Below, piece after piece: positions 1 to 64,000 of a stretch of DNA of 64,000 bases. Origin of the DNA: Mycobacterium paragordonae (lineage in GTDB: Bacteria; Actinomycetota; Actinomycetes; Mycobacteriales; Mycobacteriaceae); the NCBI RefSeq assembly GCF_003614435.1, contig NZ_CP025546.1, positions 5,332,001 through 5,396,000 of the forward strand. Direction: 5' to 3'. Under the pieces are notes generated by a model. It worked only from the letters and a program-made list of their open reading frames with translations. It had not been told where the DNA came from and searched no databases. How positions within the stretch are numbered: the stretch's first letter is position 1; every line of letters starts with the position of its first letter. A program made the translations under genes and the position numbers.

Positions 1-80
1 GCCGTGGGGGTCGTACATCCCGTGGGGTGAGGGTCGTACGGGGTGTGCGGCTATTGAGGCGCCACCGCCGCGGCGGGAAG

Positions 81-94
81 CCCCCCCCCCCCCC
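81..94. repeat. Homopolymer run of 14 C
   Basis: An uninterrupted C tract directly precedes the first tandem-repeat unit. Its length is a likely site of slippage or of assembly error. Confidence 0.9.
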
Positions 95-363
95 GCGAGC
101 GACCGCAAAATGCCGGCCGTGGCGGCGTGTCCCTGGCAACACGCGGGCGCTCGGCAGCAAGGCCCACCGCGAGCGACCCCAAAATGCCGGCCGTAGCGGC
201 GTGTCCCCGGCAACACGCGGGCGCTCGCGCCAAAGGAGCGGCAGGCCCCACCGCGGCCGGAAACCCCACCGCGAGCGTCCACAAAATGCCGGCCGTAGCG
301 GCGTGTCCCTGGCAACACGCGGGCGCTCGCGCCAACGGAGCAGCAGGCCCCACCGCGGCCGGA
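95..363. repeat. Tandem repeat, three copies (about 74, 102 and 93 bp)
   Basis: Three head-to-tail copies begin at 95, 169 and 271. Each opens with GCGAGCG and continues through a conserved core (AAAATGCCGGCCGT, then GGCGTGTCCC and GGCAACACGCGGGCGCTCG). Copies 2 and 3 also share a GC-rich tail ending CCACCGCGGCCGGA. Copy 1 lacks most of this tail. All six frames can be read as short arginine- or alanine-rich ORFs, but the unit length is not a fixed multiple of three and there is no ribosome site, so I treat the block as non-coding. Confidence 0.85.
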
Positions 364-462
364 TAGCGAACTTTTTCTACTCATGTTGAACCGTTGCCGG
401 CCTCCCTGCGTGACACTGGGAGTCACAGGCACAGCAAGAGGGCAGTCTGAATCGGGTTTGAC

Positions 463-3400
463 ATGTGCGTGAGCGAATTTCTGCCGACGAGAACAGTAAC
501 TCTGTTGCTCGCCGAAGCCGACCGCTCGGCGCTGCCATGGGACGACCTGCCCGAGACGACGGCAGGCGACCGTGAACTCGTCCAGAACACCGTGTCAGAC
601 ATCATTGCCACCCATGGCGGCGTAGGGCCGGTCAAACCACACTCTGCAGGCAACATCGCCGACGAGTTCCTGGCCGTTTTCGCCCGGGCCACCGATGCGC
701 TCGCCTGCGCGATCGATTTGCAGCAGGCGCCGCTGGCTCCGATCCAGCTAAGAGCCGCGGTGCATACCGGCGAGGTGCAACTAGGTGGGTCGGGCACCTA
801 CACCGGCCCCACCGTCGACCGGGCGGCACGGCTGCGCGATCTCGCACACGGTGGCCAGGTGGTGGTGTCGGGCACCACCCACGATCTGGTTGTCGACCAC
901 CTCCCGGACGACGTCTGGCTTGCCGATCTCGGCACCCATCTGTTGCGTGACCTGCCTCGCCCCGAACGGGTCACGCAGTTGTGCCACCCCGACCTGCGTA
1001 TCGAGTTCCCGCCGCTCCAGGTGGCCAAAGATGCTGCACCACAGAATGTTCCGGCGCAGTTGACCCGATTCGTCGGCCGCGCTGCGCAGATGAACGACGT
1101 ACGCAAGTTCCTCGCCGACAACCGGCTGGTCACCCTGGCTGGTACCGGTGGCGTCGGAAAGACCCGGCTGGCGGCCCAGATCGCCGCACAGGCGGCGAGC
1201 GAGTTCGGCGACGGCGTATGGTTCGTGGATTTGGCGCCGGTCAGTCAGCCCGAGGTGGTGCCGGTGGCCGTGTTGCGCGCGCTGGGATTGCCCGACCAGC
1301 CGGGCCGTTCGGCACTCGACACGTTGTTGCGCTTCCTCGGCGACCGGGACGCGCTGGTGGTGCTGGACAATTGCGAGCACCTGATCGATGCGTGCGCCGC
1401 ACTGGTCCGCGGCCTGTTGGGCGAGTGCCCGCAGCTGACCATCTTGGCCACCAGCCGGGCACCCATCGGAGTTCCGGGTGAGCTGACCTGGCGGGTGCCG
1501 TCCCTGTCGCTCTCCGACGAAGCGATCGAGTTGTTCATCGACCGCGCCCGGCTGGCCCGGCCCGACTTCAGCATCACTGCCGCCGACGCCGCGGCGGTGC
1601 AGGATATCTGTGGGCGCCTCGACGGCCTGCCCTTGGGAATAGAGCTCGCGGCGGCGGCCGTGCGGGTGATGTCACTCGGCGAAATCCTGGACGGGCTGCG
1701 CAACCGCTTTCGGCTACTCACCGACGGCGGACCGGCCCGTCGACGCCAAACCCTGGGCGCGTCGGTCGACTGGTCGCACGCCCTGCTGACCGAACCCGAG
1801 CGGATGTTGTTCCGCCGGCTGGCCGTCTTCAGCGGTGGCTTCGACCACGAAGCCGCGCGGACCGTGTGCGCCGACGGTCAACTGGCGCCGCATCAGGTTT
1901 TCGATCAGCTCACCCTGTTGGTGGACAAATCACTGGTGCTGGCCGAGAACGCCGAGGACCGGACTCGGTTCCGGATGCTGGAAACGGTGCGGCACTACGC
2001 GATCGAAAGGCTGCACGAATCCGGTGAGGCCGACGCGCTGATCGCACGCCATCGCGACCACTACGGGCGGATGGCCGCCGCGCTGGACAACCCGACCGAT
2101 GGGGAACACCAGCGCCGGATCGAACAGGTGGAGATCGAGATTGACAATCTGCGGGCGGCTTTTGCCGGCTGTCGCGACAACCGTGAACTCGAGCCCGCGC
2201 TGGAACTCACGTCGGCGCTGCAGCCGCTCTGGCTGACGCGCGGGCGCATCCAGGAAGGTCTGGCGTGGTTCGACGCGGTGCTCACCGACCGCAGCGCCCT
2301 GTCCGGCGTCTCGCCGGTGGTGCGCGGGCGGGCGCTCGCCGACAGAGCGGCCCTGGACGCATCGCGCAGCGTTCACGACAATCTCGAGCAGGCACAGCAA
2401 GCGGTGGCCATCGCCCGCGAGGTCAAGGACCCGGCCCTGCTGGCCCGCGCGCTCACCTCGTGTGGCGCGATCAGCTCCTTCAGCGCCGAGGCGGCCCGCC
2501 CGTATCTGTCCGAGGCGATCGGCATCGCGCGCGAGCTCGGCGACCGGTGGCGCCTGACGCAGATCCTGACGTGGCAGGCCTACGGCGCGTTCTATGCCGG
2601 TGACCCGATCGCCGGTTATGCGGCTTCCCGGGAGGGGCGCGACCTTGCCGAGGACATCGGCGATCAGTTTCACGCCCGCTCCTGCCGGTGGACGCTGGGT
2701 CTGGCGCAGATGATGAAAGGCGTTCTGGGCGAGGCGATCACGCAATTCCGCGCGGTCACCGCCGATGCCGATGCGGCGCACGACGTGTTGTTCCGGTGGG
2801 GCAGCCGGCTTGCGCTGTGCAACGCACTCGCGTTCCACGGCGACACCGAAGCCGCCAAGGCCGCGGCCAACGCGTCGTTGGCGGCCGCAGCGGACCTGTG
2901 GCCGCACAACCAGGGCTTCAGCTATGCCGTCCTGGCAACCGCGGCCGTGGCCGCCGGTGACGTCGCGGCCGCGGCCACGGCCAGCGAGGCGGCCCAAGAA
3001 CTGCTCAGCGTGCAGGGCGAACTGGCCGGCGCCAACACCAACCCGATGGCCGAAGTGGCCTTGGCGCGCGGCGATCTGGTCACCGCGGGGCGTTGGGCCG
3101 ACCAGGAAGTCGCGGCGTCGTCGGGCTGGCATCTGGCGCGGGCATTGACGACGCGCGCCCGCGTCGCGATCGCCAAGCATGAGCCGGATCAGGCCGAGCG
3201 CGACGCCCACCGAGCACTCGCCTGCGCCGCCGAACACCAGGCACACCTGGCCGTGCCGGACATCCTCGAGTGCCTGGGCCGGCTGGCCGCGGACGGCCTG
3301 GCCCATCGGGACGCGACGCGACTCTTGGCCGCGGCCAACCACATTCGTCGCGACCTCGGTTGCGTCCGGTTCAAGGTCTACGAAGCCGACCACCACAGCA

Positions 3401-3726
3401 CCCTTATGCATCTGCGTGAAGTACTGGGCGACAATGCTTTTGACGACGCATGGCGGGAGGGCGAAGGCCTCTCCCTCGACGAGGCCGTTGCCTACGTGCG
3501 GCGGGGGCGCGGCGAACGCAAACGCCCGGCCAGCGGCTGGGCGGCACTGACTCCCACGGAGCGCGATGTGGTCCGCCTCGTCGCGGAGGGCCTGGCCAAC
3601 AACGAGATTGCCGCACGGCTCTTCGTTTCCCGCCGGACGGTGCAGACCCACCTCACGCACGTGTACGCCAAGCTCGGTATCAGTTCCCGGGTGCAACTCG
3701 CCCATGAAGGTGTCTCCCACGGCTGA
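463..3726 (+). CDS. LuxR-family ATPase transcriptional regulator with degenerate cyclase domain
   Basis: A 1087-residue protein of the large mycobacterial cyclase-like/LuxR family (Rv0386 type, about the same length). Residues about 10-175 resemble a class III nucleotidyl cyclase domain. The first metal-binding Asp motif (usually FTDIEGST-like) is replaced by [10 protein letters not shown], and the second by a NIADEF segment, so catalysis is doubtful. A Walker A P-loop GTGGVGKT lies at 227-234, followed by LVVLDNCEH, a Walker B-like strand of an STAND/NB-ARC ATPase. The middle is alpha-helical, TPR-like. The C-terminus (about 1029-1085) is a LuxR/GerE helix-turn-helix. It probably senses a ligand through the helical region. 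It lies directly upstream of the PE_PGRS pair on the same strand, but I see no proof that it controls them. No strong ribosome site precedes the ATG. Confidence 0.9.
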
Positions 3727-3833
3727 GGCCGATATACGACCCCTCAGCCGCACGATCTACGTCCTCTGACCGACGTTCCGCACCGCACCATCCCGCACTG
3801 TCGAGTCATTACTCGACGTTCAGGAGTGCAGCA
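3727..3833 (+). repeat. Duplicated leader region, copy 1
   Basis: The region upstream of the first PE_PGRS gene shares ACGACCCC and ATCTACGTCCTCTGAC, with the same order and similar spacing, with the region at 6593-6713 upstream of the second gene. This supports duplication of the whole gene with its control region. Confidence 0.7.
3800..3817. promoter_or_regulatory. Perfect palindrome in the PE_PGRS leader
   Basis: GTCGAGT, a CATT spacer, then ACTCGAC form a perfect 7-bp inverted repeat ending 4 bases before the AGGAG ribosome site (3822-3826) of the first PE_PGRS gene. It could be a protein operator or an mRNA hairpin that affects translation. The second PE_PGRS gene lacks it. Confidence 0.5.
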
Positions 3834-6590
3834 ATGTCGTTTGTATCGGTAGCCCCCGAGATGGTGGCCGCAGCGGCCGCGGATGTGCAGAGCATCGGAA
3901 CGGCGCTCAGTGCCGCCCATGCGGCGGCTGCGGCCCCGACCGTCGGGGTGTTGGCGGCCGGGGCCGACGAGGTGTCCGCGGCCATCGCAGCCTTGTTTTC
4001 CGGCCACGCGCAGGTCTACCAGACGCTCAGCGCCGAGGCGGAGCTGTTCCACCAGCAATTCGTGCAACTGCTGAACGCCGGCGGCGCGATGTATGCCAGC
4101 GCGGAGGCGGCCAACCTCAATCCCTTGCAGAGCCTCCTGGACGGCATCAATGCCCCCATCCAGGCCGCCACCGGTCGTCCGCTCATCGGAAACGGCACCA
4201 ACGGCGCCGCGGGGACGGGGCAGAACGGCACCGCCGGCGGGTGGTTGATCGGTAACGGCGGCTCCGGTGGATCCGGCACCAACGGCGGCACCGCCGGTGG
4301 GGCGGGCGGCGCCGGCGGGGCCGGCGGACTGATCGGCAACGGCGGGGCCGGCGGCGCCGGCGGAACCTCGCTGGCCGGCCCGGGCGGCGCCGGCGGCCAC
4401 GGCGGGGCGGCCGGCCTGTTCGGCTCCGGCGGCGTGGGTGGCGCCGGCGGGAACTCGGAGGCGGTCGCGGGAGCCGGCGGCGCGGGCGGCAACGCCGGAC
4501 TATTGTTCGGCGCGGCCGGCACCGGCGGCGGCGGCGGTCATGCTGACAGCATCACCCAGGCGGGCGGGACGGGCGGCGCCGGCGGCGCCGGCGGCCTGTT
4601 CTCCAACGGCGGGGCCGGCGGAGTCGGCGGAACCGCCATCGGCGGGACCGCCGGGGCCGGCGGGGCCGGCGGCACGGGCGGGACGTTCGGGTCGGGCGGG
4701 GCCGGCGGAGCGGGCGGAGTCAGCACCGGCGGGACCGGCGGGCTCGGCGGGGCCGGCGGCAGCGGAGGGACATTCGGCGCGGGCGGCCACGGCGGCAGCG
4801 GCGGGCACGGCTCAGTCAGCGGTGGGACCGGCGGCGCCGGAGGCAACGCCGGCATGCTCAGCCTCGGAGCCGGCGGCGCCGGAGGCAACGGCGGCGAGAG
4901 CATCACCCCCGCGACAGGCAACGGCGGGGCCGGCGGAGCCGGCGGAAACGCCGGCCTGCTCTTCGGCGAAGGCGGGACCGGCGGCAACGGCGGGTTCGGA
5001 CCCACCAACGGCGGCAAGGGCGGCGCCGGCGGCAACGCCGGGATGATCGCCGGCTCGGGCGGCTCGGGTGGCGCCGGCGGTGACGCCGGAACCGCTCTGG
5101 GCGGCGCCGGCGGCGCCGGAGGCGGCTCCGGGCTGATCGGCAACGGCGGCAACGGCGGAAGCGGAGGCACCGGTCAGGCCGCCGCCGGCAGCACCGGCGG
5201 GGCGGGCGGCGCCGGCGGCAACGGCATGCTGATCGGCGACGGCGGCAACGGCGGCAACGGCGGCTTGGGCGCGACGAAGGGCGGGGCGGGCGCCGGCGGC
5301 ATCAGCGGCCAGCTGTTGGGCCTGGACGGCTTCAATGCGCCAGCCAGCACCAACCCGCTGCACACCATGCAGCAGCAGCTGATCAATGCCGTCAACGCGC
5401 CAGTTCAGGCGGCGACCGGCCACCCGCTGATCGGCAACGGCGCCAATGGCGCAGCGGGAACGGGCGCCGCCGGGGGCGACGGCGGCCTGTTGTTCGGCAA
5501 CGGCGGGATCGGTGGCTCCGGCGCCGCCGGCGCCGCGGGCGGCCACGGCGGGGCCGGTGGCGGAATGTTCGGCACCGGCGGCGCCGGCGGAGCGGGCGGC
5601 GCATCGACGACCACCAACGGAGGTGCCGGCGGAGCGGGCGGCAACGGCGGCCTGCTGGGTTCCGGCGGAACCGGCGGCGTGGGCGGAAGAGCGCCGAGCA
5701 GCGCCACCGGAGGAGCCGGCGGGGCGGGCGGCAACGCCGGCATGCTCGTCGGCGCGGCAGGCAGCGGCGGCGACGGCGCTGTCTCCTTCACCCCGGGCGT
5801 TTCGGGCGCCGGGAAGGGCGGTGCCGGCGGCAACGGCGGCGCCGGAGGGCTGTTCGCCAGCGGCGGCATCGGCGGGGACGGCGGGTTCGGCCAGACCAGC
5901 AGCGCCGGCGGCAACGGGGGCAACGGGGGCCTGTTCTCCAGCGGCGGGGACGGCGGGGCCGGCGGGGCCAGCAACCTCAACGGCGCCAGCGGAGCCGGCG
6001 GCACCGGCGGCAACGGCGGGTTATTCGGCTCCGGCGGCAACGGCGGCGCCGGTGGGTTCGGCCAGAGCGTCGCCGGCGCCGGCGGGCGTGGCGGCAACGC
6101 CGGCATGCTGAGCGTCGGCGCCGTGGGCGGGACCGGCGGCGCCGGTGGGAGCAACGACGGCGTCGGCACCGCCGGGGCGGGCGGCGCCGGCGGCAACGGC
6201 GGCATGTTCTTCGGCGACGGCGGGGCCGGCGGAGCCGGTGGCGGCGGCGGATTCGTCGCCGGGACCGGCGGTAACGGTGGCAGCGGCGGCACGCTCATCG
6301 CCTCCGGCGGGGCGGGCGGCGGCGGCGGAGCCGGGCGGCTGGGTGACTCCGGTGCCGCTGGCGGGGCCGGTGGAAACGCCGGGGTGATCGGCAACGGCGG
6401 CGCCGGCGGCGCCGGCGGGGGCAGTCTCGGCGGCAAGGGCGGTGCCGGCGGCAACGGCGGCACCGCAGTGTCGATCGGCGACGGCGGCAACGGCGGCAAC
6501 GGCGGCCCGGGCACGCCGCCCGGCACGCCAGGCACCGGCGGCACCGGCGGGCAGTTGCTGGGCCAGAACGGAAACAACGGCCTGGGATAG
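3834..6590 (+). CDS. PE-PGRS family protein
   Basis: A 918-residue PE_PGRS protein. The N-terminal PE domain (about 1-93) begins [10 protein letters not shown] and holds the usual alanine-rich helical pair. A linker with the hallmark GRPLIGNG follows near residue 113. The rest is a glycine-rich GGAGGxGG polymorphic repeat. A second linker-like module ([11 protein letters not shown], then GHPLIGNG) sits near residues 493-535 and divides the PGRS region in two. PE domains normally direct ESX-5-dependent export, and PGRS proteins act at the cell surface. The start is supported by AGGAG at 3822-3826, 7 bases before the ATG. The long antisense ORFs rich in proline are shadows of the repeat. Confidence 0.95.
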
Positions 6591-6592
6591 CG

Positions 6593-6713
6593 GGCCAGGA
6601 CGATCTACGACCCCCTCCGCGCGACATCTACGTCCTCTGACGGAAGTTCTCCGACGCACAGCGCCGCATTCTCATTCCACAACTCCAGTGCTCAACGACG
6701 ACAGGAGATGGCG
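6593..6713 (+). repeat. Duplicated leader region, copy 2
   Basis: Counterpart of 3727-3833, with the shared ATCTACGTCCTCTGAC block. The sequence just upstream of the ribosome site differs from copy 1 and contains no palindrome. Confidence 0.7.
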
Positions 6714-9470
6714 ATGTCGTACCTGGTAGTGGGTCCGCAACTACTCGCGGCGGCCGCGGCGGACCTGGACAGCATCGGATCGGCACTGAGCGCGGCCAAC
6801 GCTGCGGCGGCGGTTCCGACCACCACCCTGCTCGTAGCCGCGCAGGACGAGGTGTCGGCGGCACTGGTGACGCTGTTCGCCGGACACGGCCAGGCCTATC
6901 AGGCCGTCAGCGCTCAGGCGACGGCGTTCCATGAGCAGTTCATCCAGACGCTGACCACCGGCGGTGCGATGTATGCCGCCGCCGAGGCGGCGAACGCCTC
7001 CCCGCTGCAGACGCTGCTTGACGGGATCAACGGTCAGGTCCAGGCCGCGACCGGTCGCCCGCTGATCGGCAACGGCACCAGTGGCGCGCCGGGGACCGGG
7101 CAGAACGGGACGCCCGGAGGCTGGCTGATCGGCAACGGCGGAGCCGGCGGTTCGGGCAAAGCCGGTACCGACGGCGGGGCCGGCGGAGCCGGCGGGGTCG
7201 CAGGGTTCCTCGGTAGCGGCGGCGCGGGCGGCGCCGGCGGTACCGCCACCACCGGAACCGGTGGAGCAGGTGGCCGCGGCGGGGCGGCCGGGATGATCGG
7301 CGCCGGTGGCGCCGGCGGGGCCGGCGGAAACTCGGTCGCCGGCGCGGGCGGGAACGGCGGGGCCGGCGGTAGCGCCGGCATGCTCTTCGGAGCCGCCGGA
7401 ATCGGGGGCGCCGGCGGATCCACCCAAAGCCTGACCGCGCTCGGCGGAACCGGCGGCGCCGGCGGCGACGGCGGGATGTTCTCCAGCGGCGGAGCCGGCG
7501 GGGTCGGCGGCTTCAGCTTCGGTGACGGTGGCGCCGGAGGGGCCGGCGGCGCCGGCGGCATGTTCGGGCCGGGCGGCACTGGCGGCACCGGTGGCACCAG
7601 CATCGGTACCGCCGGCGGTGCTGGGGGCGCCGGCGGGGCCGGCGGCATGTTCGGGGCCGGCGGCACGGGTGGCTCCGGCGGCCACGGCGCGACCGCCGGC
7701 GGCGCTGGCGGGGCCGGCGGCAACGCGGGCATGTTCGGCTTCGGCGCCGGTGGCGCGGGCGGTATCGGCGGAGAGGGCGTCACCCCGGGCGGAACCGGCG
7801 GGGCGGGTGGCGCCGGGGGCACTGCGGGGATGCTCTTCGGCGACGGCGGGGCCGGCGGTGCCGGGGGGTTCGGCGCGACGAACGGCGGCAAGGGAGGGGC
7901 CGGCGGCAACGCCGGCATGCTCAACGGCTCCGGCGGAGCGGGGGGCACCGGCGGCCAGGGTGGAACCACCAACGGCGGGGCCGGCGGTGCCGGCGGCGCG
8001 CCCGGCATGATCGGCAACGGCGGTAACGGCGGCAGCGGCGGCGCCGGCGGCACAGGAGCCGCCGGAAAGGGTGGCACCGGTGGGGCCGGCGGCGGGTCCG
8101 GTACCGGCATGATCGGTGACGGCGGCAACGGCGGCAACGGCGGCACCGGCACCACTCCGGGCAAGGCCGGCGCCGGCGGCATCGGCGGCCAGTTGTTGGG
8201 TCTCGACGGTTTCAACGCCCCCGCCCCCGCCAACCCGACGCATGCCATGCAGCAACAGGCCCTCAACAGCATCAACGCACCCGTTCAGGCCATCACCGGA
8301 CGCCCGCTGATCGGCAACGGCGGCAACGGGATTGCGGGCACCGGAGCGGCCGGCGGAGACGGGGGTTGGCTGTTCGGTAACGGGGGAATCGGCGGTTCCG
8401 GGGCGGCCGGTGCCACGGGTAGCCCCGGCGGCAGCGGCGGCCGCGGCGGAATCCTGTTCGGCTCTGGCGGGTCGGGCGGCGCCGGCGGACCCGGTGTCAC
8501 GACCGGCGGTGCGGGCGGCGCCGGCGGCTCGGCGTTCCTGATCGGATCCGGCGGCAGTGGCGGTGCCGGGGGGACGGCGGTGGCCCCGGCCGGAACACCC
8601 GGCCCGTTCACCGGCGGCGCGGGCGGGCGCGGCGGCGATGCGGGCGTCCTGTTCGGCGCCGCCGGAACCGGCGCGGCCGGCGGCGGCCCCGGTACCGGTG
8701 GGGCCGGCGGCGCCGGCGGCACCGGCGGGTTGTTCGCCAACGGCGGAGTCGGCGGGTACGGCGGGTTCGCCGGGCTCGGGGGCGCCGGCGGGGCGGGCGG
8801 CGCCGGCGGGCTGTTCTCCGGCGGCGGAGACGGCGGGACCGGCGGATTCGGCACCACCACGGGCGGGACGGGAGGTTCCGGCGGCGGTGGCGGGCTGTTA
8901 GGTGCCGGCGGCACCGGCGGCGCCGGCGGATACAGCCTTTCCATCGGCGGAACCGGTGGGCAAGGCGGCAATGCCGGAATGCTGGCCGCCGGTCCGTCGG
9001 GCGGTGCGGGCGGCAGCGGCGGGGGCGCCAACAACGGCACCGGCGGCACCGGCGGGACCGGCGGCAACGGTGGTGTGCTGTTCGGTTCCGGCGGGGCCGG
9101 TGGCGACGGTGGCGGCGGACTTTTCGCCTCTCATGGCGGCGCCGGGGGCGCCGGCGGCAACGCCGGTCTGCTCAACGGCTCCGGGGGCGCCGGGGGCGCC
9201 GGTGGTGCGGGTGGCCCGAACCCGAACACCATCGGCGGCCTCGGCGGGGCCGGCGGCAAGGCTGGGCTCACTGGCAACGGTGGTGATGGTGGCGCCGGTG
9301 GGGCAGCGTCCGGAGCGGGCGGCGGCGGCGGTAACGGCGGCAATGCCGTGCTGATCGGCAACGGCGGCAACGGCGGCAACGGCGGAACCGGCACCCCGGC
9401 GGGTGGCGCCGGCACCGGCGGCAAAGGCGGATTGCTGCTCGGTCAGGACGGCAACATCCAGTCGGCCTGA
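6714..9470 (+). CDS. PE-PGRS family protein, tandem paralogue
   Basis: A 918-residue PE_PGRS protein with the same plan as its upstream neighbour: PE domain beginning [10 protein letters not shown], linker GRPLIGNG, first PGRS region, an internal [11 protein letters not shown]...GRPLIGNG module near residue 492, then a second PGRS region ending LLLGQDGN. I chose ATG 6714 rather than 6708 because AGGAG (6703-6707) abuts 6708 but stands 6 bases before 6714, and MSY is the usual PE start. The near-identical architecture and the duplicated leader indicate a tandem duplication followed by repeat divergence. A surface or exported role is inferred from the family. Confidence 0.94.
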
Positions 9471-9480
9471 CCTACGCCGG

Positions 9481-9990
9481 TTAACCGGCTTGCTTTGCCG
9501 GCGGCCGATAGAAGATCAACAACTGGCCGACAGCCCCGGCCAGGCCCAGGCCCACGGAGATAGCCAGCCCCTGCCAGCCGTCGAACCAGTTCTTGCCGAA
9601 GATCAGGTGATCCAGGCTGAGCTTCCCGGCGCCCAGGGTTGCGATGACCACGGCGGTGACCGCCAGCACCAGGTTGTACTCCCAGCCCTCCTTCACGATG
9701 AAGAAACCGTTGGCCCGATGCACCGTCCAGGCCGCAACCAGCATCAGCGAGACGAATCCGGCCGCGGGGATCGGCGTCAGCAACCCGGCCGCCAGCCCCA
9801 GCCCGGCCGCCGTCTCGGTGGTGGCGGCAACCGTGGCGTGGAATTTGCCCGGCTTCATCCCGATGCTCTCGAACCAGCGCGCGGTACCCGGTATCCGCCC
9901 ACCACCGAAGAACTTGTTCAACCCGTGCGCGGCCAGGGTCAGACCCAGCACCAGCCGCAGGATCAGCAACGCGACGTCATAGGGAGTCAT
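9481..9990 (-). CDS. DoxX-family membrane protein
   Basis: A 169-residue protein starting MTPYDVALLILRLVLG, with four predicted membrane segments and the DoxX N-terminal pattern RLVLGLTLAAHGLNKFFGGG. DoxX-type proteins are small integral membrane proteins, some linked to redox or thiosulfate metabolism. The exact role is unknown here. The frame stays open upstream to 10155, but that extension is arginine/proline-rich and lacks a ribosome site. The ATG at 9990 gives the normal family length. It is divergent from the PPDK-like gene. Confidence 0.8.
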   Translation of the reverse strand: MTPYDVALLILRLVLGLTLAAHGLNKFFGGGRIPGTARWFESIGMKPGKFHATVAATTETAAGLGLAAGLLTPIPAAGFVSLMLVAAWTVHRANGFFIVKEGWEYNLVLAVTAVVIATLGAGKLSLDHLIFGKNWFDGWQGLAISVGLGLAGAVGQLLIFYRPPAKQAG

Positions 9991-10114
9991 ACCGTCAAAA
10001 CTAACGGGTAAGCAACAGCGGCGAGCAGCCGAGCCCGGTGATCGGTATGGGACCATTGCGGGCGTTCCGGCAACGACGAGGGCAACGACGACGGCAAGGA
10101 CGAGGGGGTGCATC

Positions 10115-11737
10115 TTGGCTGGTGCCGCATCCGGCCGGCACTCCCCCGCGGGCACGTTGAAAGACGCGGTGGTGGTGCTGGACGGCCGTTCGCGTCACCC
10201 GCGGCAGATCCTCGGCAACAAGGGCCACGGCATCGACACCATGCGTCTACATAATCTGCCGGTACCGCCCGCCTTCTGTATCACCACCGAAGTGGGCCTG
10301 CGGTATCTGACCGAACCGGGGTCCACCATCGACGCGATCTGGGCGGATGTGCTCGACCGGATGAGCTGGCTGGAAGAGCAAACCTCGCGGACCTTCGGAC
10401 GAGGACCGCGTCCGCTTCTGGTCAGCGTGCGGTCGGGTGCCACGCAATCGATGCCGGGCATGATGGACACGATCCTGGACCTGGGCATGAACGACGACGT
10501 CGAGCGGGCCCTGGCGCAGCAGGGCTCCGCCGAGTTCGCCCGCGACACCCGCCGCCGGTTCACCTCTATGTACCGCCGCATCGTAGGAGCCGAATCGGAC
10601 CCGTCCGACGACCCGTATACGCAGTTACGGACCGGCATCGAAGCAGTGTTCGCGTCCTGGAACTCCCCGCGCGCGCTGGCCTACCGCGATCACTACAACC
10701 TCGACGAGCGGCAGGGCACCGCGGTGGTGGTGCAGGCAATGGTGTTCGGCAACCAGGCGGCCAAGTCGGGCGCCGGCGTGCTCTCGTCGCGCAACCCGAT
10801 CACCGGAGCCAACGAACCCTTCGGCGAATGGCTGCCGGGCGGGCAGGGCGACGACGTGGTTTCCGGCCTGGTCGACGTCGAACCGATCACCGCGCTGCGC
10901 GACGAGCAGCCCGCCGTCTTCGACGAGCTGATGGACGCCGCCCGCAGCCTCGAGCGGCTCAATTCCGACGTCCAGGAGATCGAGTTCACCGTCGAAGACG
11001 GCAAACTGTGGCTGCTGCAAACCCGCGGGGCCGAACGGTCGGCGCAGGCCGCGGCGCGGCTGGCACTGCAGCTGCGCCACGAAGGGCTGATCGACGACCT
11101 CGAGACGCTGCGCCGGGTCACCCCCGCCGACGTCGAGGCGGTGCTGCAACCGTCGCTGCAACCCGAAACCCGTTTCAGCGCACCACTTCTGGCCAAGGGC
11201 CTGCCCGCCTGCCCGGGTGTGGTGACGGGCACCGCCTACACCGACGTCGACGAGGCCCTCGACGCCGCCGACCGCGGTGAGCCGGTCATCCTGGTCCGTG
11301 ATCACACCCGCCCCGAAGATGTGCTGGGCATGCTGGCCGCACAGGGCATCGTCACCGAGGTCGGCGGGCCCGCCAGCCACGCGGCCGTCGTCAGCCGCGA
11401 ACTCGGGCGCGTCGCGGTGGTGGGTTGCGGGCAAGGTGTCGCCGCCGCGCTGGCGGGCCGGCAGATCACCGTCGACGGCTACGAAGGCGAAGTGCGCCAA
11501 GGGATTCTGAGCCTGGCTGCATGGTCGGAAGACGACACGCCGGAGCTGCGCGAGCTGGCCGAGATCGCGCTGCGGGTGAGCCCGCTGCGTGCGCACGCCG
11601 GCGGCGAGCATCCGCGACTGGACACGTCTTCCGATGAGGCGTTGCGGGCGGCCATGGCCGCCGGACACACCGACGTGGTGTCGGCGACGCCACTGATCAC
11701 CATGCTCAACGCCATCCGCGTACAGGCCGGCGAATGA
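10115..11737 (+). CDS. ppdK: Short pyruvate phosphate dikinase-like enzyme (Rv1127c-like)
   Basis: A 540-residue protein with an N-terminal ATP-grasp PPDK/PEP-synthase domain (NKGHGIDTMRLHNLPVPPAF near residues 37-56, and the nucleotide-binding VSVRSGA segment). It also has the central phosphohistidine domain GGPASHAAVVSRELG, with the phospho-accepting His near 422. The C-terminal PEP/pyruvate-binding barrel of full PPDK (about 880 residues) is missing, as in the M. tuberculosis protein annotated PpdK. It may therefore transfer phosphate to another acceptor or need a partner. The TTG start follows an AGGGGG site by about 5 bases. The stop overlaps the next gene's ATG (ATGA), so the two are translationally coupled. 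Confidence 0.85.
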   Translation: MAGAASGRHSPAGTLKDAVVVLDGRSRHPRQILGNKGHGIDTMRLHNLPVPPAFCITTEVGLRYLTEPGSTIDAIWADVLDRMSWLEEQTSRTFGRGPRPLLVSVRSGATQSMPGMMDTILDLGMNDDVERALAQQGSAEFARDTRRRFTSMYRRIVGAESDPSDDPYTQLRTGIEAVFASWNSPRALAYRDHYNLDERQGTAVVVQAMVFGNQAAKSGAGVLSSRNPITGANEPFGEWLPGGQGDDVVSGLVDVEPITALRDEQPAVFDELMDAARSLERLNSDVQEIEFTVEDGKLWLLQTRGAERSAQAAARLALQLRHEGLIDDLETLRRVTPADVEAVLQPSLQPETRFSAPLLAKGLPACPGVVTGTAYTDVDEALDAADRGEPVILVRDHTRPEDVLGMLAAQGIVTEVGGPASHAAVVSRELGRVAVVGCGQGVAAALAGRQITVDGYEGEVRQGILSLAAWSEDDTPELRELAEIALRVSPLRAHAGGEHPRLDTSSDEALRAAMAAGHTDVVSATPLITMLNAIRVQAGE

Positions 11738-12339
11738 TGGATCTGCAAGTGCTGCAAGCTGTCCGGCTGAAAGGCCGGGTGAGCCCCGCCGACCTCGCCA
11801 GGACTCTGGACGCCGATGACGCCGAGACCGAGACGGCGGTGCGCCGCCTCGTCGACGCCGGTCTGCTGATCGAGGGCGCCACCGTGCGGATCACCCCCGA
11901 CGGGCGCGCCCGCCTCGCCGAATTGCTGACCGCGGAGCGCCAGGGCGTGGATGGCGTGGCGATAGACGCCGCTTACCACCAATTCCGTTCAGTGAACGCC
12001 GATTTCAAGGCGCTGGTCACCGACTGGCAACTCCGGGACGACCAGCCCAACGATCACCGGGACGCCGAATACGACGCCGCGGTACTGGCCCGCCTCGACG
12101 AGGTGCACCGGCGGGTGACGCCGATCATCGCGGCGGTCACCGCGCAGCTGCCACGCCTGCGCGGCTACCCGGCGAAATTGGCCGTGGCGCTGGACAAAGT
12201 GAAGGCCGGCGAGATCGCCTGGCTGACAAGGCCACTCATCGACTCCTACCACACCGTCTGGTTCGAGCTGCATGAAGAGCTGATCCTGGCCGCCGGGCTG
12301 ACCCGGGAGCAGGCGGCCAGATCCGGTGACGCGCAGTGA
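11734..12339 (+). CDS. Winged-helix-like protein coupled to PPDK (Rv1126c-like)
   Basis: A 201-residue protein, the same length I recall for Rv1126c. Residues 1-65 look like a winged helix (LARTLDADDAETETAVRRLVDAGLL). The rest is charged and helical with no domain I recognise. Its start overlaps the PPDK stop by 4 bases, and the pair is syntenic with Rv1127c-Rv1126c. This suggests a dedicated partner of the short PPDK, either a regulator or the missing acceptor subunit. No function is established by sequence alone. Confidence 0.8.
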   Translation: MMDLQVLQAVRLKGRVSPADLARTLDADDAETETAVRRLVDAGLLIEGATVRITPDGRARLAELLTAERQGVDGVAIDAAYHQFRSVNADFKALVTDWQLRDDQPNDHRDAEYDAAVLARLDEVHRRVTPIIAAVTAQLPRLRGYPAKLAVALDKVKAGEIAWLTRPLIDSYHTVWFELHEELILAAGLTREQAARSGDAQ

Positions 12340-12340
12340 G

Positions 12341-13564
12341 TTACAGGGCAGCGTCCAGTAGTCGCAGATAATTCTCCACGTCGGGCAGCGCCGATGACGC
12401 CGCGTGCACGCTGATCGCGACCGTGTCGCCGATGCCGTGCACACCGTGCGTCAGGCCCATCACCGGCGACAGGCCCGGATAGCCGGCCGTCAGCACCACC
12501 GGCACACCGCCGAAGCTGAGATCGGCGGCCCCGCGGTGCACGCTGGACACCACCGTGTTTCCCGATACCTGTTCCGGCCGCACATCCGCATCGAATTGGT
12601 TTACGCCCCAACGTAACAACGCAGCAGGCACCGTCGCGAAGGCCGCATCGGAGGCCGGCGTGGCCGGATGCTCCAAACGGCGGCGGCCGTTGGCCAGGTC
12701 GGCGGCGATGCGTTGCACCCTGGCTTCGTAGCCGAGTTCAGGGTACAGGCCCACCACGACGTTCCCGAAGTGGTTGAAGCCCAACGGTGCACCGGGCTTG
12801 GCCATGGGTACCTCGGCCGCCAGCGCGGTCGCGGACGGGCCGAGCAGATCCGACAGCGCAGTCGAGATCGCCGACAGCGCCGCGACGGTGACCGTCGGGC
12901 CCCGCAGTTGTCCGCGGCGGCGCACCAGTGTGCGCATCACCCGCGGGCCCGCCGGTTCGGTATTGGTGGGCAACAACGGCCGCGACCCCAGTCCCGGCGC
13001 CAGCAATCCGTTCTCGGTGTCACGGACGAACCTGCGGTGCGCCCGCGCCGCAATCACGCCCCGCCACGGAAGGAAACCCGCCCGCGGCCGCACGGCCGGA
13101 ACGGGCTCCCCCCGGCCGAACAGCCACGCCGCCATGGCCGACGCCCGAGCGCCGTCGGCCAGCGCGTGCGCGACCTGCAACACTGCGACGGTACCTGCGC
13201 CCCGGACTCCCGGGATGTCCTGCACGGGCGTGAAAAGGTGTAATTGCCAGGGTTTCTCGCGAATGTCCAGCTGATCGTCCGCTAACCGGACCACGGCGTC
13301 CAGGCAGCCCGGCCAACTGTCATCGGACAGGTCGTGCCGGGTGGCCCGACCCGGTTCGATCGGCGCAGGCACCCAGCGCGGATAGCTCAGTCGGCTGCCG
13401 TCCTGGACGACCAGCCGCAACTCGGGGCAACCGCGGGCACGGCGCAGCACGTGCGCCACGGCCCCGTCCGGGTCGGCAGGTTCGCCGCCGAACGCGTACA
13501 GCAGGAACTCGTCGTTGGGGATCTTGGCCGACATCCAGTAGAACTGCGCGTCGACGGCGGCCAT
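12341..13564 (-). CDS. WS/DGAT-like acyltransferase-fold protein (Rv1125-like)
   Basis: A 407-residue protein beginning MAAVDAQFYWMS, typical of wax ester synthase/diacylglycerol acyltransferase-like proteins (condensation-domain fold). The catalytic motif HHxxxDG reads AHALADG at about 132-138. The second His and the Asp-Gly are kept and the first His is lost. Several mycobacterial members of this superfamily are not proven triacylglycerol synthases, so acyltransfer is inferred only. It follows the epoxide hydrolase-like gene on the same strand with a 17-base gap. The longer open frame upstream (to 13975) overlaps that gene and is rejected. Confidence 0.8.
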   Translation of the reverse strand: MAAVDAQFYWMSAKIPNDEFLLYAFGGEPADPDGAVAHVLRRARGCPELRLVVQDGSRLSYPRWVPAPIEPGRATRHDLSDDSWPGCLDAVVRLADDQLDIREKPWQLHLFTPVQDIPGVRGAGTVAVLQVAHALADGARASAMAAWLFGRGEPVPAVRPRAGFLPWRGVIAARAHRRFVRDTENGLLAPGLGSRPLLPTNTEPAGPRVMRTLVRRRGQLRGPTVTVAALSAISTALSDLLGPSATALAAEVPMAKPGAPLGFNHFGNVVVGLYPELGYEARVQRIAADLANGRRRLEHPATPASDAAFATVPAALLRWGVNQFDADVRPEQVSGNTVVSSVHRGAADLSFGGVPVVLTAGYPGLSPVMGLTHGVHGIGDTVAISVHAASSALPDVENYLRLLDAAL

Positions 13565-13581
13565 CCGCTGCCCAGCCGGCA

Positions 13582-14496
13582 CTAACCGGGATCGCCGGGT
13601 GCGCCGATGAAAGCCAGCACCAACTCGGCGACCTTGTCGGGCTGCTCGAGCTGCAGGAAGTGACCGGCGTGCGAGACGATGGACACTTCGCTGCCGGGCG
13701 GCAGGATGGGTTCCACCCAGCGCGCGAAAGCCGATGTCATGCAGCCGTCGTCGCGACCGTGCAGGTAGAGGGTCGCGAGCTTCGGTGGCTCGGTCCAGTA
13801 CCGGTGCAATTCCGCGTACTGCGCCGGCGGCCGGGTATTGCGGATCGTGGCGCGGTAATACCCCAGCGCCGCACGCCAGCTTTCCGGCGTCCCGATCGCG
13901 GCGTCGACGTGGCGCAAGTCCTCCTCGGCGTGATAGCCCGGCGACCACCGACGCCACAACAGCGGGACCACCCACGAGGCGGATCTCTCCGGCAGGAACG
14001 GCAGCTGGAAGTAGCTGATGTACCAGCTGCGCAGCAGCTGACGCGAGAGCTGGGCCGCCAGCCGGCCGCGGTCGGGGAGCCGGCCCAGCGGGCGGAACGC
14101 GCCGGACGGCGGCACCGACATGATCACCGCCCTAGCGAACGGGCTGTCCGGCATGGCGGCCAATCCGGTGGCGGCGATCGCACCCCAGTCGTGACCGATC
14201 ACCACATCCCGGTCGGAACCACCCGCGGCCGTCCGGACCCGTAGCGCGTCGTGCATCAGGGCGCCGACGTGGTAGCTGCCGTCCACCGGGATCGAGGACG
14301 GTGCGTAACCGCGCATGAACGGCGCCACCACCCGCCAGCCGGCCTCGGCCAGTCGCGGCGCGAACTTGCGCCATCCGTAGGCGGTATCGGGAAAACCGTG
14401 CAGGCACAACGCAATCGGGCCGTCGGCGGGGCCCCAGGTCAGGGCTTTGAGGTCACCGTTTGAGCCCTTCACGTCGATCCATCGTGGTTCAGACAA
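13582..14496 (-). CDS. ephC: Alpha/beta hydrolase, epoxide hydrolase-like (Rv1124-like)
   Basis: A 304-residue alpha/beta-hydrolase. An oxyanion motif HGFP lies at 33-36 and a nucleophile elbow GHDWG at 101-105, with Asp as nucleophile. This is the epoxide hydrolase/dehalogenase signature. LYLHGRDDG carries the likely acid, and SHAGHFLQLEQP near the C-terminus the catalytic His. It probably hydrolyses lipid-derived epoxides. I chose the TTG at 14496 (MSEPRWIDVKG) because AGGAG stands 5 bases upstream. The longer frame to 14571 has no such site. Position and order match Rv1124 (EphC). Confidence 0.82.
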   Translation of the reverse strand: MSEPRWIDVKGSNGDLKALTWGPADGPIALCLHGFPDTAYGWRKFAPRLAEAGWRVVAPFMRGYAPSSIPVDGSYHVGALMHDALRVRTAAGGSDRDVVIGHDWGAIAATGLAAMPDSPFARAVIMSVPPSGAFRPLGRLPDRGRLAAQLSRQLLRSWYISYFQLPFLPERSASWVVPLLWRRWSPGYHAEEDLRHVDAAIGTPESWRAALGYYRATIRNTRPPAQYAELHRYWTEPPKLATLYLHGRDDGCMTSAFARWVEPILPPGSEVSIVSHAGHFLQLEQPDKVAELVLAFIGAPGDPG

Positions 14497-14676
14497 CTCG
14501 ACTCCTGTTCGCCTTGTACAGCCCGCACCGTCCAACGTAACCGGCCGCAAGGGGGACAAGAAGCCCGTCAATCGGGGGACACGAATTTCCCCCCCGGTGT
14601 AGCCGCTCGGCCGACAGACGGCAGCGCGTCGCCACGGGAGCCTTATTGCAAGGGCGCAGAGGGAGGAGCAGCAACG

Positions 14677-15009
14677 ATGATGTTCGCCGCCTTACCACCG
14701 GAGATCAACTCCGATCGTATGTACACCGGGCCGGGTCCCGGGTCGATGCTGGCCGCCGCGACGGCCTGGGAGCAGCTGGCTGCTGACCTCGAATCCACCG
14801 CGATCTCGTTTCAAGCTGTGATCACCGGCCTGATCGGCGGGCCGTGGCTGAAAGCAGGTGCGTCGACCATGGCCGCCGCCGCCATGCCCTACCTGGTGTG
14901 GCGCAATGCCAGCGCCGGCCAGGCCGCCCAAACCTCCGGCCAGGCCCGAGCGCCGGAATCCCGGCTCGAACTTTCCACCCTGCGAATCCTCCCGGAGGCG
15001 GTCGGTTGA
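14677..15009 (+). pseudogene. Truncated PPE-family gene
   Basis: The first 88 or so residues match the PPE N-terminal domain (MMFAALPPEINSDRMYTGPG; AAATAWEQLAADL; TGLIGGPWLKAGASTMAAAA). PPE domains are about 180 residues. Here the match stops near ASGQAR, and an unrelated tail of about 20 residues (RLELSTLRILPEAVG) runs straight into the TetR gene through a TGATG overlap. The second half of the domain, including the usual region bound by EspG, is gone. No PE partner is adjacent. It has a good ribosome site (GGAGG 14662-14666), so a 110-residue fragment may still be made. Confidence 0.8.
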
Positions 15010-15608
15010 TGACGGAAATGACTTCTACGACAAGGGCCCGGCGCTGGGGCAAGACTGATGCAACCCAGCGCCGCATCCTGGACGCGGCGACCCAGGTGTT
15101 CGCCACCAAGGGCTTCACCGCGGCAACGATCGCCGAAGTGGTCTCCAGCTCCGGAGCCAGCATCGGCAGCATCTACCACCACTTCGGCGGTAAGAGCGAG
15201 CTTTTTCTGGCGATCTTCGAGCAGATGGCCGACGCCGTCGAACGACGCATTCAGGCGGCCGTGGGCGGACTCGGCGCCTCGGCTCCCGACCGGCGGCGCG
15301 TCTTCCTGCTCCATGTGCGGGCGTACCTGGCAGGGATGTGGGAGAACCGTCACGCCGCCCGGGTGCTGTCGTCCGGCGATACGCCTGCCGGCTTCGAGAT
15401 CACCCGCCGCAAACGCCTGGCCGCGGTCCTGCACAACTGGATGGAAGTGCTGGAGCTGGACACCTCCCCCCGCAACCAGTTGATGGTCCGCGTTCTCATC
15501 GCGACGGTCGCCGAATCGACGCTGATGGTCATCGGCTGCGACGATCCGGCCGAGATTCCGCCGATCATCGACGCCACGATCGAATGGATCGACCAGATCA
15601 CCCGGTGA
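15009..15608 (+). CDS. TetR-family regulator
   Basis: A 199-residue TetR protein. The DNA-binding domain (about 15-62) contains RRILDAATQVFATKGFTAA and the recognition segment GASIGSIYHHFGGKSELF. The C-terminal ligand domain is variable. The start ATG overlaps the stop of the PPE fragment, so its translation is probably coupled to that remnant. It is convergent with the VOC gene, with one base between the stops. The target and ligand are unknown. Confidence 0.9.
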   Translation: MTEMTSTTRARRWGKTDATQRRILDAATQVFATKGFTAATIAEVVSSSGASIGSIYHHFGGKSELFLAIFEQMADAVERRIQAAVGGLGASAPDRRRVFLLHVRAYLAGMWENRHAARVLSSGDTPAGFEITRRKRLAAVLHNWMEVLELDTSPRNQLMVRVLIATVAESTLMVIGCDDPAEIPPIIDATIEWIDQITR

Positions 15609-15609
15609 G

Positions 15610-16086
15610 CTACCGGCCCGCGACGGCCCGCTCCAGGTCGGAGACGATGATTTTGCGCATCTCGTGCATCGCCTTGGTCGCGGCGGTGGCGCGGGCCGGG
15701 TCGGGATCGGCCACCAATTCATAAAGCCGGTTCGGGACGATCTGCCAGCTCACCCCGAACCGGTCCTTGAGCCAGCCACATTGGGATTCCTCGCCGCCGT
15801 CCCGGGTCAACCGGTCCCAGTAGTAGTCGACCTCGTCCTGGTCTTTGCAGTGAACCGTGAAGGAAACCGCCTCGCTGAAGCTGAACGCCGGACCGCCGTT
15901 GATGCCGATGAACCGGGTGCCGTCCAACACGAAGGAGCCGCTGAGCACCGTCCCGGGCTCACCCGGCCCCGCCTCGGTGGTCCGGTTGAGCTGCTCGATC
16001 TTCGAATTGGGGAACACCGAGGTGTAGAACTCGGCCGCGTCCTCCAGGTTGTTGTCGAACCACAGTGAGGGCGTGATCGATGGCAT
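15610..16086 (-). CDS. VOC-superfamily (PhnB-type) protein
   Basis: A 158-residue protein with the PhnB/YjdN-type glyoxalase fold: ITPSLWFDNNLEDAAEFYTSVF at the N-terminus (beta-alpha-beta with SLWF), TVHCKDQDEVDYYWDRL in the middle and CGWLKDRFGVSWQIVP near 103-118. Such proteins are often annotated 3-demethylubiquinone methyltransferase-like, but most lack proven activity. It is a single gene with its own promoter region facing the SDR operon. Confidence 0.85.
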   Translation of the reverse strand: MPSITPSLWFDNNLEDAAEFYTSVFPNSKIEQLNRTTEAGPGEPGTVLSGSFVLDGTRFIGINGGPAFSFSEAVSFTVHCKDQDEVDYYWDRLTRDGGEESQCGWLKDRFGVSWQIVPNRLYELVADPDPARATAATKAMHEMRKIIVSDLERAVAGR

Positions 16087-16181
16087 CGCTGTCTCCTAGC
16101 TGTCGGGGGCTGTGGGGGTCTTGAACGGGTAGACCGCCGCGGCGCGCCGAACTCATCGCACTTGCCCCGAAAGATTACGGA

Positions 16182-16190
16182 TGTAATTAT
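16182..16190 (+). promoter_or_regulatory. Candidate promoter for a leaderless SDR transcript
   Basis: TGTAATTAT is the only AT-rich -10-like stretch here. It ends 3 bases before the GTG at 16194, and TTGCCC (16162-16167) is a possible -35. No ribosome site precedes the GTG, so the mRNA may begin at or very near it. Confidence 0.4.
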
Positions 16191-16193
16191 CTG

Positions 16194-17060
16194 GTGGTGG
16201 GGTTGCTGGACGGCAAAGTCGCCGTCGTCACCGGGACCAGTCGCGGCGTCGGCGTGGGTATCGCACACGAGTTGCTGCGGGCGGGTGCCACCGTCATCGG
16301 GTGCTCGCGCTCTCCACTGGACGGGCTGCCCGGCGCGGACGCAGAACCGGAGTGGGCCCGCCGCTCTGCCCAAATGGTCTGCGACCAAGGTGATTACACC
16401 GCGATCGACACCTTCGTGCAGCGGGTCGTAGACGACTTCGGCCGCATCGACATCCTGGTCAACAACGCCGGTGGCACCGTGCCGGCCCCACACGCCGAAG
16501 ACATTCCCCAACTGGTGCAACGACTTCAGGGCACCCCGCGCAGCGACGACGACTTCGAACGCACCGCGTTGTTCCACGCCTTCGCGGTGCAGATGAACCT
16601 GATCAGCCCGCTGTGGTTCGCCATTCGGGTCTATCGGCAGATGAAAACCCAGGACGGCACCGGGTGCATCGTCAACATCTCCAGCGGCGCCGGCCACCCG
16701 GCCGGTGCCCCCACGCTGGTGTCCTACGGCGCGGCCAAGTCCGGGCTCAATCACCTGACCCGATCACTGGCCGAGGAATGGGGACCCAAGGTCCGGGTCA
16801 ACTGCGTGGCACTCGGCCCCACCATCACCGAGAACTTTCGCGCCTTCGTGCTGCCCAAGGACGATCCGACCGGCGCCGAATATTTCCAGAAGGTCCCGAT
16901 GAAGCGGGGCGGCGAGCCCGCCGAAGTGGGCCGAACGGTCGTCTTCTTGGCCTCGGGCACAGTCGATTTCATCAACGGCACCACCATCGAGATCGACGGG
17001 GGCATGTTACCAGGGGTGCTCTACGACGCGGGATTGAAGACCATCACCGACCTGATGTGA
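16194..17060 (+). CDS. Short-chain dehydrogenase/reductase
   Basis: A 288-residue classical SDR. The cofactor motif TGTSRGVG starts at residue 13, NNAG follows, and the catalytic set is a Ser in NISSGAG with Y178 and K182 (YGAAK). The C-terminal INGTTIEIDGG is typical of SDRs acting on alcohols or ketones, often in lipid or steroid degradation. It is the first gene of a run with an NTF2-like, a DapB-like and a TetR gene and the bpoB-like hydrolase, with gaps of 9 bases or fewer or with overlaps. The substrate is unknown. Confidence 0.9.
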   Translation: MVGLLDGKVAVVTGTSRGVGVGIAHELLRAGATVIGCSRSPLDGLPGADAEPEWARRSAQMVCDQGDYTAIDTFVQRVVDDFGRIDILVNNAGGTVPAPHAEDIPQLVQRLQGTPRSDDDFERTALFHAFAVQMNLISPLWFAIRVYRQMKTQDGTGCIVNISSGAGHPAGAPTLVSYGAAKSGLNHLTRSLAEEWGPKVRVNCVALGPTITENFRAFVLPKDDPTGAEYFQKVPMKRGGEPAEVGRTVVFLASGTVDFINGTTIEIDGGMLPGVLYDAGLKTITDLM

Positions 17061-17069
17061 GGAACATCC

Positions 17070-17639
17070 ATGGCATATGACCGGCTCGAGTTCGACGCGT
17101 TCTGGGACGACTGGCTCGACAGGAACCGCCTCGCCCAGGACTCCGGCGACTGGGGGGTGCTGGCCGACTTCTACGAGCCCGACGCCACCTACGGATGGTC
17201 CTATTCACCCACCGACCATTTCATGGCCAACGGTCGCAACGAGATTCGCGAGCTGGCGCTGGGCACCGAGATGGTCGGCTTTCAGGGGTGGATATACCCT
17301 TACCAGACAGTGCTTTTCGACGACAGGTCCGGGCAGGCGTTCGGGTTGTGGCGACAGCTGTCCACGTTCACCTCGCCCCGCGGCGAGCCGTATGAGATTC
17401 AGGGCCTGGGCGGCAGCTGGTTTCAGTACAGCGGCCACCGAAGCTGGTCGTGGCAGCGCGACATCTTCGACGTGCAAATGGCCACCGCCGCCATGTTCGA
17501 CATCCTGCGCGACGGCAGAAGCTCACCGGGACTGGACGCCCGGATGGACGCGATCCGCGCCGGTAGGCAGCCGGGCCACTACGGCTCCTGGGCTGAGATG
17601 AGCGCACCGCTGTGGCCGGTGCCCCCGGTGCTGTCATGA
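17070..17639 (+). CDS. SnoaL/NTF2-like protein
   Basis: A 189-residue protein with an NTF2-like cone fold pattern (WDDWLDRNRLAQDSGDWGVL, then DFYEPDATYGW), found in small isomerases, dehydratases and accessory subunits. The ribosome site GAGGA lies just before ATG 17070, and its own stop overlaps the next gene (ATGA). It probably acts on the same substrate as the SDR beside it, as an isomerase, hydratase or binding subunit. The function is inferred from context. Confidence 0.8.
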   Translation: MAYDRLEFDAFWDDWLDRNRLAQDSGDWGVLADFYEPDATYGWSYSPTDHFMANGRNEIRELALGTEMVGFQGWIYPYQTVLFDDRSGQAFGLWRQLSTFTSPRGEPYEIQGLGGSWFQYSGHRSWSWQRDIFDVQMATAAMFDILRDGRSSPGLDARMDAIRAGRQPGHYGSWAEMSAPLWPVPPVLS

Positions 17640-18703
17640 CGCGCGTCATCCAGTACTCGACAGGAAACGTCGGCCGGCACGCACTGCGCATGCTCATCGA
17701 GCGGCCCGAGTTCGACCTCGTCGGGGTGCACGCGTCCAGCCCGGACAAGGTGGGGCGCGATGCCGCCGAACTGTGCGGCCTCCAAACCCCGACGGGTGTC
17801 ACGGCCACCGACGATGTCGATGCGCTGCTGGCGTTGAACGCCGACTGCGTCGTCTACACCTCGCAGGCCGAGACCCGGCCCAAAGATGCCATCAAGGAGA
17901 TCAGCCGCTTCCTGCGGGCCGGCACCAATGTCGTCGGGTCGTCATTCGTGTGGCTGGTGGCCCCCGAGCAGGCCGGTGACTGGCTGCGTGAACCGTTGCG
18001 GCAGGCCTGCGCGGACGGCGACGCGACGCTGTACATCAACGGCGTCGATCCGGGCTACTCCGGTGACACGCTGGCCTACACGGCGTTGAGCCTGACCGAG
18101 CGCGCGACCAGTATCACCGTGCAGGAGATCTGCGATTACGCCAGTTACGACGACGCCGAATTCACCGGTGTCAGTTTCGGTTTCGGCACCAGCCCGGATC
18201 ACACACCGGTGATGTTCCTGCCCGGTGTGCTGACATCGATGTGGGGTGTGCAGGTGCGCAGCCTCGCTCAGGACCTGGGCGTCGAACTCGATGAGGTGCG
18301 GGAGCGGTGCGAGAAGTGGGTGACGCCCGAACCCATCGACTGCACGATGATGCACGTCGACCCGGGACAGGTCGCCGCCGTGCGGTTCGGCGTCGAAGGC
18401 CTGCGCGACGGCGAGGTCGTGATCACCATGGAGCACGTCAACCGGCTCGGCCCGAACACCGCACCGGAGTGGGCCTATCCCCCGGACGGCCGCGCCGGCG
18501 TGCACCGGGTCGTGGTGACCGGCAGTCCGGGTGTGGAGATCAACACCCACCTCGGTGGCGAGATCGACCACAACGAGGGCGGCGTGATCGCCACCGCGGC
18601 CCGCGTCGTCAACCTGATCGACGCCGTATGTCGCGCTCCGAGCGGCATTTTGGCCGCCCACGATCTGCGGCCACTCGATCACCTCCGCGGCGTGATGCGT
18701 TGA
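17636..18703 (+). CDS. DapB-like NAD(P)-dependent dehydrogenase
   Basis: A 355-residue protein with an N-terminal Rossmann segment (VIQYSTGNVGRHAL, Gly-rich turn at 10-13), followed by GVHASSPDKVGRDAAELCG. This is the family related to dihydrodipicolinate reductase and 2,4-diaminopentanoate dehydrogenase, common in mycobacterial catabolic operons. The C-terminal half (HVNRLGPNTAPEW, INTHLGGEIDHNEGG) is the family's conserved substrate domain. The start at 17636 gives an ATGA overlap with the previous gene. The longer frame from 17612 is rejected. The reaction is not known. Confidence 0.85.
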   Translation: MTRVIQYSTGNVGRHALRMLIERPEFDLVGVHASSPDKVGRDAAELCGLQTPTGVTATDDVDALLALNADCVVYTSQAETRPKDAIKEISRFLRAGTNVVGSSFVWLVAPEQAGDWLREPLRQACADGDATLYINGVDPGYSGDTLAYTALSLTERATSITVQEICDYASYDDAEFTGVSFGFGTSPDHTPVMFLPGVLTSMWGVQVRSLAQDLGVELDEVRERCEKWVTPEPIDCTMMHVDPGQVAAVRFGVEGLRDGEVVITMEHVNRLGPNTAPEWAYPPDGRAGVHRVVVTGSPGVEINTHLGGEIDHNEGGVIATAARVVNLIDAVCRAPSGILAAHDLRPLDHLRGVMR

Positions 18704-19320
18704 CCGCCCCGCGCAGACCCCCCGGTGGCGGACAGGCCCGCGCCGAGCGCAGCCGGCAGGCCGTCATCGACGAAGCCGTCCGTTACATCCTCAAAGAAGG
18801 CTTCGCCCCGCCAAGCGTCCGACAGATCACCGAACGCGCCGGATTGACCTGGGGTGTCGTGCAATATCACTTCGGTGACCTGAACGGCATCTTGATGGCG
18901 GTGCTGGACAAGGGATTTGCCGACCTGCTGGAGACACTCGACCACCTGCCGGCGCAGGCCGCACAGGTACCGGCGCACGACCGGCCGGCCTTTGTGGTCG
19001 ACGCGGTATGGCGCGCCTTCTCCAGCCCCACCTCGATGGCGGCACTGGAGATCCTGATCGCGACCCGCAGCGCGCGTACCGCCAAAGCCAACGCCCACCT
19101 GGCCGCGATGACCGCACGGATGACCGAGATCGGCGAGCACCTGGGCACCGGCATCGCGCCGGCTCAGGCCAAGCGACTGGGCAATCTGATCTGGGCCACC
19201 ATCCGCGGGCTGGTGGCCGTGCAGCTGACGTGGCCCAAGCCGTTGGACAGCACCCGGGACAGGGAGATGCTCGCCCAAGTCATCGCCGCGTACCTGGCCT
19301 CAACCCAAGGAGATTCATGA
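18700..19320 (+). CDS. TetR-family regulator
   Basis: A 206-residue TetR regulator. A TTG start at 18700 overlaps the upstream TGA (TTGA). The HTH region at about 15-60 includes DEAVRYILKEGFAPPSVRQI and RAGLTWGVVQYHFGDLNGIL. It is placed inside the operon between the DapB-like and hydrolase genes, so it is likely co-transcribed and may autoregulate the operon. Its start rests on operon geometry rather than a ribosome site. The frame upstream to 18307 is a shadow of the previous gene. Confidence 0.85.
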   Translation: MTAPRRPPGGGQARAERSRQAVIDEAVRYILKEGFAPPSVRQITERAGLTWGVVQYHFGDLNGILMAVLDKGFADLLETLDHLPAQAAQVPAHDRPAFVVDAVWRAFSSPTSMAALEILIATRSARTAKANAHLAAMTARMTEIGEHLGTGIAPAQAKRLGNLIWATIRGLVAVQLTWPKPLDSTRDREMLAQVIAAYLASTQGDS

Positions 19321-20174
19321 CAGAGACGAGCAGCCCGCAGACGGTTGACTTCGCCGGGGTAGACGGGATCACCCTGGTCGCCGACGAATGGAACCGCGGC
19401 GGTTCGGGCGAGCGGCCCACCATCCTGATGCTGCACGGCGGCGGCCAGAATCGGTTCTCCTGGAAGAACACCGGACAGATCCTGGCCGACGACGGATATC
19501 ACGTCATCGCGCTGGACACCCGCGGACACGGCGACAGCGACCGGGCACCGGACGCCGACTATGACGTGGAGACGCTGACCGCCGACGTCATGCACGTGCT
19601 AGAGACGATCGGCCGCCCGGTGGTGATCATCGGCGCGAGCATGGGCGGGCTGACCGGGATCTTGGTCGCCGACCGGGCCGGTCCGGAGAAGGTGACCAAG
19701 CTGGTGCTCGTCGACGTGGTGCCGCGGTTCGAGAAGAACGGCAGCGCCCGCATCCGCGAGTTCATGATGACCAACATCGACGGCTTCGACTCGCTGGAGC
19801 ACGCCGCCGAGGCGGTGGCCGCGTACCTGCCGCACCGGACCAACCCGCGCAGCCCCGAGGGCCTCAAGAAGAACCTGCGGCTGCGGGACGGACGCTGGTA
19901 CTGGCACTGGGATCCGGCGTTCATGACCAAACCCGGCGACGATCCGGAGTTGCGCACCGAGGGCTTCGAGGAAGCTGCCGCCCGTCTGGCGATTCCGGTG
20001 TTGTTGATCCGCGGCAAGCTGTCTGACGTCGTCAGCCTGGAAGGCGTCGAGCATTTCCTGTCCCAGGTGCCGCGCGCGGAGTTCGTCGAACTCTCCAACG
20101 CGGGACACACCGCGGCCGGTGACGACAACGATGCCTTCAGCGACGCGGTGGTGGCCTTCGTCGAGCGAGCCTAG
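19317..20174 (+). CDS. bpoB: Alpha/beta hydrolase, BpoB-like (Rv1123c-like)
   Basis: A 285-residue alpha/beta-hydrolase. HGGGQ at 40-44 forms the oxyanion region, GASMGG holds the nucleophile Ser near 108, and SNAGHTAAGDD carries the catalytic His. Such proteins are annotated non-haem peroxidases, but the triad fits an esterase/hydrolase. Next to gnd it matches Rv1123c (BpoB). Its ATG overlaps the TetR stop by 4 bases, so in this genome it has joined the inserted SDR operon. AAGGAG precedes the start. Confidence 0.85.
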   Translation: MTETSSPQTVDFAGVDGITLVADEWNRGGSGERPTILMLHGGGQNRFSWKNTGQILADDGYHVIALDTRGHGDSDRAPDADYDVETLTADVMHVLETIGRPVVIIGASMGGLTGILVADRAGPEKVTKLVLVDVVPRFEKNGSARIREFMMTNIDGFDSLEHAAEAVAAYLPHRTNPRSPEGLKKNLRLRDGRWYWHWDPAFMTKPGDDPELRTEGFEEAAARLAIPVLLIRGKLSDVVSLEGVEHFLSQVPRAEFVELSNAGHTAAGDDNDAFSDAVVAFVERA

Positions 20175-20210
20175 GCCCGGGCCGCTCCCCGCCGCCCGTC
20201 ACCGCCGACT

Positions 20211-20256
20211 GTGAACCTCACGACGCGACACGCCGTTGGGGCGTCGGGGATTTCAC
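20211..20256. repeat. Imperfect hairpin between convergent genes
   Basis: GTGAACCTCACGACGC (20211-20226) pairs at 12 of 16 positions with GCGTCGGGGATTTCAC (20241-20256). It lies between the ends of the bpoB-like and gnd genes, so it may act as a two-way terminator. There is no T tract on either side. Confidence 0.5.
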
Positions 20257-20276
20257 GCTCGGCCGGGTGAGCGGGC

Positions 20277-21299
20277 CTAGTTGGCGGGTTTCTCCGCGTG
20301 GCCGCCGAACTGCTTACGCATCGCCGACAGCGCTTTGTTGGCGAAGTCGTCGAGGTCCCTGGACGCGAAGCGGGACTGCAGGGCGGTGGTCAGCACCGGC
20401 GACGGCACGCCCTCGTCGATCGCCGCGATGGCCGTCCAGCGGCCTTCACCCGAATCGGAAACCCGCCCGGAGAACTCGGACAGGTCGGCCGAATCATGCA
20501 GCGCGATCGCGGTGAGATCCAGCAGCCACGAGCCGATCACGCTGCCGCGCCGCCACACCTCGGCGATGTCGGGAATGTCGAAATCGTATTGGTAGCACTC
20601 GGGATTGGACAGCGGAGCGGTTTCGGCGTCACCCTCCTGGATGCGGGTGCCGATGTCGGCGTTGCGCAAAATGTTCAGGCCCTCGGCGAGCGAGGCCATC
20701 ATCCCGTACTCGATTCCGTTGTGCACCATCTTGACGAAGTGCCCCGCGCCCGCCTGGCCGCAGTACAGATAACCCTTCTCCGACTGGGCGACCTCACCGT
20801 CGCGGCCGGGTGTCCGCGGGGCCGCGTCGACGCCGGGCGCGACGGTGGCGAAGATCGGCTCGGCGTGCTCGAATGCGTCCGGATCGCCGCCGATCATCAG
20901 ACAGTAGCCGCGCTCCCGGCCCCACACGCCACCGCTGGTGCCGCAGTCCAGCAGCCGAATGTCGTTCTTGGCCAACGACTTCGCGTGCTTGATGTCGTCG
21001 CGGTAATAGGAATTGCCCCCGTCGATCACGATGTCGCCAGCCTCCAGCGTGTCGACCAGTTCGTCAATCACCCCGGTCGTGATGGTGCCCGCGGGGACCA
21101 TCACCCAGACCACCCGGGGCGCGGTGAGTTTGTCGCGCAACTCCGCTAGCGAGGACACCCCGGTGATGCCGTCCTCCCCCGCCATCGCCTCGACCGCCTC
21201 CGCGCTGTGGTCGTAGACGACGCATTCGTGCCCACCGGTGACAACGCGGCGCACGATGTTCGCGCCCATCCGGCCGAGACCGATCATGCCCAGTTGCAT
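20277..21299 (-). CDS. gnd2: 6-phosphogluconate dehydrogenase, decarboxylating (Rv1122-like)
   Basis: A 340-residue enzyme, equal in length to Rv1122. It oxidises and decarboxylates 6-phosphogluconate to ribulose 5-phosphate in the cytosolic pentose phosphate pathway. A Rossmann motif GLGRMG is at 7-12. IDGGNSYYRDD and the substrate site LDCGTSGGVWG are of the short, NAD-type subfamily (about 300-340 residues rather than about 470). The catalytic Lys lies in GAGHFVKMVHNGIEYG. AAGGAG stands about 9 bases before the ATG at 21299. I recall zwf1 beside this gene in M. tuberculosis. Here the next gene is a cyclase. Confidence 0.95.
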   Translation of the reverse strand: MQLGMIGLGRMGANIVRRVVTGGHECVVYDHSAEAVEAMAGEDGITGVSSLAELRDKLTAPRVVWVMVPAGTITTGVIDELVDTLEAGDIVIDGGNSYYRDDIKHAKSLAKNDIRLLDCGTSGGVWGRERGYCLMIGGDPDAFEHAEPIFATVAPGVDAAPRTPGRDGEVAQSEKGYLYCGQAGAGHFVKMVHNGIEYGMMASLAEGLNILRNADIGTRIQEGDAETAPLSNPECYQYDFDIPDIAEVWRRGSVIGSWLLDLTAIALHDSADLSEFSGRVSDSGEGRWTAIAAIDEGVPSPVLTTALQSRFASRDLDDFANKALSAMRKQFGGHAEKPAN

Positions 21300-21403
21300 A
21301 GGCTGCTTCTCCTTCAAGTCCATCGAGTGGTCCGGTTGCTTGAGGTGGTGCTTCCCCGCGAGGGCCGAACTCAACCCTAAACACCGAGAGGCGGCCTGTC
21401 AGG

Positions 21404-22240
21404 ATGGTGGGCATGGGTGATGCGCTGCATGTGGTTGTCTACGTGCTGGCCGGCATCGCGGTGATCGAGGCCGGGGGGCTGATCGCACTGTGGCGCCTGC
21501 TGGAACGCAGCCGTCGGGAGGTCGACGAGTTGCAGCAGCGGGCCGATGTCCGCAACCGGCTGTGGTCCGGCGGACGTGAGGCCGTCAAGACGGTGTGGAA
21601 TACCGCGAACCTGATGCGCAAGGAAGGTTTCGGTGCCGCGGTACGCAGCTCGATCGAAGACCTGGCCGACTGGGCCGAGGTGGAGCGCCCGGACCTGGCC
21701 CGGGTCACCCCGGACGGCCGGGTAGTGATTTTGTTCTCCGATATCGAAGAGTCCACCGCGCTCAACGAGAAGATCGGCGACCGCGCCTGGGTCAAACTCA
21801 TCGGCTCGCACGACAAGCTGATGCATCAACTCGTCCAACGCCAATCCGGCCATGTCGTCAAGAGCCAGGGCGACGGATTCATGGTCGCCTTCGCGCGTGC
21901 CGAGCAGGCGGTGCGCTGCAGCATGGACCTGCAGCAGGCGCTACACAAAGAGGCAAAACGTAAGCGGCATCCGGAGATTCGCGTTCGGATCGGCATTCAC
22001 ATGGGCCGGTCGGTGCGTCGCGGCGATGACCTGTTCGGCCGCAACGTCGCCATGGCCGCCCGCGTCGCCGGCCAAGCCGTCGGCGGACAGATTCTGGTGA
22101 GTGAGCCCGTCCGGGACGCGGTGCACGACTGCGACGGCATCGATTTCGACGACGGGCGCGAGGTGGAATTGAAAGGGTTCTCCGGCAGCTACCGGTTGTT
22201 CGCCGTGGAGGCCGAGCCCGAACCCGAGCGCGACCGGTAG
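21404..22240 (+). CDS. Class III adenylate/guanylate cyclase with membrane anchor
   Basis: A 278-residue protein with one N-terminal membrane helix (about 8-30), a short coiled linker ([15 protein letters not shown]) and a class III cyclase domain (about 105-265). The active residues look intact: metal Asp near 113 (FSDIEES), KSQGDGF with the specificity Lys and second metal Asp near 157, and NVAMAAR for the transition-state Asn/Arg. It should make cAMP, possibly cGMP, at the inner face of the membrane. Either ATG 21404 or 21413 could be the start. Position corresponds to Rv1120c, which I recall as a fragmentary cyclase in M. tuberculosis. Confidence 0.88.
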
Positions 22241-22398
22241 CCTTCGGCGTCCGAGTCGGCCAACCGCTGGTGTAGCCGCGCGCGGATCTCGTCGGGCGTG
22301 TAGGCACGGCGCTTCCGTTGATCGCGCACCACCAGCGCACCACCGGCTACGACGCCCGCCACTCCGGCCAGCCCGATCCACTTCCAAACGTTGCGCAT
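22189..22398 (-). CDS. Small single-pass membrane protein
   Basis: A 69-residue protein: [20 protein letters not shown] gives one membrane helix, followed by a basic stretch (RDQRKRR) and [16 protein letters not shown]. The pattern of helix, basic cluster, then YTPDEIR-type helix recurs in small mycobacterial proteins. The start could be ATG 22398 or GTG 22404. Its 3' end overlaps the end of the cyclase gene on the other strand by 52 bases. It is divergent from the YiiX-like gene. The function is unknown. Confidence 0.6.
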
Positions 22399-22418
22399 CG
22401 GCACAGGCTATCGCCCTT

Positions 22419-22424
22419 TAGAGT
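22419..22424 (+). promoter_or_regulatory. -10 element TAGAGT of a leaderless gene
   Basis: TAGAGT fits the mycobacterial TANNNT consensus. The GTG start at 22432 begins 7 bases after it, the usual distance to the transcription start, and no ribosome site is present. Confidence 0.5.
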
Positions 22425-22431
22425 GCTTGGC

Positions 22432-23124
22432 GTGAACTCAAGCACGCTCACCTTGGATCAAGCGCTCGACCAAACCCGGACCGGCGATCTGTGGCTGTTT
22501 CGGGGCGGTTCGCGGCCCGACCGCGCGATCCAGACGCTGACGAATGCGCCGGTGAACCACGTGGGCATGACGGTGGCCATCGACGACCTCCCGCCGCTGA
22601 TCTGGCACGCCGAGTTGGGCGACAAGCTCGTCGACATGTGGACGGGCACCAACCACCGCGGGGTCCAGCTCAACGACGCCCGCGACGTCTTCCTGCAGTG
22701 GACCGGGCGCTACCAACAGCGCTGCTGGCTGCGGCAGTTGGCGCCGCACGCCAACCACAAGCAGGAGAACGAACTACTGCGAGTGATCGCCCGGATGGAC
22801 GGCACCGCGTTCCCGACGACGGCAAAGCTGACCGGCCGGTGGCTGCGCGGCCGGCTGCCCACCATCAACGACTGGTTCCGCGGAATCCCGTTGGTAGAGA
22901 AGAAGGTTCGAGAGCATACCGAGCGGCGCAGGACAGAACAGCGCAAGATGGGGCTGTCCACTGCCTACTGCGCGGAGACGGTCGCCATCACCTACGAGGA
23001 GATGGGGCTGCTGCTCACCGACAAGGACACCAACTGGTTCGACCCGGGCAAGTTCTGGAGTGGTGACACCCTGCCGTTGGCGCCGGGCTATGAGCTGAGC
23101 AAGGAAATCGCGGTGATCGGCTAG
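22432..23124 (+). CDS. YiiX/LRAT-like permuted papain-fold hydrolase
   Basis: A 230-residue protein. The order of motifs is His first (PVNHVGMTVAI, H43), then Cys (STAYCAETVAITYEEMG, C180). This matches the circularly permuted NlpC/P60-LRAT class, including YiiX/YaeF, rather than canonical NlpC/P60 (Cys first). HAELGD at about 60 may supply another polar residue. Such proteins are thiol hydrolases or acyltransferases acting on amide or lipid ester bonds. No signal peptide is seen, so it is likely cytosolic. GTG 22432 was chosen because of the -10 element 7 bases upstream. The longer frame from 22318 overlaps the divergent gene. Confidence 0.75.
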   Translation: MNSSTLTLDQALDQTRTGDLWLFRGGSRPDRAIQTLTNAPVNHVGMTVAIDDLPPLIWHAELGDKLVDMWTGTNHRGVQLNDARDVFLQWTGRYQQRCWLRQLAPHANHKQENELLRVIARMDGTAFPTTAKLTGRWLRGRLPTINDWFRGIPLVEKKVREHTERRRTEQRKMGLSTAYCAETVAITYEEMGLLLTDKDTNWFDPGKFWSGDTLPLAPGYELSKEIAVIG

Positions 23125-23145
23125 TGGCGATCGGCTAGTGAACCG

Positions 23146-23203
23146 CGAGATTGCGGTAGCGGTCGTGGGTCTCGGTGCGGTCGCAACCTTAGCGGCAATC
23201 TCG
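23146..23203. repeat. Dispersed inverted-repeat element, copy A
   Basis: CGAGATTGC (23146-23154) and its perfect complement GCAATCTCG (23195-23203) bound a 58-bp element. GGTCGT lies 6 bases inside the left arm. A second copy with the same arms and the same internal GGTCGT is at 29571-29627. Confidence 0.75.
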
Positions 23204-23237
23204 AGGCAGCCGCGCGCAGCACCGCGCCGCGATCAAC

Positions 23238-23759
23238 TCAAGCGAGCTCGACCCGTGTGACCACCGGAGTGGGGTTGCGCGTCAGGTCCAGTACCGGACA
23301 GTGCGCGTCCACCGCGTCCTGCAGCTCGCGGTAGCGCTCCGGCGTCTCCGGTCCGCTCACCCTCACCACCACCCGGACCTCCTGGAAACCGGCCCGAACG
23401 CCATCGTCGCTCTCCGCCAGCCCGAAGAAGCCCCGCACGTCAAGGTCGCCCTCGGCGTGCGCGGTGATGTCGTCGACCGCGATGCCCAGCTTCTCCGCCC
23501 AGAACCGCCACGTCACGATCTGGCAGGACAGCAGCGAGGCGAGGTAGTACTCCACGGGGTTGGGCGCCTTGCCTTCCCCGCCCAGCGGCGGCGGTTCGTC
23601 CACCTGGACGTGATACTGACCGAGGGTGACGGTGCTGGCAACCGCATCGTGCGCGGCGGCTGAAGCTTCGAATACGGCGCGGGCCTTGGCGGGGTCAGCG
23701 CTCACCGCACTCGCGGTGGCTGAGATGATGCCGCCCAAGTGGGAAACCGAGGTCGTCAC
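23238..23759 (-). CDS. OsmC-family protein
   Basis: A 173-residue OsmC/Ohr-type protein. The conserved peroxidatic Cys is in LASLLSCQIVTW, and the second Cys is in AHCPVLDL near the C-terminus. NPVEYYLASLL is the family core. OsmC/Ohr proteins reduce organic hydroperoxides using dithiols. The sequence fits the broader OsmC subgroup, so a peroxidase role is probable but not certain. GTG 23759 has AAGGA 7 bases upstream. The frame open to 23828 has no ribosome site. Confidence 0.85.
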   Translation of the reverse strand: MTTSVSHLGGIISATASAVSADPAKARAVFEASAAAHDAVASTVTLGQYHVQVDEPPPLGGEGKAPNPVEYYLASLLSCQIVTWRFWAEKLGIAVDDITAHAEGDLDVRGFFGLAESDDGVRAGFQEVRVVVRVSGPETPERYRELQDAVDAHCPVLDLTRNPTPVVTRVELA

Positions 23760-23931
23760 AGTGCAGTCCTTCCGTCCCTGCAAACCTAACCGAGCCCAGG
23801 AGCACGGTTCGACGGTCCCGCTCACCATGAATCGAACAGCAGCGCATAATTTCGGCCGGAAAGTGGTATTTTTTGACCACGAAATTGGTTGCCGATAATT
23901 ACTGAACTAAATGACGCAAGCCACACCCGTG

Positions 23932-23999
23932 GCGCATTGTGATCTGATCCACAAATGCGCGTTGGATGTGGCCGCGTTCTTCAGTAAATTGTGATCTGA
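23932..23999. promoter_or_regulatory. Hairpin and repeated TTGTGATCTGA sites
   Basis: GCGCATTGTG (23932-23941) pairs with CACAAATGCGC (23950-23960), an inverted repeat with one extra base on the right arm. TTGTGATCTGA overlaps the left arm (23937-23947) and recurs at 23989-23999. It lies in an AT-rich gap downstream of the NlpC/P60-like gene and upstream of osmC. It is either a terminator or a regulator binding region. Confidence 0.45.
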
Positions 24000-24022
24000 G
24001 TCGCACTAAGGGGCTGGAAGGG

Positions 24023-24595
24023 TTACGAATCCGTCATTCCGGGGTCGCCGACCGGGCCGGGTTCGGGAGCCTGGTCAGGTGCCGGCGGGGCCATCTCAGG
24101 GGCCGGCGGGAGCATTTCCGGAGCCGGGTCGGGCGCGACGGCGTCGACCAGTTCCACCGGCCCATCCGGACCCGGCAGACCCTCAGGAAGGTCGAGGTCT
24201 TCCACCGGGAGGAACATGTGGTGAGTGAATTGTGCCTGGTAGGCGCCACCGCCGCCGATACGGACACCGCCACCCTCACCGCTGGACACGGGAGTGCCGT
24301 CCGGCAGGGTCACAGCCGTGTGGCCGCCGTTCCAGCCGATCACCACCGCGTTCGGGGCGGTGCCGTGCTGGAAGCCGCGGGCCGCCAACGCGGACTCTTC
24401 ATTGCCGGTATTGAACCGACTTCCGAAAACCGGCCGATCGGCTGCCGCATTTGCGACCCACGACGCGAGCCCTGAACAGTCGGTCCCAGCAGGAGAATCG
24501 CCACCCGGAACATACGGGGTGCCGGAGACCTGATTAACGAGCGCCAACAGCGTTGCTAGAGCAATCATGGCCAGAAACCTACCGACTATTTGCAT
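24023..24595 (-). CDS. Secreted NlpC/P60-like protein with proline-rich tail
   Basis: A 190-residue exported protein. The N-terminal hydrophobic stretch (FLAMIALATLLALV) is a signal peptide or anchor. The papain-like core has Cys40 in GTDCSGLASW and His92 in GWNGGHTAV, the order of canonical NlpC/P60 peptidases. The C-terminal 45 residues are Pro/Glu/Ala-rich (repeats of PAPE/PAPD). It may hydrolyse peptidoglycan stem peptides, but the fold is shorter than in RipA-type enzymes and the third catalytic residue is not obvious. The ATG at 24595 has no clear ribosome site; an ATG inside FLAMIAL is an alternative. Confidence 0.75.
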   Translation of the reverse strand: MQIVGRFLAMIALATLLALVNQVSGTPYVPGGDSPAGTDCSGLASWVANAAADRPVFGSRFNTGNEESALAARGFQHGTAPNAVVIGWNGGHTAVTLPDGTPVSSGEGGGVRIGGGGAYQAQFTHHMFLPVEDLDLPEGLPGPDGPVELVDAVAPDPAPEMLPPAPEMAPPAPDQAPEPGPVGDPGMTDS

Positions 24596-24901
24596 AGGAA
24601 ATCAAAATTTGTGGTGCTAATCACGGGAATTCGAATAGGCCTGTGACCTGCATATACCGCAGCTATGTCACGCAATAATCTATAAAGTGAAACAGATGTG
24701 GTTAGTGTGAATGAAGATATACATCAGCAAATTACGCTACTGCCGAGAAATTGCCTATGAAGTGCGGGTATCCGGCCCGCCACATTGGTATAGCTACTCC
24801 AGGATTACACATGAGGCACCTAGCAAGGGCCGATAATCACTGCCGCGCCGGTTACATTCCGGTCTCAGACGTGGCCCAGACCACAAATCGACACTGCCCG
24901 G
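24596..24901. other. AT-rich intergenic region
   Basis: About 300 bases, clearly more AT-rich than the surroundings (24600-24740 especially), upstream of the NlpC/P60-like gene. It probably holds that gene's promoter. The plus-strand ORF starting at 24751 runs into the hydrolase gene antisense and has no ribosome site. I see no gene or RNA here. Confidence 0.5.
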
Positions 24902-25735
24902 CTACGGATGAAGGGCGAACCAATCGAGCAGCAGTTCAGCGACCGCGTCGGACTGCTCGTCCGGCATCCAGTGCGACGCTCCGCGCAGCACCTCGAAACG
25001 GTAATGACCGGTGACATAGCGTTCTGACCGCCGAGCGGCGCTTTCCAGGATGTACTTGTCGCGATCGCTCCACACGAACATCGTCGGCACTCCCACCCGG
25101 CCGATCCGGCCCGAGAGCGGCGCGGCTCGATACCAATTCAGGGCTGCTGTGTACGCCCCGGGTTCCGCCATTGCCCGGACGTCACGCTCGGCAAGCTCGG
25201 CACGCTGGCCACCGGACTGCAGCATTCGCGACAATCTCGCACCCTTGCCGTTCTTACCGAGATAGAACCGCTCTGGCAGGCGCGGCAGCAAGTACGCGTA
25301 GGCGTACCAGGACGCCAGGCCCTGACGACCGGTGAGCATCGCCCTCTGCAACGCGGTCGGGTGTGGGCCGGACAAGGCTGACAGAGTCCGGACCTGGTCC
25401 GGACGCTGCGCCGCGACAGCCCATGCCACCAGCGCACCCCAGTCGTGGCCGACCACATGGACCTTTCCAGCGCCGCTGGCATCGATGAGCGCCCCGACAT
25501 CGTCGACCAGTTCGGATATCCGATACTCCCGACGGCGCCCCGGACGCGCTCCCGGGGAGTAGCCGCGCTGGTTGGGAGCCAGGCAGCGGTAACCGCGCAC
25601 GATGAGCCGCGGAATTATCTCGTCCCACGCGGCATTCGTCTGCGGGTGGCCATGGAGGAGCACAACCACCGGCCCGTCAGCCGGACCGCGGTCAAGCACG
25701 TCGAAGACGAGATCTCCCCGTCGAAGCTGCTCCAT
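24902..25735 (-). CDS. Alpha/beta hydrolase, epoxide hydrolase-like
   Basis: A 277-residue alpha/beta-hydrolase. HGHP is at 28-31, nucleophile Asp98 is in GHDWG, the likely acid Asp in VWSDRDKYI, and His in ASHWMPDEQ near the end. The Asp nucleophile fits epoxide hydrolase or dehalogenase chemistry. Its ATG overlaps the stop of the VOC gene (TGATG), so the two are co-translated. Together they look like a small detoxification unit. It resembles the enzyme at 13582-14496 in motif order but is clearly a distinct paralogue. Confidence 0.85.
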   Translation of the reverse strand: MEQLRRGDLVFDVLDRGPADGPVVVLLHGHPQTNAAWDEIIPRLIVRGYRCLAPNQRGYSPGARPGRRREYRISELVDDVGALIDASGAGKVHVVGHDWGALVAWAVAAQRPDQVRTLSALSGPHPTALQRAMLTGRQGLASWYAYAYLLPRLPERFYLGKNGKGARLSRMLQSGGQRAELAERDVRAMAEPGAYTAALNWYRAAPLSGRIGRVGVPTMFVWSDRDKYILESAARRSERYVTGHYRFEVLRGASHWMPDEQSDAVAELLLDWFALHP

Positions 25736-26088
25736 CAGTCGCGGTGGTAGACGACGTTGAGGACGTTGCCGTCGGGTGCCCGGACGAAGAAGCGGCGCAC
25801 CCCCCAGGGTTCGGTCGTCAGCGGGTGAACTATCTCGTAACCCCGTTGCCGGGCTTCCTCGTAGGCGCCCTCGACGTCGTCGGTGTGAACCGAGATGACC
25901 GAATCCTCGCCGGCCGTTGCGTCACCGGTCACCAACTGCAGATTCACCCCGGTGTCTGGGTCGGTGTACCGGGCGACCCAACCCATGCTGAACTCCTCGT
26001 CGCGCAGGCCGAGATAGTCGGTGTAGAAGCTTTTCGTCGCCTCGATGTCGGGCACCCGAAGATTGGCCGTGATGCGCTTCGCTCGCAT
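25735..26088 (-). CDS. Glyoxalase/VOC-fold protein
   Basis: A 117-residue two-repeat VOC protein (RITANLRVPDIEATKSFYTDYLG at the start, then RRFFVRAPDGNVLNVVYH at the end). VOC proteins include dioxygenases, glyoxalases and resistance proteins that bind drugs without enzymatic change. An AGGGGAG site lies 6 bases before ATG 26088. The frame continues open to 26334, but that segment is unlike the family and lacks a start signal. It is first in a two-gene operon with the hydrolase. Confidence 0.88.
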   Translation of the reverse strand: MRAKRITANLRVPDIEATKSFYTDYLGLRDEEFSMGWVARYTDPDTGVNLQLVTGDATAGEDSVISVHTDDVEGAYEEARQRGYEIVHPLTTEPWGVRRFFVRAPDGNVLNVVYHRD

Positions 26089-26249
26089 GCGTTCTCCCCT
26101 TCCGACGAGACGGTGGTCATTGGCGCGACTTATCGGGGCGCCAATATCGCTGTGCGAGTTGGCAAATCGCGTCATAACCCACTCGCGCATCATTCCACAG
26201 ACTGGCGCTATCCACTGTAGTGAACCCAGGGGCTTGGCTCGGAGTGGAC

Positions 26250-27209
26250 TCAGCGACGAAGCGTGGCTTGCGGGCTTTCGCCGTACTCCTGGCGGTAGAA
26301 CGCCGCGAAACGGCCGAGATGAGCGAATCCCCACCGGGCCGCGATCGCGCTCACGGTGGACGTTTCAATGCTGGCCCGAAGGAGCTCGAGGTGTGCATGG
26401 TGCAGTCGGACCTGTCGCAGGTACTCCGTCGGCGTGCAATAGCGGTGCCTGCGGAACATGTACTGCAAGGCCCGCGGCGTGATGCAGGCAGCACGCGCGA
26501 TGTCGGCCAGCGAGATGTCCCGGTGGGCGTTGTCGTCGATGAACGTCATCGCGCGTCGGAGCAGTAGCGGCGTCGAGTCATGTCGATCTTCGATCGTCGG
26601 CTCGAACACCGCGGTATTGGGGAAGGTCGCCAGCATGCACGCCGCGAGATACCGCCGCACCGCACTGACGATCAAAATACTCTCAGCCACTTGCGAATTC
26701 GCCACGACGTCAGTGCAGACATGGTCGACGGCACGGACGAGAAACCGGTTGCCTTCAGGAGTCGCAACGGCATTCGCGGTGAGTCGAACTGCTGCGCCGT
26801 CGCGGGGAGCAGGGTTTGCGGCAACCTCGTCGAACGCACTCCTGGCGATGGAAACCAGGACGTAGTGGCAATACGAGACGTTGCCGAACATCGGCAAGGC
26901 CTCGATGGCACCGGCGGCCGTCACCTCTCCCGGGCCGAAAACCCTGGGTTCGAGGCCCGGTTGGTCAACAGACATCGCCCCCGAATAAATCCGTCCCAGC
27001 AGGATCGTGTCCAGCGGCTCCATCTGGTACGTCACGTCCAAGCCGAAGCTGACGTCATCGACCGGCGTCGAACACAGCTGAGATCGCGCTATGCGCGCGT
27101 GCATACTGGTCTCATCGGGCGGGCGGACCAACCTCACATGCGAATAGCTGGCACTTACCGCTTCTTCGACTTCATTGAGGTCGCCGGTGTCGAACAATAC
27201 GGTGCTCAT
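26250..27209 (-). CDS. AraC-family regulator
   Basis: A 319-residue AraC/XylS regulator. The C-terminal two-HTH domain (about 215-315) contains ISLADIARAACITPRALQYMF and VSAIAARWGFAHLGRFAAFYR, ending in the typical YGESP. The N-terminal region has the AraC-binding-domain-like pattern of ring-hydroxylation regulators, with QMEPLDTILLGRIYSGAM. It lies upstream of the VOC-hydrolase pair in the same direction, with 161 bases between, and may control it. No ribosome site is clear at the ATG. Confidence 0.88.
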   Translation of the reverse strand: MSTVLFDTGDLNEVEEAVSASYSHVRLVRPPDETSMHARIARSQLCSTPVDDVSFGLDVTYQMEPLDTILLGRIYSGAMSVDQPGLEPRVFGPGEVTAAGAIEALPMFGNVSYCHYVLVSIARSAFDEVAANPAPRDGAAVRLTANAVATPEGNRFLVRAVDHVCTDVVANSQVAESILIVSAVRRYLAACMLATFPNTAVFEPTIEDRHDSTPLLLRRAMTFIDDNAHRDISLADIARAACITPRALQYMFRRHRYCTPTEYLRQVRLHHAHLELLRASIETSTVSAIAARWGFAHLGRFAAFYRQEYGESPQATLRR

Positions 27210-27325
27210 CTGCGAGAACCTGTCGAACGCCGTTGCATCTCAGCCGACATCCCCCCGAGCACCGAAGTTAGCCAGCGCTCGACGGTCTGTTGCATTCGAA
27301 CATAATATCCACGGCCTGCAATTGC

Positions 27326-27688
27326 CTACGGGACTTCTTCGCCCCGCCGCGTGGCCTCACCCATCACCCGCCTGATTTCGGCGTCCTCACGCTGCGCCGC
27401 GGCCCGGTCACGCTCCGCCCGTTCCTCCACGCGCCGCAGTCGCTCCCGCTCGCGCTGCGCGGTAGCGCCCTCGCGTTCGTCCGCCTGCGACTCCCGCTCG
27501 TCGGCGGTCTGCTCGCGCTCGTCGGCGATACGGTCGCGTTCGTCGGCTATGCGTTCTCGCTCGTCAGCGACGCGCTCGCGCCTGCGCAGGTCCCTCTCGC
27601 GGCGCGCGAACGCCGTCTCACGGTTATTTCCCTCAGTAGCGCGCCGACCTAGCTCGCCCGAAGCCTCGGCGCGGTCCGCGTCGACCAC
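27326..27688 (-). CDS. Heptad-repeat coiled-coil protein (paralogue 1)
   Basis: A 120-residue, highly charged protein. Residues about 33-75 are consecutive seven-residue units of the form ExxADER (ERVADER, ERIADER, DRIADER, EQTADER, ESQADER), which predicts one continuous helix or coiled coil. It has no signal peptide or membrane segment. It resembles the protein at 28391-28960 in repeat type. Similar ADER-type heptads occur in other actinobacterial proteins, but I know no function. The GTG start is uncertain because no ribosome site is seen. Confidence 0.6.
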   Translation of the reverse strand: MVDADRAEASGELGRRATEGNNRETAFARRERDLRRRERVADERERIADERDRIADEREQTADERESQADEREGATAQRERERLRRVEERAERDRAAAQREDAEIRRVMGEATRRGEEVP

Positions 27689-27746
27689 CGCTCAACTGTA
27701 GCCCCGTGAACACGGCCGAAGACGGCCCCGGGCGGCCGACCTCCGT

Positions 27747-27752
27747 TAAAAT
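27747..27752 (+). promoter_or_regulatory. Probable -10 element TAAAAT for the DUF732 gene
   Basis: TAAAAT matches TANNNT in an otherwise GC-rich stretch. It would give a leader of about 60 bases before the DUF732 start at 27820, which has a strong GAGGGAGG ribosome site. Confidence 0.5.
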
Positions 27753-27819
27753 GCCGGGTAACTGTTTGCGCCTGTCCGGGCCGTCGGACGCGTCAAATTT
27801 TCTGAGGGAGGGGCACGCC

Positions 27820-28212
27820 ATGGTGGTGGCGAGAACCATCGCGTTGATAGTCCTTTCCGTGGGGTTGGCCGCGCCGGCCTATGCGGACGCGACAGACGAC
27901 GCGTTCATCACGAACCTCAACACCTCGGGTATGAATTTCGGGGCTCCCGACAAGGCGATCCAGATCGCGAAAACGGTTGTCTGCGGCTCGCTCAAGGACA
28001 ACCCCAGCACCAGCAATGCCGAGCTGACCACCAAGGTCACCGGTGCGACGAACTGGCCGGCACTCAACGCCGCCTACTTCACCGGCGCGGCGATCCAGGC
28101 CTACTGCCCGCAGTACGGCTCCCTCACGCCGCCGAGCGTTCCCAGCAAGGTTCCCACCGCCCCGAGCACGGCTCCGCCGACGCCGTCCACGTCGCCCGTG
28201 CAGAGCGCCTGA
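27820..28212 (+). CDS. Secreted DUF732-family protein
   Basis: A 130-residue secreted protein. The signal peptide (ARTIALIVLSVGLAAPAYA) is probably cut after AYA. The mature domain has DDAFITNLNTSGMNF and two Cys (VVCGSLKD; AYCPQYG), the DUF732 pattern of small mycobacterial exported proteins, followed by a Pro/Ser/Thr-rich tail. The role is unknown. The ATG at 27820 is chosen over the upstream frame because of GAGGGAGG at 27804-27811 and the signal peptide. It is flanked on both sides by heptad-repeat genes on the other strand. Confidence 0.85.
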   Translation: MVVARTIALIVLSVGLAAPAYADATDDAFITNLNTSGMNFGAPDKAIQIAKTVVCGSLKDNPSTSNAELTTKVTGATNWPALNAAYFTGAAIQAYCPQYGSLTPPSVPSKVPTAPSTAPPTPSTSPVQSA

Positions 28213-28390
28213 GCACCGTCAATCCTGTTGCTGCCGAACCTGATTCAGGTAGGCGCAGGATCGGCCAATGTTTCTTCAAGACCGTTGACGTGATCATGGG
28301 CGGGCGTCGACGTGTTCGAAACATCTCGACATCCCTTGCGGCGAAAGCTATTCGAACCAGGCATCGAAAACAACTTGAGCGGGTTTTCAG

Positions 28391-28960
28391 CTAGTCGCCG
28401 CTGCCCGTCTGGTTGCCTTCGGCCCGGCGTAGGTCAGCTTCGGCCGCCAACCTCGCCGCTTCACGCTCACTGGCGGCCCGCTCGCGCTCGACTTCCGCCT
28501 GCTCTCGCAGCGCAGCTGCCTCTTTGCGTTCCAGGCTCTGCTCCGAGCGCAGCTCATGGTTTGGCGGGCCGCTGGTGCCGACCTCTAAAAATCTGCTTTC
28601 CACTGACTCGCGTAGGTCCGCCGCCAATTCACGTTCATCGGCGATGCGCTCCCGCTCGTCGGCCAGCGCTTCACGCTGATTCGCGATCCGTTCTCGCTCA
28701 TCGGCGACGACTCCACGCCGATCGGCGAGCCTGCCGCGTAACTCGAAATACCGCTCAGTCCCCGCGGTCAGCCGCTCTCGGCGAGCGGTCAAGAGCTCCC
28801 TGGTCTGGGCGAGCGTCTCGCGTTCGTGAGCCAAGTGTTCTCGCTCCCCTGCAATGGCTTCGCGCTCTCCGGCAATCCTTTCGCGCTCGGACGCGATGCT
28901 TTCGCGCTCCGCTGCCGAGCCGATGATGTACTCGGCGCGGGTGGACTCTTGTTCCGGCAT
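28391..28960 (-). CDS. Heptad-repeat coiled-coil protein (paralogue 2)
   Basis: A 189-residue charged protein with two heptad blocks: residues about 16-58 (ERESIASERERIAGEREAI and onward) and about 84-112 (ADERERIANQREALADERER). A non-repetitive stretch containing SRFLEVGTSGPP follows, then a third charged helix. There is no signal peptide or membrane segment. It is probably a long homo-oligomeric helix. AGAGG precedes the ATG at 28960. It and the 27326-27688 gene share the ADERER-type unit and are probably related. The function is unknown. Confidence 0.65.
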   Translation of the reverse strand: MPEQESTRAEYIIGSAAERESIASERERIAGEREAIAGEREHLAHERETLAQTRELLTARRERLTAGTERYFELRGRLADRRGVVADERERIANQREALADERERIADERELAADLRESVESRFLEVGTSGPPNHELRSEQSLERKEAAALREQAEVERERAASEREAARLAAEADLRRAEGNQTGSGD

Positions 28961-29071
28961 CGGACCTCTTCACCTAACACGAGTGATGCATCAACAGATA
29001 GTCCCTTTGCCGCGTCGGATCTAGGGCCGATCGTCACCGCGTCTCTTTGATTACATGACTTCTGCCACCGG

Positions 29072-29470
29072 TCAGACGTTGAATTTGGCCCGAGCTTCCT
29101 CCGTGACGGGAGTGAACAGGTTGACCAGGTTTCCGTCCGGATCCCGGAACAACAGCGCGCGATTTCCCCACGGCATCGTTGTCGGCTCGGTGACCACTTC
29201 GGAGATGTGTTCGCGCAGTCGGTCCCACTCGGCGTCCACGTCATCGACGATGAATTCGATTATCGCCGAACGGTTTGCCGCCGGCTCGGCAGATCCATCC
29301 CCGAACAGGGGTACGGTTTTGTCGCTTCCGATGGCGAGCGTGCCGACGGCGGTGGGAATCTCCGCGAACAGTTCGTTACCCCAGTTGGCGGTTGCACCCG
29401 TGACCATCTCGTAGAACCAGACCAGTTGTTTCACGTCGGCAGTGATGAAGCGGATCGAAACGAATTTCAT
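29072..29470 (-). CDS. Glyoxalase/VOC-fold protein
   Basis: A 132-residue VOC protein starting MKFVSIRFITADVKQLVWFY, with the second half ALLFRDPDGNLVNLFTPV. The fold has two beta-alpha-beta-beta-beta repeats. WFYEMVTG is typical of the antibiotic-resistance or dioxygenase-like VOC branch. An AGGAG lies 11 bases upstream, slightly far. Upstream frame extension to 29617 is arginine-rich and runs into the inverted-repeat element. The function is unknown. Confidence 0.85.
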   Translation of the reverse strand: MKFVSIRFITADVKQLVWFYEMVTGATANWGNELFAEIPTAVGTLAIGSDKTVPLFGDGSAEPAANRSAIIEFIVDDVDAEWDRLREHISEVVTEPTTMPWGNRALLFRDPDGNLVNLFTPVTEEARAKFNV

Positions 29471-29570
29471 CGGGAAGCTGCTCCTCGCGGTGTCTGCCGG
29501 ACAGCCCGGCGGATGGGCTGGACGAACCTCACGATAGGCACGCACCCCGACAAGTCCCCGCCGATCCTGT

Positions 29571-29627
29571 CGAGATTGCGTCCACGGTCGTAGTTTGCGC
29601 TGGAACGCAGCCCTCAAAGCAATCTCG
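29571..29627. repeat. Dispersed inverted-repeat element, copy B
   Basis: CGAGATTGC (29571-29579) and GCAATCTCG (29619-29627) bound a 57-bp element with GGTCGT 6 bases inside the left arm, exactly as in the copy at 23146-23203. It lies between the VOC gene and the end of ychF. Confidence 0.75.
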
Positions 29628-29641
29628 ACGATGGGCCGGCC

Positions 29642-30715
29642 CTAGACGTTGAACCGGAACTCGACCACGTCCCCGTCGGCCATCACGTAATCCTTGCCCT
29701 CCATCCGGACCTTGCCCGCCGCCTTGGCCGCCGCCATCGAACCGGCGGCGACCAGATCGTCGAACGACACGATCTCGGCCTTGATGAACCCCTTCTCGAA
29801 GTCGGTGTGGATGACACCCGCCGCTTTGGGCGCGGTGTCGCCCTGGTGAATCGTCCACGCCCGCGCCTCTTTCGGGCCCGCAGTGAGATAGGTCTGCAGC
29901 TTCAGGGTGTGAAAACCTGCGCGCGCCAACGCATCCAGGCCCCGCTCGGTCTGGCCGATGGACTCCAGGAGTTCCGCCGCGGACTCGTCGTCGAGCTCGA
30001 TCAGCTCGGATTCGATTGCGGCATCGAGGAACACGGCATCGGCCGGGGCGACAAGCTCGCGTAACTCGGCGATCCGTGCGGCGTCGGTCAGCACCGACTC
30101 GTCGGCGTTGAACACGTACAGGAACGGTTTTGTGGTCAGCAGGTTCAGTTCGCGCAGCAAAGATGTGTCCACCCGTGCAGCAAACAGCGTCTTGCCGCTG
30201 TCGAGAATCTGCTGCGCAGCCACGGCGGCCTCGTGCACCGGCTTGCGCTCCTTGTTGGTGCGGGCCTCCTTCTCCAGCCTGGGCAGGGCGCGCTCCAGAG
30301 TCTGCAGGTCCGCGAGGATCAGCTCGGTCTCCACGATCTCGATGTCGGAGCGGGGGTCGACCTTTCCGGAGACATGCGTCACATCGTCGTCGGCGAAAAC
30401 CCGCACCACCTGACAGATCGCGTCGCATTCGCGGATGTGGGCCAGGAACTTGTTGCCCAGTCCGGCGCCTTCCGAAGCCCCTTTGACCAGCCCGGCGATG
30501 TCGGTGAAGGTCACCGGCGCCGGCACGACGCGGGCTGATCCGAACAGCTCTGCCAGCTTGTCCAGGCGCGGATCCGGCAGCGAGACGACACCCTCGTTGG
30601 GTTCGATCGTCGCGAACGGATAGTTGGCCGCCAACACGTTGTTGCGGGTCAGCGCATTGAACAGGGTCGACTTGCCGACGTTGGGCAGACCCACGATTCC
30701 CAGGCTTAGGCTCAC
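29642..30715 (-). CDS. ychF: Ribosome-associated P-loop ATPase/GTPase YchF (Rv1112-like)
   Basis: A 357-residue Obg-related NTPase. G1 motif GLPNVGKST at 9-17, then TIEPNEG, a G3-type [12 protein letters not shown], and a C-terminal TGS domain ending [14 protein letters not shown]. YchF/OLA1 proteins prefer ATP, bind ribosomes and affect stress responses. The length is standard. It is the first core gene after the accessory block. In M. tuberculosis I recall the vapBC32 toxin-antitoxin pair next to it, which is absent here. Confidence 0.97.
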
Positions 30716-30787
30716 GGGAAACCAAGTTTAGGGGGCACGCCAGCGATCACTGCCCAGCGATATACGGGCCTTTGGCCGGACAGCCGG

Positions 30788-30793
30788 TACGGT
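30788..30793 (+). promoter_or_regulatory. -10 element TACGGT of a leaderless gene
   Basis: TACGGT fits TANNNT and ends 6 bases before GTG 30800. There is no ribosome site, so a leaderless mRNA starting at the GTG is likely. Confidence 0.4.
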
Positions 30794-30799
30794 CATTAT

Positions 30800-32065
30800 G
30801 TGTCAGCGCAGCGGGAGAGAGCGGCGGTGGAGCCCAGTCACCGCTCCATCGTGCCTTCCATCCCAGGTGTGCCGTGGTGGGCGGCGGTGCTCATCGCCGT
30901 CGGAGCGACGGCCCTGGGGTATGCGTTCGACGCCGGTCACAAGGAGCTGACCCACACCTTCGCGAGCCTGTACATCGCCGGTTGTGTGGCAGCCGTCCTG
31001 GCGGTACGGCAGGCGGCGGTGTTCACCGCGGTCATCCAGCCACCGCTGATCCTGTTCTGCACCGTGCCCGGCGCCTACTGGCTGTTCCACGGCGGCAAGG
31101 TCGACAAGTTCAAGGACCTGTTGATCAACTGCGGTTATCCGCTTATCGAGCGGTTCCCGCTGATGCTGGGCACCGCGGGTGTCATCCTGCTGATCGGCCT
31201 GATCCGGTGGTACCTCGGCAAGAACAGCCGAACGGACGCGGCCGACGGGGACACGGCAACCGACGAAGCCCCGGCTGACCGACCGCCCCTGTTCAGCGGC
31301 TTTGTGGCGAAGCTGAGCTCTCTGTTGGCCGGCGACTCCTACGACGACGCCGATGCGGATGCGGCCAACGCGGCGCCCCCGGCCCATTCGAAAGGGCGGG
31401 CCGCCCGCAGCGGCCGGACCACCCGGAGCACCAGCCGGACGGCGCAGCGGACGGAACGGTCCCGCTCGCGGCACGCGCGCCCCGACGACTCCTACGACCC
31501 CGGCGCCGAGCGTCCCCGCCGCACCACCCGCAGAAGTACGGCGCCGTCCGCCGACACCCCCGAGTACGACCGGACCGACCTGCCGCCGCGGCCGCGCCGC
31601 CGGCGTCCGGAGGGCGACTCGGACCTGGGCGCCCACCCGCCCCGGGAGCTGCGCCGCGAACCGCACCCACGCCGCAGCGCATATGAGCGGCCACGCTCAA
31701 CCGAACGGCCCACTGAGCGGTCCTACGAGCGCCCTGAGCCGCGCAGCAGCCGGTTCAACCCGTATGACTCCTACGAGCGCCCCGCGCCCTCCGAGCGGAG
31801 TGAACGCCGCAGCCGCCATGAGCGGCGCCCGAGCAGCTACGAGCCCTACCCGCCCTACGAGCCGCCGTACGAACCCCGCAGCAGGCGCACCAACGGGTCG
31901 AACGGCGCCAACCCGACCCACCACCCGATTTCACAGGTGCGTTACCGCGGTGAGGCGCCCCGCGAACCGCGCGAACCGAGGGATGACCGCCGCGACGAAC
32001 CGCGTTCGGATCGGCGGAGCCGGTCCCGCGCACCGCGCAGGCCGCAGACCGAATCCTGGGAGTAG
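30800..32065 (+). CDS. Membrane protein with long basic low-complexity tail (Rv1111c-like)
   Basis: A 421-residue protein. The first 145 residues hold four membrane helices (around WWAAVLIAVGATALGYAF, SLYIAGCVAAVLAV, VIQPPLILFCTVPGAYWLF and LGTAGVILLIGLIRWYL). The remaining 270 or so residues are Arg/Ser/Pro/Tyr-rich, with repeated YERP and SYEPY units and almost no hydrophobic residues, so they are disordered and strongly basic in parts. Position between ychF and ispH matches Rv1111c (about 330 residues), so the tail is longer here. The tail may bind nucleic acid or a cell-division partner. That is inference. Confidence 0.8.
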   Translation: MSAQRERAAVEPSHRSIVPSIPGVPWWAAVLIAVGATALGYAFDAGHKELTHTFASLYIAGCVAAVLAVRQAAVFTAVIQPPLILFCTVPGAYWLFHGGKVDKFKDLLINCGYPLIERFPLMLGTAGVILLIGLIRWYLGKNSRTDAADGDTATDEAPADRPPLFSGFVAKLSSLLAGDSYDDADADAANAAPPAHSKGRAARSGRTTRSTSRTAQRTERSRSRHARPDDSYDPGAERPRRTTRRSTAPSADTPEYDRTDLPPRPRRRRPEGDSDLGAHPPRELRREPHPRRSAYERPRSTERPTERSYERPEPRSSRFNPYDSYERPAPSERSERRSRHERRPSSYEPYPPYEPPYEPRSRRTNGSNGANPTHHPISQVRYRGEAPREPREPRDDRRDEPRSDRRSRSRAPRRPQTESWE

Positions 32066-32070
32066 GTCGC

Positions 32071-33084
32071 TCAGCCCCGCGACCGGGCCGGCCGGATCTC
32101 TCGCGGCAGGGCGAACACCAGCGTCTCGTTGGCCGTCGTCACCGGTTGCACCATGTCGTAGCCGTACTCGGCCAACCGCTCCAGCACACCGCTCACCAGC
32201 ACCTCGGGAACCGACGCCCCGGACGTCACGCCGACCGTGGTGACGCCGTCCAGCCAGGCCGGGTCGATGTCGTCCGCCCAGTCCACCAGATGCGCCGCCC
32301 GCGACCCCGCATTCAGTGCCACCTCGACCAGCCGCACCGAATTCGACGAATTGCGGGAGCCCACGACGATCACCAATTCACACTCGGGGGCCATCGCCTT
32401 GACCGCGACCTGGCGGTTCTGGGTGGCGTAGCAGATGTCGTCGCTGGGCGGATCCTGCATCTTCGGGAAACGCTGGCGCAGCCGCTCGACGATCTCCATG
32501 GTCTCGTCCACCGACAGCGTGGTCTGGGACAGCCAGATGACTTTGTCCTCGTCACGGATGGTGACGCGGTCGACGGCTTCGACGCCGTCGACCAGCTGCA
32601 CGTGGTCGGGGGCTTCCCCGGCCGTGCCGACGACCTCTTCGTGGCCCTCGTGCCCGATCAGCAGGATGTCGTAATCGGCGCGGGCGAAGCGCTTGGCCTC
32701 GTTGTGCACCTTGGTGACCAGCGGGCAGGTGGCGTCGATGGTCTGCAGGTTGCGTTCGGCAGCGGCCTCGTAGACCGTCGGCGCGACGCCGTGTGCGGAG
32801 AACACGACGATGGCGCCCTCCGGTACCTGGTCGGTCTCCTCTACGAAGACCGCGCCCGCCCGGGCCAGCGTGTCCACCACGTGCCGGTTGTGCACGATCT
32901 CGTGCCGCACGTAGACAGGAGCGCCGTGCTTTTCCAGCGCACGCTCAACCGTCTCGACGGCCCGGTCCACCCCGGCGCAGTAACCGCGCGGCTCCGCCAG
33001 CAGCACCCGCTTGCGGTCCGGCGCGCCCTCGGAGGCCACCGTGCTCACCGCACCGGGAATCCCCATGTCAATAGTCGGCGCCAT
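32071..33084 (-). CDS. ispH: 4-hydroxy-3-methylbut-2-enyl diphosphate reductase (Rv1110-like)
   Basis: A 337-residue IspH/LytB. It performs the last step of the MEP pathway, reducing HMBPP to IPP and DMAPP in the cytosol. The three [4Fe-4S] cysteines are C36 (PRGYCAGVD), C120 (DATCPLV) and C218 ([11 protein letters not shown]). ETDQVPEGA and SRNSSNS are family motifs. The ATG at 33084 gives the M. tuberculosis LytB2-like start ([11 protein letters not shown]). The frame to 33111 is slightly longer without support. It supplies prenyl precursors, which is relevant to the UbiA gene further on. Confidence 0.97.
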
Positions 33085-33173
33085 GTCCTTCAGGGTACGT
33101 TCCACGGACACGGATCCGCCATTTCGTCGCGACCAGCTTGGAGTTCGCCGCCGCGTGAGGCAGGCTGGGACGC

Positions 33174-33791
33174 ATGGCTACTGCACCGTACGGGGTTCGG
33201 CTGATCGTCGGCGCGGCGACAGTCGCCGTCGAGGAGACGATGCGGCTCCCGCGAACCATCCTGATGTACCCGATGACGCTGGCCAGTCAGGCGGCACACC
33301 TGGTGATGCGCTTCCAGCAAAACCTCGCCGAGCTGGTCATCAAGGGTGACACCACGCTGGAGAACATCTTCCCGCCCAAGGACGAGCAACCCGAGTGGGC
33401 GACGTTCGACGAGGATCTGGAGGTCTTGGACGGCGGGGCCGGCGGGGCCGGTGGGTTCTCCACCATCCCGGTGGACGGTCTGGATGAACGCCGCGCCGAG
33501 GGACGGTTCGCCTTGTACTCGGTGTCGGACACCGCGGAGAGCGTCGACTCGCCCACCCAGCCGGTCGCGGCCAGGAAGCCCAAGTCCGCCGCCGCGGCCA
33601 ACGTCCCGGCACCCACCGTGGCCACCGAACTCGACTACCCGCAGCTCACCCTGGCCCAGTTGCGGGCCCGGCTGCAGTCGCTGGATGTCGCCGAGCTGGA
33701 AGCGTTGCTGGCCTACGAGCAGGCCACCAAGGCCCGCGCCCCGTTCCAGACGCTGCTCGCCAACAGGATCACCCGCGCGACCGCCAAGTGA
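33174..33791 (+). CDS. Lipid-droplet-associated protein (Rv1109c-like)
   Basis: A 205-residue protein. The N-terminal half ([40 protein letters not shown]) is an amphipathic helix region, followed by an acidic, Gly-rich linker and a C-terminal helix ([27 protein letters not shown]). This is the plan of actinobacterial lipid-droplet-associated proteins, of which Rv1109c is the M. tuberculosis member by position. It probably binds the surface of triacylglycerol droplets. Its stop overlaps the GTG start of xseA (GTGA). Confidence 0.8.
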
Positions 33792-35029
33792 CTCCGGCCG
33801 CGCAGACGAATTCGGCCGAGAATCCGTTCCCGGTTCGCGCGGTCGCCATCCGGGTGGCGGGCTGGATCGACAAGCTGGGCACCGTCTGGGTTGAGGGTCA
33901 ACTGGCCCAGATCAACATGCGGCCGAACTCCGGCACGGTGTTCATGGTGTTGCGCGACCCGGCCGCGGACATGTCGCTCACCGTCACCTGCTCACGCGAT
34001 CTGGTGCTGAGCGCGCCGGTGCGTCTGACCGAGGGCACCCAGGTGGTCGTCTGCGGCAAGCCGTCGTTCTATACCGGCCGCGGCACATTCTCGTTGCGGC
34101 TCAGCGAAATTCGTGCCGTCGGTGTGGGTGAGCTGCTGGCCCGCATCGAGCGGTTGCGCCGGCTGCTGGACGCCGAAGGATTGTTCGACCCGCGACTGAA
34201 GCGTCCAATTCCGTTTCTGCCCAACATGATCGGCTTGATCACCAGCCGGGCCAGCCATGCCGAGCGCGATGTCACAACCGTCGCCGAAGCACGTTGGCCC
34301 GCAGTGCGATTCGAGATCCGCCATGCCGCCGTCCAGGGGGTCAACGCCGTCGCGCAGGTCGTCGAGGCGCTGCGCGAGCTGGACGGGCACCCGGAGGTCG
34401 ACGTCATCGTGATCGCCCGCGGTGGCGGCAGCGTCGAAGACCTGCTGCCGTTCTCCGACGAGACATTGTGCCGGGCGATCTCGGCCTGCCGCACGCCGGT
34501 GATCAGCGCCGTGGGCCACGAACCCGACAATCCGCTCTGCGATCTGGTCGCCGACCTGCGCGCCGCCACCCCGACCGACGCGGCCAAGAAGGTGGTTCCG
34601 GACACCTCGGCCGAACAACGCCTGATCGCCGATCTGCGCCGGCGCAACGCTCAGGCGCTGCGGAACTGGGTTTCTCGCGAAGAGCGCTCGCTGGCCCAGT
34701 TGCGTAGCCGTCCGGTGCTGGCCGACCCACTGCGGATGGTGACCAGCCGCAGCGACGACGTGCACCGCGCCCGGGCAGCGCTGCGGCGCGACATCAACCG
34801 GATGCTCGCGGTGGAGACGGAGCGGGTCGGTCACCTCAGCGCGCGGTTGTCCACGCTGGGCCCGGCCGCCACCCTGGCCCGCGGCTATGCCGTGGTCCAG
34901 GTCCTCTCAGAAGATGACGGGCAGATCCTGCGCTCCGTCGACGACGCGCCGGCCGGCACCAGGTTGCGGGTGCGGGTCGCCGACGGCGCCATCGCCGCGA
35001 CGAGTGAAGGGCGGACCGATGGTTCCTGA
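33788..35029 (+). CDS. xseA: Exodeoxyribonuclease VII large subunit
   Basis: A 413-residue XseA. The N-terminal OB-fold (about 15-105) is followed by the catalytic domain with [29 protein letters not shown] and [15 protein letters not shown]. It degrades single-stranded DNA together with XseB. Overlaps with the previous gene (GTGA) and with xseB (xseB starts 11 bases before this stop) make an xseAB operon, as for Rv1108c-Rv1107c. Confidence 0.97.
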
Positions 35030-35264
35030 CGAACAACACGAGGCGTCATCGGTTACGCCTATTAGTCAGCTTGGCTATGAAAATTGCCGAGATGAGCTAA
35101 TCGAAGTCGTGCGCCTTCTGGAGCAGGGCGGACTCGATCTCGACGCGTCGCTGAAGTTGTGGGAAAGGGGCGAGCAACTAGCCAAACGGTGCGAGGAGCA
35201 CTTAGCTGGTGCCCGTCAACGCGTCACCGAAGCCCTGGCCTCCGGCGAAGCCCCGGAAAGCTGA
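35019..35264 (+). CDS. xseB: Exodeoxyribonuclease VII small subunit
   Basis: An 81-residue XseB with the family core [20 protein letters not shown] and [18 protein letters not shown], a helical hairpin that binds XseA. ATG 35019 has AAGGG upstream and overlaps the end of xseA. The length is typical. Confidence 0.96.
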
Positions 35265-35316
35265 CCGCAGCAAAACTCATCCGCGAACTTGGTTCCGAAC
35301 TGGAACACGTTTCAGT

Positions 35317-35322
35317 TATTCT
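35317..35322 (+). promoter_or_regulatory. -10 element TATTCT of a leaderless gene
   Basis: TATTCT matches TANNNT, and the ATG at 35330 begins 7 bases after it with no ribosome site, so transcription probably starts at the A of the start codon. Confidence 0.55.
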
Positions 35323-35329
35323 CTCCGGC

Positions 35330-36412
35330 ATGGGTGATCCATCACTGACAACCGAACTCGGCAGCGTCCTGGTCACCGGGGGCTCCGGCTTCGTCGGCGC
35401 CAACCTGGTGAAGACCTTGCTGGAGCGTGGCCACCGGGTCCGGTCCTTCGACCGCGCCCCGTCGCCGCTGCCACAGCACCCGAAACTGGAAGTGCTACAA
35501 GGCGACATCACCGACAAGGCGGTCTGCGAGGCGGCCGTCGACGGCATCGACACGATCATCCACACCGCGGCCATCATCGACCTGATGGGCGGCGCGTCGG
35601 TGACCGAGGAATACCGGCAGCGCAGCTTCTCGGTCAACCTCGGCGGCACCCAGAACCTGGTGGAAGCCGGCCAGAAAGCCGGCGTCAAGCGGTTCGTCTA
35701 CACCGCCTCCAACAGCGTGGTGATGGAGGGTCAGAACATCGCCAACGGTGACGAGACGATGCCCTACACCAAGCGGTTCAACGATCTCTACACCGAGACC
35801 AAGGTGGCCGCTGAGCAATACGTCCTGTCCCAGAACGGTGTCGACGGGATGCTCACCTGCTCCATCCGTCCCAGCGGCATCTGGGGCACCGGCGACCAGA
35901 CGATGTTCCGCAAGCTGTTCGAGAGTGTGATCAAGGGCCACACCAAGGTGCTGGTGGGCCCGAAGTCGGTGAAGCTGGATAACTCCTACGTGCACAACCT
36001 GATTCACGGCTTCATCCTGGCCGGCGAACACCTGGTGCCGGGCGGCAGCGCGCCCGGGCAGGCGTACTTCATCAACGACGGCGAACCGATCAACATGTTC
36101 GAGTTCGCCCGGCCGGTGGTGGAGGCGTGCGGCGAGAAGTGGCCGACAATAAGGATTCCCGCGCCTCCGGTGCGTCTGGCGATGACGGCATGGCAACGAC
36201 TGCACTTCCAATTCGGTGCTCCCGCACCGCTTCTCGAGCCGCTGGCAATCGAGCGCGTGGCCATCAACAACTACTTCTCGATCGAGAAGGCGCGCCGCGA
36301 CCTGGGGTACGAGCCGCTGTTCACCACCGAGCAGGCGCTCAAGGAGTGTCTCCCGTACTACGTCGACCTGTTCCACAAGATGAAAACAGAGGCGAAGGCC
36401 GCCAAGAAGTAG
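35330..36412 (+). CDS. 3-beta-hydroxysteroid dehydrogenase (Rv1106c-like)
   Basis: A 360-residue extended SDR strongly resembling M. tuberculosis Rv1106c, which oxidises cholesterol and related 3beta-hydroxysterols to the 3-keto-4-ene form using NAD. Rossmann motif GGSGFVG at 17-23, catalytic Y154 and K158 (YTETK), and SIRPSGIWGTGDQTMF typical of 3beta-HSD. A membrane-associated C-terminal half is usual. The start at 35330 is favoured by the -10 element 7 bases upstream. Confidence 0.93.
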   Translation: MGDPSLTTELGSVLVTGGSGFVGANLVKTLLERGHRVRSFDRAPSPLPQHPKLEVLQGDITDKAVCEAAVDGIDTIIHTAAIIDLMGGASVTEEYRQRSFSVNLGGTQNLVEAGQKAGVKRFVYTASNSVVMEGQNIANGDETMPYTKRFNDLYTETKVAAEQYVLSQNGVDGMLTCSIRPSGIWGTGDQTMFRKLFESVIKGHTKVLVGPKSVKLDNSYVHNLIHGFILAGEHLVPGGSAPGQAYFINDGEPINMFEFARPVVEACGEKWPTIRIPAPPVRLAMTAWQRLHFQFGAPAPLLEPLAIERVAINNYFSIEKARRDLGYEPLFTTEQALKECLPYYVDLFHKMKTEAKAAKK

Positions 36413-36419
36413 GGGCGGC

Positions 36420-37961
36420 TCAGCGGAAGCTCACTATCTGCGCGCCCCATGCTTCCCGGATGCGGGCATCGACGTCGTGCCTGACCGTATCGACACTGTC
36501 GATGACCAGGCACGACCGGCCGGTCTCGTCGTAACGCGGCCACGCCAGTTCACCGGCCGGGCCGGTCGGTTCACCCTCGGTGGCGAATTTGATCCACCGG
36601 GTCTGCATCCGCCTGGACACCGCAGTGGCGGTCTTGGCCCCGCCCAGCTTGAGCGTCACGTCCGCCGGTCCGCCGAGATTGCCCCAGACGTAAGGCAATT
36701 CGGTGGCATGCGCGGCCCGGACCAGCAACAGCTTGAATAATGGCGTCGCATAGTCGAACCGGTACAGGTAGACCGGCGCGACTGAGCTGTGACCCTGGGC
36801 CAGCCACATGGTCGGCAACCGGAATCCGATATCGGTGGCCATGCTGACCACGCGGGACTTGTGCCGACCGGGGTAGGCCGACCCGATCTCGTCCACGGGC
36901 GGCAACTGCAGGTCGGGCTGTTCGGCAGCGATCTGGTCGAACATCGACGTGATGGCGCGTGGCGTGATCGGCATCAGCGGCGAGCGCATCAACTTGAACA
37001 GCGCCGCTTCGTTCTTGTTGGTCCCGATGATCAACGGGACGGGCAACAACCGACCTTCCTGCGCCAGCCTGATCGGGTAGTCGGGCAGCAAGTCACCGTC
37101 GACGATCGGAACGAATGCCAGCGTGCCTGGATTGCGCACGGGCACTTCGTTGAACACTTCGTGCGTGGCTGCGACGAGAGCCTCGTTCGACACCTCGGTC
37201 AGCGTCCGCACCTCGGAAGCGCCGATACCCAACTTCTCCAACAAAGTCAGGGCAACCCGGCGACCCCTGTCCCGGTCGTATATCGAGGAGGCCGGCGAAC
37301 TCTGGGCGATCGCCCGGACGAACAGGCCCTCGGCCGCCGGGCAGGCGAGCAGACTGATGACCAGCCCAGCGCCGGCGGATTCGCCGAAGATGGTGACATT
37401 GGCCGGGTCGCCGCCGAAAGCCGCGATGTTGTCGCGCACCCAGGCCAGCGCCGCCAACACATCACGCAACCCGATGTTCGAGTCGAAGGTGCGCTGCCCG
37501 GTGCTGAACGACGACAGGTCCAGAAATCCCAGCGCTCCGAGCCGGTAGTTGAACGTCACCACGATGACGTCACCCGCACCGGCCAGCGCGCGACCGTCGT
37601 AGAGCGGTTGACTTCCCGAGCCCAGCACGTAGGCGCCGCCGTGCAGCCACACCATGACGGCTTTTCCGCCACCGGGATGGGCATCGGCCGGCGCCCAGAC
37701 GTTCAGCCGCAGGCAGTCCTCGCCGAGCGGCGCGCCCAGGTCCAGCGGCATTCTGGGAACCACGGGCTGTGGGCAGGCCGGACCGTACTCGGTGGCGTCG
37801 AAGACCTCGGTCCACCGCTGCGGCGGTTCGGGCGCCCGGAAACGCAGGTCGCCCAGCGGCGGCGCCGCGTACCGGATGCCTTTCCAGAATTTGACGCGCC
37901 CGTCGTCCCCGCCCTGGACCGGGCCGTATCCGGTCTCGACTGCCTCGGTCAAGGTCGCCAT
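36420..37961 (-). CDS. Type B carboxylesterase (para-nitrobenzyl esterase family)
   Basis: A 513-residue carboxylesterase with an oxyanion HGGAY near 107-111, Ser195 in GESAGAG, and a C-terminal catalytic His region (RAAHATELPYVWGN). Cysteines EDCLRLNVWAP are family-typical. It hydrolyses esters of unknown identity. I recall the M. tuberculosis locus (Rv1104, Rv1105) as split fragments. Here one intact frame covers the full length. ATG 37961 follows AGGAG by 10 bases. Confidence 0.92.
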   Translation of the reverse strand: MATLTEAVETGYGPVQGGDDGRVKFWKGIRYAAPPLGDLRFRAPEPPQRWTEVFDATEYGPACPQPVVPRMPLDLGAPLGEDCLRLNVWAPADAHPGGGKAVMVWLHGGAYVLGSGSQPLYDGRALAGAGDVIVVTFNYRLGALGFLDLSSFSTGQRTFDSNIGLRDVLAALAWVRDNIAAFGGDPANVTIFGESAGAGLVISLLACPAAEGLFVRAIAQSSPASSIYDRDRGRRVALTLLEKLGIGASEVRTLTEVSNEALVAATHEVFNEVPVRNPGTLAFVPIVDGDLLPDYPIRLAQEGRLLPVPLIIGTNKNEAALFKLMRSPLMPITPRAITSMFDQIAAEQPDLQLPPVDEIGSAYPGRHKSRVVSMATDIGFRLPTMWLAQGHSSVAPVYLYRFDYATPLFKLLLVRAAHATELPYVWGNLGGPADVTLKLGGAKTATAVSRRMQTRWIKFATEGEPTGPAGELAWPRYDETGRSCLVIDSVDTVRHDVDARIREAWGAQIVSFR

Positions 37962-38025
37962 CGCGTTCAAACTCCTATTTCCGTGCCCCGCCCCGGATGA
38001 TCACGGCACAAGCATCCAAACCACT

Positions 38026-38637
38026 TTAATCGGGTTCTGCGGTGGCGCCGCGAATGCTGGAAACGACCAGCTCGAGGTACGGGTGATAAAGGTCTTCCCC
38101 GTCGAGATGACTGCCGAGGGTGATGCCATCGTTGACCGCCAGAATCACCCGGGCCAGCGTCTCGGCAGGCATGGTGAGCGTCGCGCCGAGGCGTACCACG
38201 TTCTTGCTGATGAAATCACCCAGCCATACCACCGTCTCGCGGCGCTGCTCGGCCAGGCGTTCCCGCGCCTCCGGATTGCGCAGCAGGTAGAGGGTGAATT
38301 CGTATCCCAGCGCAGCACGGTCGGTGCCCTGGCTCATCTCCCGCCACCGATCGGCGAGCTCGTCCAGGTTGATGTCGCTGAGGCGGTGAAAAGATCCGAT
38401 GACTTCGGTGAATCCGTCCAGGAACCGCTGACGCTGGCGGTCGATCACGGCCAGGAACAACTCTTCCTTCGCGCCGAAGTGGGAGTAAATCGCTCCCCGG
38501 GTGTAGCCCGCGACGTCGGCAATGTCATCCAACGCCGACCCGAGCAGGCCCTTACGCGCGAAGACGTCCTCAGCAGCGTCCAGCAACAGGTTCCGGGTGT
38601 GCTCCAGACGTCGCTCCCGGGTCCACCGCTGCGGCAC
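38026..38637 (-). CDS. TetR-family regulator, divergent from Rieske operon
   Basis: A 203-residue TetR protein. The HTH (about 12-58) includes RNLLLDAAEDVFARKGLLGS and AGYTRGAIYSHFGAKEELFL. GTG 38637 (MPQRWTRERR) is chosen because AAAGGA lies 9 bases upstream. The frame is open to 39105 on this strand, but that part is the antisense of the oxygenase. The divergent arrangement around a symmetric operator suggests it represses itself and the oxygenase operon, released by an aromatic or steroid-like ligand. Confidence 0.9.
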   Translation of the reverse strand: MPQRWTRERRLEHTRNLLLDAAEDVFARKGLLGSALDDIADVAGYTRGAIYSHFGAKEELFLAVIDRQRQRFLDGFTEVIGSFHRLSDINLDELADRWREMSQGTDRAALGYEFTLYLLRNPEARERLAEQRRETVVWLGDFISKNVVRLGATLTMPAETLARVILAVNDGITLGSHLDGEDLYHPYLELVVSSIRGATAEPD

Positions 38638-38663
38638 GAATCCAATCCTTTCACACCGTTCGC

Positions 38664-38715
38664 ATACATCAACGTCTTGAATATACAGGCTTGTATAAAA
38701 TATCCGCAGATGTAT
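38664..38715. promoter_or_regulatory. Nested symmetric operator
   Basis: The inner palindrome TATACA-GGCT-TGTATA (38682-38697) and the outer arms ATACATC (38664-38670) and GATGTAT (38709-38715) share one centre at 38689.5. The right outer arm overlaps TATTCT (38713-38718), a good -10 for the oxygenase operon. This is the likely site of the divergent TetR protein. Confidence 0.75.
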
Positions 38716-38764
38716 TCTAGGTCCGAGGTCTCCGGCCCCACCAGACGTGAAGGAGCGTGCGGCG

Positions 38765-40141
38765 TTGACACAGGCACTTCGTCCGGGACAGTGGGTCGAC
38801 CCCGAATCGGGGCTTGGCCTCGGACTGTCCGATCTCGGCAGCGACACATTCAACATGTCGATTTCCACCGACCGATACACCTCGGCCGCATTCGCGGCGG
38901 CCGAGCGAGAGCACATCTGGATGCGGGTCTGGCAGATCGCGGGCCGGGTCGACGAGCTGCCGAAGGTCGGTGACTGGAAGCAGTACCGGATCCTCGACCA
39001 GTCGTTCATCATCGTGCACGGCAAGGACGGCAAGCTGCGTGGATTTGTCAACGCCTGCCGGCATCGCGGCAACATGCTGTGCACCGGCCAAACCGGAAAT
39101 GCCAAGCGCGGCTTGCTCTGTCAGTACCATCTGTGGTCCTACGACCTGGACGGGCGACTGCGGGGCATGCTGCGTGAAAGCCTGGCCGGCCCGATCGACA
39201 AGAACGAGAACTCGCTACTGCAGGTGCCGGTCGACACCTTCGCCGGTTTCGTCTTCATCAACCCCGACCCGGACGCGCGACCGCTGCACGAGTTTCTGGG
39301 ACCGGAGGTGATCGAGCTGCTCGCTCCCTACCGCCTCGATGAGATGGTCGCGGTGATGGATGTCCGGGAACCGTTGGACTGCAACTGGAAGGTCGTCATG
39401 GACGCCTTCGAGGAGGGCTACCACATCAATGGCATTCACCCACAGCTGTTGAGCGTGCTGACGATCGACCCGGCTACCACGCGCTACCGGTTCTTCGAAA
39501 ACCACTGTGTCGCAGTGGCTCCGTTCGAAGTGCGCGGCGCCAGTCCGGACAAGCAGGTCGACGGCATCATGGACCTCCCGGAGACGTTCCCGTCGACGGC
39601 GGCGGTCATCCCCCGGTTCCAGGAACTCGTGTCCGGGTACCGCGGGGCAGACGGATCGGTTGACTTCCCGGCCGGTGTGACTGCGCGAAAGTTGTTGCAG
39701 CAGGCCACCCGTGACACGTTGACGGCCATGGGTCTGGACGTCAGCGGCCTGACCGATGATCAGATGAGTGACAACCAGGGCTGGGTGCTGTTCCCGAACT
39801 ATTTCATGACGGTCCGGGCCGGTGAATGCCACGTCATCATGGCCGTGCCGCACCCTGACGGCGACCCGAACCGGTGCCTGTGGCATGTCAGCAGCTACAT
39901 GTTTCTGCCGCCCGAACACCGCGACGCGTTCTCGGTCGAGCTGACCGATATCACCGAACCGGGCAGTTACAAGTACTTCGAAGCGCTGCAACAGGATTAC
40001 GAGCAGATGCCGCGTCAGCAGCTTGGGCTGCGCAACAGCCGGCTCCGGCACCTGTCCCTGGTCAACGAGGAAATCGTCATCGGCCACTACCACTCGGTCA
40101 TCGACCGGCACCTGGCCGGCAAAACGGAGGCACCACAATGA
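38765..40141 (+). CDS. Rieske-type aromatic ring-hydroxylating oxygenase, alpha subunit
   Basis: A 458-residue protein. Rieske [2Fe-2S] ligands C98, H100, C119, H122 (ACRHRGN and CQYHLWSY). The catalytic domain has mononuclear iron His ligands 220 and 225 in AFEEGYHINGIH, with a bridging Asp213 in the VVMDAFEEG segment. It adds O2 to a cyclic substrate using electrons from an unidentified reductase not encoded nearby. TTG 38765 is chosen because AAGGAG ends 9 bases before it. GTG 38747 lies before that site. Its stop overlaps the next gene (ATGA). Confidence 0.93.
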   Translation: MTQALRPGQWVDPESGLGLGLSDLGSDTFNMSISTDRYTSAAFAAAEREHIWMRVWQIAGRVDELPKVGDWKQYRILDQSFIIVHGKDGKLRGFVNACRHRGNMLCTGQTGNAKRGLLCQYHLWSYDLDGRLRGMLRESLAGPIDKNENSLLQVPVDTFAGFVFINPDPDARPLHEFLGPEVIELLAPYRLDEMVAVMDVREPLDCNWKVVMDAFEEGYHINGIHPQLLSVLTIDPATTRYRFFENHCVAVAPFEVRGASPDKQVDGIMDLPETFPSTAAVIPRFQELVSGYRGADGSVDFPAGVTARKLLQQATRDTLTAMGLDVSGLTDDQMSDNQGWVLFPNYFMTVRAGECHVIMAVPHPDGDPNRCLWHVSSYMFLPPEHRDAFSVELTDITEPGSYKYFEALQQDYEQMPRQQLGLRNSRLRHLSLVNEEIVIGHYHSVIDRHLAGKTEAPQ

Positions 40142-40662
40142 ATCTCGAGGAGCGCATCGCCCACCACTGCCGGATGGCCGAGGCCTACCGCGATGCGTAC
40201 CTGCGTCAGGGGGTGCAGGAAGGCGAAGCGTTCGCGCAGGCGTGGACCTTCGCCGACGACGGCGTCTACGTCTCGCCATATTTCACCGGCGATCAGGTGT
40301 TCAGGTTCAGCGAGTTCCCCGAAGACACCGCACGGGCCTCGACGCTGGAGGCCAAGGTCTACTCGCTGAGCTTTCCCGACTGGAAGCCCAGCGACTTCAA
40401 GTTCTGGCCGGCCGCCAACGGTCTGGTCATGAAGACCCGGTGGGAGGGACACACCACCGAAGGCGTCCAGATGGGCTTCTACTCCTACAGTTTCATCGAA
40501 ACCAACGACGCGGGTGAGTTGACCCGCTGGGAGACCCACGTCAACGACGAATACAACGCATTCCTTGATATCGCCATCGGCGTGCACGGCCCGTTCCAGG
40601 GCACCAGCGAGTATGTCGAGTTGCTGGAACTCCGACTGGCGAAGGCCGGGGTCCCCGGGTGA
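40138..40662 (+). CDS. NTF2-like small subunit of the Rieske operon
   Basis: A 174-residue protein of NTF2/SnoaL-like size and pattern (HCRMAEAYRDAYLRQG, WTFADDGVYVSPYFTG). The ATG overlaps the oxygenase stop, with GGAGG 7 bases upstream. Small subunits of ring-hydroxylating dioxygenases also have this fold, so it could be a beta-like subunit or an isomerase for the product. The function is inferred from position. Confidence 0.75.
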   Translation: MNLEERIAHHCRMAEAYRDAYLRQGVQEGEAFAQAWTFADDGVYVSPYFTGDQVFRFSEFPEDTARASTLEAKVYSLSFPDWKPSDFKFWPAANGLVMKTRWEGHTTEGVQMGFYSYSFIETNDAGELTRWETHVNDEYNAFLDIAIGVHGPFQGTSEYVELLELRLAKAGVPG

Positions 40663-41132
40663 ACCGACCGGCCGAACAGCAGGTCGCTGAGGTCATCGAC
40701 GGCTATACCGGCCAGGCCCGCACGGTGCTCGAATACTGCCTGACCGTCGACCGCCTTGTGCAGGAAGCCAAGAGCCCCGGCTTCGGCGTCGAGAGTTGGG
40801 GCCCGCTGGCCGAGCTCGTGGCGGTGGACGAATTCGAACGGGTCGGCGCGTTCAAGGAAGTGATGGACTGGCCGGCGTATCTGGAATTCCTGACCGGCTG
40901 GGCGTCGTCGTCGACGTGGCGGTGTTGCTTCAAGCGCCTCACCGAAACCCCGGACCGGGTCTTCCTGGAACTCGAAGAGCACAGTGCGATAGGCGATTTC
41001 ACCAGCGTGGTCAACTCGTTCTCGGTCTATGAGTTCGACGGCGCCGGCAGGATCTCCCACATCGATCTCTACCTGCAGATGCAGTTGCCCGACCCGGAGC
41101 TGCTGAAAAGCTTTGAGGGAGTTGAGCCCTGA
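40659..41132 (+). CDS. Second NTF2-like protein of the Rieske operon
   Basis: A 157-residue protein with an NTF2-like pattern (LVAVDEFERVGAFKEVMDW; CFKRLTETPDRVFLELEEH; YEFDGAGRISHIDLYLQ). GTG start overlapping the upstream TGA (GTGA). It is distinct in sequence from its neighbour, so not a recent duplicate. The two may form a heteromer or act in successive steps after ring oxidation. Confidence 0.72.
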   Translation: MNRPAEQQVAEVIDGYTGQARTVLEYCLTVDRLVQEAKSPGFGVESWGPLAELVAVDEFERVGAFKEVMDWPAYLEFLTGWASSSTWRCCFKRLTETPDRVFLELEEHSAIGDFTSVVNSFSVYEFDGAGRISHIDLYLQMQLPDPELLKSFEGVEP

Positions 41133-41194
41133 TTTTGCTCCCCTCCCGCTAAGGTGTCTTCAACACTGATGCGGAGGGCGGTCTCGGTCCAGGC

Positions 41195-42358
41195 ATGAAC
41201 ACCGAATTCACGCTTACCCAGAGACGCGCTCTGGCGATTTTCACCCTCCTCGCCCTGGCATTCGGGGCGTACTTCCTGCGCAACTATTTCGTTCTCATCG
41301 TGGTGGCCGCCGTCGGCGCTTACCTGTTCACCCCGCTGTTCAACTGGTTCAACAAGCGCCTGGGCACCGGTCTGTCGGCCACCGCCACTTTGTTGTCAGC
41401 GCTGGTCATCGTGATCGTGCCGGTGGGGCTGCTGGTCGCGCTGGCGATCGTGCAGATCGCCCGCATGATCGACTCGGTTTCGGGGTGGGTCCGCTCCACC
41501 GACCTGAGCAGTCTCGGCGACAAGACCTTGAAACTGGTCAACGAGTTCCTGTCCCGGGTGCCGTTCGTGCATATCAATGTCACCGCGGAGATGCTGCGCA
41601 AGGCGATGGTCTCCGCGGCGCAGGGCGTCGGACACTGGCTGCTGGGAGTCCTGCAGAACACGGCGGGCAGCCTGGCCGGCATGATCACGTCGGCCATCAT
41701 CTTCCTGTACGTGTTCATCGCGCTGCTGGTGCACCGCGACAAATTGCGCACGCTGATCGGGCAACTGAACCCGCTCGGCGACGAGGTGACCGATCTGTAC
41801 CTGCAGAAGATGGGCTCGATGGTGCGCGGCACCGTCAACGGCCAGTTCGTCATCGCCTTCTGCCAGGGTGTCGCCGGCGCGGCGTCGATCTACATCGCGG
41901 GTTTTCACCACGGCTTCTTCATCTTTGCGATCGTGTTGACCGCGTTGTCGATCATCCCGTTGGGCGGCGGCATCATCACCATCCCGTTCGGGATCGGCAT
42001 GATGCTGTTCGGCAATATCGGCGGCGGCTTGTTCGTGGTGCTGTTTCACCTGGTGGTGGTGACCAACATCGACAACTTCCTGCGGCCCATCCTGGTGCCG
42101 CGGGATGCCCGGCTCAACTCTGCCCTGATGCTGCTGTCGGTGTTCGCGGGAATTTCGATGTTCGGCCCGTGGGGCATCATTATCGGACCGGTGCTGATGA
42201 TCATCATCGTCACCACGATCGACGTCTACCTCGCGGTCTACAAGGGTGTCGAGCTCAAGCCCGTCCCCGACAAAGGCAACGAGAAAGACACCAAGAAAGA
42301 CACCGAGAAGCCCGTTCGCAGCAAGTGGTCGTGGCGCGCTAAGTCAGCCGCTCCCTGA
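41195..42358 (+). CDS. AI-2E/PerM family permease (Rv1101c-like)
   Basis: A 387-residue polytopic membrane protein with about seven membrane segments and a large soluble segment in the middle. LGVLQNTAGSLAGMITSAIIF, GGIITIPFGIGMMLFG and FLRPILVPRDARL are the AI-2E/PerM family regions. The C-terminal tail is Lys/Asp-rich (KDTKKDTEK). These are exporters or ion/solute permeases, and the substrate is unknown. It is the last gene of the shared Rv1112-Rv1101c block before the inserted biosynthetic locus. Confidence 0.9.
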   Translation: MNTEFTLTQRRALAIFTLLALAFGAYFLRNYFVLIVVAAVGAYLFTPLFNWFNKRLGTGLSATATLLSALVIVIVPVGLLVALAIVQIARMIDSVSGWVRSTDLSSLGDKTLKLVNEFLSRVPFVHINVTAEMLRKAMVSAAQGVGHWLLGVLQNTAGSLAGMITSAIIFLYVFIALLVHRDKLRTLIGQLNPLGDEVTDLYLQKMGSMVRGTVNGQFVIAFCQGVAGAASIYIAGFHHGFFIFAIVLTALSIIPLGGGIITIPFGIGMMLFGNIGGGLFVVLFHLVVVTNIDNFLRPILVPRDARLNSALMLLSVFAGISMFGPWGIIIGPVLMIIIVTTIDVYLAVYKGVELKPVPDKGNEKDTKKDTEKPVRSKWSWRAKSAAP

Positions 42359-42462
42359 GGATTTCGGCCGCACCCGCGCGCCGCGCAGCAGTCGTCGAGC
42401 ACGTTGCGATCTTGGGCAGCTCCGAACTTGACACTTTCGGCCAATCCTGGGCACAACGATAT

Positions 42463-42468
42463 TAGAAT
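42463..42468 (+). promoter_or_regulatory. -10 element TAGAAT upstream of the P450 transcript
   Basis: TAGAAT matches TANNNT. A GTG begins at 42475, 6 bases after it, which would make a leaderless 41-codon ORF leading to the P450. TTGACA at 42428-42433 is too far (29 bases) to be its -35. Confidence 0.5.
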
Positions 42469-42474
42469 GCGCCA

Positions 42475-42600
42475 GTGAGCCAATCCGGCCTGACGGGACG
42501 GGCGCTTCCCCGGTCCGAGTCGACAGGGGCGTTCGTGGGCGAGACGAGCGCGATGGCGATCCGACCAGCACACCCGGCAGCGATGGTGCAGGACGGATGA
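42475..42600 (+). CDS. Possible leaderless small ORF coupled to the P450
   Basis: 41 codons from GTG 42475 (MSQSGLTGRALPRSE and onward) to a TGA that overlaps the P450 ATG (ATGA at 42597-42600). The -10 element sits 6 bases upstream. The P450 itself has only a weak AGGA, so reinitiation from this ORF could drive its translation. An ORF this short arises by chance in GC-rich DNA, and I see no domain. Confidence 0.35.
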   Translation: MSQSGLTGRALPRSESTGAFVGETSAMAIRPAHPAAMVQDG

Positions 42601-43952
42601 AAGTGCCGCATTCGGAGTCCGAAATCCCCACGGCGCCAAAACGATTGCCGCTGCTAGGGCACGCTCATCTGGTTGCCGGCGACCCGCGTAAGTTCCTGAT
42701 GGCACTGCCCGAGTTGGGTCCCATTGTTCGTGTCTACCTGGGTCCGCGGCCCGCATACGTGCTGACCACTCCGGACCTCATCCGGCAGGTGGCTCTCGGT
42801 CATGCCGGGGCCTTTCACCGTGAAGAATTGCGAGAAGCCATCAGCGACCTGGTTACCGGGTCGACCAACGTGCTCAGCGGCGCCGAGCACGACCTGCGCC
42901 GGCGAATGATCGCGCCGGTGTTCCGGCAGGGCCGCCTGACCGAGTATGCGGGGACCGTCGCCACGCTGGCCGACGACTGGTCGATGTCCCTGCCCGGCGG
43001 CCGGTCTGCGGACTTGCGGCCGCAGGTGCACGACCTGGTCATGCGCACCATGTTCGCGACGCTGTTCCAAGCCGATTCCGAAGCCGACGAGGTCACCTTC
43101 ATCCGCGAGCGGATCCCCTGGCTGCTCGGCGAGGTCATCATCCGCGGCGCTCTGCCCAAGCCGATCCGCCGCCTGCGGGTGTTCACCAACCGCCGATATG
43201 TTCGCCAGGCCAACGAGGTTCGGGCTGCGATGACTTCGTTGATCGAGCGGCACCGGCGCGACGACGATCGTGGTGACATGCTTTCGGAGCTTCTGCGCCA
43301 CGTCGACCAGGAGACCGGGGCCACACTTTCCGACAACGACCTCGTCGATGAACTACTACTGGCGCTCGCGGCCGGCATCGGCTCGCAGTCGTCGATCTTC
43401 TCGTGGTTGATCTACGAAACGGCACGCAATCCCGAAATCGCTTCCCGGGTCTACGCAGAACTGGATTCGGTGATCGGGCCCGGGCCGGTCACGGCGTCGC
43501 ACGTGGGCTCGTTGCCGTACCTGCGCAACGTTCTGCTCGAGACGCTGCGCCTCTGGGCGCCGTGGGTCACACTGCTCACGTCCGACGGCCCCGTCCGCAT
43601 CGGTGACACGACCTTCCCGGACAACACCAACATCCTGTTCAGCGCCCTGATGGTGCACCACCAAGAGCGCTACTTTCCGGACGCCTCGACATTCGACCCG
43701 GACAGGTGGGCGGGCGACGGGGGTGACCGTCAGGCGATGATGCCCTTCGGCTTGGGGCAACGCCATTGTCCAGGAAGACAATTCGCGTCCCTCTCGATCA
43801 CGTTACAGGCCGCGGCGTTGTTCTCACGATGGCGGGTGACGTTCCCCGAGAACTTCAGAGTGAAGGTGCAGGGCAGGGACTTCGTGCTGTCGCCCGCCTC
43901 GTTGCCGGTGGTGCTGACGACTCGACGGCCCGGCGACGGGTCGGAGTCCTAG
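42597..43952 (+). CDS. Cytochrome P450
   Basis: A 451-residue P450. Haem-binding FGLGQRHCPGRQ with C391, EXXR as ETLR at 315-318, and PERF-like DPDRW. The I helix reads AAGIGSQSS where AGxDTT is usual, so both the acid and Thr of proton delivery are changed. It may hydroxylate or oxidise the product of the convergent eight-gene cluster. No ferredoxin is encoded nearby. Its TAG and the glycosyltransferase stop share the palindrome CTAG (43949-43952). Confidence 0.92.
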   Translation: MKVPHSESEIPTAPKRLPLLGHAHLVAGDPRKFLMALPELGPIVRVYLGPRPAYVLTTPDLIRQVALGHAGAFHREELREAISDLVTGSTNVLSGAEHDLRRRMIAPVFRQGRLTEYAGTVATLADDWSMSLPGGRSADLRPQVHDLVMRTMFATLFQADSEADEVTFIRERIPWLLGEVIIRGALPKPIRRLRVFTNRRYVRQANEVRAAMTSLIERHRRDDDRGDMLSELLRHVDQETGATLSDNDLVDELLLALAAGIGSQSSIFSWLIYETARNPEIASRVYAELDSVIGPGPVTASHVGSLPYLRNVLLETLRLWAPWVTLLTSDGPVRIGDTTFPDNTNILFSALMVHHQERYFPDASTFDPDRWAGDGGDRQAMMPFGLGQRHCPGRQFASLSITLQAAALFSRWRVTFPENFRVKVQGRDFVLSPASLPVVLTTRRPGDGSES

Positions 43953-45232
43953 CCGGCGGCGGTCTTCTCGACTATGTCACAGACGCGCGGCACACCGTCA
44001 CCCGTCGCGCGCAACGTAGCGCCGAGAGCCGCAGCGCGAGAACGGGTGTCGGTTTCCAGCAGGGTATCGATCCCGCGACTGAGCGTCTCGGCACGAAGTT
44101 TCGTGAAGGGCACGTGGGCGCCGACACCGAGCCGCTCGACCTGATGCCCCCAGAGCGGCTGGTCGAAGGAGACGGAGCAGACCAGGGTCGGCAGGTCGGC
44201 GCGGAGGCTCTCGAACAGGGTGCCGATACCGCCGTGGTGTACCGCCGCCTTGCAGTGCGGGAAGATCAAATCGTGTGCCAGGGCGTCGACGATCTTGACG
44301 GCCGGGCCGGTGCGCAGCCTGTCTCTGTCGACATCGGCGCCACCGACGCTGATCAGCGCACGCTGGCCGGTACGGTCGCAGATCTGCTCGATGAGGCCGA
44401 TCACCGAGTGAAAGTCCTGTATGGGCATGCTGCCGAAACCGAAGAAGATGGGTGGAACCCCGTCGTCCGCCCACCGCAGCACCTCGGTGTGCTGATCGGC
44501 CAGCTCTCCGATCGCCTCGCGCACCGAACGCGGCAGCCAGAGGAAACCGACGAACGGGCGGCCCGATCCCCACTCCTGCGCCAGTCCGGGGACCAGCGCT
44601 GAATCGTACATCTGCAGCTCAGGGACATTCCGTTGCGCGAGATGCGATTCGGTACTCGCCTTGGACGGCGGCAGATTCAGCTTCGCGCGCAGGTCGTTCA
44701 GGTACTTGCGGAAGACCAGCGTGCGCAACCGCTCCCCCACGGCCCAGGAGGCCCGGTAGGCGGCCCCCGGCAGCGGCCACCGATGTGGCAGCGAACCCGG
44801 TGGCGCGTAAAAGCTGTTCTTGCGACACGGGTAGGTATGCAGCGTGACCATGGGGATGTCGCGAGCTTCGGCCAGCACCACCGACCGGTCCTCGCTGAAC
44901 GTCGTGCAGACGATCATCTCGGCACCACTCGAGATGTCGATGAGCTCGTCGTCCATTCGGTCGGCGTAGTCCGCCATCTGTTTGGCCACCATGGACACCA
45001 GCTTGAAAGCGTTGCCGGTCGCCAGCGCCCGTTGTCCCTGCGGCGACGAATAGAGCGCGTGTACGTCAGGACCGAACTGGCGGGCCGTCAAGCCGGCCCG
45101 CTCCACGAAATCGACGAAGTTGGGCGGTGCGCCGACCACGACCGTGTGGCCGCGTCGTTCCAGCTCGAGGCCCAGCGCCACGCCCGGCTGAACATCGCCC
45201 CGGCTACCGACGAGAGGGATGAGAATATGCAC
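43949..45232 (-). CDS. GT1-family glycosyltransferase
   Basis: A 427-residue GT-B glycosyltransferase of the MGT/sterol glucosyltransferase type: IPLVGSRGDVQPGVALGLEL at the N-terminus and AAVHHGGIGTLFESL, the nucleotide-sugar site, in the C-terminal half. FGFGSMP lies before it. It resembles enzymes that glycosylate glycopeptidolipids or phenolic and sterol-like acceptors. GTG 45232 has AAAGG upstream. It is last in the eight-gene operon, 28 bases after the UbiA stop. Likely role: transfer of a sugar to the prenylated lipid. Confidence 0.92.
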   Translation of the reverse strand: MHILIPLVGSRGDVQPGVALGLELERRGHTVVVGAPPNFVDFVERAGLTARQFGPDVHALYSSPQGQRALATGNAFKLVSMVAKQMADYADRMDDELIDISSGAEMIVCTTFSEDRSVVLAEARDIPMVTLHTYPCRKNSFYAPPGSLPHRWPLPGAAYRASWAVGERLRTLVFRKYLNDLRAKLNLPPSKASTESHLAQRNVPELQMYDSALVPGLAQEWGSGRPFVGFLWLPRSVREAIGELADQHTEVLRWADDGVPPIFFGFGSMPIQDFHSVIGLIEQICDRTGQRALISVGGADVDRDRLRTGPAVKIVDALAHDLIFPHCKAAVHHGGIGTLFESLRADLPTLVCSVSFDQPLWGHQVERLGVGAHVPFTKLRAETLSRGIDTLLETDTRSRAAALGATLRATGDGVPRVCDIVEKTAAG

Positions 45233-45250
45233 GATGCACCTTTCTGGTGG

Positions 45251-45279
45251 TGTACGAGACCTAGTGATGTACGAGACCT
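45251..45279. repeat. Short direct repeat TGTACGAGACCT
   Basis: Two copies (45251-45262 and 45268-45279), period 17, span the gap between the glycosyltransferase start and the last codons of the UbiA gene. The repeat may have been made by a small duplication. Confidence 0.6.
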
Positions 45280-46169
45280 TGGCCGACGATCGCCAGGCAG
45301 AAGACGACGACGAAAACCGTTGGCCAGCTTTGGGGATGCTTATCCGCTTTGCCCCGGAAGAAGATCAATGCGGAGACGCAGGGCAGGATGCCGGCGGCCA
45401 GCGGCGCCCAGGCCAGCGGCCACCAGTGCTCCGCCCACCGCCACGGCGTGGTGACCGCCAACTCCAGGAGCACCGCGAGCATGCCCAACGCCCAGGCGAT
45501 CGTCGCACTGGCCGACTCGCCGATCAGCTGCGAGTAGGAGTGCGGGTCCCCCGCGTCGGCCCGCGAGGTCTTCCTGGCGAATTCCAGATGCAGGAAGGCG
45601 CTGGTGAACACCGCGGGCACGGCGAGCAGGCGGACACACGAGGCGCCACCGACACCGGGCTGGCCGACCATCACGAACCCGGTGGCCAGGAACTGCGCCG
45701 GGCAGACCATCGCGAGGTTGACGATCGGGTTGTCCCGCACCCACGCCACGTGCAATTCCGTCCACCACAGCGCCAGGCCGTAGCAGAGTGCGACGGCCAG
45801 CACGCCGGCCGACGGAAGCGAAACCGCCAGGCCCAGAAGCAAAGCCGTTGCGGCTGTGAGCACCATCGCCACCCGCAACTCGGCCGGGGTAATCCGGCCC
45901 TGGACCAAAGGACGGGTGGGATTGTGCACCCGGTCGTACTCGAGATCCTTCTGGTCGTCGACCATTCGCAGGAAGGCGCCGCCGGAGATCATCGCCAGGA
46001 CCCGCAACAAAGTGTCCCAGCTCGGGCGCCACGGGCCGGCGGAGTCAGTCACCACGGACGTCATGCTCTCGACCGCGACGACCCACAAAGTCAGGTAGAT
46101 CGGATAGATCGGGAGGTACCGCTCGACCAGAAACTGCCGGATTCCGCCGGTCCGCTCGAAGACCGTCAT
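45261..46169 (-). CDS. UbiA-family prenyltransferase
   Basis: A 302-residue polytopic membrane protein with seven or more helices. The first Asp-rich motif is VDDQKDLEYDRVHNPTRPL (UbiA ND..D..D..RPL type), for prenyl-diphosphate and Mg binding. The second canonical DxxxD is not evident. The corresponding loop reads RKTSRADAGDPHSYSQLIG. It transfers a prenyl group to an aromatic or lipid acceptor in the membrane. The ATG overlaps the AfsA-like stop, so it is coupled. No partner isoprenyl synthase is present locally. Confidence 0.88.
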   Translation of the reverse strand: MTVFERTGGIRQFLVERYLPIYPIYLTLWVVAVESMTSVVTDSAGPWRPSWDTLLRVLAMISGGAFLRMVDDQKDLEYDRVHNPTRPLVQGRITPAELRVAMVLTAATALLLGLAVSLPSAGVLAVALCYGLALWWTELHVAWVRDNPIVNLAMVCPAQFLATGFVMVGQPGVGGASCVRLLAVPAVFTSAFLHLEFARKTSRADAGDPHSYSQLIGESASATIAWALGMLAVLLELAVTTPWRWAEHWWPLAWAPLAAGILPCVSALIFFRGKADKHPQSWPTVFVVVFCLAIVGQGLVHH

Positions 46170-47119
46170 GCCGAAGGCGGCGAACCGTCATTGCCGTCGC
46201 CGGTGGTGAACGACAGCTCGACCGAAGCCCTCGTCTGACCGGACTGGGTCACCTCGGCCCGGAACGCCAGAGCGTCCTCAGCGACCGGTGCCACGGTGAC
46301 CGTGGTGGGGGCGTTCAACTCGGTGAAAGATTGGAAGTCACAACGCAACCGGGCCGGGCCCATGGTATTCGCGCTGCGCGATCCCATGAGCGCCAGTGAC
46401 AGTTGCCGACACGCCTCGATGATCAAACCGCCGGGCAGATGGTCGAGGGGGTGGTCGAAGATCGTGGGATGGCTGACATCCACCACGATGGGGGCGCTCG
46501 CCGCGCCGCCGGCAAGCGGGACCGGTGCGCCGATCACCACGTTCTCCGGACGGGTACGCCCGACGATCTGCGGATCGGCCGGGGACGGCTGCGGACCCGC
46601 GTCCCAGCTCGCGCCGGCACGGGCCCGAATGGCCTTCCACAAGGCGTTCGACATCCAGCCGAATGCTCCCGACAGTTCGAGAACCTTCTTTCCCTCGTGA
46701 ATCGCCACCCCCATCGCTTCCACCCCCTGCACGGGGCGGCCGGGACGCCGCCTGAACTCGCTGCGCACGGTGATGTCGAGCTCGAGATCCAGCACATGCG
46801 GCCCGCACTTCAGCGCGGCCGGATCGAGGAAAGACAGCTCGTAGTAGCTCACGGTGTGGCGCACGTCCAGAGGCAGGCCGTAGGAGACGTGACTCGCCGC
46901 AATGCTCGCCTGCCGGAATGCCTCGAGCACGAGTAGCGGGTCGTGATAGCCGCGCTGCAGGCCCAGCGTGTCGGTGTGAAAGCTGTGTCGGCGGGGCAGC
47001 TGCGCGTGACACAACCACGTCGAGGGAGTCGTGGCAACCGAGGTGAGAAGCACTTCCGCCACGGAGGATTTGTGCACCAGTTCGCGGGCCACGGTCTGAG
47101 AGTAATTGGCGCCGTTCAT
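46166..47119 (-). CDS. AfsA-type A-factor biosynthesis double-hotdog protein
   Basis: A 317-residue protein with the AfsA hallmarks in both halves. Half 1: VHKSSVAEVLLTS (15-27) and DPLLVLEAFRQA (60-71). Half 2: HPTIFDHPLDHLPGG (217-231) and IIEACRQ (233-239). AfsA condenses a beta-ketoacyl-ACP with dihydroxyacetone phosphate in gamma-butyrolactone signal synthesis. Here it sits with an ACP and an acyl-AMP ligase, so a similar ester or lactone-forming step is plausible. No butyrolactone receptor (ArpA-type TetR) is recognised in the cluster. The start is supported by a weak GGAAG upstream. Confidence 0.88.
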   Translation of the reverse strand: MNGANYSQTVARELVHKSSVAEVLLTSVATTPSTWLCHAQLPRRHSFHTDTLGLQRGYHDPLLVLEAFRQASIAASHVSYGLPLDVRHTVSYYELSFLDPAALKCGPHVLDLELDITVRSEFRRRPGRPVQGVEAMGVAIHEGKKVLELSGAFGWMSNALWKAIRARAGASWDAGPQPSPADPQIVGRTRPENVVIGAPVPLAGGAASAPIVVDVSHPTIFDHPLDHLPGGLIIEACRQLSLALMGSRSANTMGPARLRCDFQSFTELNAPTTVTVAPVAEDALAFRAEVTQSGQTRASVELSFTTGDGNDGSPPSA

Positions 47120-47133
47120 TTTTCACTTCTTCC

Positions 47134-47994
47134 CTAATGCCGGATCATGGGGAGGTAGGCCGATTCGAGCACGATGCGGTACCACGGGTCGACCGGGACG
47201 TCGTGTCTCTCGGCCCGGTCGATGGCCGCCAGCCACTCCGGCCCGGTCTTGGGCCGCTCCGTCGCGGCCACTACCTCGTTCGAGCGCAGTTGCTCCCAGA
47301 CCATGTCGTGCGCGACCTGCACGTCGCCACTGCGGCGCTCAACGCCGGATTCGATCTCGCCGGCCAGTTGCAGGGCCTCGGCCGAGACGTCGGGGGTGGC
47401 AGCGCACGCGGTGATGACGGCGCTGAGTTCGGGTTCGGGGAAGTAGATGCTGAGCTCACGCAGGACACCGTCCGGATCGTCGGGCGTATGAACCTGGTTA
47501 AGCAGGTACGTTCCGGAATCCAGCGCGTACCTCAGCTGACCGGGAACCCGTTGGGTCGGGTTGGCGGGTCCCTTGTCTCCGGTCAGACGTGCCGACACCG
47601 CAACGTTGTCGTCGGGATGGCCGACCAGTAGCACGACCGAGGGGCACATTCTGCCGAGCTGGTCGGCCAGTCGCCGCCGCTCGGGACTCGCACGGTGCCA
47701 GTCGAAGTACCACAGGGCACGTGCATGCAGGTGGGTGGTGACCACCGCGTGCGCTCCGACGATCCGATACCCGTGCTCGGTCAGCCAGGTCACCGACCGG
47801 CTCATTCCCCCGGTGACGGCCGCGTCGGGTTTGAGCAGCAGTAGCCCTGTGCGCCAGCCGAATTCATCGGGATCGAGGGACAGGCGCTCCAGCGCGTCGC
47901 GCGTCTCCAGAAAATAGGTGTCGGACTCGAACCTACTCGGACTCCGTCGGGGCGCCCGGGGCGGCGTCAGCATGTCAGCCTCGGCGTCGATCAT
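47134..47994 (-). CDS. NDK-fold protein
   Basis: A 286-residue protein. Residues about 48-185 match nucleoside diphosphate kinase: LLLLKPDAAVTGG (Lys55), PTQRVPGQLRYAL (Arg155) and NQVHTPDDPDGVLRELSIYF, in which His169 aligns with the phospho-His. A 45-residue N-terminal and a 100-residue C-terminal helical extension flank it. NDK is normally about 140 residues and a housekeeping enzyme. This is probably a specialised phosphoryl-transfer enzyme for a pathway intermediate. ATG 47994 has AGGAG 6 bases upstream and overlaps the previous stop. The longer open frame is a shadow. Confidence 0.8.
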   Translation of the reverse strand: MIDAEADMLTPPRAPRRSPSRFESDTYFLETRDALERLSLDPDEFGWRTGLLLLKPDAAVTGGMSRSVTWLTEHGYRIVGAHAVVTTHLHARALWYFDWHRASPERRRLADQLGRMCPSVVLLVGHPDDNVAVSARLTGDKGPANPTQRVPGQLRYALDSGTYLLNQVHTPDDPDGVLRELSIYFPEPELSAVITACAATPDVSAEALQLAGEIESGVERRSGDVQVAHDMVWEQLRSNEVVAATERPKTGPEWLAAIDRAERHDVPVDPWYRIVLESAYLPMIRH

Positions 47995-49073
47995 GCGTGA
48001 CTCCTCTCTCGTCGTAATTCCGCCAGCACGTCGGCAACCGATGGCCCCGGTCTGCCCAGATATCCTGTGCGCAAGCATGAGTCGAGGATCCGGCGGACGT
48101 AGCCGGCACCTGTCGGGGGTGGGATGATGCCGAGCCGGTCTCGGGTGTTCGAGCTGTCGAACTGCAGCCGGCGCACGAGGTAGCTGGCGTACAGGCTCCC
48201 GATCTTCTCGAAGTAGCCGCGCTCGATCTCGTCGAGCTGGTCCACGCTGAACGTGCTCGGCGGCACGAAGTCGGCGATCTGAAATGACGGATACTCGGCG
48301 AGGACGTCTGAAAGCGTGGACAACGACACGCATTTCGCGCCGACCGCATGAAAGGTGCGTCCGGCATTGTCGGGGAGCCGCTCGGCGGCGGTCGCGATGG
48401 TGTTGGCAACGTGCCCGACGGGCGACAGCGCCAAGGTGGCCACATAGTTTCCCGGCAGCGTTCGCAGCTTGCCTTCGACGATCAGTTTGAGCACCTGGTA
48501 GATGTGCTTGTGTTCCCGACTGTGACCGGTGCGGTGGTCTCCGGAGACGATGCCGGGCCGCACCACCGCCCACGGCGTCCCGGATGCCCGCACCAGCTGT
48601 TCGGCCCGGTGCTTGCTGCGCTCGTAGTCGTTCCCGAACCGTTGCCCGACGTAGAGTTGGTCCTCGCCGAACGTTCCGTTGAACTCGCCACAGACGTATG
48701 CGGTTCCTACGTAGAGAAATTCGGTGCCCCAGCGCCGTGCCAGCGCGAGCGCGTTCGCGGTACCCGCCACGTTCAGGTCGGTGTACCGCTGCTCGGGCAG
48801 GCCGAAGTCCGTTACCGCGGCACAGTGCACGATCGTCGACACCTGCGCGGCGAGTTCCCGCAGGGTGGTCTCGTCGAGCCCGAAGTCGGCCCGCCGGACG
48901 TCGCCGCGCAGCACCTGTGCGGGCCGGACCGGACGGCCGTTGTTGCCGACGATGTCGAACTTGTTGTGCACCATGGCCACAACGGGGTGGCTTCGCTCGA
49001 CCAGCCGGGCGACGACTTCCGAGCCGACGTGCCCGGCGGCCCCGGTGACGAGAAATGCCCGGCGCGCGTTCAT
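47991..49073 (-). CDS. Extended SDR / thioester-reductase-like protein
   Basis: A 360-residue NAD(P)-dependent protein. Rossmann motif VTGAAGHVG at 9-17, SDR catalytic YERSK, VRPGIVSGD, and VNVAGT-like LNVAGTANALALA. It resembles extended SDRs and the stand-alone NAD_binding_4 reductases that release fatty acyl-ACP as aldehyde. Given the ACP gene directly upstream, reduction of an ACP-bound acyl chain, or oxidation of an alcohol on the product, is plausible. Start overlaps the ACP stop. The substrate is unproven. Confidence 0.85.
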   Translation of the reverse strand: MNARRAFLVTGAAGHVGSEVVARLVERSHPVVAMVHNKFDIVGNNGRPVRPAQVLRGDVRRADFGLDETTLRELAAQVSTIVHCAAVTDFGLPEQRYTDLNVAGTANALALARRWGTEFLYVGTAYVCGEFNGTFGEDQLYVGQRFGNDYERSKHRAEQLVRASGTPWAVVRPGIVSGDHRTGHSREHKHIYQVLKLIVEGKLRTLPGNYVATLALSPVGHVANTIATAAERLPDNAGRTFHAVGAKCVSLSTLSDVLAEYPSFQIADFVPPSTFSVDQLDEIERGYFEKIGSLYASYLVRRLQFDSSNTRDRLGIIPPPTGAGYVRRILDSCLRTGYLGRPGPSVADVLAELRRERSHA

Positions 49074-49315
49074 CAGTGATCCTGTTGTCTTCGAACGAGA
49101 TCGACCAGGTCGCCCACCGTGCGCAGGCCGGCCAGCGTCTCCTGATCCAGCGGCGGCAGGGCGAAGGCTTGTTCGACGGCGATGCACAGCTCGAGCAGCC
49201 GCAGCGATGTGTAGCCGAGATCGTCCATCAAGGCGCCGTTCAAAGCCGGCTCGGCTATCGGGGCAGGAGCCAGGGCGGTCACCAGGGCCAGCACGTCGTC
49301 TTCGATTGCAGTCAT
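49073..49315 (-). CDS. Acyl carrier protein
   Basis: An 80-residue ACP. The phosphopantetheine site is DDLGYTSLRLLEL with the modified Ser in TSL (usually DSL). An acidic helical pattern surrounds it. Start ATG 49315 overlaps the ligase stop (ATGA), and its own stop overlaps the SDR start. It is probably the dedicated carrier loaded by the neighbouring acyl-AMP ligase and used by the AfsA-like and SDR enzymes. Confidence 0.88.
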   Translation of the reverse strand: MTAIEDDVLALVTALAPAPIAEPALNGALMDDLGYTSLRLLELCIAVEQAFALPPLDQETLAGLRTVGDLVDLVRRQQDH

Positions 49316-52300
49316 GGCGAACCCGCCGATTCGGTCGCCGGCCGCCCTGCTTTGGCCGCCGGTTGAGCACCGCCGCTGGACAGCAGGTCTCTCGCTTCGT
49401 CCAGTTCCAGGTAGGCATCCAGGTATCCGGCCATCCGCAGCCACTGGTAGCCGTACCTGAGGGTCTCCTGCCACTGTTGCCGCGAGGCGAACGACGACGG
49501 GAACATCTCGCCGCCAGTCGCGGACTGAACCTCGGACACGAAACGGTCGATTTCGGCCTTCGCATCCTGGGCTTCGTCCCAGTCGTGGACGGACAGACGC
49601 ATGAGCCGGCGAGCCGTCGCCGCCAGCCGGGGATGTTCCGGCACCAGCGTGTCGAGGTTTTCGATGAGCACGGGGTCACCGGGCAACGGTGTGACGCCCC
49701 ACGCGGTGGCCAGCATCCGGACGCCCATGCCGACGATCCGGCGTCCGCACAGCGAGACCACGGGCCACTGCCCGTCCTTGACCGCGCCGTCGAAGTCTTC
49801 CCGCGCGTTCTCCAGCACCATGTTGGCCAACACCAACGCGGCCGCACACTCCGCGAATGCCTTTGCTCTGAGCGGAGATCGAGCGATATCCCCATCGGGG
49901 GTGGCGCCGTTGATCGTGATCACCGGACGACCGGTGGAGGGCGCCGGGGTCAGCGGCCGGCTCGGGTCGCACATCGCGGCCACCGGCCTGATGGTCCCAG
50001 CGCCACGCCAGCCCAGTGCTATCAGCCCGTAGCGGGCGAACAAGGCGAGGTGCGCTCTGGCGGCACGGGTATCGGCGAGCGTCTCCCCGAACACCACCTG
50101 CCGCCATGATTCGGCGCACTCGCCGGAAAGCACGAACACATCTGTCTTGCCGCGGACGACATGTGTCGTGGACTTGATCGGCCAGGTGGTGACCCCGGGG
50201 ACACGCCGCAGGATCACCTTCGCCGGATCCAGGGTGGCGGTGAATGCTCCCAGTTCGGCCGAAAGCGCCAGTGCGCGAACGACGTAATCCCGGGCTGCAG
50301 TCGCCGCGGTTCGCCCGTACTCGAGGCTCAGGTACTCGTCGAGCCGGGACACCACGTCACGGTCACCACAGGAGCGCAGCCGGGCCACCTGCAGGGGAAG
50401 CCATTTGACCTCCACGTAGGTTTCGCCGCGTTCGGCGAGGAACCCCTTCACCGCCTGCGTCAAGCCTTCGGCGGCCCAGTGCGCTGCCTCGTCGTCGTGG
50501 TCGAGCAGGGCGAGAGCGGCGGCCTGGCGCAGACACTGCCCGGCCCGGCGACGCCACCAGATCGCCATCAGCTCAGTCAGTTCCGGGTAGGACACCACGT
50601 CTCGGAGTTCTCCGTACCGCGGCCCGACGTGCAGCACGGTACCCCGGAGAAATCGCTGGACCCGGTTGAGCACGTCCTCGGTGACCCCGCTCATCGATCC
50701 GGTGTCGGCAGCGCGCCGCACCCGCTGCAGCCGTTTGCGCACCTGGTCGTGCGACTGGACGCGGACTTCGACCCGGTGTCCGTCCAGGAAGAGGACTGTG
50801 GGCATGACCGCTTCGGTCCCGGCGCCGGGCACCAACAGGAGCAGGTCGATGTCGGAGCCGTCGTTGCCGAAGCCCTCGGCCAGCGACCCCTCGAAATGCA
50901 CCGTTGCGTCGTCAGGGATCACCGCCACGTCGCGGGCCCGCTCCAATAGCGAACGCACCTTCTCGAGGAGGGCCGGATCACGGTCCGGACCGGACATGGA
51001 CAGGAGTTCGGCGCCGACGAGGTTCCCCGCTCGCCACTGCTGCCACATGTGTGCCCGGCGGGGCTTGCCGCTCGACGTTCGCGACAGGCTGCCGGGCGGA
51101 ACCCCGATGAACCACATCAGTGGGTCCTCTCCGCACTGCGCCTGCACGGCAGTACGGGCGACGGCGATTTCGCCCGGCGTGGGCCCACGTTGACGCTGCT
51201 CGACGAACAGTGCGACCCCTGCCCGGCCGCCCTCGTTGACCGCGGCGGCAATCAGCCGGCTCGGTGCCAGGCCCAACGCGGCGGCTGCGGTGACGTCGAG
51301 GTCTTCGGCGAAGATGGTGCGGCCGTTGACTTTCAGGCTGGTTCCCATCCGGCCGAGCACGAACAGCCGACCGTCCAGGACGAACCCCGCGTCGCCCGTG
51401 TGCAGTTCACCGTCGATGCATTGTGTTGCGCTGTCCGGACTTCCGCGATATCCGGTGAACACCGACTGCCCGGACAGCACGATCTCCCCGAGCACCCCCG
51501 CTGCCACGTCCCCGCCCTGCTCGTCGGCGATCCGGACGTCGTGGCCCGCGATCGGTTCGCCGACCGATACCACCCAATCGGCACCGCATTCGGCTGCCGT
51601 GCAGTTGGAGGCGCTGGCCAGGACACGCACCGGTTGCCCCTGGCGCAGGGCGCACTTGTCGATTCGGACCATCCGGTGCGGTTCGGCCCTGCGGTGCGCG
51701 GTAGCCAGCAAGGCGTGTTCGGCGAGACCGTAGGACGGCACGAATGCAGTAGGCGAGAATCCCTGAGCGGCGGTCAATTCGGTGAAGGCTCTGAGGTGAT
51801 CCGGGTTGACCGGTTCGGCGCCCACCACCACCGTGCGCACCCGCGAAAGATCTATGCCCTCGATGTCCTTCGGCGTGAGTCGACGGCTGGCATAGGCGAG
51901 CCCGAACGAGGGCGAGGCCGTGTGTCGCGCTTCGGCCGCCGCCCGCAGCCAGCGAGCCGGGTCCCGGACGAACTGGTCGGGCCGCATCAGGTACAACACA
52001 CGTTGCCGGGTGACGGCCTGAAAGATTGCCCCGATCAATCCCATGTCGTGATACACCGGCAGCCACGAGGCGAAGGCGAGATCCGGCGTCGCTTCGAATG
52101 CCGCGTCGATGGCGGCCAGGTTCGTCGTCAGGTTGCGCCAGCTGATGCGCGCTCCACGGGGCAGGTGCGTGGAACCCGAAGTCATCTGCAGCAGCACGGT
52201 TGTCGCGGGAGGGGCCAGCTCGATCAGTGCCGGTGCTGCCGGCACCTCGTCGAGGACCAGCGCGGTCGGTGCGTGCGACATCTCGGCGGAAGCCCGCACC

Positions 52301-52695
52301 ACCGTGTCGACGAACGGCGACGAGGTGACCACCACATCGGCCTGCGAGCTCTCGAGGACTCCGCGCAGCCGCCGTCGGTACTGTTCGTCACTGCCGAAAA
52401 GCGGTGGCGCGATGGGGGTCAACGTTGCTCCCGCAGCCAGCACCGCGAACATCGTCGCCAGGCACAGATGAGACGTCGGCATCAGCACGCCCACGGTGTG
52501 CCCCGAGCGGACCCCCCGCTCGACGAGCAGATGTGCCACGCGCCGAACGTGTTGTGCCATCGTCGTATACGGAAGGAAGTCCCAGCTGCCTCCTCGATCC
52601 CCCTCGTCGGACGCCAGGTACACACCGGTGTCTTCGCTGGGTGAGTTCAGCCAGCCACGGATGCACTCGACATCGATCTCGTCCGGGTCACGCAT
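49312..52695 (-). CDS. Fusion of fatty acyl-AMP ligase and nucleotidyltransferase
   Basis: A 1127-residue protein in one frame. Residues about 1-575 are a FAAL-type adenylating enzyme: P-loop MTSGSTHLPRG (171-181), WLPVYHDMGLIG (211-222), SYGLAEHALLA, TGDAGF and the catalytic Lys in TSSGKPRR. From about 585 a pol-beta nucleotidyltransferase begins: FEGSLAEGFGNDGSDIDLL with the GS and DxD metal site near 602-615, then a helical (HEPN/KNTase-like) region to about 780. The last 340 residues are unassigned. FAAL activates a fatty acid for ACP loading. The NTase could transfer a nucleotide to the acyl product. The ATG overlaps the preceding gene by 8 bases. Confidence 0.88.
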   Translation of the reverse strand: MRDPDEIDVECIRGWLNSPSEDTGVYLASDEGDRGGSWDFLPYTTMAQHVRRVAHLLVERGVRSGHTVGVLMPTSHLCLATMFAVLAAGATLTPIAPPLFGSDEQYRRRLRGVLESSQADVVVTSSPFVDTVVRASAEMSHAPTALVLDEVPAAPALIELAPPATTVLLQMTSGSTHLPRGARISWRNLTTNLAAIDAAFEATPDLAFASWLPVYHDMGLIGAIFQAVTRQRVLYLMRPDQFVRDPARWLRAAAEARHTASPSFGLAYASRRLTPKDIEGIDLSRVRTVVVGAEPVNPDHLRAFTELTAAQGFSPTAFVPSYGLAEHALLATAHRRAEPHRMVRIDKCALRQGQPVRVLASASNCTAAECGADWVVSVGEPIAGHDVRIADEQGGDVAAGVLGEIVLSGQSVFTGYRGSPDSATQCIDGELHTGDAGFVLDGRLFVLGRMGTSLKVNGRTIFAEDLDVTAAAALGLAPSRLIAAAVNEGGRAGVALFVEQRQRGPTPGEIAVARTAVQAQCGEDPLMWFIGVPPGSLSRTSSGKPRRAHMWQQWRAGNLVGAELLSMSGPDRDPALLEKVRSLLERARDVAVIPDDATVHFEGSLAEGFGNDGSDIDLLLLVPGAGTEAVMPTVLFLDGHRVEVRVQSHDQVRKRLQRVRRAADTGSMSGVTEDVLNRVQRFLRGTVLHVGPRYGELRDVVSYPELTELMAIWWRRRAGQCLRQAAALALLDHDDEAAHWAAEGLTQAVKGFLAERGETYVEVKWLPLQVARLRSCGDRDVVSRLDEYLSLEYGRTAATAARDYVVRALALSAELGAFTATLDPAKVILRRVPGVTTWPIKSTTHVVRGKTDVFVLSGECAESWRQVVFGETLADTRAARAHLALFARYGLIALGWRGAGTIRPVAAMCDPSRPLTPAPSTGRPVITINGATPDGDIARSPLRAKAFAECAAALVLANMVLENAREDFDGAVKDGQWPVVSLCGRRIVGMGVRMLATAWGVTPLPGDPVLIENLDTLVPEHPRLAATARRLMRLSVHDWDEAQDAKAEIDRFVSEVQSATGGEMFPSSFASRQQWQETLRYGYQWLRMAGYLDAYLELDEARDLLSSGGAQPAAKAGRPATESAGSP

Positions 52696-55453
52696 CGGAT
52701 CTCGCTTGGTCCGGCTCGTCTTCCAGCAGGGTGATGCGACCGCGGGCACCGTCCACGCTGACGGTCATGCCGGTGCGGATCGCGCTGGTCAAACCGTCGA
52801 TCTGCACGACGGTCGGCACTCCCAGCTCGCGGGCGATGACCGCGACATGGGTGAGTGGCGATGCGCGTTCGATTAGCAGCGCGGATGCAAAGGGAAGTGC
52901 CGCCACCCACCCCGGATCGGTGCGATAGGCCACCAGGATGCCGCCGGAGAAGTCTTCCGGCTTCTCCACGACAACCGCGCGTCCGGTCACCAGCCCGGGA
53001 CTCGACGGCGTTCCCTTGAGCTGCGTCCCGGCAGGCGCCTGAGTCACTTCGTCGGACAGGCTCCATCCGGCTATCCGCAGCGCCTCCGGGGAAAAGTCGA
53101 CTCCGCTCGTGGTGAATCGGCCCGGCGCCTTGAACCTGCGGTACTCCCCCGCCAGGGCTTTGCGACGAGAGATTCTCTCCCGCAACACCGTTGGGACTAT
53201 CGAGTCCTGATACACCGCGAACAACTCGTCGAGCCGAAGCAGGAAGACGTCGCCGGCCTCGACGACGATGCCGCGCTGTTCGAGGTCGCGACCCATCACG
53301 GCGACAAGGGATTTCAGGAATCCGAAGCCTCGCGTTCGGCAGAATCGCAGATGCTCGCGATGCACGCCCGCTCGCTGGATCTTGGCGCGCAGCGCATCGA
53401 AGAGCTTCCGGCGCGGGCCGTGCAGGTGGGCGTCGAGGTAAGCCTGCGCGGATTCGCCGGCATCGCGTGTCTCCTGATTGGAAGCCATCCGCAGCATGTG
53501 GAAGATGCCGGACGGGTCCTGCCGCAGGTCGGGCGCCTCGAGTTTGAGTTCGTCGAGGCAGCGGTAGCCGAATCTGTCGATGTACGCGTCGATCTCGCTG
53601 CGCAGCTGTTGCCAGTGCGAGTCCCCGGCATCATCGGCGTGCTCGACGAGCAACGAGTAGGCCTTCTTCGGCTCCGCGGCTTCGATGAATTGCCACAGGT
53701 CCGCGTGATCGCGCGCGAACGCGGCGATGTCTGCGAGTGCACGCGCCGGTTCGATGGACACCAAGTCGGTCCCGGGGTTGAGGATGGCGAAGCCGAACCA
53801 CTCCGGCGCCCTGGGCAGGAAAATTTTCATGAGGGCGGCGAAGGCACCCACCAGCGTCAAGAGGATGGCGTCGAGAACCATTGTCGGACCCCAGATGTCT
53901 GCCACCTCGTCATGAATCTGCCGGAACAGCCGGTAGGCCTGCGGACCGTCGAGCTTGGACACATCCGTCAGTCCGTGACGGTCGACGAACCGCTCGAATG
54001 AGTTGTCGAATCCCGCAATCAGCGCCTCGACCGACCAGAGACGTCGGGCATAGGTGGTGGTGGTACGTGCTCGAGACAACCATTTGGCGAGCGGATTGGG
54101 AAATACGAAGGGCCGCAGGGTTTTCGCGATCTTGCGGTCGAGCGGCTCGCTGACGCCGAGGGCGACTTCCAGCACGCGACGGTTCAGCGGATACCCGGGC
54201 GCGATCCCCACCATGCGGTACCAGTGCAACAGGTTGTAGTACACGTGACCGTTGAACTGGCCCAGCATGACCGGTAGCCAGGACTCCATCTGCGCCACCT
54301 GCGCCCGCGGCACCCGCAGACTTCGCGCGTAGGCCCGGTAGACGTCGCCGTACAGCGTGCGGGCGGTGGTGAAGGTCAGCGGCGAGGTGACACCCGCGAA
54401 ACTCTCGATGATGTTCGAGTTGTCCCACAGCCGAAGCTCACCCGGCGGCACGTCTTCACCGAGATGTTCTGCGGCCAAGGTACTTTGGTCGATCGGTGTG
54501 GTGATCGGGCGGGATTGCAGAAGCCACGTGTTCGACTCGTCGGCAGCCCATTCGATGTCCTGGGGGGTACCGAAGTGGTGTTCCACTCGGGACGCCAGGT
54601 CGACGAGCGATGCCCGCAACTCTGGGCCGATGCTGCGATGCCGTTGTCGATCGACCGTGACACCCACCGTTCGGACACCCCCGTCGAGCGCGGTGACGAC
54701 CATCTCCTGCTTGGCGGCGACCTTTTCGTCGACCGTTTCGCCAGTGCGTTTATCGATCACGACGAAGTCCGAGTCGACGGCGCCTGAGACCAGACCCTCG
54801 CCCAGGCCCCAGACGCCGTTGATGACGATGCGGTCCGGTGAACCGGTCACCGGGTCGGCGGTGAACACGACGCCGCTGCTGCGGGGCTGTACCAGGCGCT
54901 GCAGGATGACGGCGAGTGCGACGTCGTCCAAGTCGGCGGGGTCCAGACCGCGCATGTGGCGATAGCGCACAGCCCGCTCCGAGAAGGCCGATGCCCAGCA
55001 TTGACGGACCGCGTCTTCGACCGCGGCGGGCCCGCTCACATTCAAGATGGTGTCGAACAGCCCAGCGAACGAATGGGCAGCGCCGTCCTCCCCCCGACCG
55101 GAGGACCGCACGGCAACGGTTGGGGTGCCCAGGTAGTCCAGCGCTGCGCCTATCGCGTCCGAAACTGCTGCCGGGACGGGCGACTCCCGCAGCAACAACG
55201 CCGCGTCCGCCGCCTCCCGCAGCCGTTCCGACAGCGACACCGGGCCGCCGCTCAACCGGACGCCGGCCGCCGCGGCGGCGGCGTCGAAGGCTTCGGTGCC
55301 CAGAACCGCCCAGCGCGGTACCGGGAATCCGGCGGCGGTGAGTCTGTGGAGGTTGTGGGCCTTGCCGCCCAGGGCAGCGGCGGTCCCGTCGCCGAGGGCT
55401 TCATCGGTGCGGAGAAACGGCATTCGCGAGCCGCGTAGCGAATCCGGGTTCAT
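52688..55453 (-). CDS. PEP-synthase / rifampin-phosphotransferase-like enzyme
   Basis: About 921 residues. The N-terminal ATP-grasp domain has GGKAHNLHRLTAAGFPVP, VAVRSSGRGEDG and VNGVWGLGEGLVSG. The long middle domain has little recognisable similarity. The C-terminal mobile domain has RASPLTHVAVIARELGVPTVV, with the phospho-His near 869. This order is that of PEP synthase and rifampin phosphotransferase. It likely uses ATP to phosphorylate a small alcohol or lipid via phosphohistidine. I chose ATG 55453 (MNPDSLRGS). ATG 55423 is possible, and the frame open to 55798 is probably leader. It begins the eight-gene operon. Confidence 0.85.
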   Translation of the reverse strand: MNPDSLRGSRMPFLRTDEALGDGTAAALGGKAHNLHRLTAAGFPVPRWAVLGTEAFDAAAAAAGVRLSGGPVSLSERLREAADAALLLRESPVPAAVSDAIGAALDYLGTPTVAVRSSGRGEDGAAHSFAGLFDTILNVSGPAAVEDAVRQCWASAFSERAVRYRHMRGLDPADLDDVALAVILQRLVQPRSSGVVFTADPVTGSPDRIVINGVWGLGEGLVSGAVDSDFVVIDKRTGETVDEKVAAKQEMVVTALDGGVRTVGVTVDRQRHRSIGPELRASLVDLASRVEHHFGTPQDIEWAADESNTWLLQSRPITTPIDQSTLAAEHLGEDVPPGELRLWDNSNIIESFAGVTSPLTFTTARTLYGDVYRAYARSLRVPRAQVAQMESWLPVMLGQFNGHVYYNLLHWYRMVGIAPGYPLNRRVLEVALGVSEPLDRKIAKTLRPFVFPNPLAKWLSRARTTTTYARRLWSVEALIAGFDNSFERFVDRHGLTDVSKLDGPQAYRLFRQIHDEVADIWGPTMVLDAILLTLVGAFAALMKIFLPRAPEWFGFAILNPGTDLVSIEPARALADIAAFARDHADLWQFIEAAEPKKAYSLLVEHADDAGDSHWQQLRSEIDAYIDRFGYRCLDELKLEAPDLRQDPSGIFHMLRMASNQETRDAGESAQAYLDAHLHGPRRKLFDALRAKIQRAGVHREHLRFCRTRGFGFLKSLVAVMGRDLEQRGIVVEAGDVFLLRLDELFAVYQDSIVPTVLRERISRRKALAGEYRRFKAPGRFTTSGVDFSPEALRIAGWSLSDEVTQAPAGTQLKGTPSSPGLVTGRAVVVEKPEDFSGGILVAYRTDPGWVAALPFASALLIERASPLTHVAVIARELGVPTVVQIDGLTSAIRTGMTVSVDGARGRITLLEDEPDQARSDA

Positions 55454-56153
55454 CTGTCCGCATTCGTGAACGACATGGGACCCCTCTGCGGAATGAGAAA
55501 TGACCGACTGCATTCCAGTCTCTGGTCCGTCCGCGGAGCGGGATTGAGTAGTGCGGTACTGCATCTCGGCAACATGCCGGGCAGGTCCGAACGGCGAAGG
55601 CGGCGGCTGCATATCGGGGCAGGCGTTCCCCCCGCGTTCGGATCGAGTACGACCTTCACCGGCGTACCTCCCTGTCACGCCTTTCTCGGGGCTTATTCGA
55701 CCACTCGACCGAACCCTGCGAAAGGGGCAGAAGTACCCATCATCGGGGAACTTCGTCATTGTCGAGGCGTTTCTGTCGCTCTTACTTTTGTAGCTCAACT
55801 AGGAATGTTCCGTAGCCTGCCAGACACGTCTTGCGAGATCCTTGGCGAATTCTTGGTGGATCCTTGCCTTTCGGGATACAGCGGTGAAAGCCAACTCACT
55901 GCACTGCCAAAGGATTCTGGGTCAGCGGGCACAGCTCGTACCCCGCCGGGCAACGAAAGGACTTTGCCTGAATCAACTACGGGCGACAGCTAGTGCCCAA
56001 TGTCCTTGCGCATCAGCGCGGCCGGCGCATAATCATGGGCAATCTTTGTGGGACAGGGTGATAACGACAGCATCGGTTGCTCGATCATGGTGGATGACGT
56101 AGTCAATGCCCAGGCGCGGTCAACGCCCGCGCCCGCCGCGTGGTGAACCCCGC
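55454..56153. other. Long divergent intergenic region
   Basis: About 700 bases between the operon start and mmpL, less GC-rich than the genes around it, with several stop-free but unsupported frames. Inverted segments occur (CCTTTC near 55677 with GAAAGG near 55720). I see no conserved gene. It should hold the promoters of both transcripts and possibly a small RNA or leader ORF. Confidence 0.5.
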
Positions 56154-59045
56154 GTGACTACCACGCTCGCCCGCGACCCCCGCACCGAACGGCCGGTGAT
56201 CGCGCGATTGATCCACACGCTCGCGGTGCCGATCATCCTCTTCTGGGTGGCAGTCGCCGTGCTGCTCAGTGTGTTTGTCCCGCCATTGGAAGTGGTGGGT
56301 CAAGAGCACGCGGTGTCGCTGAGCCCCGCGGATGCTCCGTCCTTTGTGGCTATGAAAACGATTGCACGGGCATTCGACGAGGGCACCACCGACAGTTCCG
56401 TGTCGCTCGTCCTGGAGGGTGACCGACCTCTGGGCGACGATGCCCACAAGTTCTACGACGAATTAATCCGCAGGCTGAGAGCCGACCGGACGCATGTCCT
56501 GAACGTGCAGGACTTCTGGGGGGATCCGCTCACCGCGGCCGGGGCTCTCAGCAATGACGGAAAAGCGGTGAGCGTGCAGGTGAATCTCGCCGGTGATCAG
56601 GGCGACCCGCGGGCCAACGAATCCGTCGAAGCGGTCCGCGCGATTGTGAACAAGCAACCGCCGCCGCCCGGGGTCAAGGTCTACGTGACCGGGATAGCGG
56701 CGCTCGCGGCGGATTTGCAGCACAGCGGCGACACTTCGATGGTCCGGATCACCGTCACCTCGATCGCGGTGATCGTGATCATGTTGCTGCTGGTCTACCG
56801 TTCGCTCGTCACCGTGACTCTGCTGCTGGTCACGGTCGGTTTCGGATTGCTCAGTGCTCGGGGTGCGGTCGCGTTGCTGGGACACAACGGCCTGTTCGGG
56901 CTCTCCACGTTCGCGGTCAGCCTGCTCACTTCACTGACCATCGCGGCCAGCACCGACTACGGCATCTTCATCATCGGCCGCTACCAGGAGGCCCGGCAAT
57001 CCGGTGAAGAACGGGAATCGGCCTTCTACACCGCATACCGCGGCACGGCTCATGTCATCCTCGGCTCGGGATTGACGATCGCCGGGGCCGTCTTTTGCCT
57101 CAGCTTCGCCCGGCTGCCCTACTTCAGGACCCTGGGACTGCCCTGCGCGATAGGGATGCTGGTCGCGGTGCTGGTCGCGCTGACGCTGGGGCCGGCGGTT
57201 CTCACGGTCGCCAGCCGGTTCGGCTACTTCGACCCGAAACGGCTGCTCAAAGTACGCGGCTGGCGGCGCATCGGCACCGCCGTGGTCCGTTGGCCACTGC
57301 CCATTCTCGCCGTCACACTGACCGTCGCCCTGATCGGCCTGCTCACCTTGCCCGGATACCGGGCCAACTACAGCGACCGGAATTATCTGCCTGACTTCGT
57401 TCCCGCCAACGCGGGTTTCATGGCGGCGGACCGCCATTTTCCCCAGGCCCGAATGAAGCCGGAAGTCTTAATGATCAAGACCGACCACGACGTGCGCAAT
57501 CCAGCCGACTTCCTCATTCTGGACAAACTGGCCAAGGGCATATTTCAAGTGCCGGGAATTTCCCGGGTCCAGACGATAACCCGGCCGGCAGGAACGACGA
57601 TGGAACACACGACGATACCGTTTTTGCTGAGCATGCAGAATGCCGGTTTGGCGGAGACCATGACGTTCCAACGCAAGCGGATGGACGACCTGCTGAAACA
57701 AGCCGACGAGATGGCCGAGACCGCGGCGCTGATGAGGCGGATGTATCAACTGATGACCCAACTCTCCGCGACCACCCACCGCATGGTGGGCGACACCGTT
57801 GAAATGCAACAGACCACGAAAGGGTTGCGCGACCGCCTCGCCGACTTCGACGACTTCTGGCGACCGCTTCGTAGCTATTTCTATTGGGAGAAGCACTGTT
57901 TCGACATTCCGATCTGTTGGTCGGCCAGATCCGTTTTCGACGCGCTGGACGGTCTCGACCAGATCGACGAGAAGCTGGACCGCCTCGTCGGTGACATCCG
58001 GCAGCTGGATGTATTGATGCCGCAAATGGTCGGGACATTTCCGCCGATGATCGATTCGATGGAGAGCATGCGCGTCATGGTGCTGAGCATGCACAGCACC
58101 ATGTCCGGAATCTTCGAGCAGATGGATGAGACGAGCGAGGATGCCACCGCCATGGGCCACGCATTCGACGCTGCCAAGAATGACGATTCGTTCTATCTGC
58201 CGCCGGAGGTGTTCAAGAACGCGGATTTCAAGCGTGCCATGAAGCTATTCATTTCCGCCGACGGGCATTCGGTTCGGTTCATTATTCTGCACCGGGGAGA
58301 TCCCGGATCGCCCGAGGGAATTGCCCGTGTCGATGCCATCAGAACGGCAGCGGAGGAGTCGCTCAAGGGCACGCCGCTGGAGGACTCCCAGATCTATCTG
58401 GCCGGCACCGCGGCCTTCTTCAAAGACATGTCCGACGGCGCCAGATGGGACCTGCTCATCGCGGGCATCTCGTCTCTCTGTCTGATCTTCGTCATCATGC
58501 TGCTCATCACCCGCGCCCTGGTGGCTGCCGCGGTCATCGTAGGTACGGTGGGCATTTCGCTGGGCGCCTCCTTCGGACTCTCGGTCCTGGTCTGGCAGCA
58601 TCTGCTCGGCATCGAACTGCATTGGCTCGTAGTCGCCATGTCCGTCATCGTCCTGCTGGCCGTGGGATCGGACTACAACCTGCTGCTGGTGTCCCGGTTC
58701 AAACAAGAAATCGGCGCCGGCGCCGGCCTCAATACCGCAATCATTCGTGCGATGGGTGGCACCGGCAAAGTCGTGACGAATGCGGGCCTGGTGTTCACGT
58801 TCACGATGGCCACCATGGTGGTCAGCGATGTGCGGGTGATCGGGCAGGTGGGCACCACGATCGGAATCGGGTTGCTGTTCGACACCCTGGTCGTCCGCGC
58901 GTTCATGATGCCGTCCATCGCCGCCCTGTTGGGACGCTGGTTCTGGTGGCCGATCCCGGTGCGTACCCGGGCGGCCGGCGCCGGTTCACGCCGGGCCCCC
59001 ATGCCGGGACAGGACCGTCTGGCTCGGCAGCTACCGAGTGGGTAG
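56154..59045 (+). CDS. MmpL-family RND lipid transporter
   Basis: A 963-residue MmpL protein. Two membrane bundles flank two periplasmic domains. [21 protein letters not shown] is the first helix. The proton-relay loops are [18 protein letters not shown] (first) and [17 protein letters not shown] (second), and [11 protein letters not shown] precedes the second bundle. MmpL proteins export lipids or siderophores to the cell envelope. No MmpS gene is adjacent. GTG 56154 ([15 protein letters not shown]) is favoured over the frame from 56106. It diverges from the biosynthetic operon and is its likely exporter. Its 3' end overlaps the next gene by 15 bases. Confidence 0.92.
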
Positions 59046-59675
59046 CGGCTGCGCGGACTGCGTCGCGGCCGCCAGCGTCCGGAACTGATCGGGCGTCCCG
59101 GCCCCGGTGATGGCGACCTGGGTGGGGCCCGCCGGGCTGGCGAGCCTGGTGGTCCACACCGGCTCGACCGCGCCGTTCTGGTCGGCACCCTGGTAGATCA
59201 CCCAACTCGTGCCGTTGACGTCTACCGTCCCGCTCGGATACATGCCGGAATGGATGGAGCCGACCAGTTTGTCCTCGTCGGCATTGCTCTGCGTCAGGCT
59301 CAGGTACATCCCGGTCGGGCTGATGAACCCGACGGTCGAGGTGGCCGCATGCAAACGCTGGCCGGCGGCTGCGTCCGTGCGTCCGGCGTCGATTCCGCCA
59401 CGCCCGCCGGAATTCGCCTGCCAGTCTGGTGGCAGTTGCGGCAACCGGATGGGGAATCCGAGGGTCGCGGCGTCTGCCCGCAGGGCCGCCGCGGCGTCAT
59501 ACGACGGAATCTTGCCCCGATTGGTCCCACCCGGTGCGATGGAGCACATCCCCACCATGCCCGCCAGCAGGATGCAGCCGATCACCAGAGGCAGCAGCGA
59601 CCAGAACATGTCGCGTCCGTCCTGCAGCAACCGCGGCTTGGCCGGCTTGGGGGCAGGCTGCGGCTCCGAGGTCAC
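59031..59675 (-). CDS. DUF4245 membrane protein (Rv1100-like)
   Basis: A 214-residue protein with one N-terminal membrane helix ([18 protein letters not shown]) and an extracytoplasmic DUF4245 domain ([36 protein letters not shown]). No enzymatic motif. GTG 59675 is chosen; the longer frame to 59732 has no ribosome site. Position before glpX matches Rv1100. It marks the return to conserved gene order after the inserted cluster. Confidence 0.85.
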
Positions 59676-59750
59676 TTTGCAAGTATCCCAGCTCCAGTCG
59701 AGCGTTCCGCTTCTGGGACAATCTGCAACCATGAACGAAGGGCGCCAACC

Positions 59751-60827
59751 ATGACTGCACAGGGATCAGGCTCGTCGCCGACCGTTGCGACACCGTCGCA
59801 CGCCCGACCGCGTGGCGAAGCCCCCGACCGAAACCTGGCTCTCGAGTTGGTGCGCGTCACCGAGGCCGGCGCTATGGCCGCCGGTCGCTGGGTGGGCCGC
59901 GGCGACAAGGAGGGTGGCGACGGCGCGGCCGTCGACGCGATAAGAGAACTGGTCAACTCGGTCTCGATGCGCGGCGTCGTGGTCATCGGTGAAGGCGAGA
60001 AAGACGAAGCCCCGATGCTCTACAACGGCGAGGAAGTCGGCAACGGCGACGGCCCCGACTGCGACTTCGCCGTCGACCCCATCGACGGCACCACGCTGAT
60101 GAGCAAAGGCATGCCCAACGCGATCTCGGTCCTGGCAGTGGCCGACCGCGGGGCGATGTTCGACCCCTCGGCGGTGTTCTACATGAACAAGATCGCCGTC
60201 GGCCCCGATGCCGCCCACGTGCTGGACATCACCGCCCCGATCGCCGAGAACGTCCGGGCGGTCGCCCGGGTCAAGGAACTGTCGGTGCGGGACATGACCG
60301 TATGCATCCTGGACCGCCCCCGGCACGCCCAGTTGATCGCCGACGTCCGCGCCACCGGCGCCCGGATCCGGCTCATCACCGACGGGGACGTCGCCGGAGC
60401 CATCTCGGCCTGTCGGCCGGGTTCGGGCACCGACATGCTGGCCGGTATCGGCGGAACCCCGGAGGGCATCATCACCGCGGCGGCGATCCGCTGCATGGGC
60501 GGCGCCATCCAGGCACAGTTGGCACCCAAGGACGACGCCGAGCGCCAGAAGGCCATCGACGCCGGCCACGACGTCGGGCGGGTGCTGACCACCACCGACC
60601 TGGTGTCCGGCGAGAACGTATTCTTCTGCGCCACCGGCGTCACCGACGGCGACCTGCTCAAAGGCGTGCGCTACTACCCGGGTGGCTGCACCACGCAGTC
60701 GATCGTGATGCGTTCCAAGTCGGGCACCGTGCGCATGATCGAGGCCTACCACCGGCTGTCCAAGCTCAACGAATACTCGGCAATCGACTTCACCGGCGAC
60801 AGCAACGCCGCCTATCCCCTGCCCTGA
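59751..60827 (+). CDS. glpX: Class II fructose-1,6-bisphosphatase
   Basis: A 358-residue GlpX-type FBPase. Metal and phosphate sites [22 protein letters not shown], and [20 protein letters not shown]. It performs the gluconeogenic step from fructose 1,6-bisphosphate in the cytosol and is the main FBPase of mycobacteria (Rv1099c). A seven-codon ORF (59731-59754) overlaps its ATG (ATGA) and contains the GAAGG site. Upstream of fum with 26 bases between. Confidence 0.96.
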
Positions 60828-60853
60828 CACCTATAAAAGCAAGGATCTTATCT

Positions 60854-62269
60854 ATGGCCGATTCAGGCGCTCCCGAAGGCGAATACCGCATCGAGCACGA
60901 CACCATGGGCGAGGTCCGGGTGCCGGTGAACGCGTTGTGGCGCGCGCAAACCCAGCGCGCGGTGGAGAACTTCCCGATCTCGGGTCGCGGTCTGGAGCGC
61001 ACCCAGATCCGGGCGCTGGGTCTGCTGAAAGGCGCCTGCGCGCAGGTGAACAAGGACCTCGGGCTGCTGGACCCGGAGAAGGCCGAGGCGATCATCGCCG
61101 CGGCCGCCGAGATCGCCGACGGCAAGCACGACGACCAGTTCCCCATCGACGTCTTCCAGACGGGCTCGGGGACCAGTTCGAACATGAACACCAACGAGGT
61201 GATCGCGTCGATCGCGGCGGCCAACGGGGTGAAGGTGCACCCCAACGACGACGTCAACATGTCGCAGTCGTCCAACGACACGTTCCCGACCGCGACCCAC
61301 ATCGCGGCCACCGAGGCCGCGGTGCGTCATCTCATTCCCGCGCTCGAAGTGCTGCAGAACGCGTTGTCGGCCAAGGCACTCGAGTGGCAGACGGTAGTCA
61401 AGTCCGGACGCACCCACCTGATGGATGCCGTCCCGGTGACTCTCGGCCAGGAGTTCAGCGGGTACGCGCGCCAGATCGAGGCCGGCATCGAGCGGGTGCG
61501 GTCGACCCTGCCCCGGCTGGGTGAACTGGCGATCGGCGGCACCGCGGTCGGCACCGGCCTCAACGCCCCCGAAGGATTCGGCGTCCGGGTGGTGGCGGTG
61601 CTGGTCGAATCGACGGGCCTGTCCGAGTTGCGCACGGCGACAAACTCTTTCGAGGCGCAGGCGGCCCGCGACGGGCTGGTCGAGGCGTCCGGCGCGCTGC
61701 GCACCATCGCGGTGTCCCTGACCAAGATCGCCAACGACATCCGCTGGATGGGTTCGGGCCCGCTGACCGGCCTGGCCGAAATCCAGCTGCCCGACCTGCA
61801 GCCGGGCAGCTCGATCATGCCGGGCAAGGTGAATCCGGTTCTGCCCGAAGCGGTTACCCAGGTGGCCGCGCAGGTGATCGGCAATGACGCCGCGGTCGCG
61901 GTCGGCGGCTTGTCGGGCGCCTTCGAGCTCAACGTCTACATCCCGATGATGGCCCGCAACATCCTCGAGTCGTACAAGCTGCTGACCAACGTTTCGAGGC
62001 TGTTCGCGGACCGGTGCATCACCGGACTGGTCGCCAACGTCGAGCACCTGCGCGAGCTGGCCGAGTCCTCGCCGTCGATCGTGACCCCGCTGAACTCGGC
62101 CATCGGGTACGAGGAGGCGGCCGCGGTGGCCAAGCAGGCGCTCAAGGAGCGCAAGACGATCCGGCAGACCGTCATCGATCGCGGCCTGATCGGCGACAAG
62201 TTGTCGGAAGAGGAGCTGGATCGCCGCCTCGACGTGCTGGCGATGGCGAAGGTCGAGCCGCTCGACTGA
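60854..62269 (+). CDS. fum: Class II fumarate hydratase
   Basis: A 471-residue fumarase C-type enzyme of the TCA cycle, converting fumarate to malate. The signature [22 protein letters not shown] and NTNEVIAS segments are intact. AAGGA lies 8 bases before ATG 60854. Probably co-transcribed with glpX, as for Rv1099c-Rv1098c. Confidence 0.97.
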
Positions 62270-62365
62270 CTCGGATGGTGGCGGCCCGCAGGTACCCTGC
62301 GGTGGACGCGGTTGTGTGGCTATCTCAGCGTAGAGGCGGCCGGTGAGAGTAAGGGTGATTCAGTA

Positions 62366-63379
62366 ATGACGGTTCCCCCCGGCGGTCCCTACGGTCAGGA
62401 TCCCTACGGCACGAACCCGTATGGGCAGCAACCGTATTGGGGCGGCCAGCCCCAGGGCCAGCCACCCGGACAGCCGCAGGGCCCACCGCCCGGACAGCCG
62501 CAGGGCCCGCCGCCCGGCTCCTACCCGTATCCCCCACCGGGTGGTCAGTACCCGCCGGGCACCGACCCGTATGGCGTCCCCGGCGGTTATCCGCCTCAGC
62601 AATTCGGTCCCCCCGGACAACCTGGCTGGCAGCAGGGAGGCTACCCACCCGGTCCCCCGCCGTCCGGTGGCAATTCGAAGCTGCCGTGGCTGATCGTCGC
62701 CGGCATCGCGGTGCTGGGCGTCATCGTGCTGGTGGTGATCCTGGTGGTCTCGCTGAAGGGCAATGGAAACGAGTCCCCGACGGCGGGCCCGTCGGGGACG
62801 ACGAGCGCCGCGACGTCGGCTCCCGACACGTCGATGCAGACCGCGACGGACTGCACTCCCAACGTCTCCGGTGGCAACAAACCCACCGGCGACACGGTCT
62901 CGGCCGGCAAGTTGTCGTTCCCCACCAGCGTGGCGCCGGGATGGCAGCCGTATGTGGACGACCAGAACCCCAACATGATCGACGCGGTCGGCCTGGGCGC
63001 GGAGGTACCCAACGCCAGTCAGTGGATGATGCAGGTTGAGGTCGCCGTCACCAACTTCGTGACCAGCATGGACGTCACCGCGCAGGCATCGAAGCTGATG
63101 GACTGCGTCGCCAACGGCCCCGGCTACGTCCAGTCGAATCCCACGCTGGGCCCGAAGAAGACGTCGTCGATGACGGTCGACGGGGTCAAGGCCGCCCGGG
63201 TGGATGCCGACGTCACGATCGCCGACACCACGCGCGGCGTGAAGGGTGACACGGTGACGATCATCGCCGTCGACACCAAACCGGTCACCATCTTCCTGGG
63301 CGCGACGGCCATCGGCGACAAGGCCTCGGCGGCCATCGTCGACAAAGTCATTGCTTCGCTGAAGGTTTCGAAGAAATAG
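62366..63379 (+). CDS. Proline/glycine-rich membrane protein (Rv1097c-like)
   Basis: A 337-residue protein. Residues 1-100 are Pro/Gly/Gln/Tyr-rich with repeated GQPQGPPP units. One membrane helix follows (about 108-132, LIVAGIAVLGVIVLVVILVV), then a Thr/Ser-rich linker and an extracytoplasmic domain with Cys pairs (ATDCTPNV, MDCVANG). It looks like an envelope protein with a proline-rich cytosolic tail. ATG 62366 follows AAGGGTGA. Position after fum matches Rv1097c. Confidence 0.85.
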   Translation: MTVPPGGPYGQDPYGTNPYGQQPYWGGQPQGQPPGQPQGPPPGQPQGPPPGSYPYPPPGGQYPPGTDPYGVPGGYPPQQFGPPGQPGWQQGGYPPGPPPSGGNSKLPWLIVAGIAVLGVIVLVVILVVSLKGNGNESPTAGPSGTTSAATSAPDTSMQTATDCTPNVSGGNKPTGDTVSAGKLSFPTSVAPGWQPYVDDQNPNMIDAVGLGAEVPNASQWMMQVEVAVTNFVTSMDVTAQASKLMDCVANGPGYVQSNPTLGPKKTSSMTVDGVKAARVDADVTIADTTRGVKGDTVTIIAVDTKPVTIFLGATAIGDKASAAIVDKVIASLKVSKK

Positions 63380-64000
63380 CCGGCGTCCAGACGTGCGTCC
63401 GCTCGGACCGGCCGCGCAGCACCGTGGAATAGCACTCGTTCCAGCGGGTGCGCTCGGCCCGCTCCGCGCGGTCAATCGCGGCGCCTGACCCCAGGATTCG
63501 GCGGTCGGAGGTCTTGGCGAGGTCGGCCAGTCGCGCGGCCTCGTTGACCGCGTCACCGATCACCGTGTATTCGTAGCGGTTTTCGGCGCCGATGTTGCCG
63601 GCGAAGACTCGTCCGGCCGAGACGCCGATGCCGAAGTCCACCATCGGGAGCAGACGCAGTTTGTCGCCCAGAGCCCGCGCGGTGCCCAGGGCCGCCGCGG
63701 CCGGTTCACTCGTGCGCAGTGGCGCGCCGAAGATGACGAGTGCGGCATCGCCCTCGAATTTGTTGATGAGCCCCTGAAATTCTTCGACCGTACCTACGAC
63801 GATTCGGAAGAAATCGTTGAGCACCTCGGCAACCTGTTGCGGCGGAAGGCTTTCGGTGAGCTTCGTAGAACCGACCAGGTCGATGTAAAGGATGGCCGCG
63901 TCGACCACATCGCCGGAGAGGGTGGCGCCCTCCTGCAGGGCGCGGCGCGCGACGTCGGGGCCGACGTGGCGGCCGAACAGGTCGCGGAGCCGGTCACGTT
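63348..64000 (-). CDS. HAMP-type class III adenylate cyclase (5' end outside window)
   Basis: The visible part starts inside the region after the HAMP domain (DLFGRHVGPDVARRALQEG, the conserved segment of Rv1318c/Rv3645-type cyclases) and covers the cyclase domain to the stop. Metal Asp in YIDLVGST, second in FEGDAAL, and NEAARL with the catalytic Asn/Arg are intact, so it should be active. The membrane and HAMP parts lie beyond 64000. The frame is open to the window edge. Its 3' end overlaps the Rv1097c-like gene by 32 bases, convergently. Confidence 0.9.
   Translation of the reverse strand, partial: RDRLRDLFGRHVGPDVARRALQEGATLSGDVVDAAILYIDLVGSTKLTESLPPQQVAEVLNDFFRIVVGTVEEFQGLINKFEGDAALVIFGAPLRTSEPAAAALGTARALGDKLRLLPMVDFGIGVSAGRVFAGNIGAENRYEYTVIGDAVNEAARLADLAKTSDRRILGSGAAIDRAERAERTRWNECYSTVLRGRSERTHVWTPAISSKPSAKQ

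Follow-up and report, generated by a model that had tools for sequence, protein, structure and literature searches.

The window, i.e., the whole 64,000-nucleotide stretch of the Mycobacterium paragordonae genome that was analyzed, contains eight minus-strand genes spanning positions 43949-55453, accompanied by a convergent cytochrome P450 gene and a divergent gene for an MmpL-family transporter:

42597-43952, plus strand: cytochrome P450, accessory (Pfam p450, 188 bits)
43949-45232, minus strand: glycosyltransferase (GT), GT1/GT28-like (Pfam GT28-N/EryCIII-C)
45261-46169, minus strand: UbiA-family membrane transferase, homologue of spt gene 7 (Pfam UbiA)
46166-47119, minus strand: AfsA double-hotdog butyrolactone synthase, homologue of gene 9 (Pfam AfsA, 134 bits in two stretches)
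47134-47994, minus strand: NDK-like phosphotransferase with a C-terminal extension, homologue of gene 6 (Pfam NDK, 40.3 bits)
47991-49073, minus strand: extended SDR of the thioester-reductase type, homologue of gene 5 (Pfam NAD_binding_4, 123.6 bits)
49073-49315, minus strand: acyl carrier protein (ACP), homologue of gene 4 (Pfam PP-binding)
49312-52695, minus strand: FAAL-NTase fusion (fatty-acyl-AMP ligase, nucleotidyltransferase) with a HEPN-like part, homologue of genes 2 and 3 (Pfam AMP-binding; NTase by fold)
52688-55453, minus strand: PEP-synthase-like (PPS-like) phosphotransferase, homologue of gene 1 (Pfam PPDK_N and PEP-utilizers)
56106-59045, plus strand: MmpL-family transporter, divergent (Pfam MMPL, NCBIfam)

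Gene content and boundaries of the inserted block

The gene list of an earlier reading made from the letters alone (the sequence-only reading) is supported by Pfam for all ten genes, with the NTase domain, which scores below the Pfam cut-off (18.9 vs 21 bits), supported by fold comparison. The start of the PPS-like gene is uncertain, 55423 being as likely as 55453. From the PPS-like gene to the GT, consecutive genes overlap by 8, 4, 1 and 4 bases, are then separated by 14 bases, overlap by 4 and are separated by 28, so that the single operon-like block already recognized in that reading rests on eight same-strand genes with overlaps of 1-8 bases at five of seven junctions. The convergent P450 and the GT share 4 bases where their ends meet. 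Short overlaps are also kept among related clusters. Other mycobacterial genomes show this gene order too, and the arrangement is therefore not a matter of chance; one carrier of the cluster is M. rhodesiae DSM 44223 (L109).

The cluster is flanked by genes for an AI-2E transporter (41195-42358) and a DUF4245 protein (59031-59732), with GlpX and fumarase genes nearby. The labels Rv1101c-like and Rv1100-like for the flanking genes are those of the sequence-only reading. The pair is real: when 17 loci of the same genus were compared at the Rv1100-like gene, 10 had the Rv1101c-like gene within 1.5 kb and 7 did not. The claim that the cluster was inserted at this site also holds, since the site is empty of the block in the nearest relatives. 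By blastn comparison of L185/L206 with the window, the inserted block spans 42389-59023 (16,635 bp). The nearest relative, G006, lacks it and has approximately 760 bp at the same site, where Pfam recognizes a dienelactone-hydrolase-like gene (37.4 bits against a cut-off of 21). The MmpL gene lies almost wholly within the block, its last bases overlapping the right junction. The mycobacterial rows (n = 12, including the window) group together on a tree that was searched quickly and under no mixture model; long branches meet in it, and it was used only for this grouping.

Homology to the salinipostin operon of Salinispora tropica

Salinipostins are unusual phosphate-containing, signal-like lipids of marine Salinispora. 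Seven window genes, covering eight functions, are homologous to genes of the nine-gene spt operon of S. tropica, with identities of 43.8% (PPS), 36.3% (FAAL), 40.6% (NTase), 42.5% (ACP), 43.7% (SDR), 37.3% (NDK), 32.0% (UbiA) and 29.9% (AfsA); that AfsA and UbiA are only 30-32% identical to their Salinispora counterparts is a counter-point. The compared genome (G446) was assigned to S. tropica based on a chlorinase that is identical in 283/283 positions to PDB 2q6i, which we take to be S. tropica SalL, and whose gene adjoins a KS-AT-ACP-condensation megasynthase. The block in this genome (2479-13573) comprises nine genes in 11,095 bp, while the spt operon assigned to salinipostin in PMC7888443 comprises nine tags (RS20900-RS20940) in 11.1 kb. 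By its nine genes and size of ~11.1 kb, the S. tropica block matches the published spt operon.

The order of the genes is the same in both clusters through NDK, after which AfsA and UbiA are swapped, AfsA being last in S. tropica. Both sets are tightly packed on one strand and have their catalytic residues in common. FAAL and NTase, separate genes in S. tropica, are fused in the window, whereas P450 and GT are present in the window but neither has a homologue in the 19.9 kb around the S. tropica spt operon. Besides, gene 8 of S. tropica encodes an F420-type reductase, and homologues of this or of the Nocardia-type reductase were found neither in the whole window (E 1e-3) nor in 10 of 10 named mycobacterial loci. 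Since the type of reductase varies among homologous clusters, we do not take it as defining an spt-type cluster. Without an spt8-type reductase, cyclization may fail and the product might remain a butenolide.

Considering this gene-for-gene homology, the kind of cluster is not undescribed, contrary to what had been thought. Assignment of the identical cluster to a known product had been named as refuting that view; this applies to the core, which is homologous to an operon already assigned to the salinipostins, though not to the extension by P450 and GT. Among the matches listed from open-licence PMC papers, none dealt with an spt-like cluster from a mycobacterium. We conclude, with a probability of roughly 0.78, that the block is a horizontally acquired spt-like (salinipostin-type) operon with an added P450 and GT.

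Conserved core and swappable parts among related loci

We compared 81 loci, chosen by their SDR (L091 by its NDK-like protein); the presence of the SDR is therefore no finding. The scan of genome contigs kept the best 80 of 106 relatives. The six core genes (PPS, NTase, SDR, NDK, AfsA and UbiA) occur together in 77 of the 81 loci, including S. tropica. Counts of GT and P450 rest on 10-kb flanks and on thresholds of 45% and 40% identity over half of the query. With these settings, the P450 and GT pair was found in 9/10 named mycobacterial loci with 6 kb of downstream sequence and in 0/13 Streptomyces loci. The window GT is 71-79% identical to those of the other mycobacterial clusters that have one. 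The patchy distribution of P450 and GT is a counter-point: in 41 Nocardia loci, both genes were found in 16 and the P450 alone in 8. Every GT-bearing locus with 6 kb downstream also has the P450 (28/28), as expected if hydroxylation precedes glycosylation. On the tree, presence of the GT requires 10 changes, a number obtained with a laxer match threshold and limited flanks.

The spt-like clusters of Nocardia, Gordonia, Tsukamurella and Antrihabitans share with the window the FAAL and NTase homologues and the ACP. Some of them also have this P450 and GT, whose order and strand are variable. A nitroreductase homologue lies between AfsA and UbiA in 31/50 Nocardia loci and in 0/10 named mycobacterial loci. 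Streptomyces clusters share the six core genes with the window in 13 of 14 loci, and likewise contain a nitroreductase homologue in 13 of 14, positioned after UbiA in 12 of these 13. A FAAL and an ACP of the window type were not found beside the core in the 14 Streptomyces loci (L181 without its upstream part), nor were a GT and P450 of the window type; the role of FAAL and ACP in the shared chemistry is therefore not fixed. Cyclophostin and the cyclipostins are described as Streptomyces products in PMC11095149. Overall, the 81-locus comparison distinguishes six core genes from exchangeable ones (FAAL/ACP, reductase, P450 and GT) and points to residues for testing.

Predicted enzymes, product and alternative explanations

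The PPS-like protein consists of an ATP-grasp, a middle region and a phospho-His domain, and PPDK_N and PEP-utilizers were the sole Pfam matches at E 0.01, with no PEP-binding barrel. Its best solved relatives (PDB 5fbs/5hv1, E 1.2e-79) were deposited as 'phosphoenolpyruvate synthase', their activity presumably being that of a rifampin phosphotransferase, and its best NCBIfam match, PRK06241.2-2 (892 bits, cut-off 883), also carries the name PEP synthase. The same architecture without a detected barrel is seen in rifampin phosphotransferase and the RedH-PigC ligases, but the window protein belongs to a clade of its own. Its phospho-accepting His in the swivel domain is found in 90/91 rows (one gap). 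The NDK-like protein resembles PDB NDKs (E 5.9e-11) and retains the site Lys in 90/90 rows and Asn, His and R152 each in 89/90 (one gap), with R133 (74/90) and T135 (82/90) less well kept; its score of 36.5 bits against the NCBIfam NDK equivalog (cut-off 155) indicates that it is not an ordinary NDK. The substrates of both phosphotransferases are guesses drawn from family resemblance.

Across the related loci, catalytic residues vary very little. The attachment Ser of the ACP is invariant (76/76 rows), as are Thr/Tyr/Lys of the SDR (92/92). In its fold, the NTase matches enzymes adenylylating small molecules, and it has a GS...SDxD motif and third carboxylate of the ANT/KNTase type (Ser622, Ser632 and Glu661 in 89/92 rows, 3 gaps), and D61, D63 and E89 are invariant in the 34-row alignment A11. 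The haem Cys of the P450 is present in 47/47 aligned rows, and the nearest solved relatives of the GT are GtfA/GtfB and sterol 3-beta-glucosyltransferase. Both sequence and fold place UbiA closest to DGGGP synthase. It keeps the first Asp motif (DDQKDLEYD), but the second DxxxD motif, a hallmark of UbiA prenyltransferases, is replaced by ExxRK...SYS, with E196 and K200 in 89/89 rows. The prenylation envisaged in the sequence-only reading is thus doubtful, and the enzyme need not carry a prenyl group.

We know of no product for any mycobacterial cluster of this kind. Based on the homology to spt, the product is probably an spt-type butenolide phosphate ester, and our best reading is a predicted hydroxylated, glycosylated phosphate-ester butenolide of the salinipostin/cyclipostin type. 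Homology, gene order and catalytic residues were observed, and we infer the order of the biosynthetic steps; the particular order proposed here is tentative. The FAAL half would adenylate a long-chain fatty acid and load it on the ACP, and the thioester-reductase-like SDR would release the acyl chain as a fatty alcohol, which the PPS-like enzyme would phosphorylate via its His. AfsA would condense a beta-ketoacyl thioester with dihydroxyacetone phosphate (DHAP) to a butenolide phosphate. The NDK-like enzyme would convert a monophosphate (of the lipid or the butenolide) to the diphosphate, and UbiA would join the two halves into a phosphodiester with diphosphate leaving. The NTase might nucleotidylate the phosphorus, allowing ring closure by the enol to the cyclic phosphotriester, and the P450 would hydroxylate the molecule before the GT adds a sugar. 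The scheme put forward earlier, which combined activation on an ACP with a butyrolactone-type step and with phosphoryl transfer, was right in outline. To our knowledge, bacterial assembly of the cyclic phosphotriester is still unsolved, and no UbiA is known to use a saturated alkyl diphosphate.

UbiA may also work in reverse, with the alkyl phosphate as nucleophile and an allylic butenolide-methyl diphosphate, formed via the NDK-like enzyme, as donor. This possible route, to which we give limited credence, parallels the attack of decaprenyl phosphate on PRPP in decaprenyl-phosphate phosphoribosyltransferase and would lead to the same product class, with the phosphorus coming from ATP and not from DHAP. 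It is conceivable, if speculative, that the cluster makes a new class of mycobacterial lipids, i.e., hydroxylated and glycosylated cyclipostin/salinipostin-like phosphotriesters, in which UbiA couples an allylic butenolide-methyl diphosphate, at phosphorus, to a non-isoprenoid alkyl phosphate. The sugar could serve self-protection, because synthetic analogues of this class inhibit mycobacterial serine hydrolases. The antigen 85 complex and TesA of mycobacteria are targets of synthetic cyclipostin analogues (PMC6681047). A homologous pathway in mycobacteria invites the question whether the carrier protects itself or uses the pathway in its own lipid metabolism.

That the glycosylated phospho-butenolide lipid is a new structural class of the envelope, flipped by MmpL and not a secreted effector, is improbable. 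Mycobacterial envelope-lipid loci typically contain genes for FAAL, MmpL and GT, the MmpL gene lies in the inserted block, and a gene for a PapA-family acyltransferase adjoins the cluster in M. canariasense (L102:16243-17490). However, PapA-like genes were seen in only one of the 11 mycobacterial loci compared, plus locus L017, and the core is common to Streptomyces and Salinispora, which have no mycomembrane. At E 1e-5, no homologue of the window MmpL was found in the available flanks of 91 other loci bearing all or most of the cluster (six of which duplicate contigs already represented). The MmpL gene is not a conserved companion of the cluster, and its proposed role in export is unsupported.

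A plain gamma-butyrolactone autoregulator of the A-factor type, with the phosphotransferases limited to salvaging or activating substrates and with GT and P450 inactivating the signal, is more improbable still. The window shares the AfsA double-hotdog protein with A-factor/ScbA clusters, and this protein lies at the edge of the NCBIfam ScbA/BarX equivalog (NF041195; 198.4 bits, cut-off 200), a cut-off that also misses S. tropica AfsA (195.2 bits). The spt operon reportedly also yields free butyrolactones, as Kudo et al. are said to have found in 2020. On the other hand, canonical butyrolactone clusters have a TetR-type receptor beside AfsA, according to PMC5735094, whereas no TetR match was seen among the window genes scanned (29.6-63.9 kb, where some ORF calls are poor). 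Beyond what A-factor/ScbA clusters contain, the window has the phosphotransferases, UbiA, NTase and FAAL, and such a product would leave several conserved additional enzymes with intact active sites unexplained. Finally, a decayed or silent block without a product is highly unlikely. The block does occupy a site that holds a different gene in the nearest relatives, but its eight genes all read through without interruption, with their overlaps and active-site residues intact, and the core genes and GT are kept at 48-79% identity in other mycobacteria.

The salinipostin operon and the gene block of the window

The sequence-only reading had placed in the window a locus inserted between the Rv1101c-like and Rv1100-like genes, in which a lipid would be activated on an ACP and then modified, prenylated, glycosylated, oxidised and exported. 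Its gene positions were borne out by our check of reading frames, starts and families:

55453 to 43949, minus strand: eight genes, encoding a PEP-synthase-like protein (PPS), a fatty-acyl-AMP ligase-nucleotidyltransferase (FAAL-NTase), ACP, SDR, an NDK-like phosphotransferase (NDK), AfsA, UbiA and a glycosyltransferase (GT)
P450 gene, convergent with the GT gene and overlapping it by 4 bases
MmpL gene, on the opposite strand, starting 652 bases upstream of the PPS-like gene

Within the eight-gene block, five of the seven junctions are overlaps (1-8 bases), and at the other two the genes are separated by 14 and 28 bases. The locus is real and coherent, and much of its logic had been guessed rightly, while the salinipostin-operon nature of its core had been overlooked.

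Genome G446, with one 5,183,331-base contig, carries nine contiguous genes (L091:2479-13573; 11,095 bp for the gene starts adopted), numbered 1-9 by position, in the order PPS, FAAL, NTase, ACP, SDR, NDK, UbiA, F420-type luciferase-like oxidoreductase and AfsA. Its chlorinase is identical at 283/283 residues to PDB 2q6i, known as the Salinispora tropica enzyme SalL. Close by, the genome encodes a KS-AT-ACP-condensation megasynthase. The S. tropica salinipostin cluster spt has been tabulated as RS20900-RS20940, 11.1 kb, with citation of Amos 2017 (PMC7888443). The nine tags and 11.1 kb of that table entry fit the nine genes and 11,095 bp. We conclude that L091 is spt, and that the core of the window's cluster is homologous to it. 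Gene 9 of L091 corresponds to spt9.

Insertion history

In the nearest relatives, the Rv1101c-like gene adjoins the Rv1100-like gene (the latter 94, 86, 80 and 78% identical). Compared with the nearest relative, G006, collinearity extends up to 42388 and resumes from 59024, with 16,635 bp between the collinear ends in the window versus approximately 760 bp in G006, where a dienelactone-hydrolase-family gene (Pfam) is located. The cluster's nearest homologue among the tree rows, in M. canariasense, reaches only 67% identity over four concatenated proteins, whereas the flanking gene shares 94% identity with that of a cluster-free relative. The block was therefore gained, and the MmpL gene along with it; the simplest route is horizontal transfer from a different mycobacterium. 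The inserted block stands in place of the dienelactone-hydrolase-family gene (L206:13440-14240 in G006), of which only about the last 45 bases, judged by eye, are left in the window (~42344-42388). A Rieske ring-hydroxylating oxygenase gene (38747-40141) lies near the Rv1101c-like gene.

Distribution, core and swappable parts

AfsA was matched at E 0.001 in 15/248 genomes of the genus, and strongly (<1e-80) in eight, the window's own included. All seven others have PPS, FAAL-NTase, ACP, SDR, NDK, AfsA and UbiA in identical order, with 4-base overlaps at most junctions of these clusters as well; six also carry GT and P450, and neither was found in the 3.4 kb remaining past UbiA on the 19,990-base contig of the seventh (G032). 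More widely, the NDK profile matched at E 0.001 in 31/298 genomes of the order and 44/346 of the phylum, many matches being weak and covering the NDK domain alone. Among the surroundings fetched for 13 matching genomes, four contained most of the core (L087, L088, L091, L098), eight had an NDK-like gene without it, and one (L089, genome G513, of the same family as the window's genome) had adjacent PPS and NDK homologues, the rest of the core being absent within 20 kb. NDK-like proteins of this family outside any spt-like cluster occur at L090, L092, L093, L094, L097 and L095; the genome of the last, G251, encodes three in 16 kb, separated by weakly matching homologues of SDR and NTase. At another locus (L030, genome G228), a second, distant AfsA (31% identity) adjoins an MmpL homologue (36.5%), without other cluster genes.

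The best 80 of 106 relatives, chosen by SDR, comprised 50 from Nocardia, 14 from Streptomyces, 10 from Mycobacterium/Mycolicibacterium and a bin that clusters with those 10, together with two from Antrihabitans and single representatives of Gordonia, Tsukamurella and Rhodococcus. With L091 added, PPS, NTase (query FAAL-NTase), SDR, NDK, AfsA and UbiA were all present in 77/81 loci, the exceptions being L127, L151, L166 and L181, two of which (L151, L181) are short. A search for the NTase part succeeded in 82/82 loci, the best segment being the C-terminal portion only in six; FAAL and ACP were found beside the cluster in none of the 14 Streptomyces loci (L181 begins inside the cluster). Two of the exceptions, L127 from Nocardia mexicana and L166 from Antrihabitans cavernicola, combine homologues of FAAL-NTase, ACP and SDR, with NDK, AfsA and UbiA absent within the locus examined; this is perhaps a sister pathway, the same loading unit being put to another purpose.

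Loci with both P450 and GT, among those extending 6 kb or more downstream from UbiA
Mycobacterial: 9/10
Nocardia: 16/41
Antrihabitans: 1/1
Gordonia: 1/1
Tsukamurella: 1/1
Streptomyces: 0/13
Rhodococcus: 0/1
Salinispora: 0/1

Within the same count, P450 without GT occurred in eight Nocardia loci and GT without P450 in none; three mycobacterial loci outside it (L017, L023, L027) carry both. The reductase also varies. It is F420-type in S. tropica spt, whereas in 31/50 Nocardia loci AfsA and UbiA flank a nitroreductase homologue and Streptomyces clusters have one in 13/14 loci, after UbiA in 12; no homologue of either type was found in the 10 named mycobacterial loci or anywhere in the window. 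As far as listings of open-licence PMC papers show, three things are new: the form that the cluster takes in mycobacteria, with its P450 and GT; the history of its insertion; and the separation of a core from swappable parts.

Proposed pathway and neighbouring genes

Based on the enzyme families, AfsA would form a butenolide phosphate, while FAAL, ACP and SDR would supply a fatty alcohol that PPS may phosphorylate; the NDK-like enzyme would make a diphosphate. UbiA would then join the two halves at phosphorus, in either of two possible directions that are distinguished by the origin of the phosphorus, and ring closure could follow activation by the NTase, with decoration by P450 and GT. The lack of the reductase in mycobacteria would mean either that one is borrowed or that the putative product remains unsaturated.

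A small SRPBCC/polyketide-cyclase-like gene lies immediately upstream of PPS in 9/11 mycobacterial loci compared (L102-L129), but none of the genes predicted in the window is homologous to it; one member falls below the Pfam cut-off and another above it (L017:4270-4779). Elsewhere in the window, two adjacent glycine-rich genes (3834-6590 and 6708-9470; 43-44% Gly, GC ~0.78) have PE-like N-termini, and we take the pair to be PE_PGRS-like.
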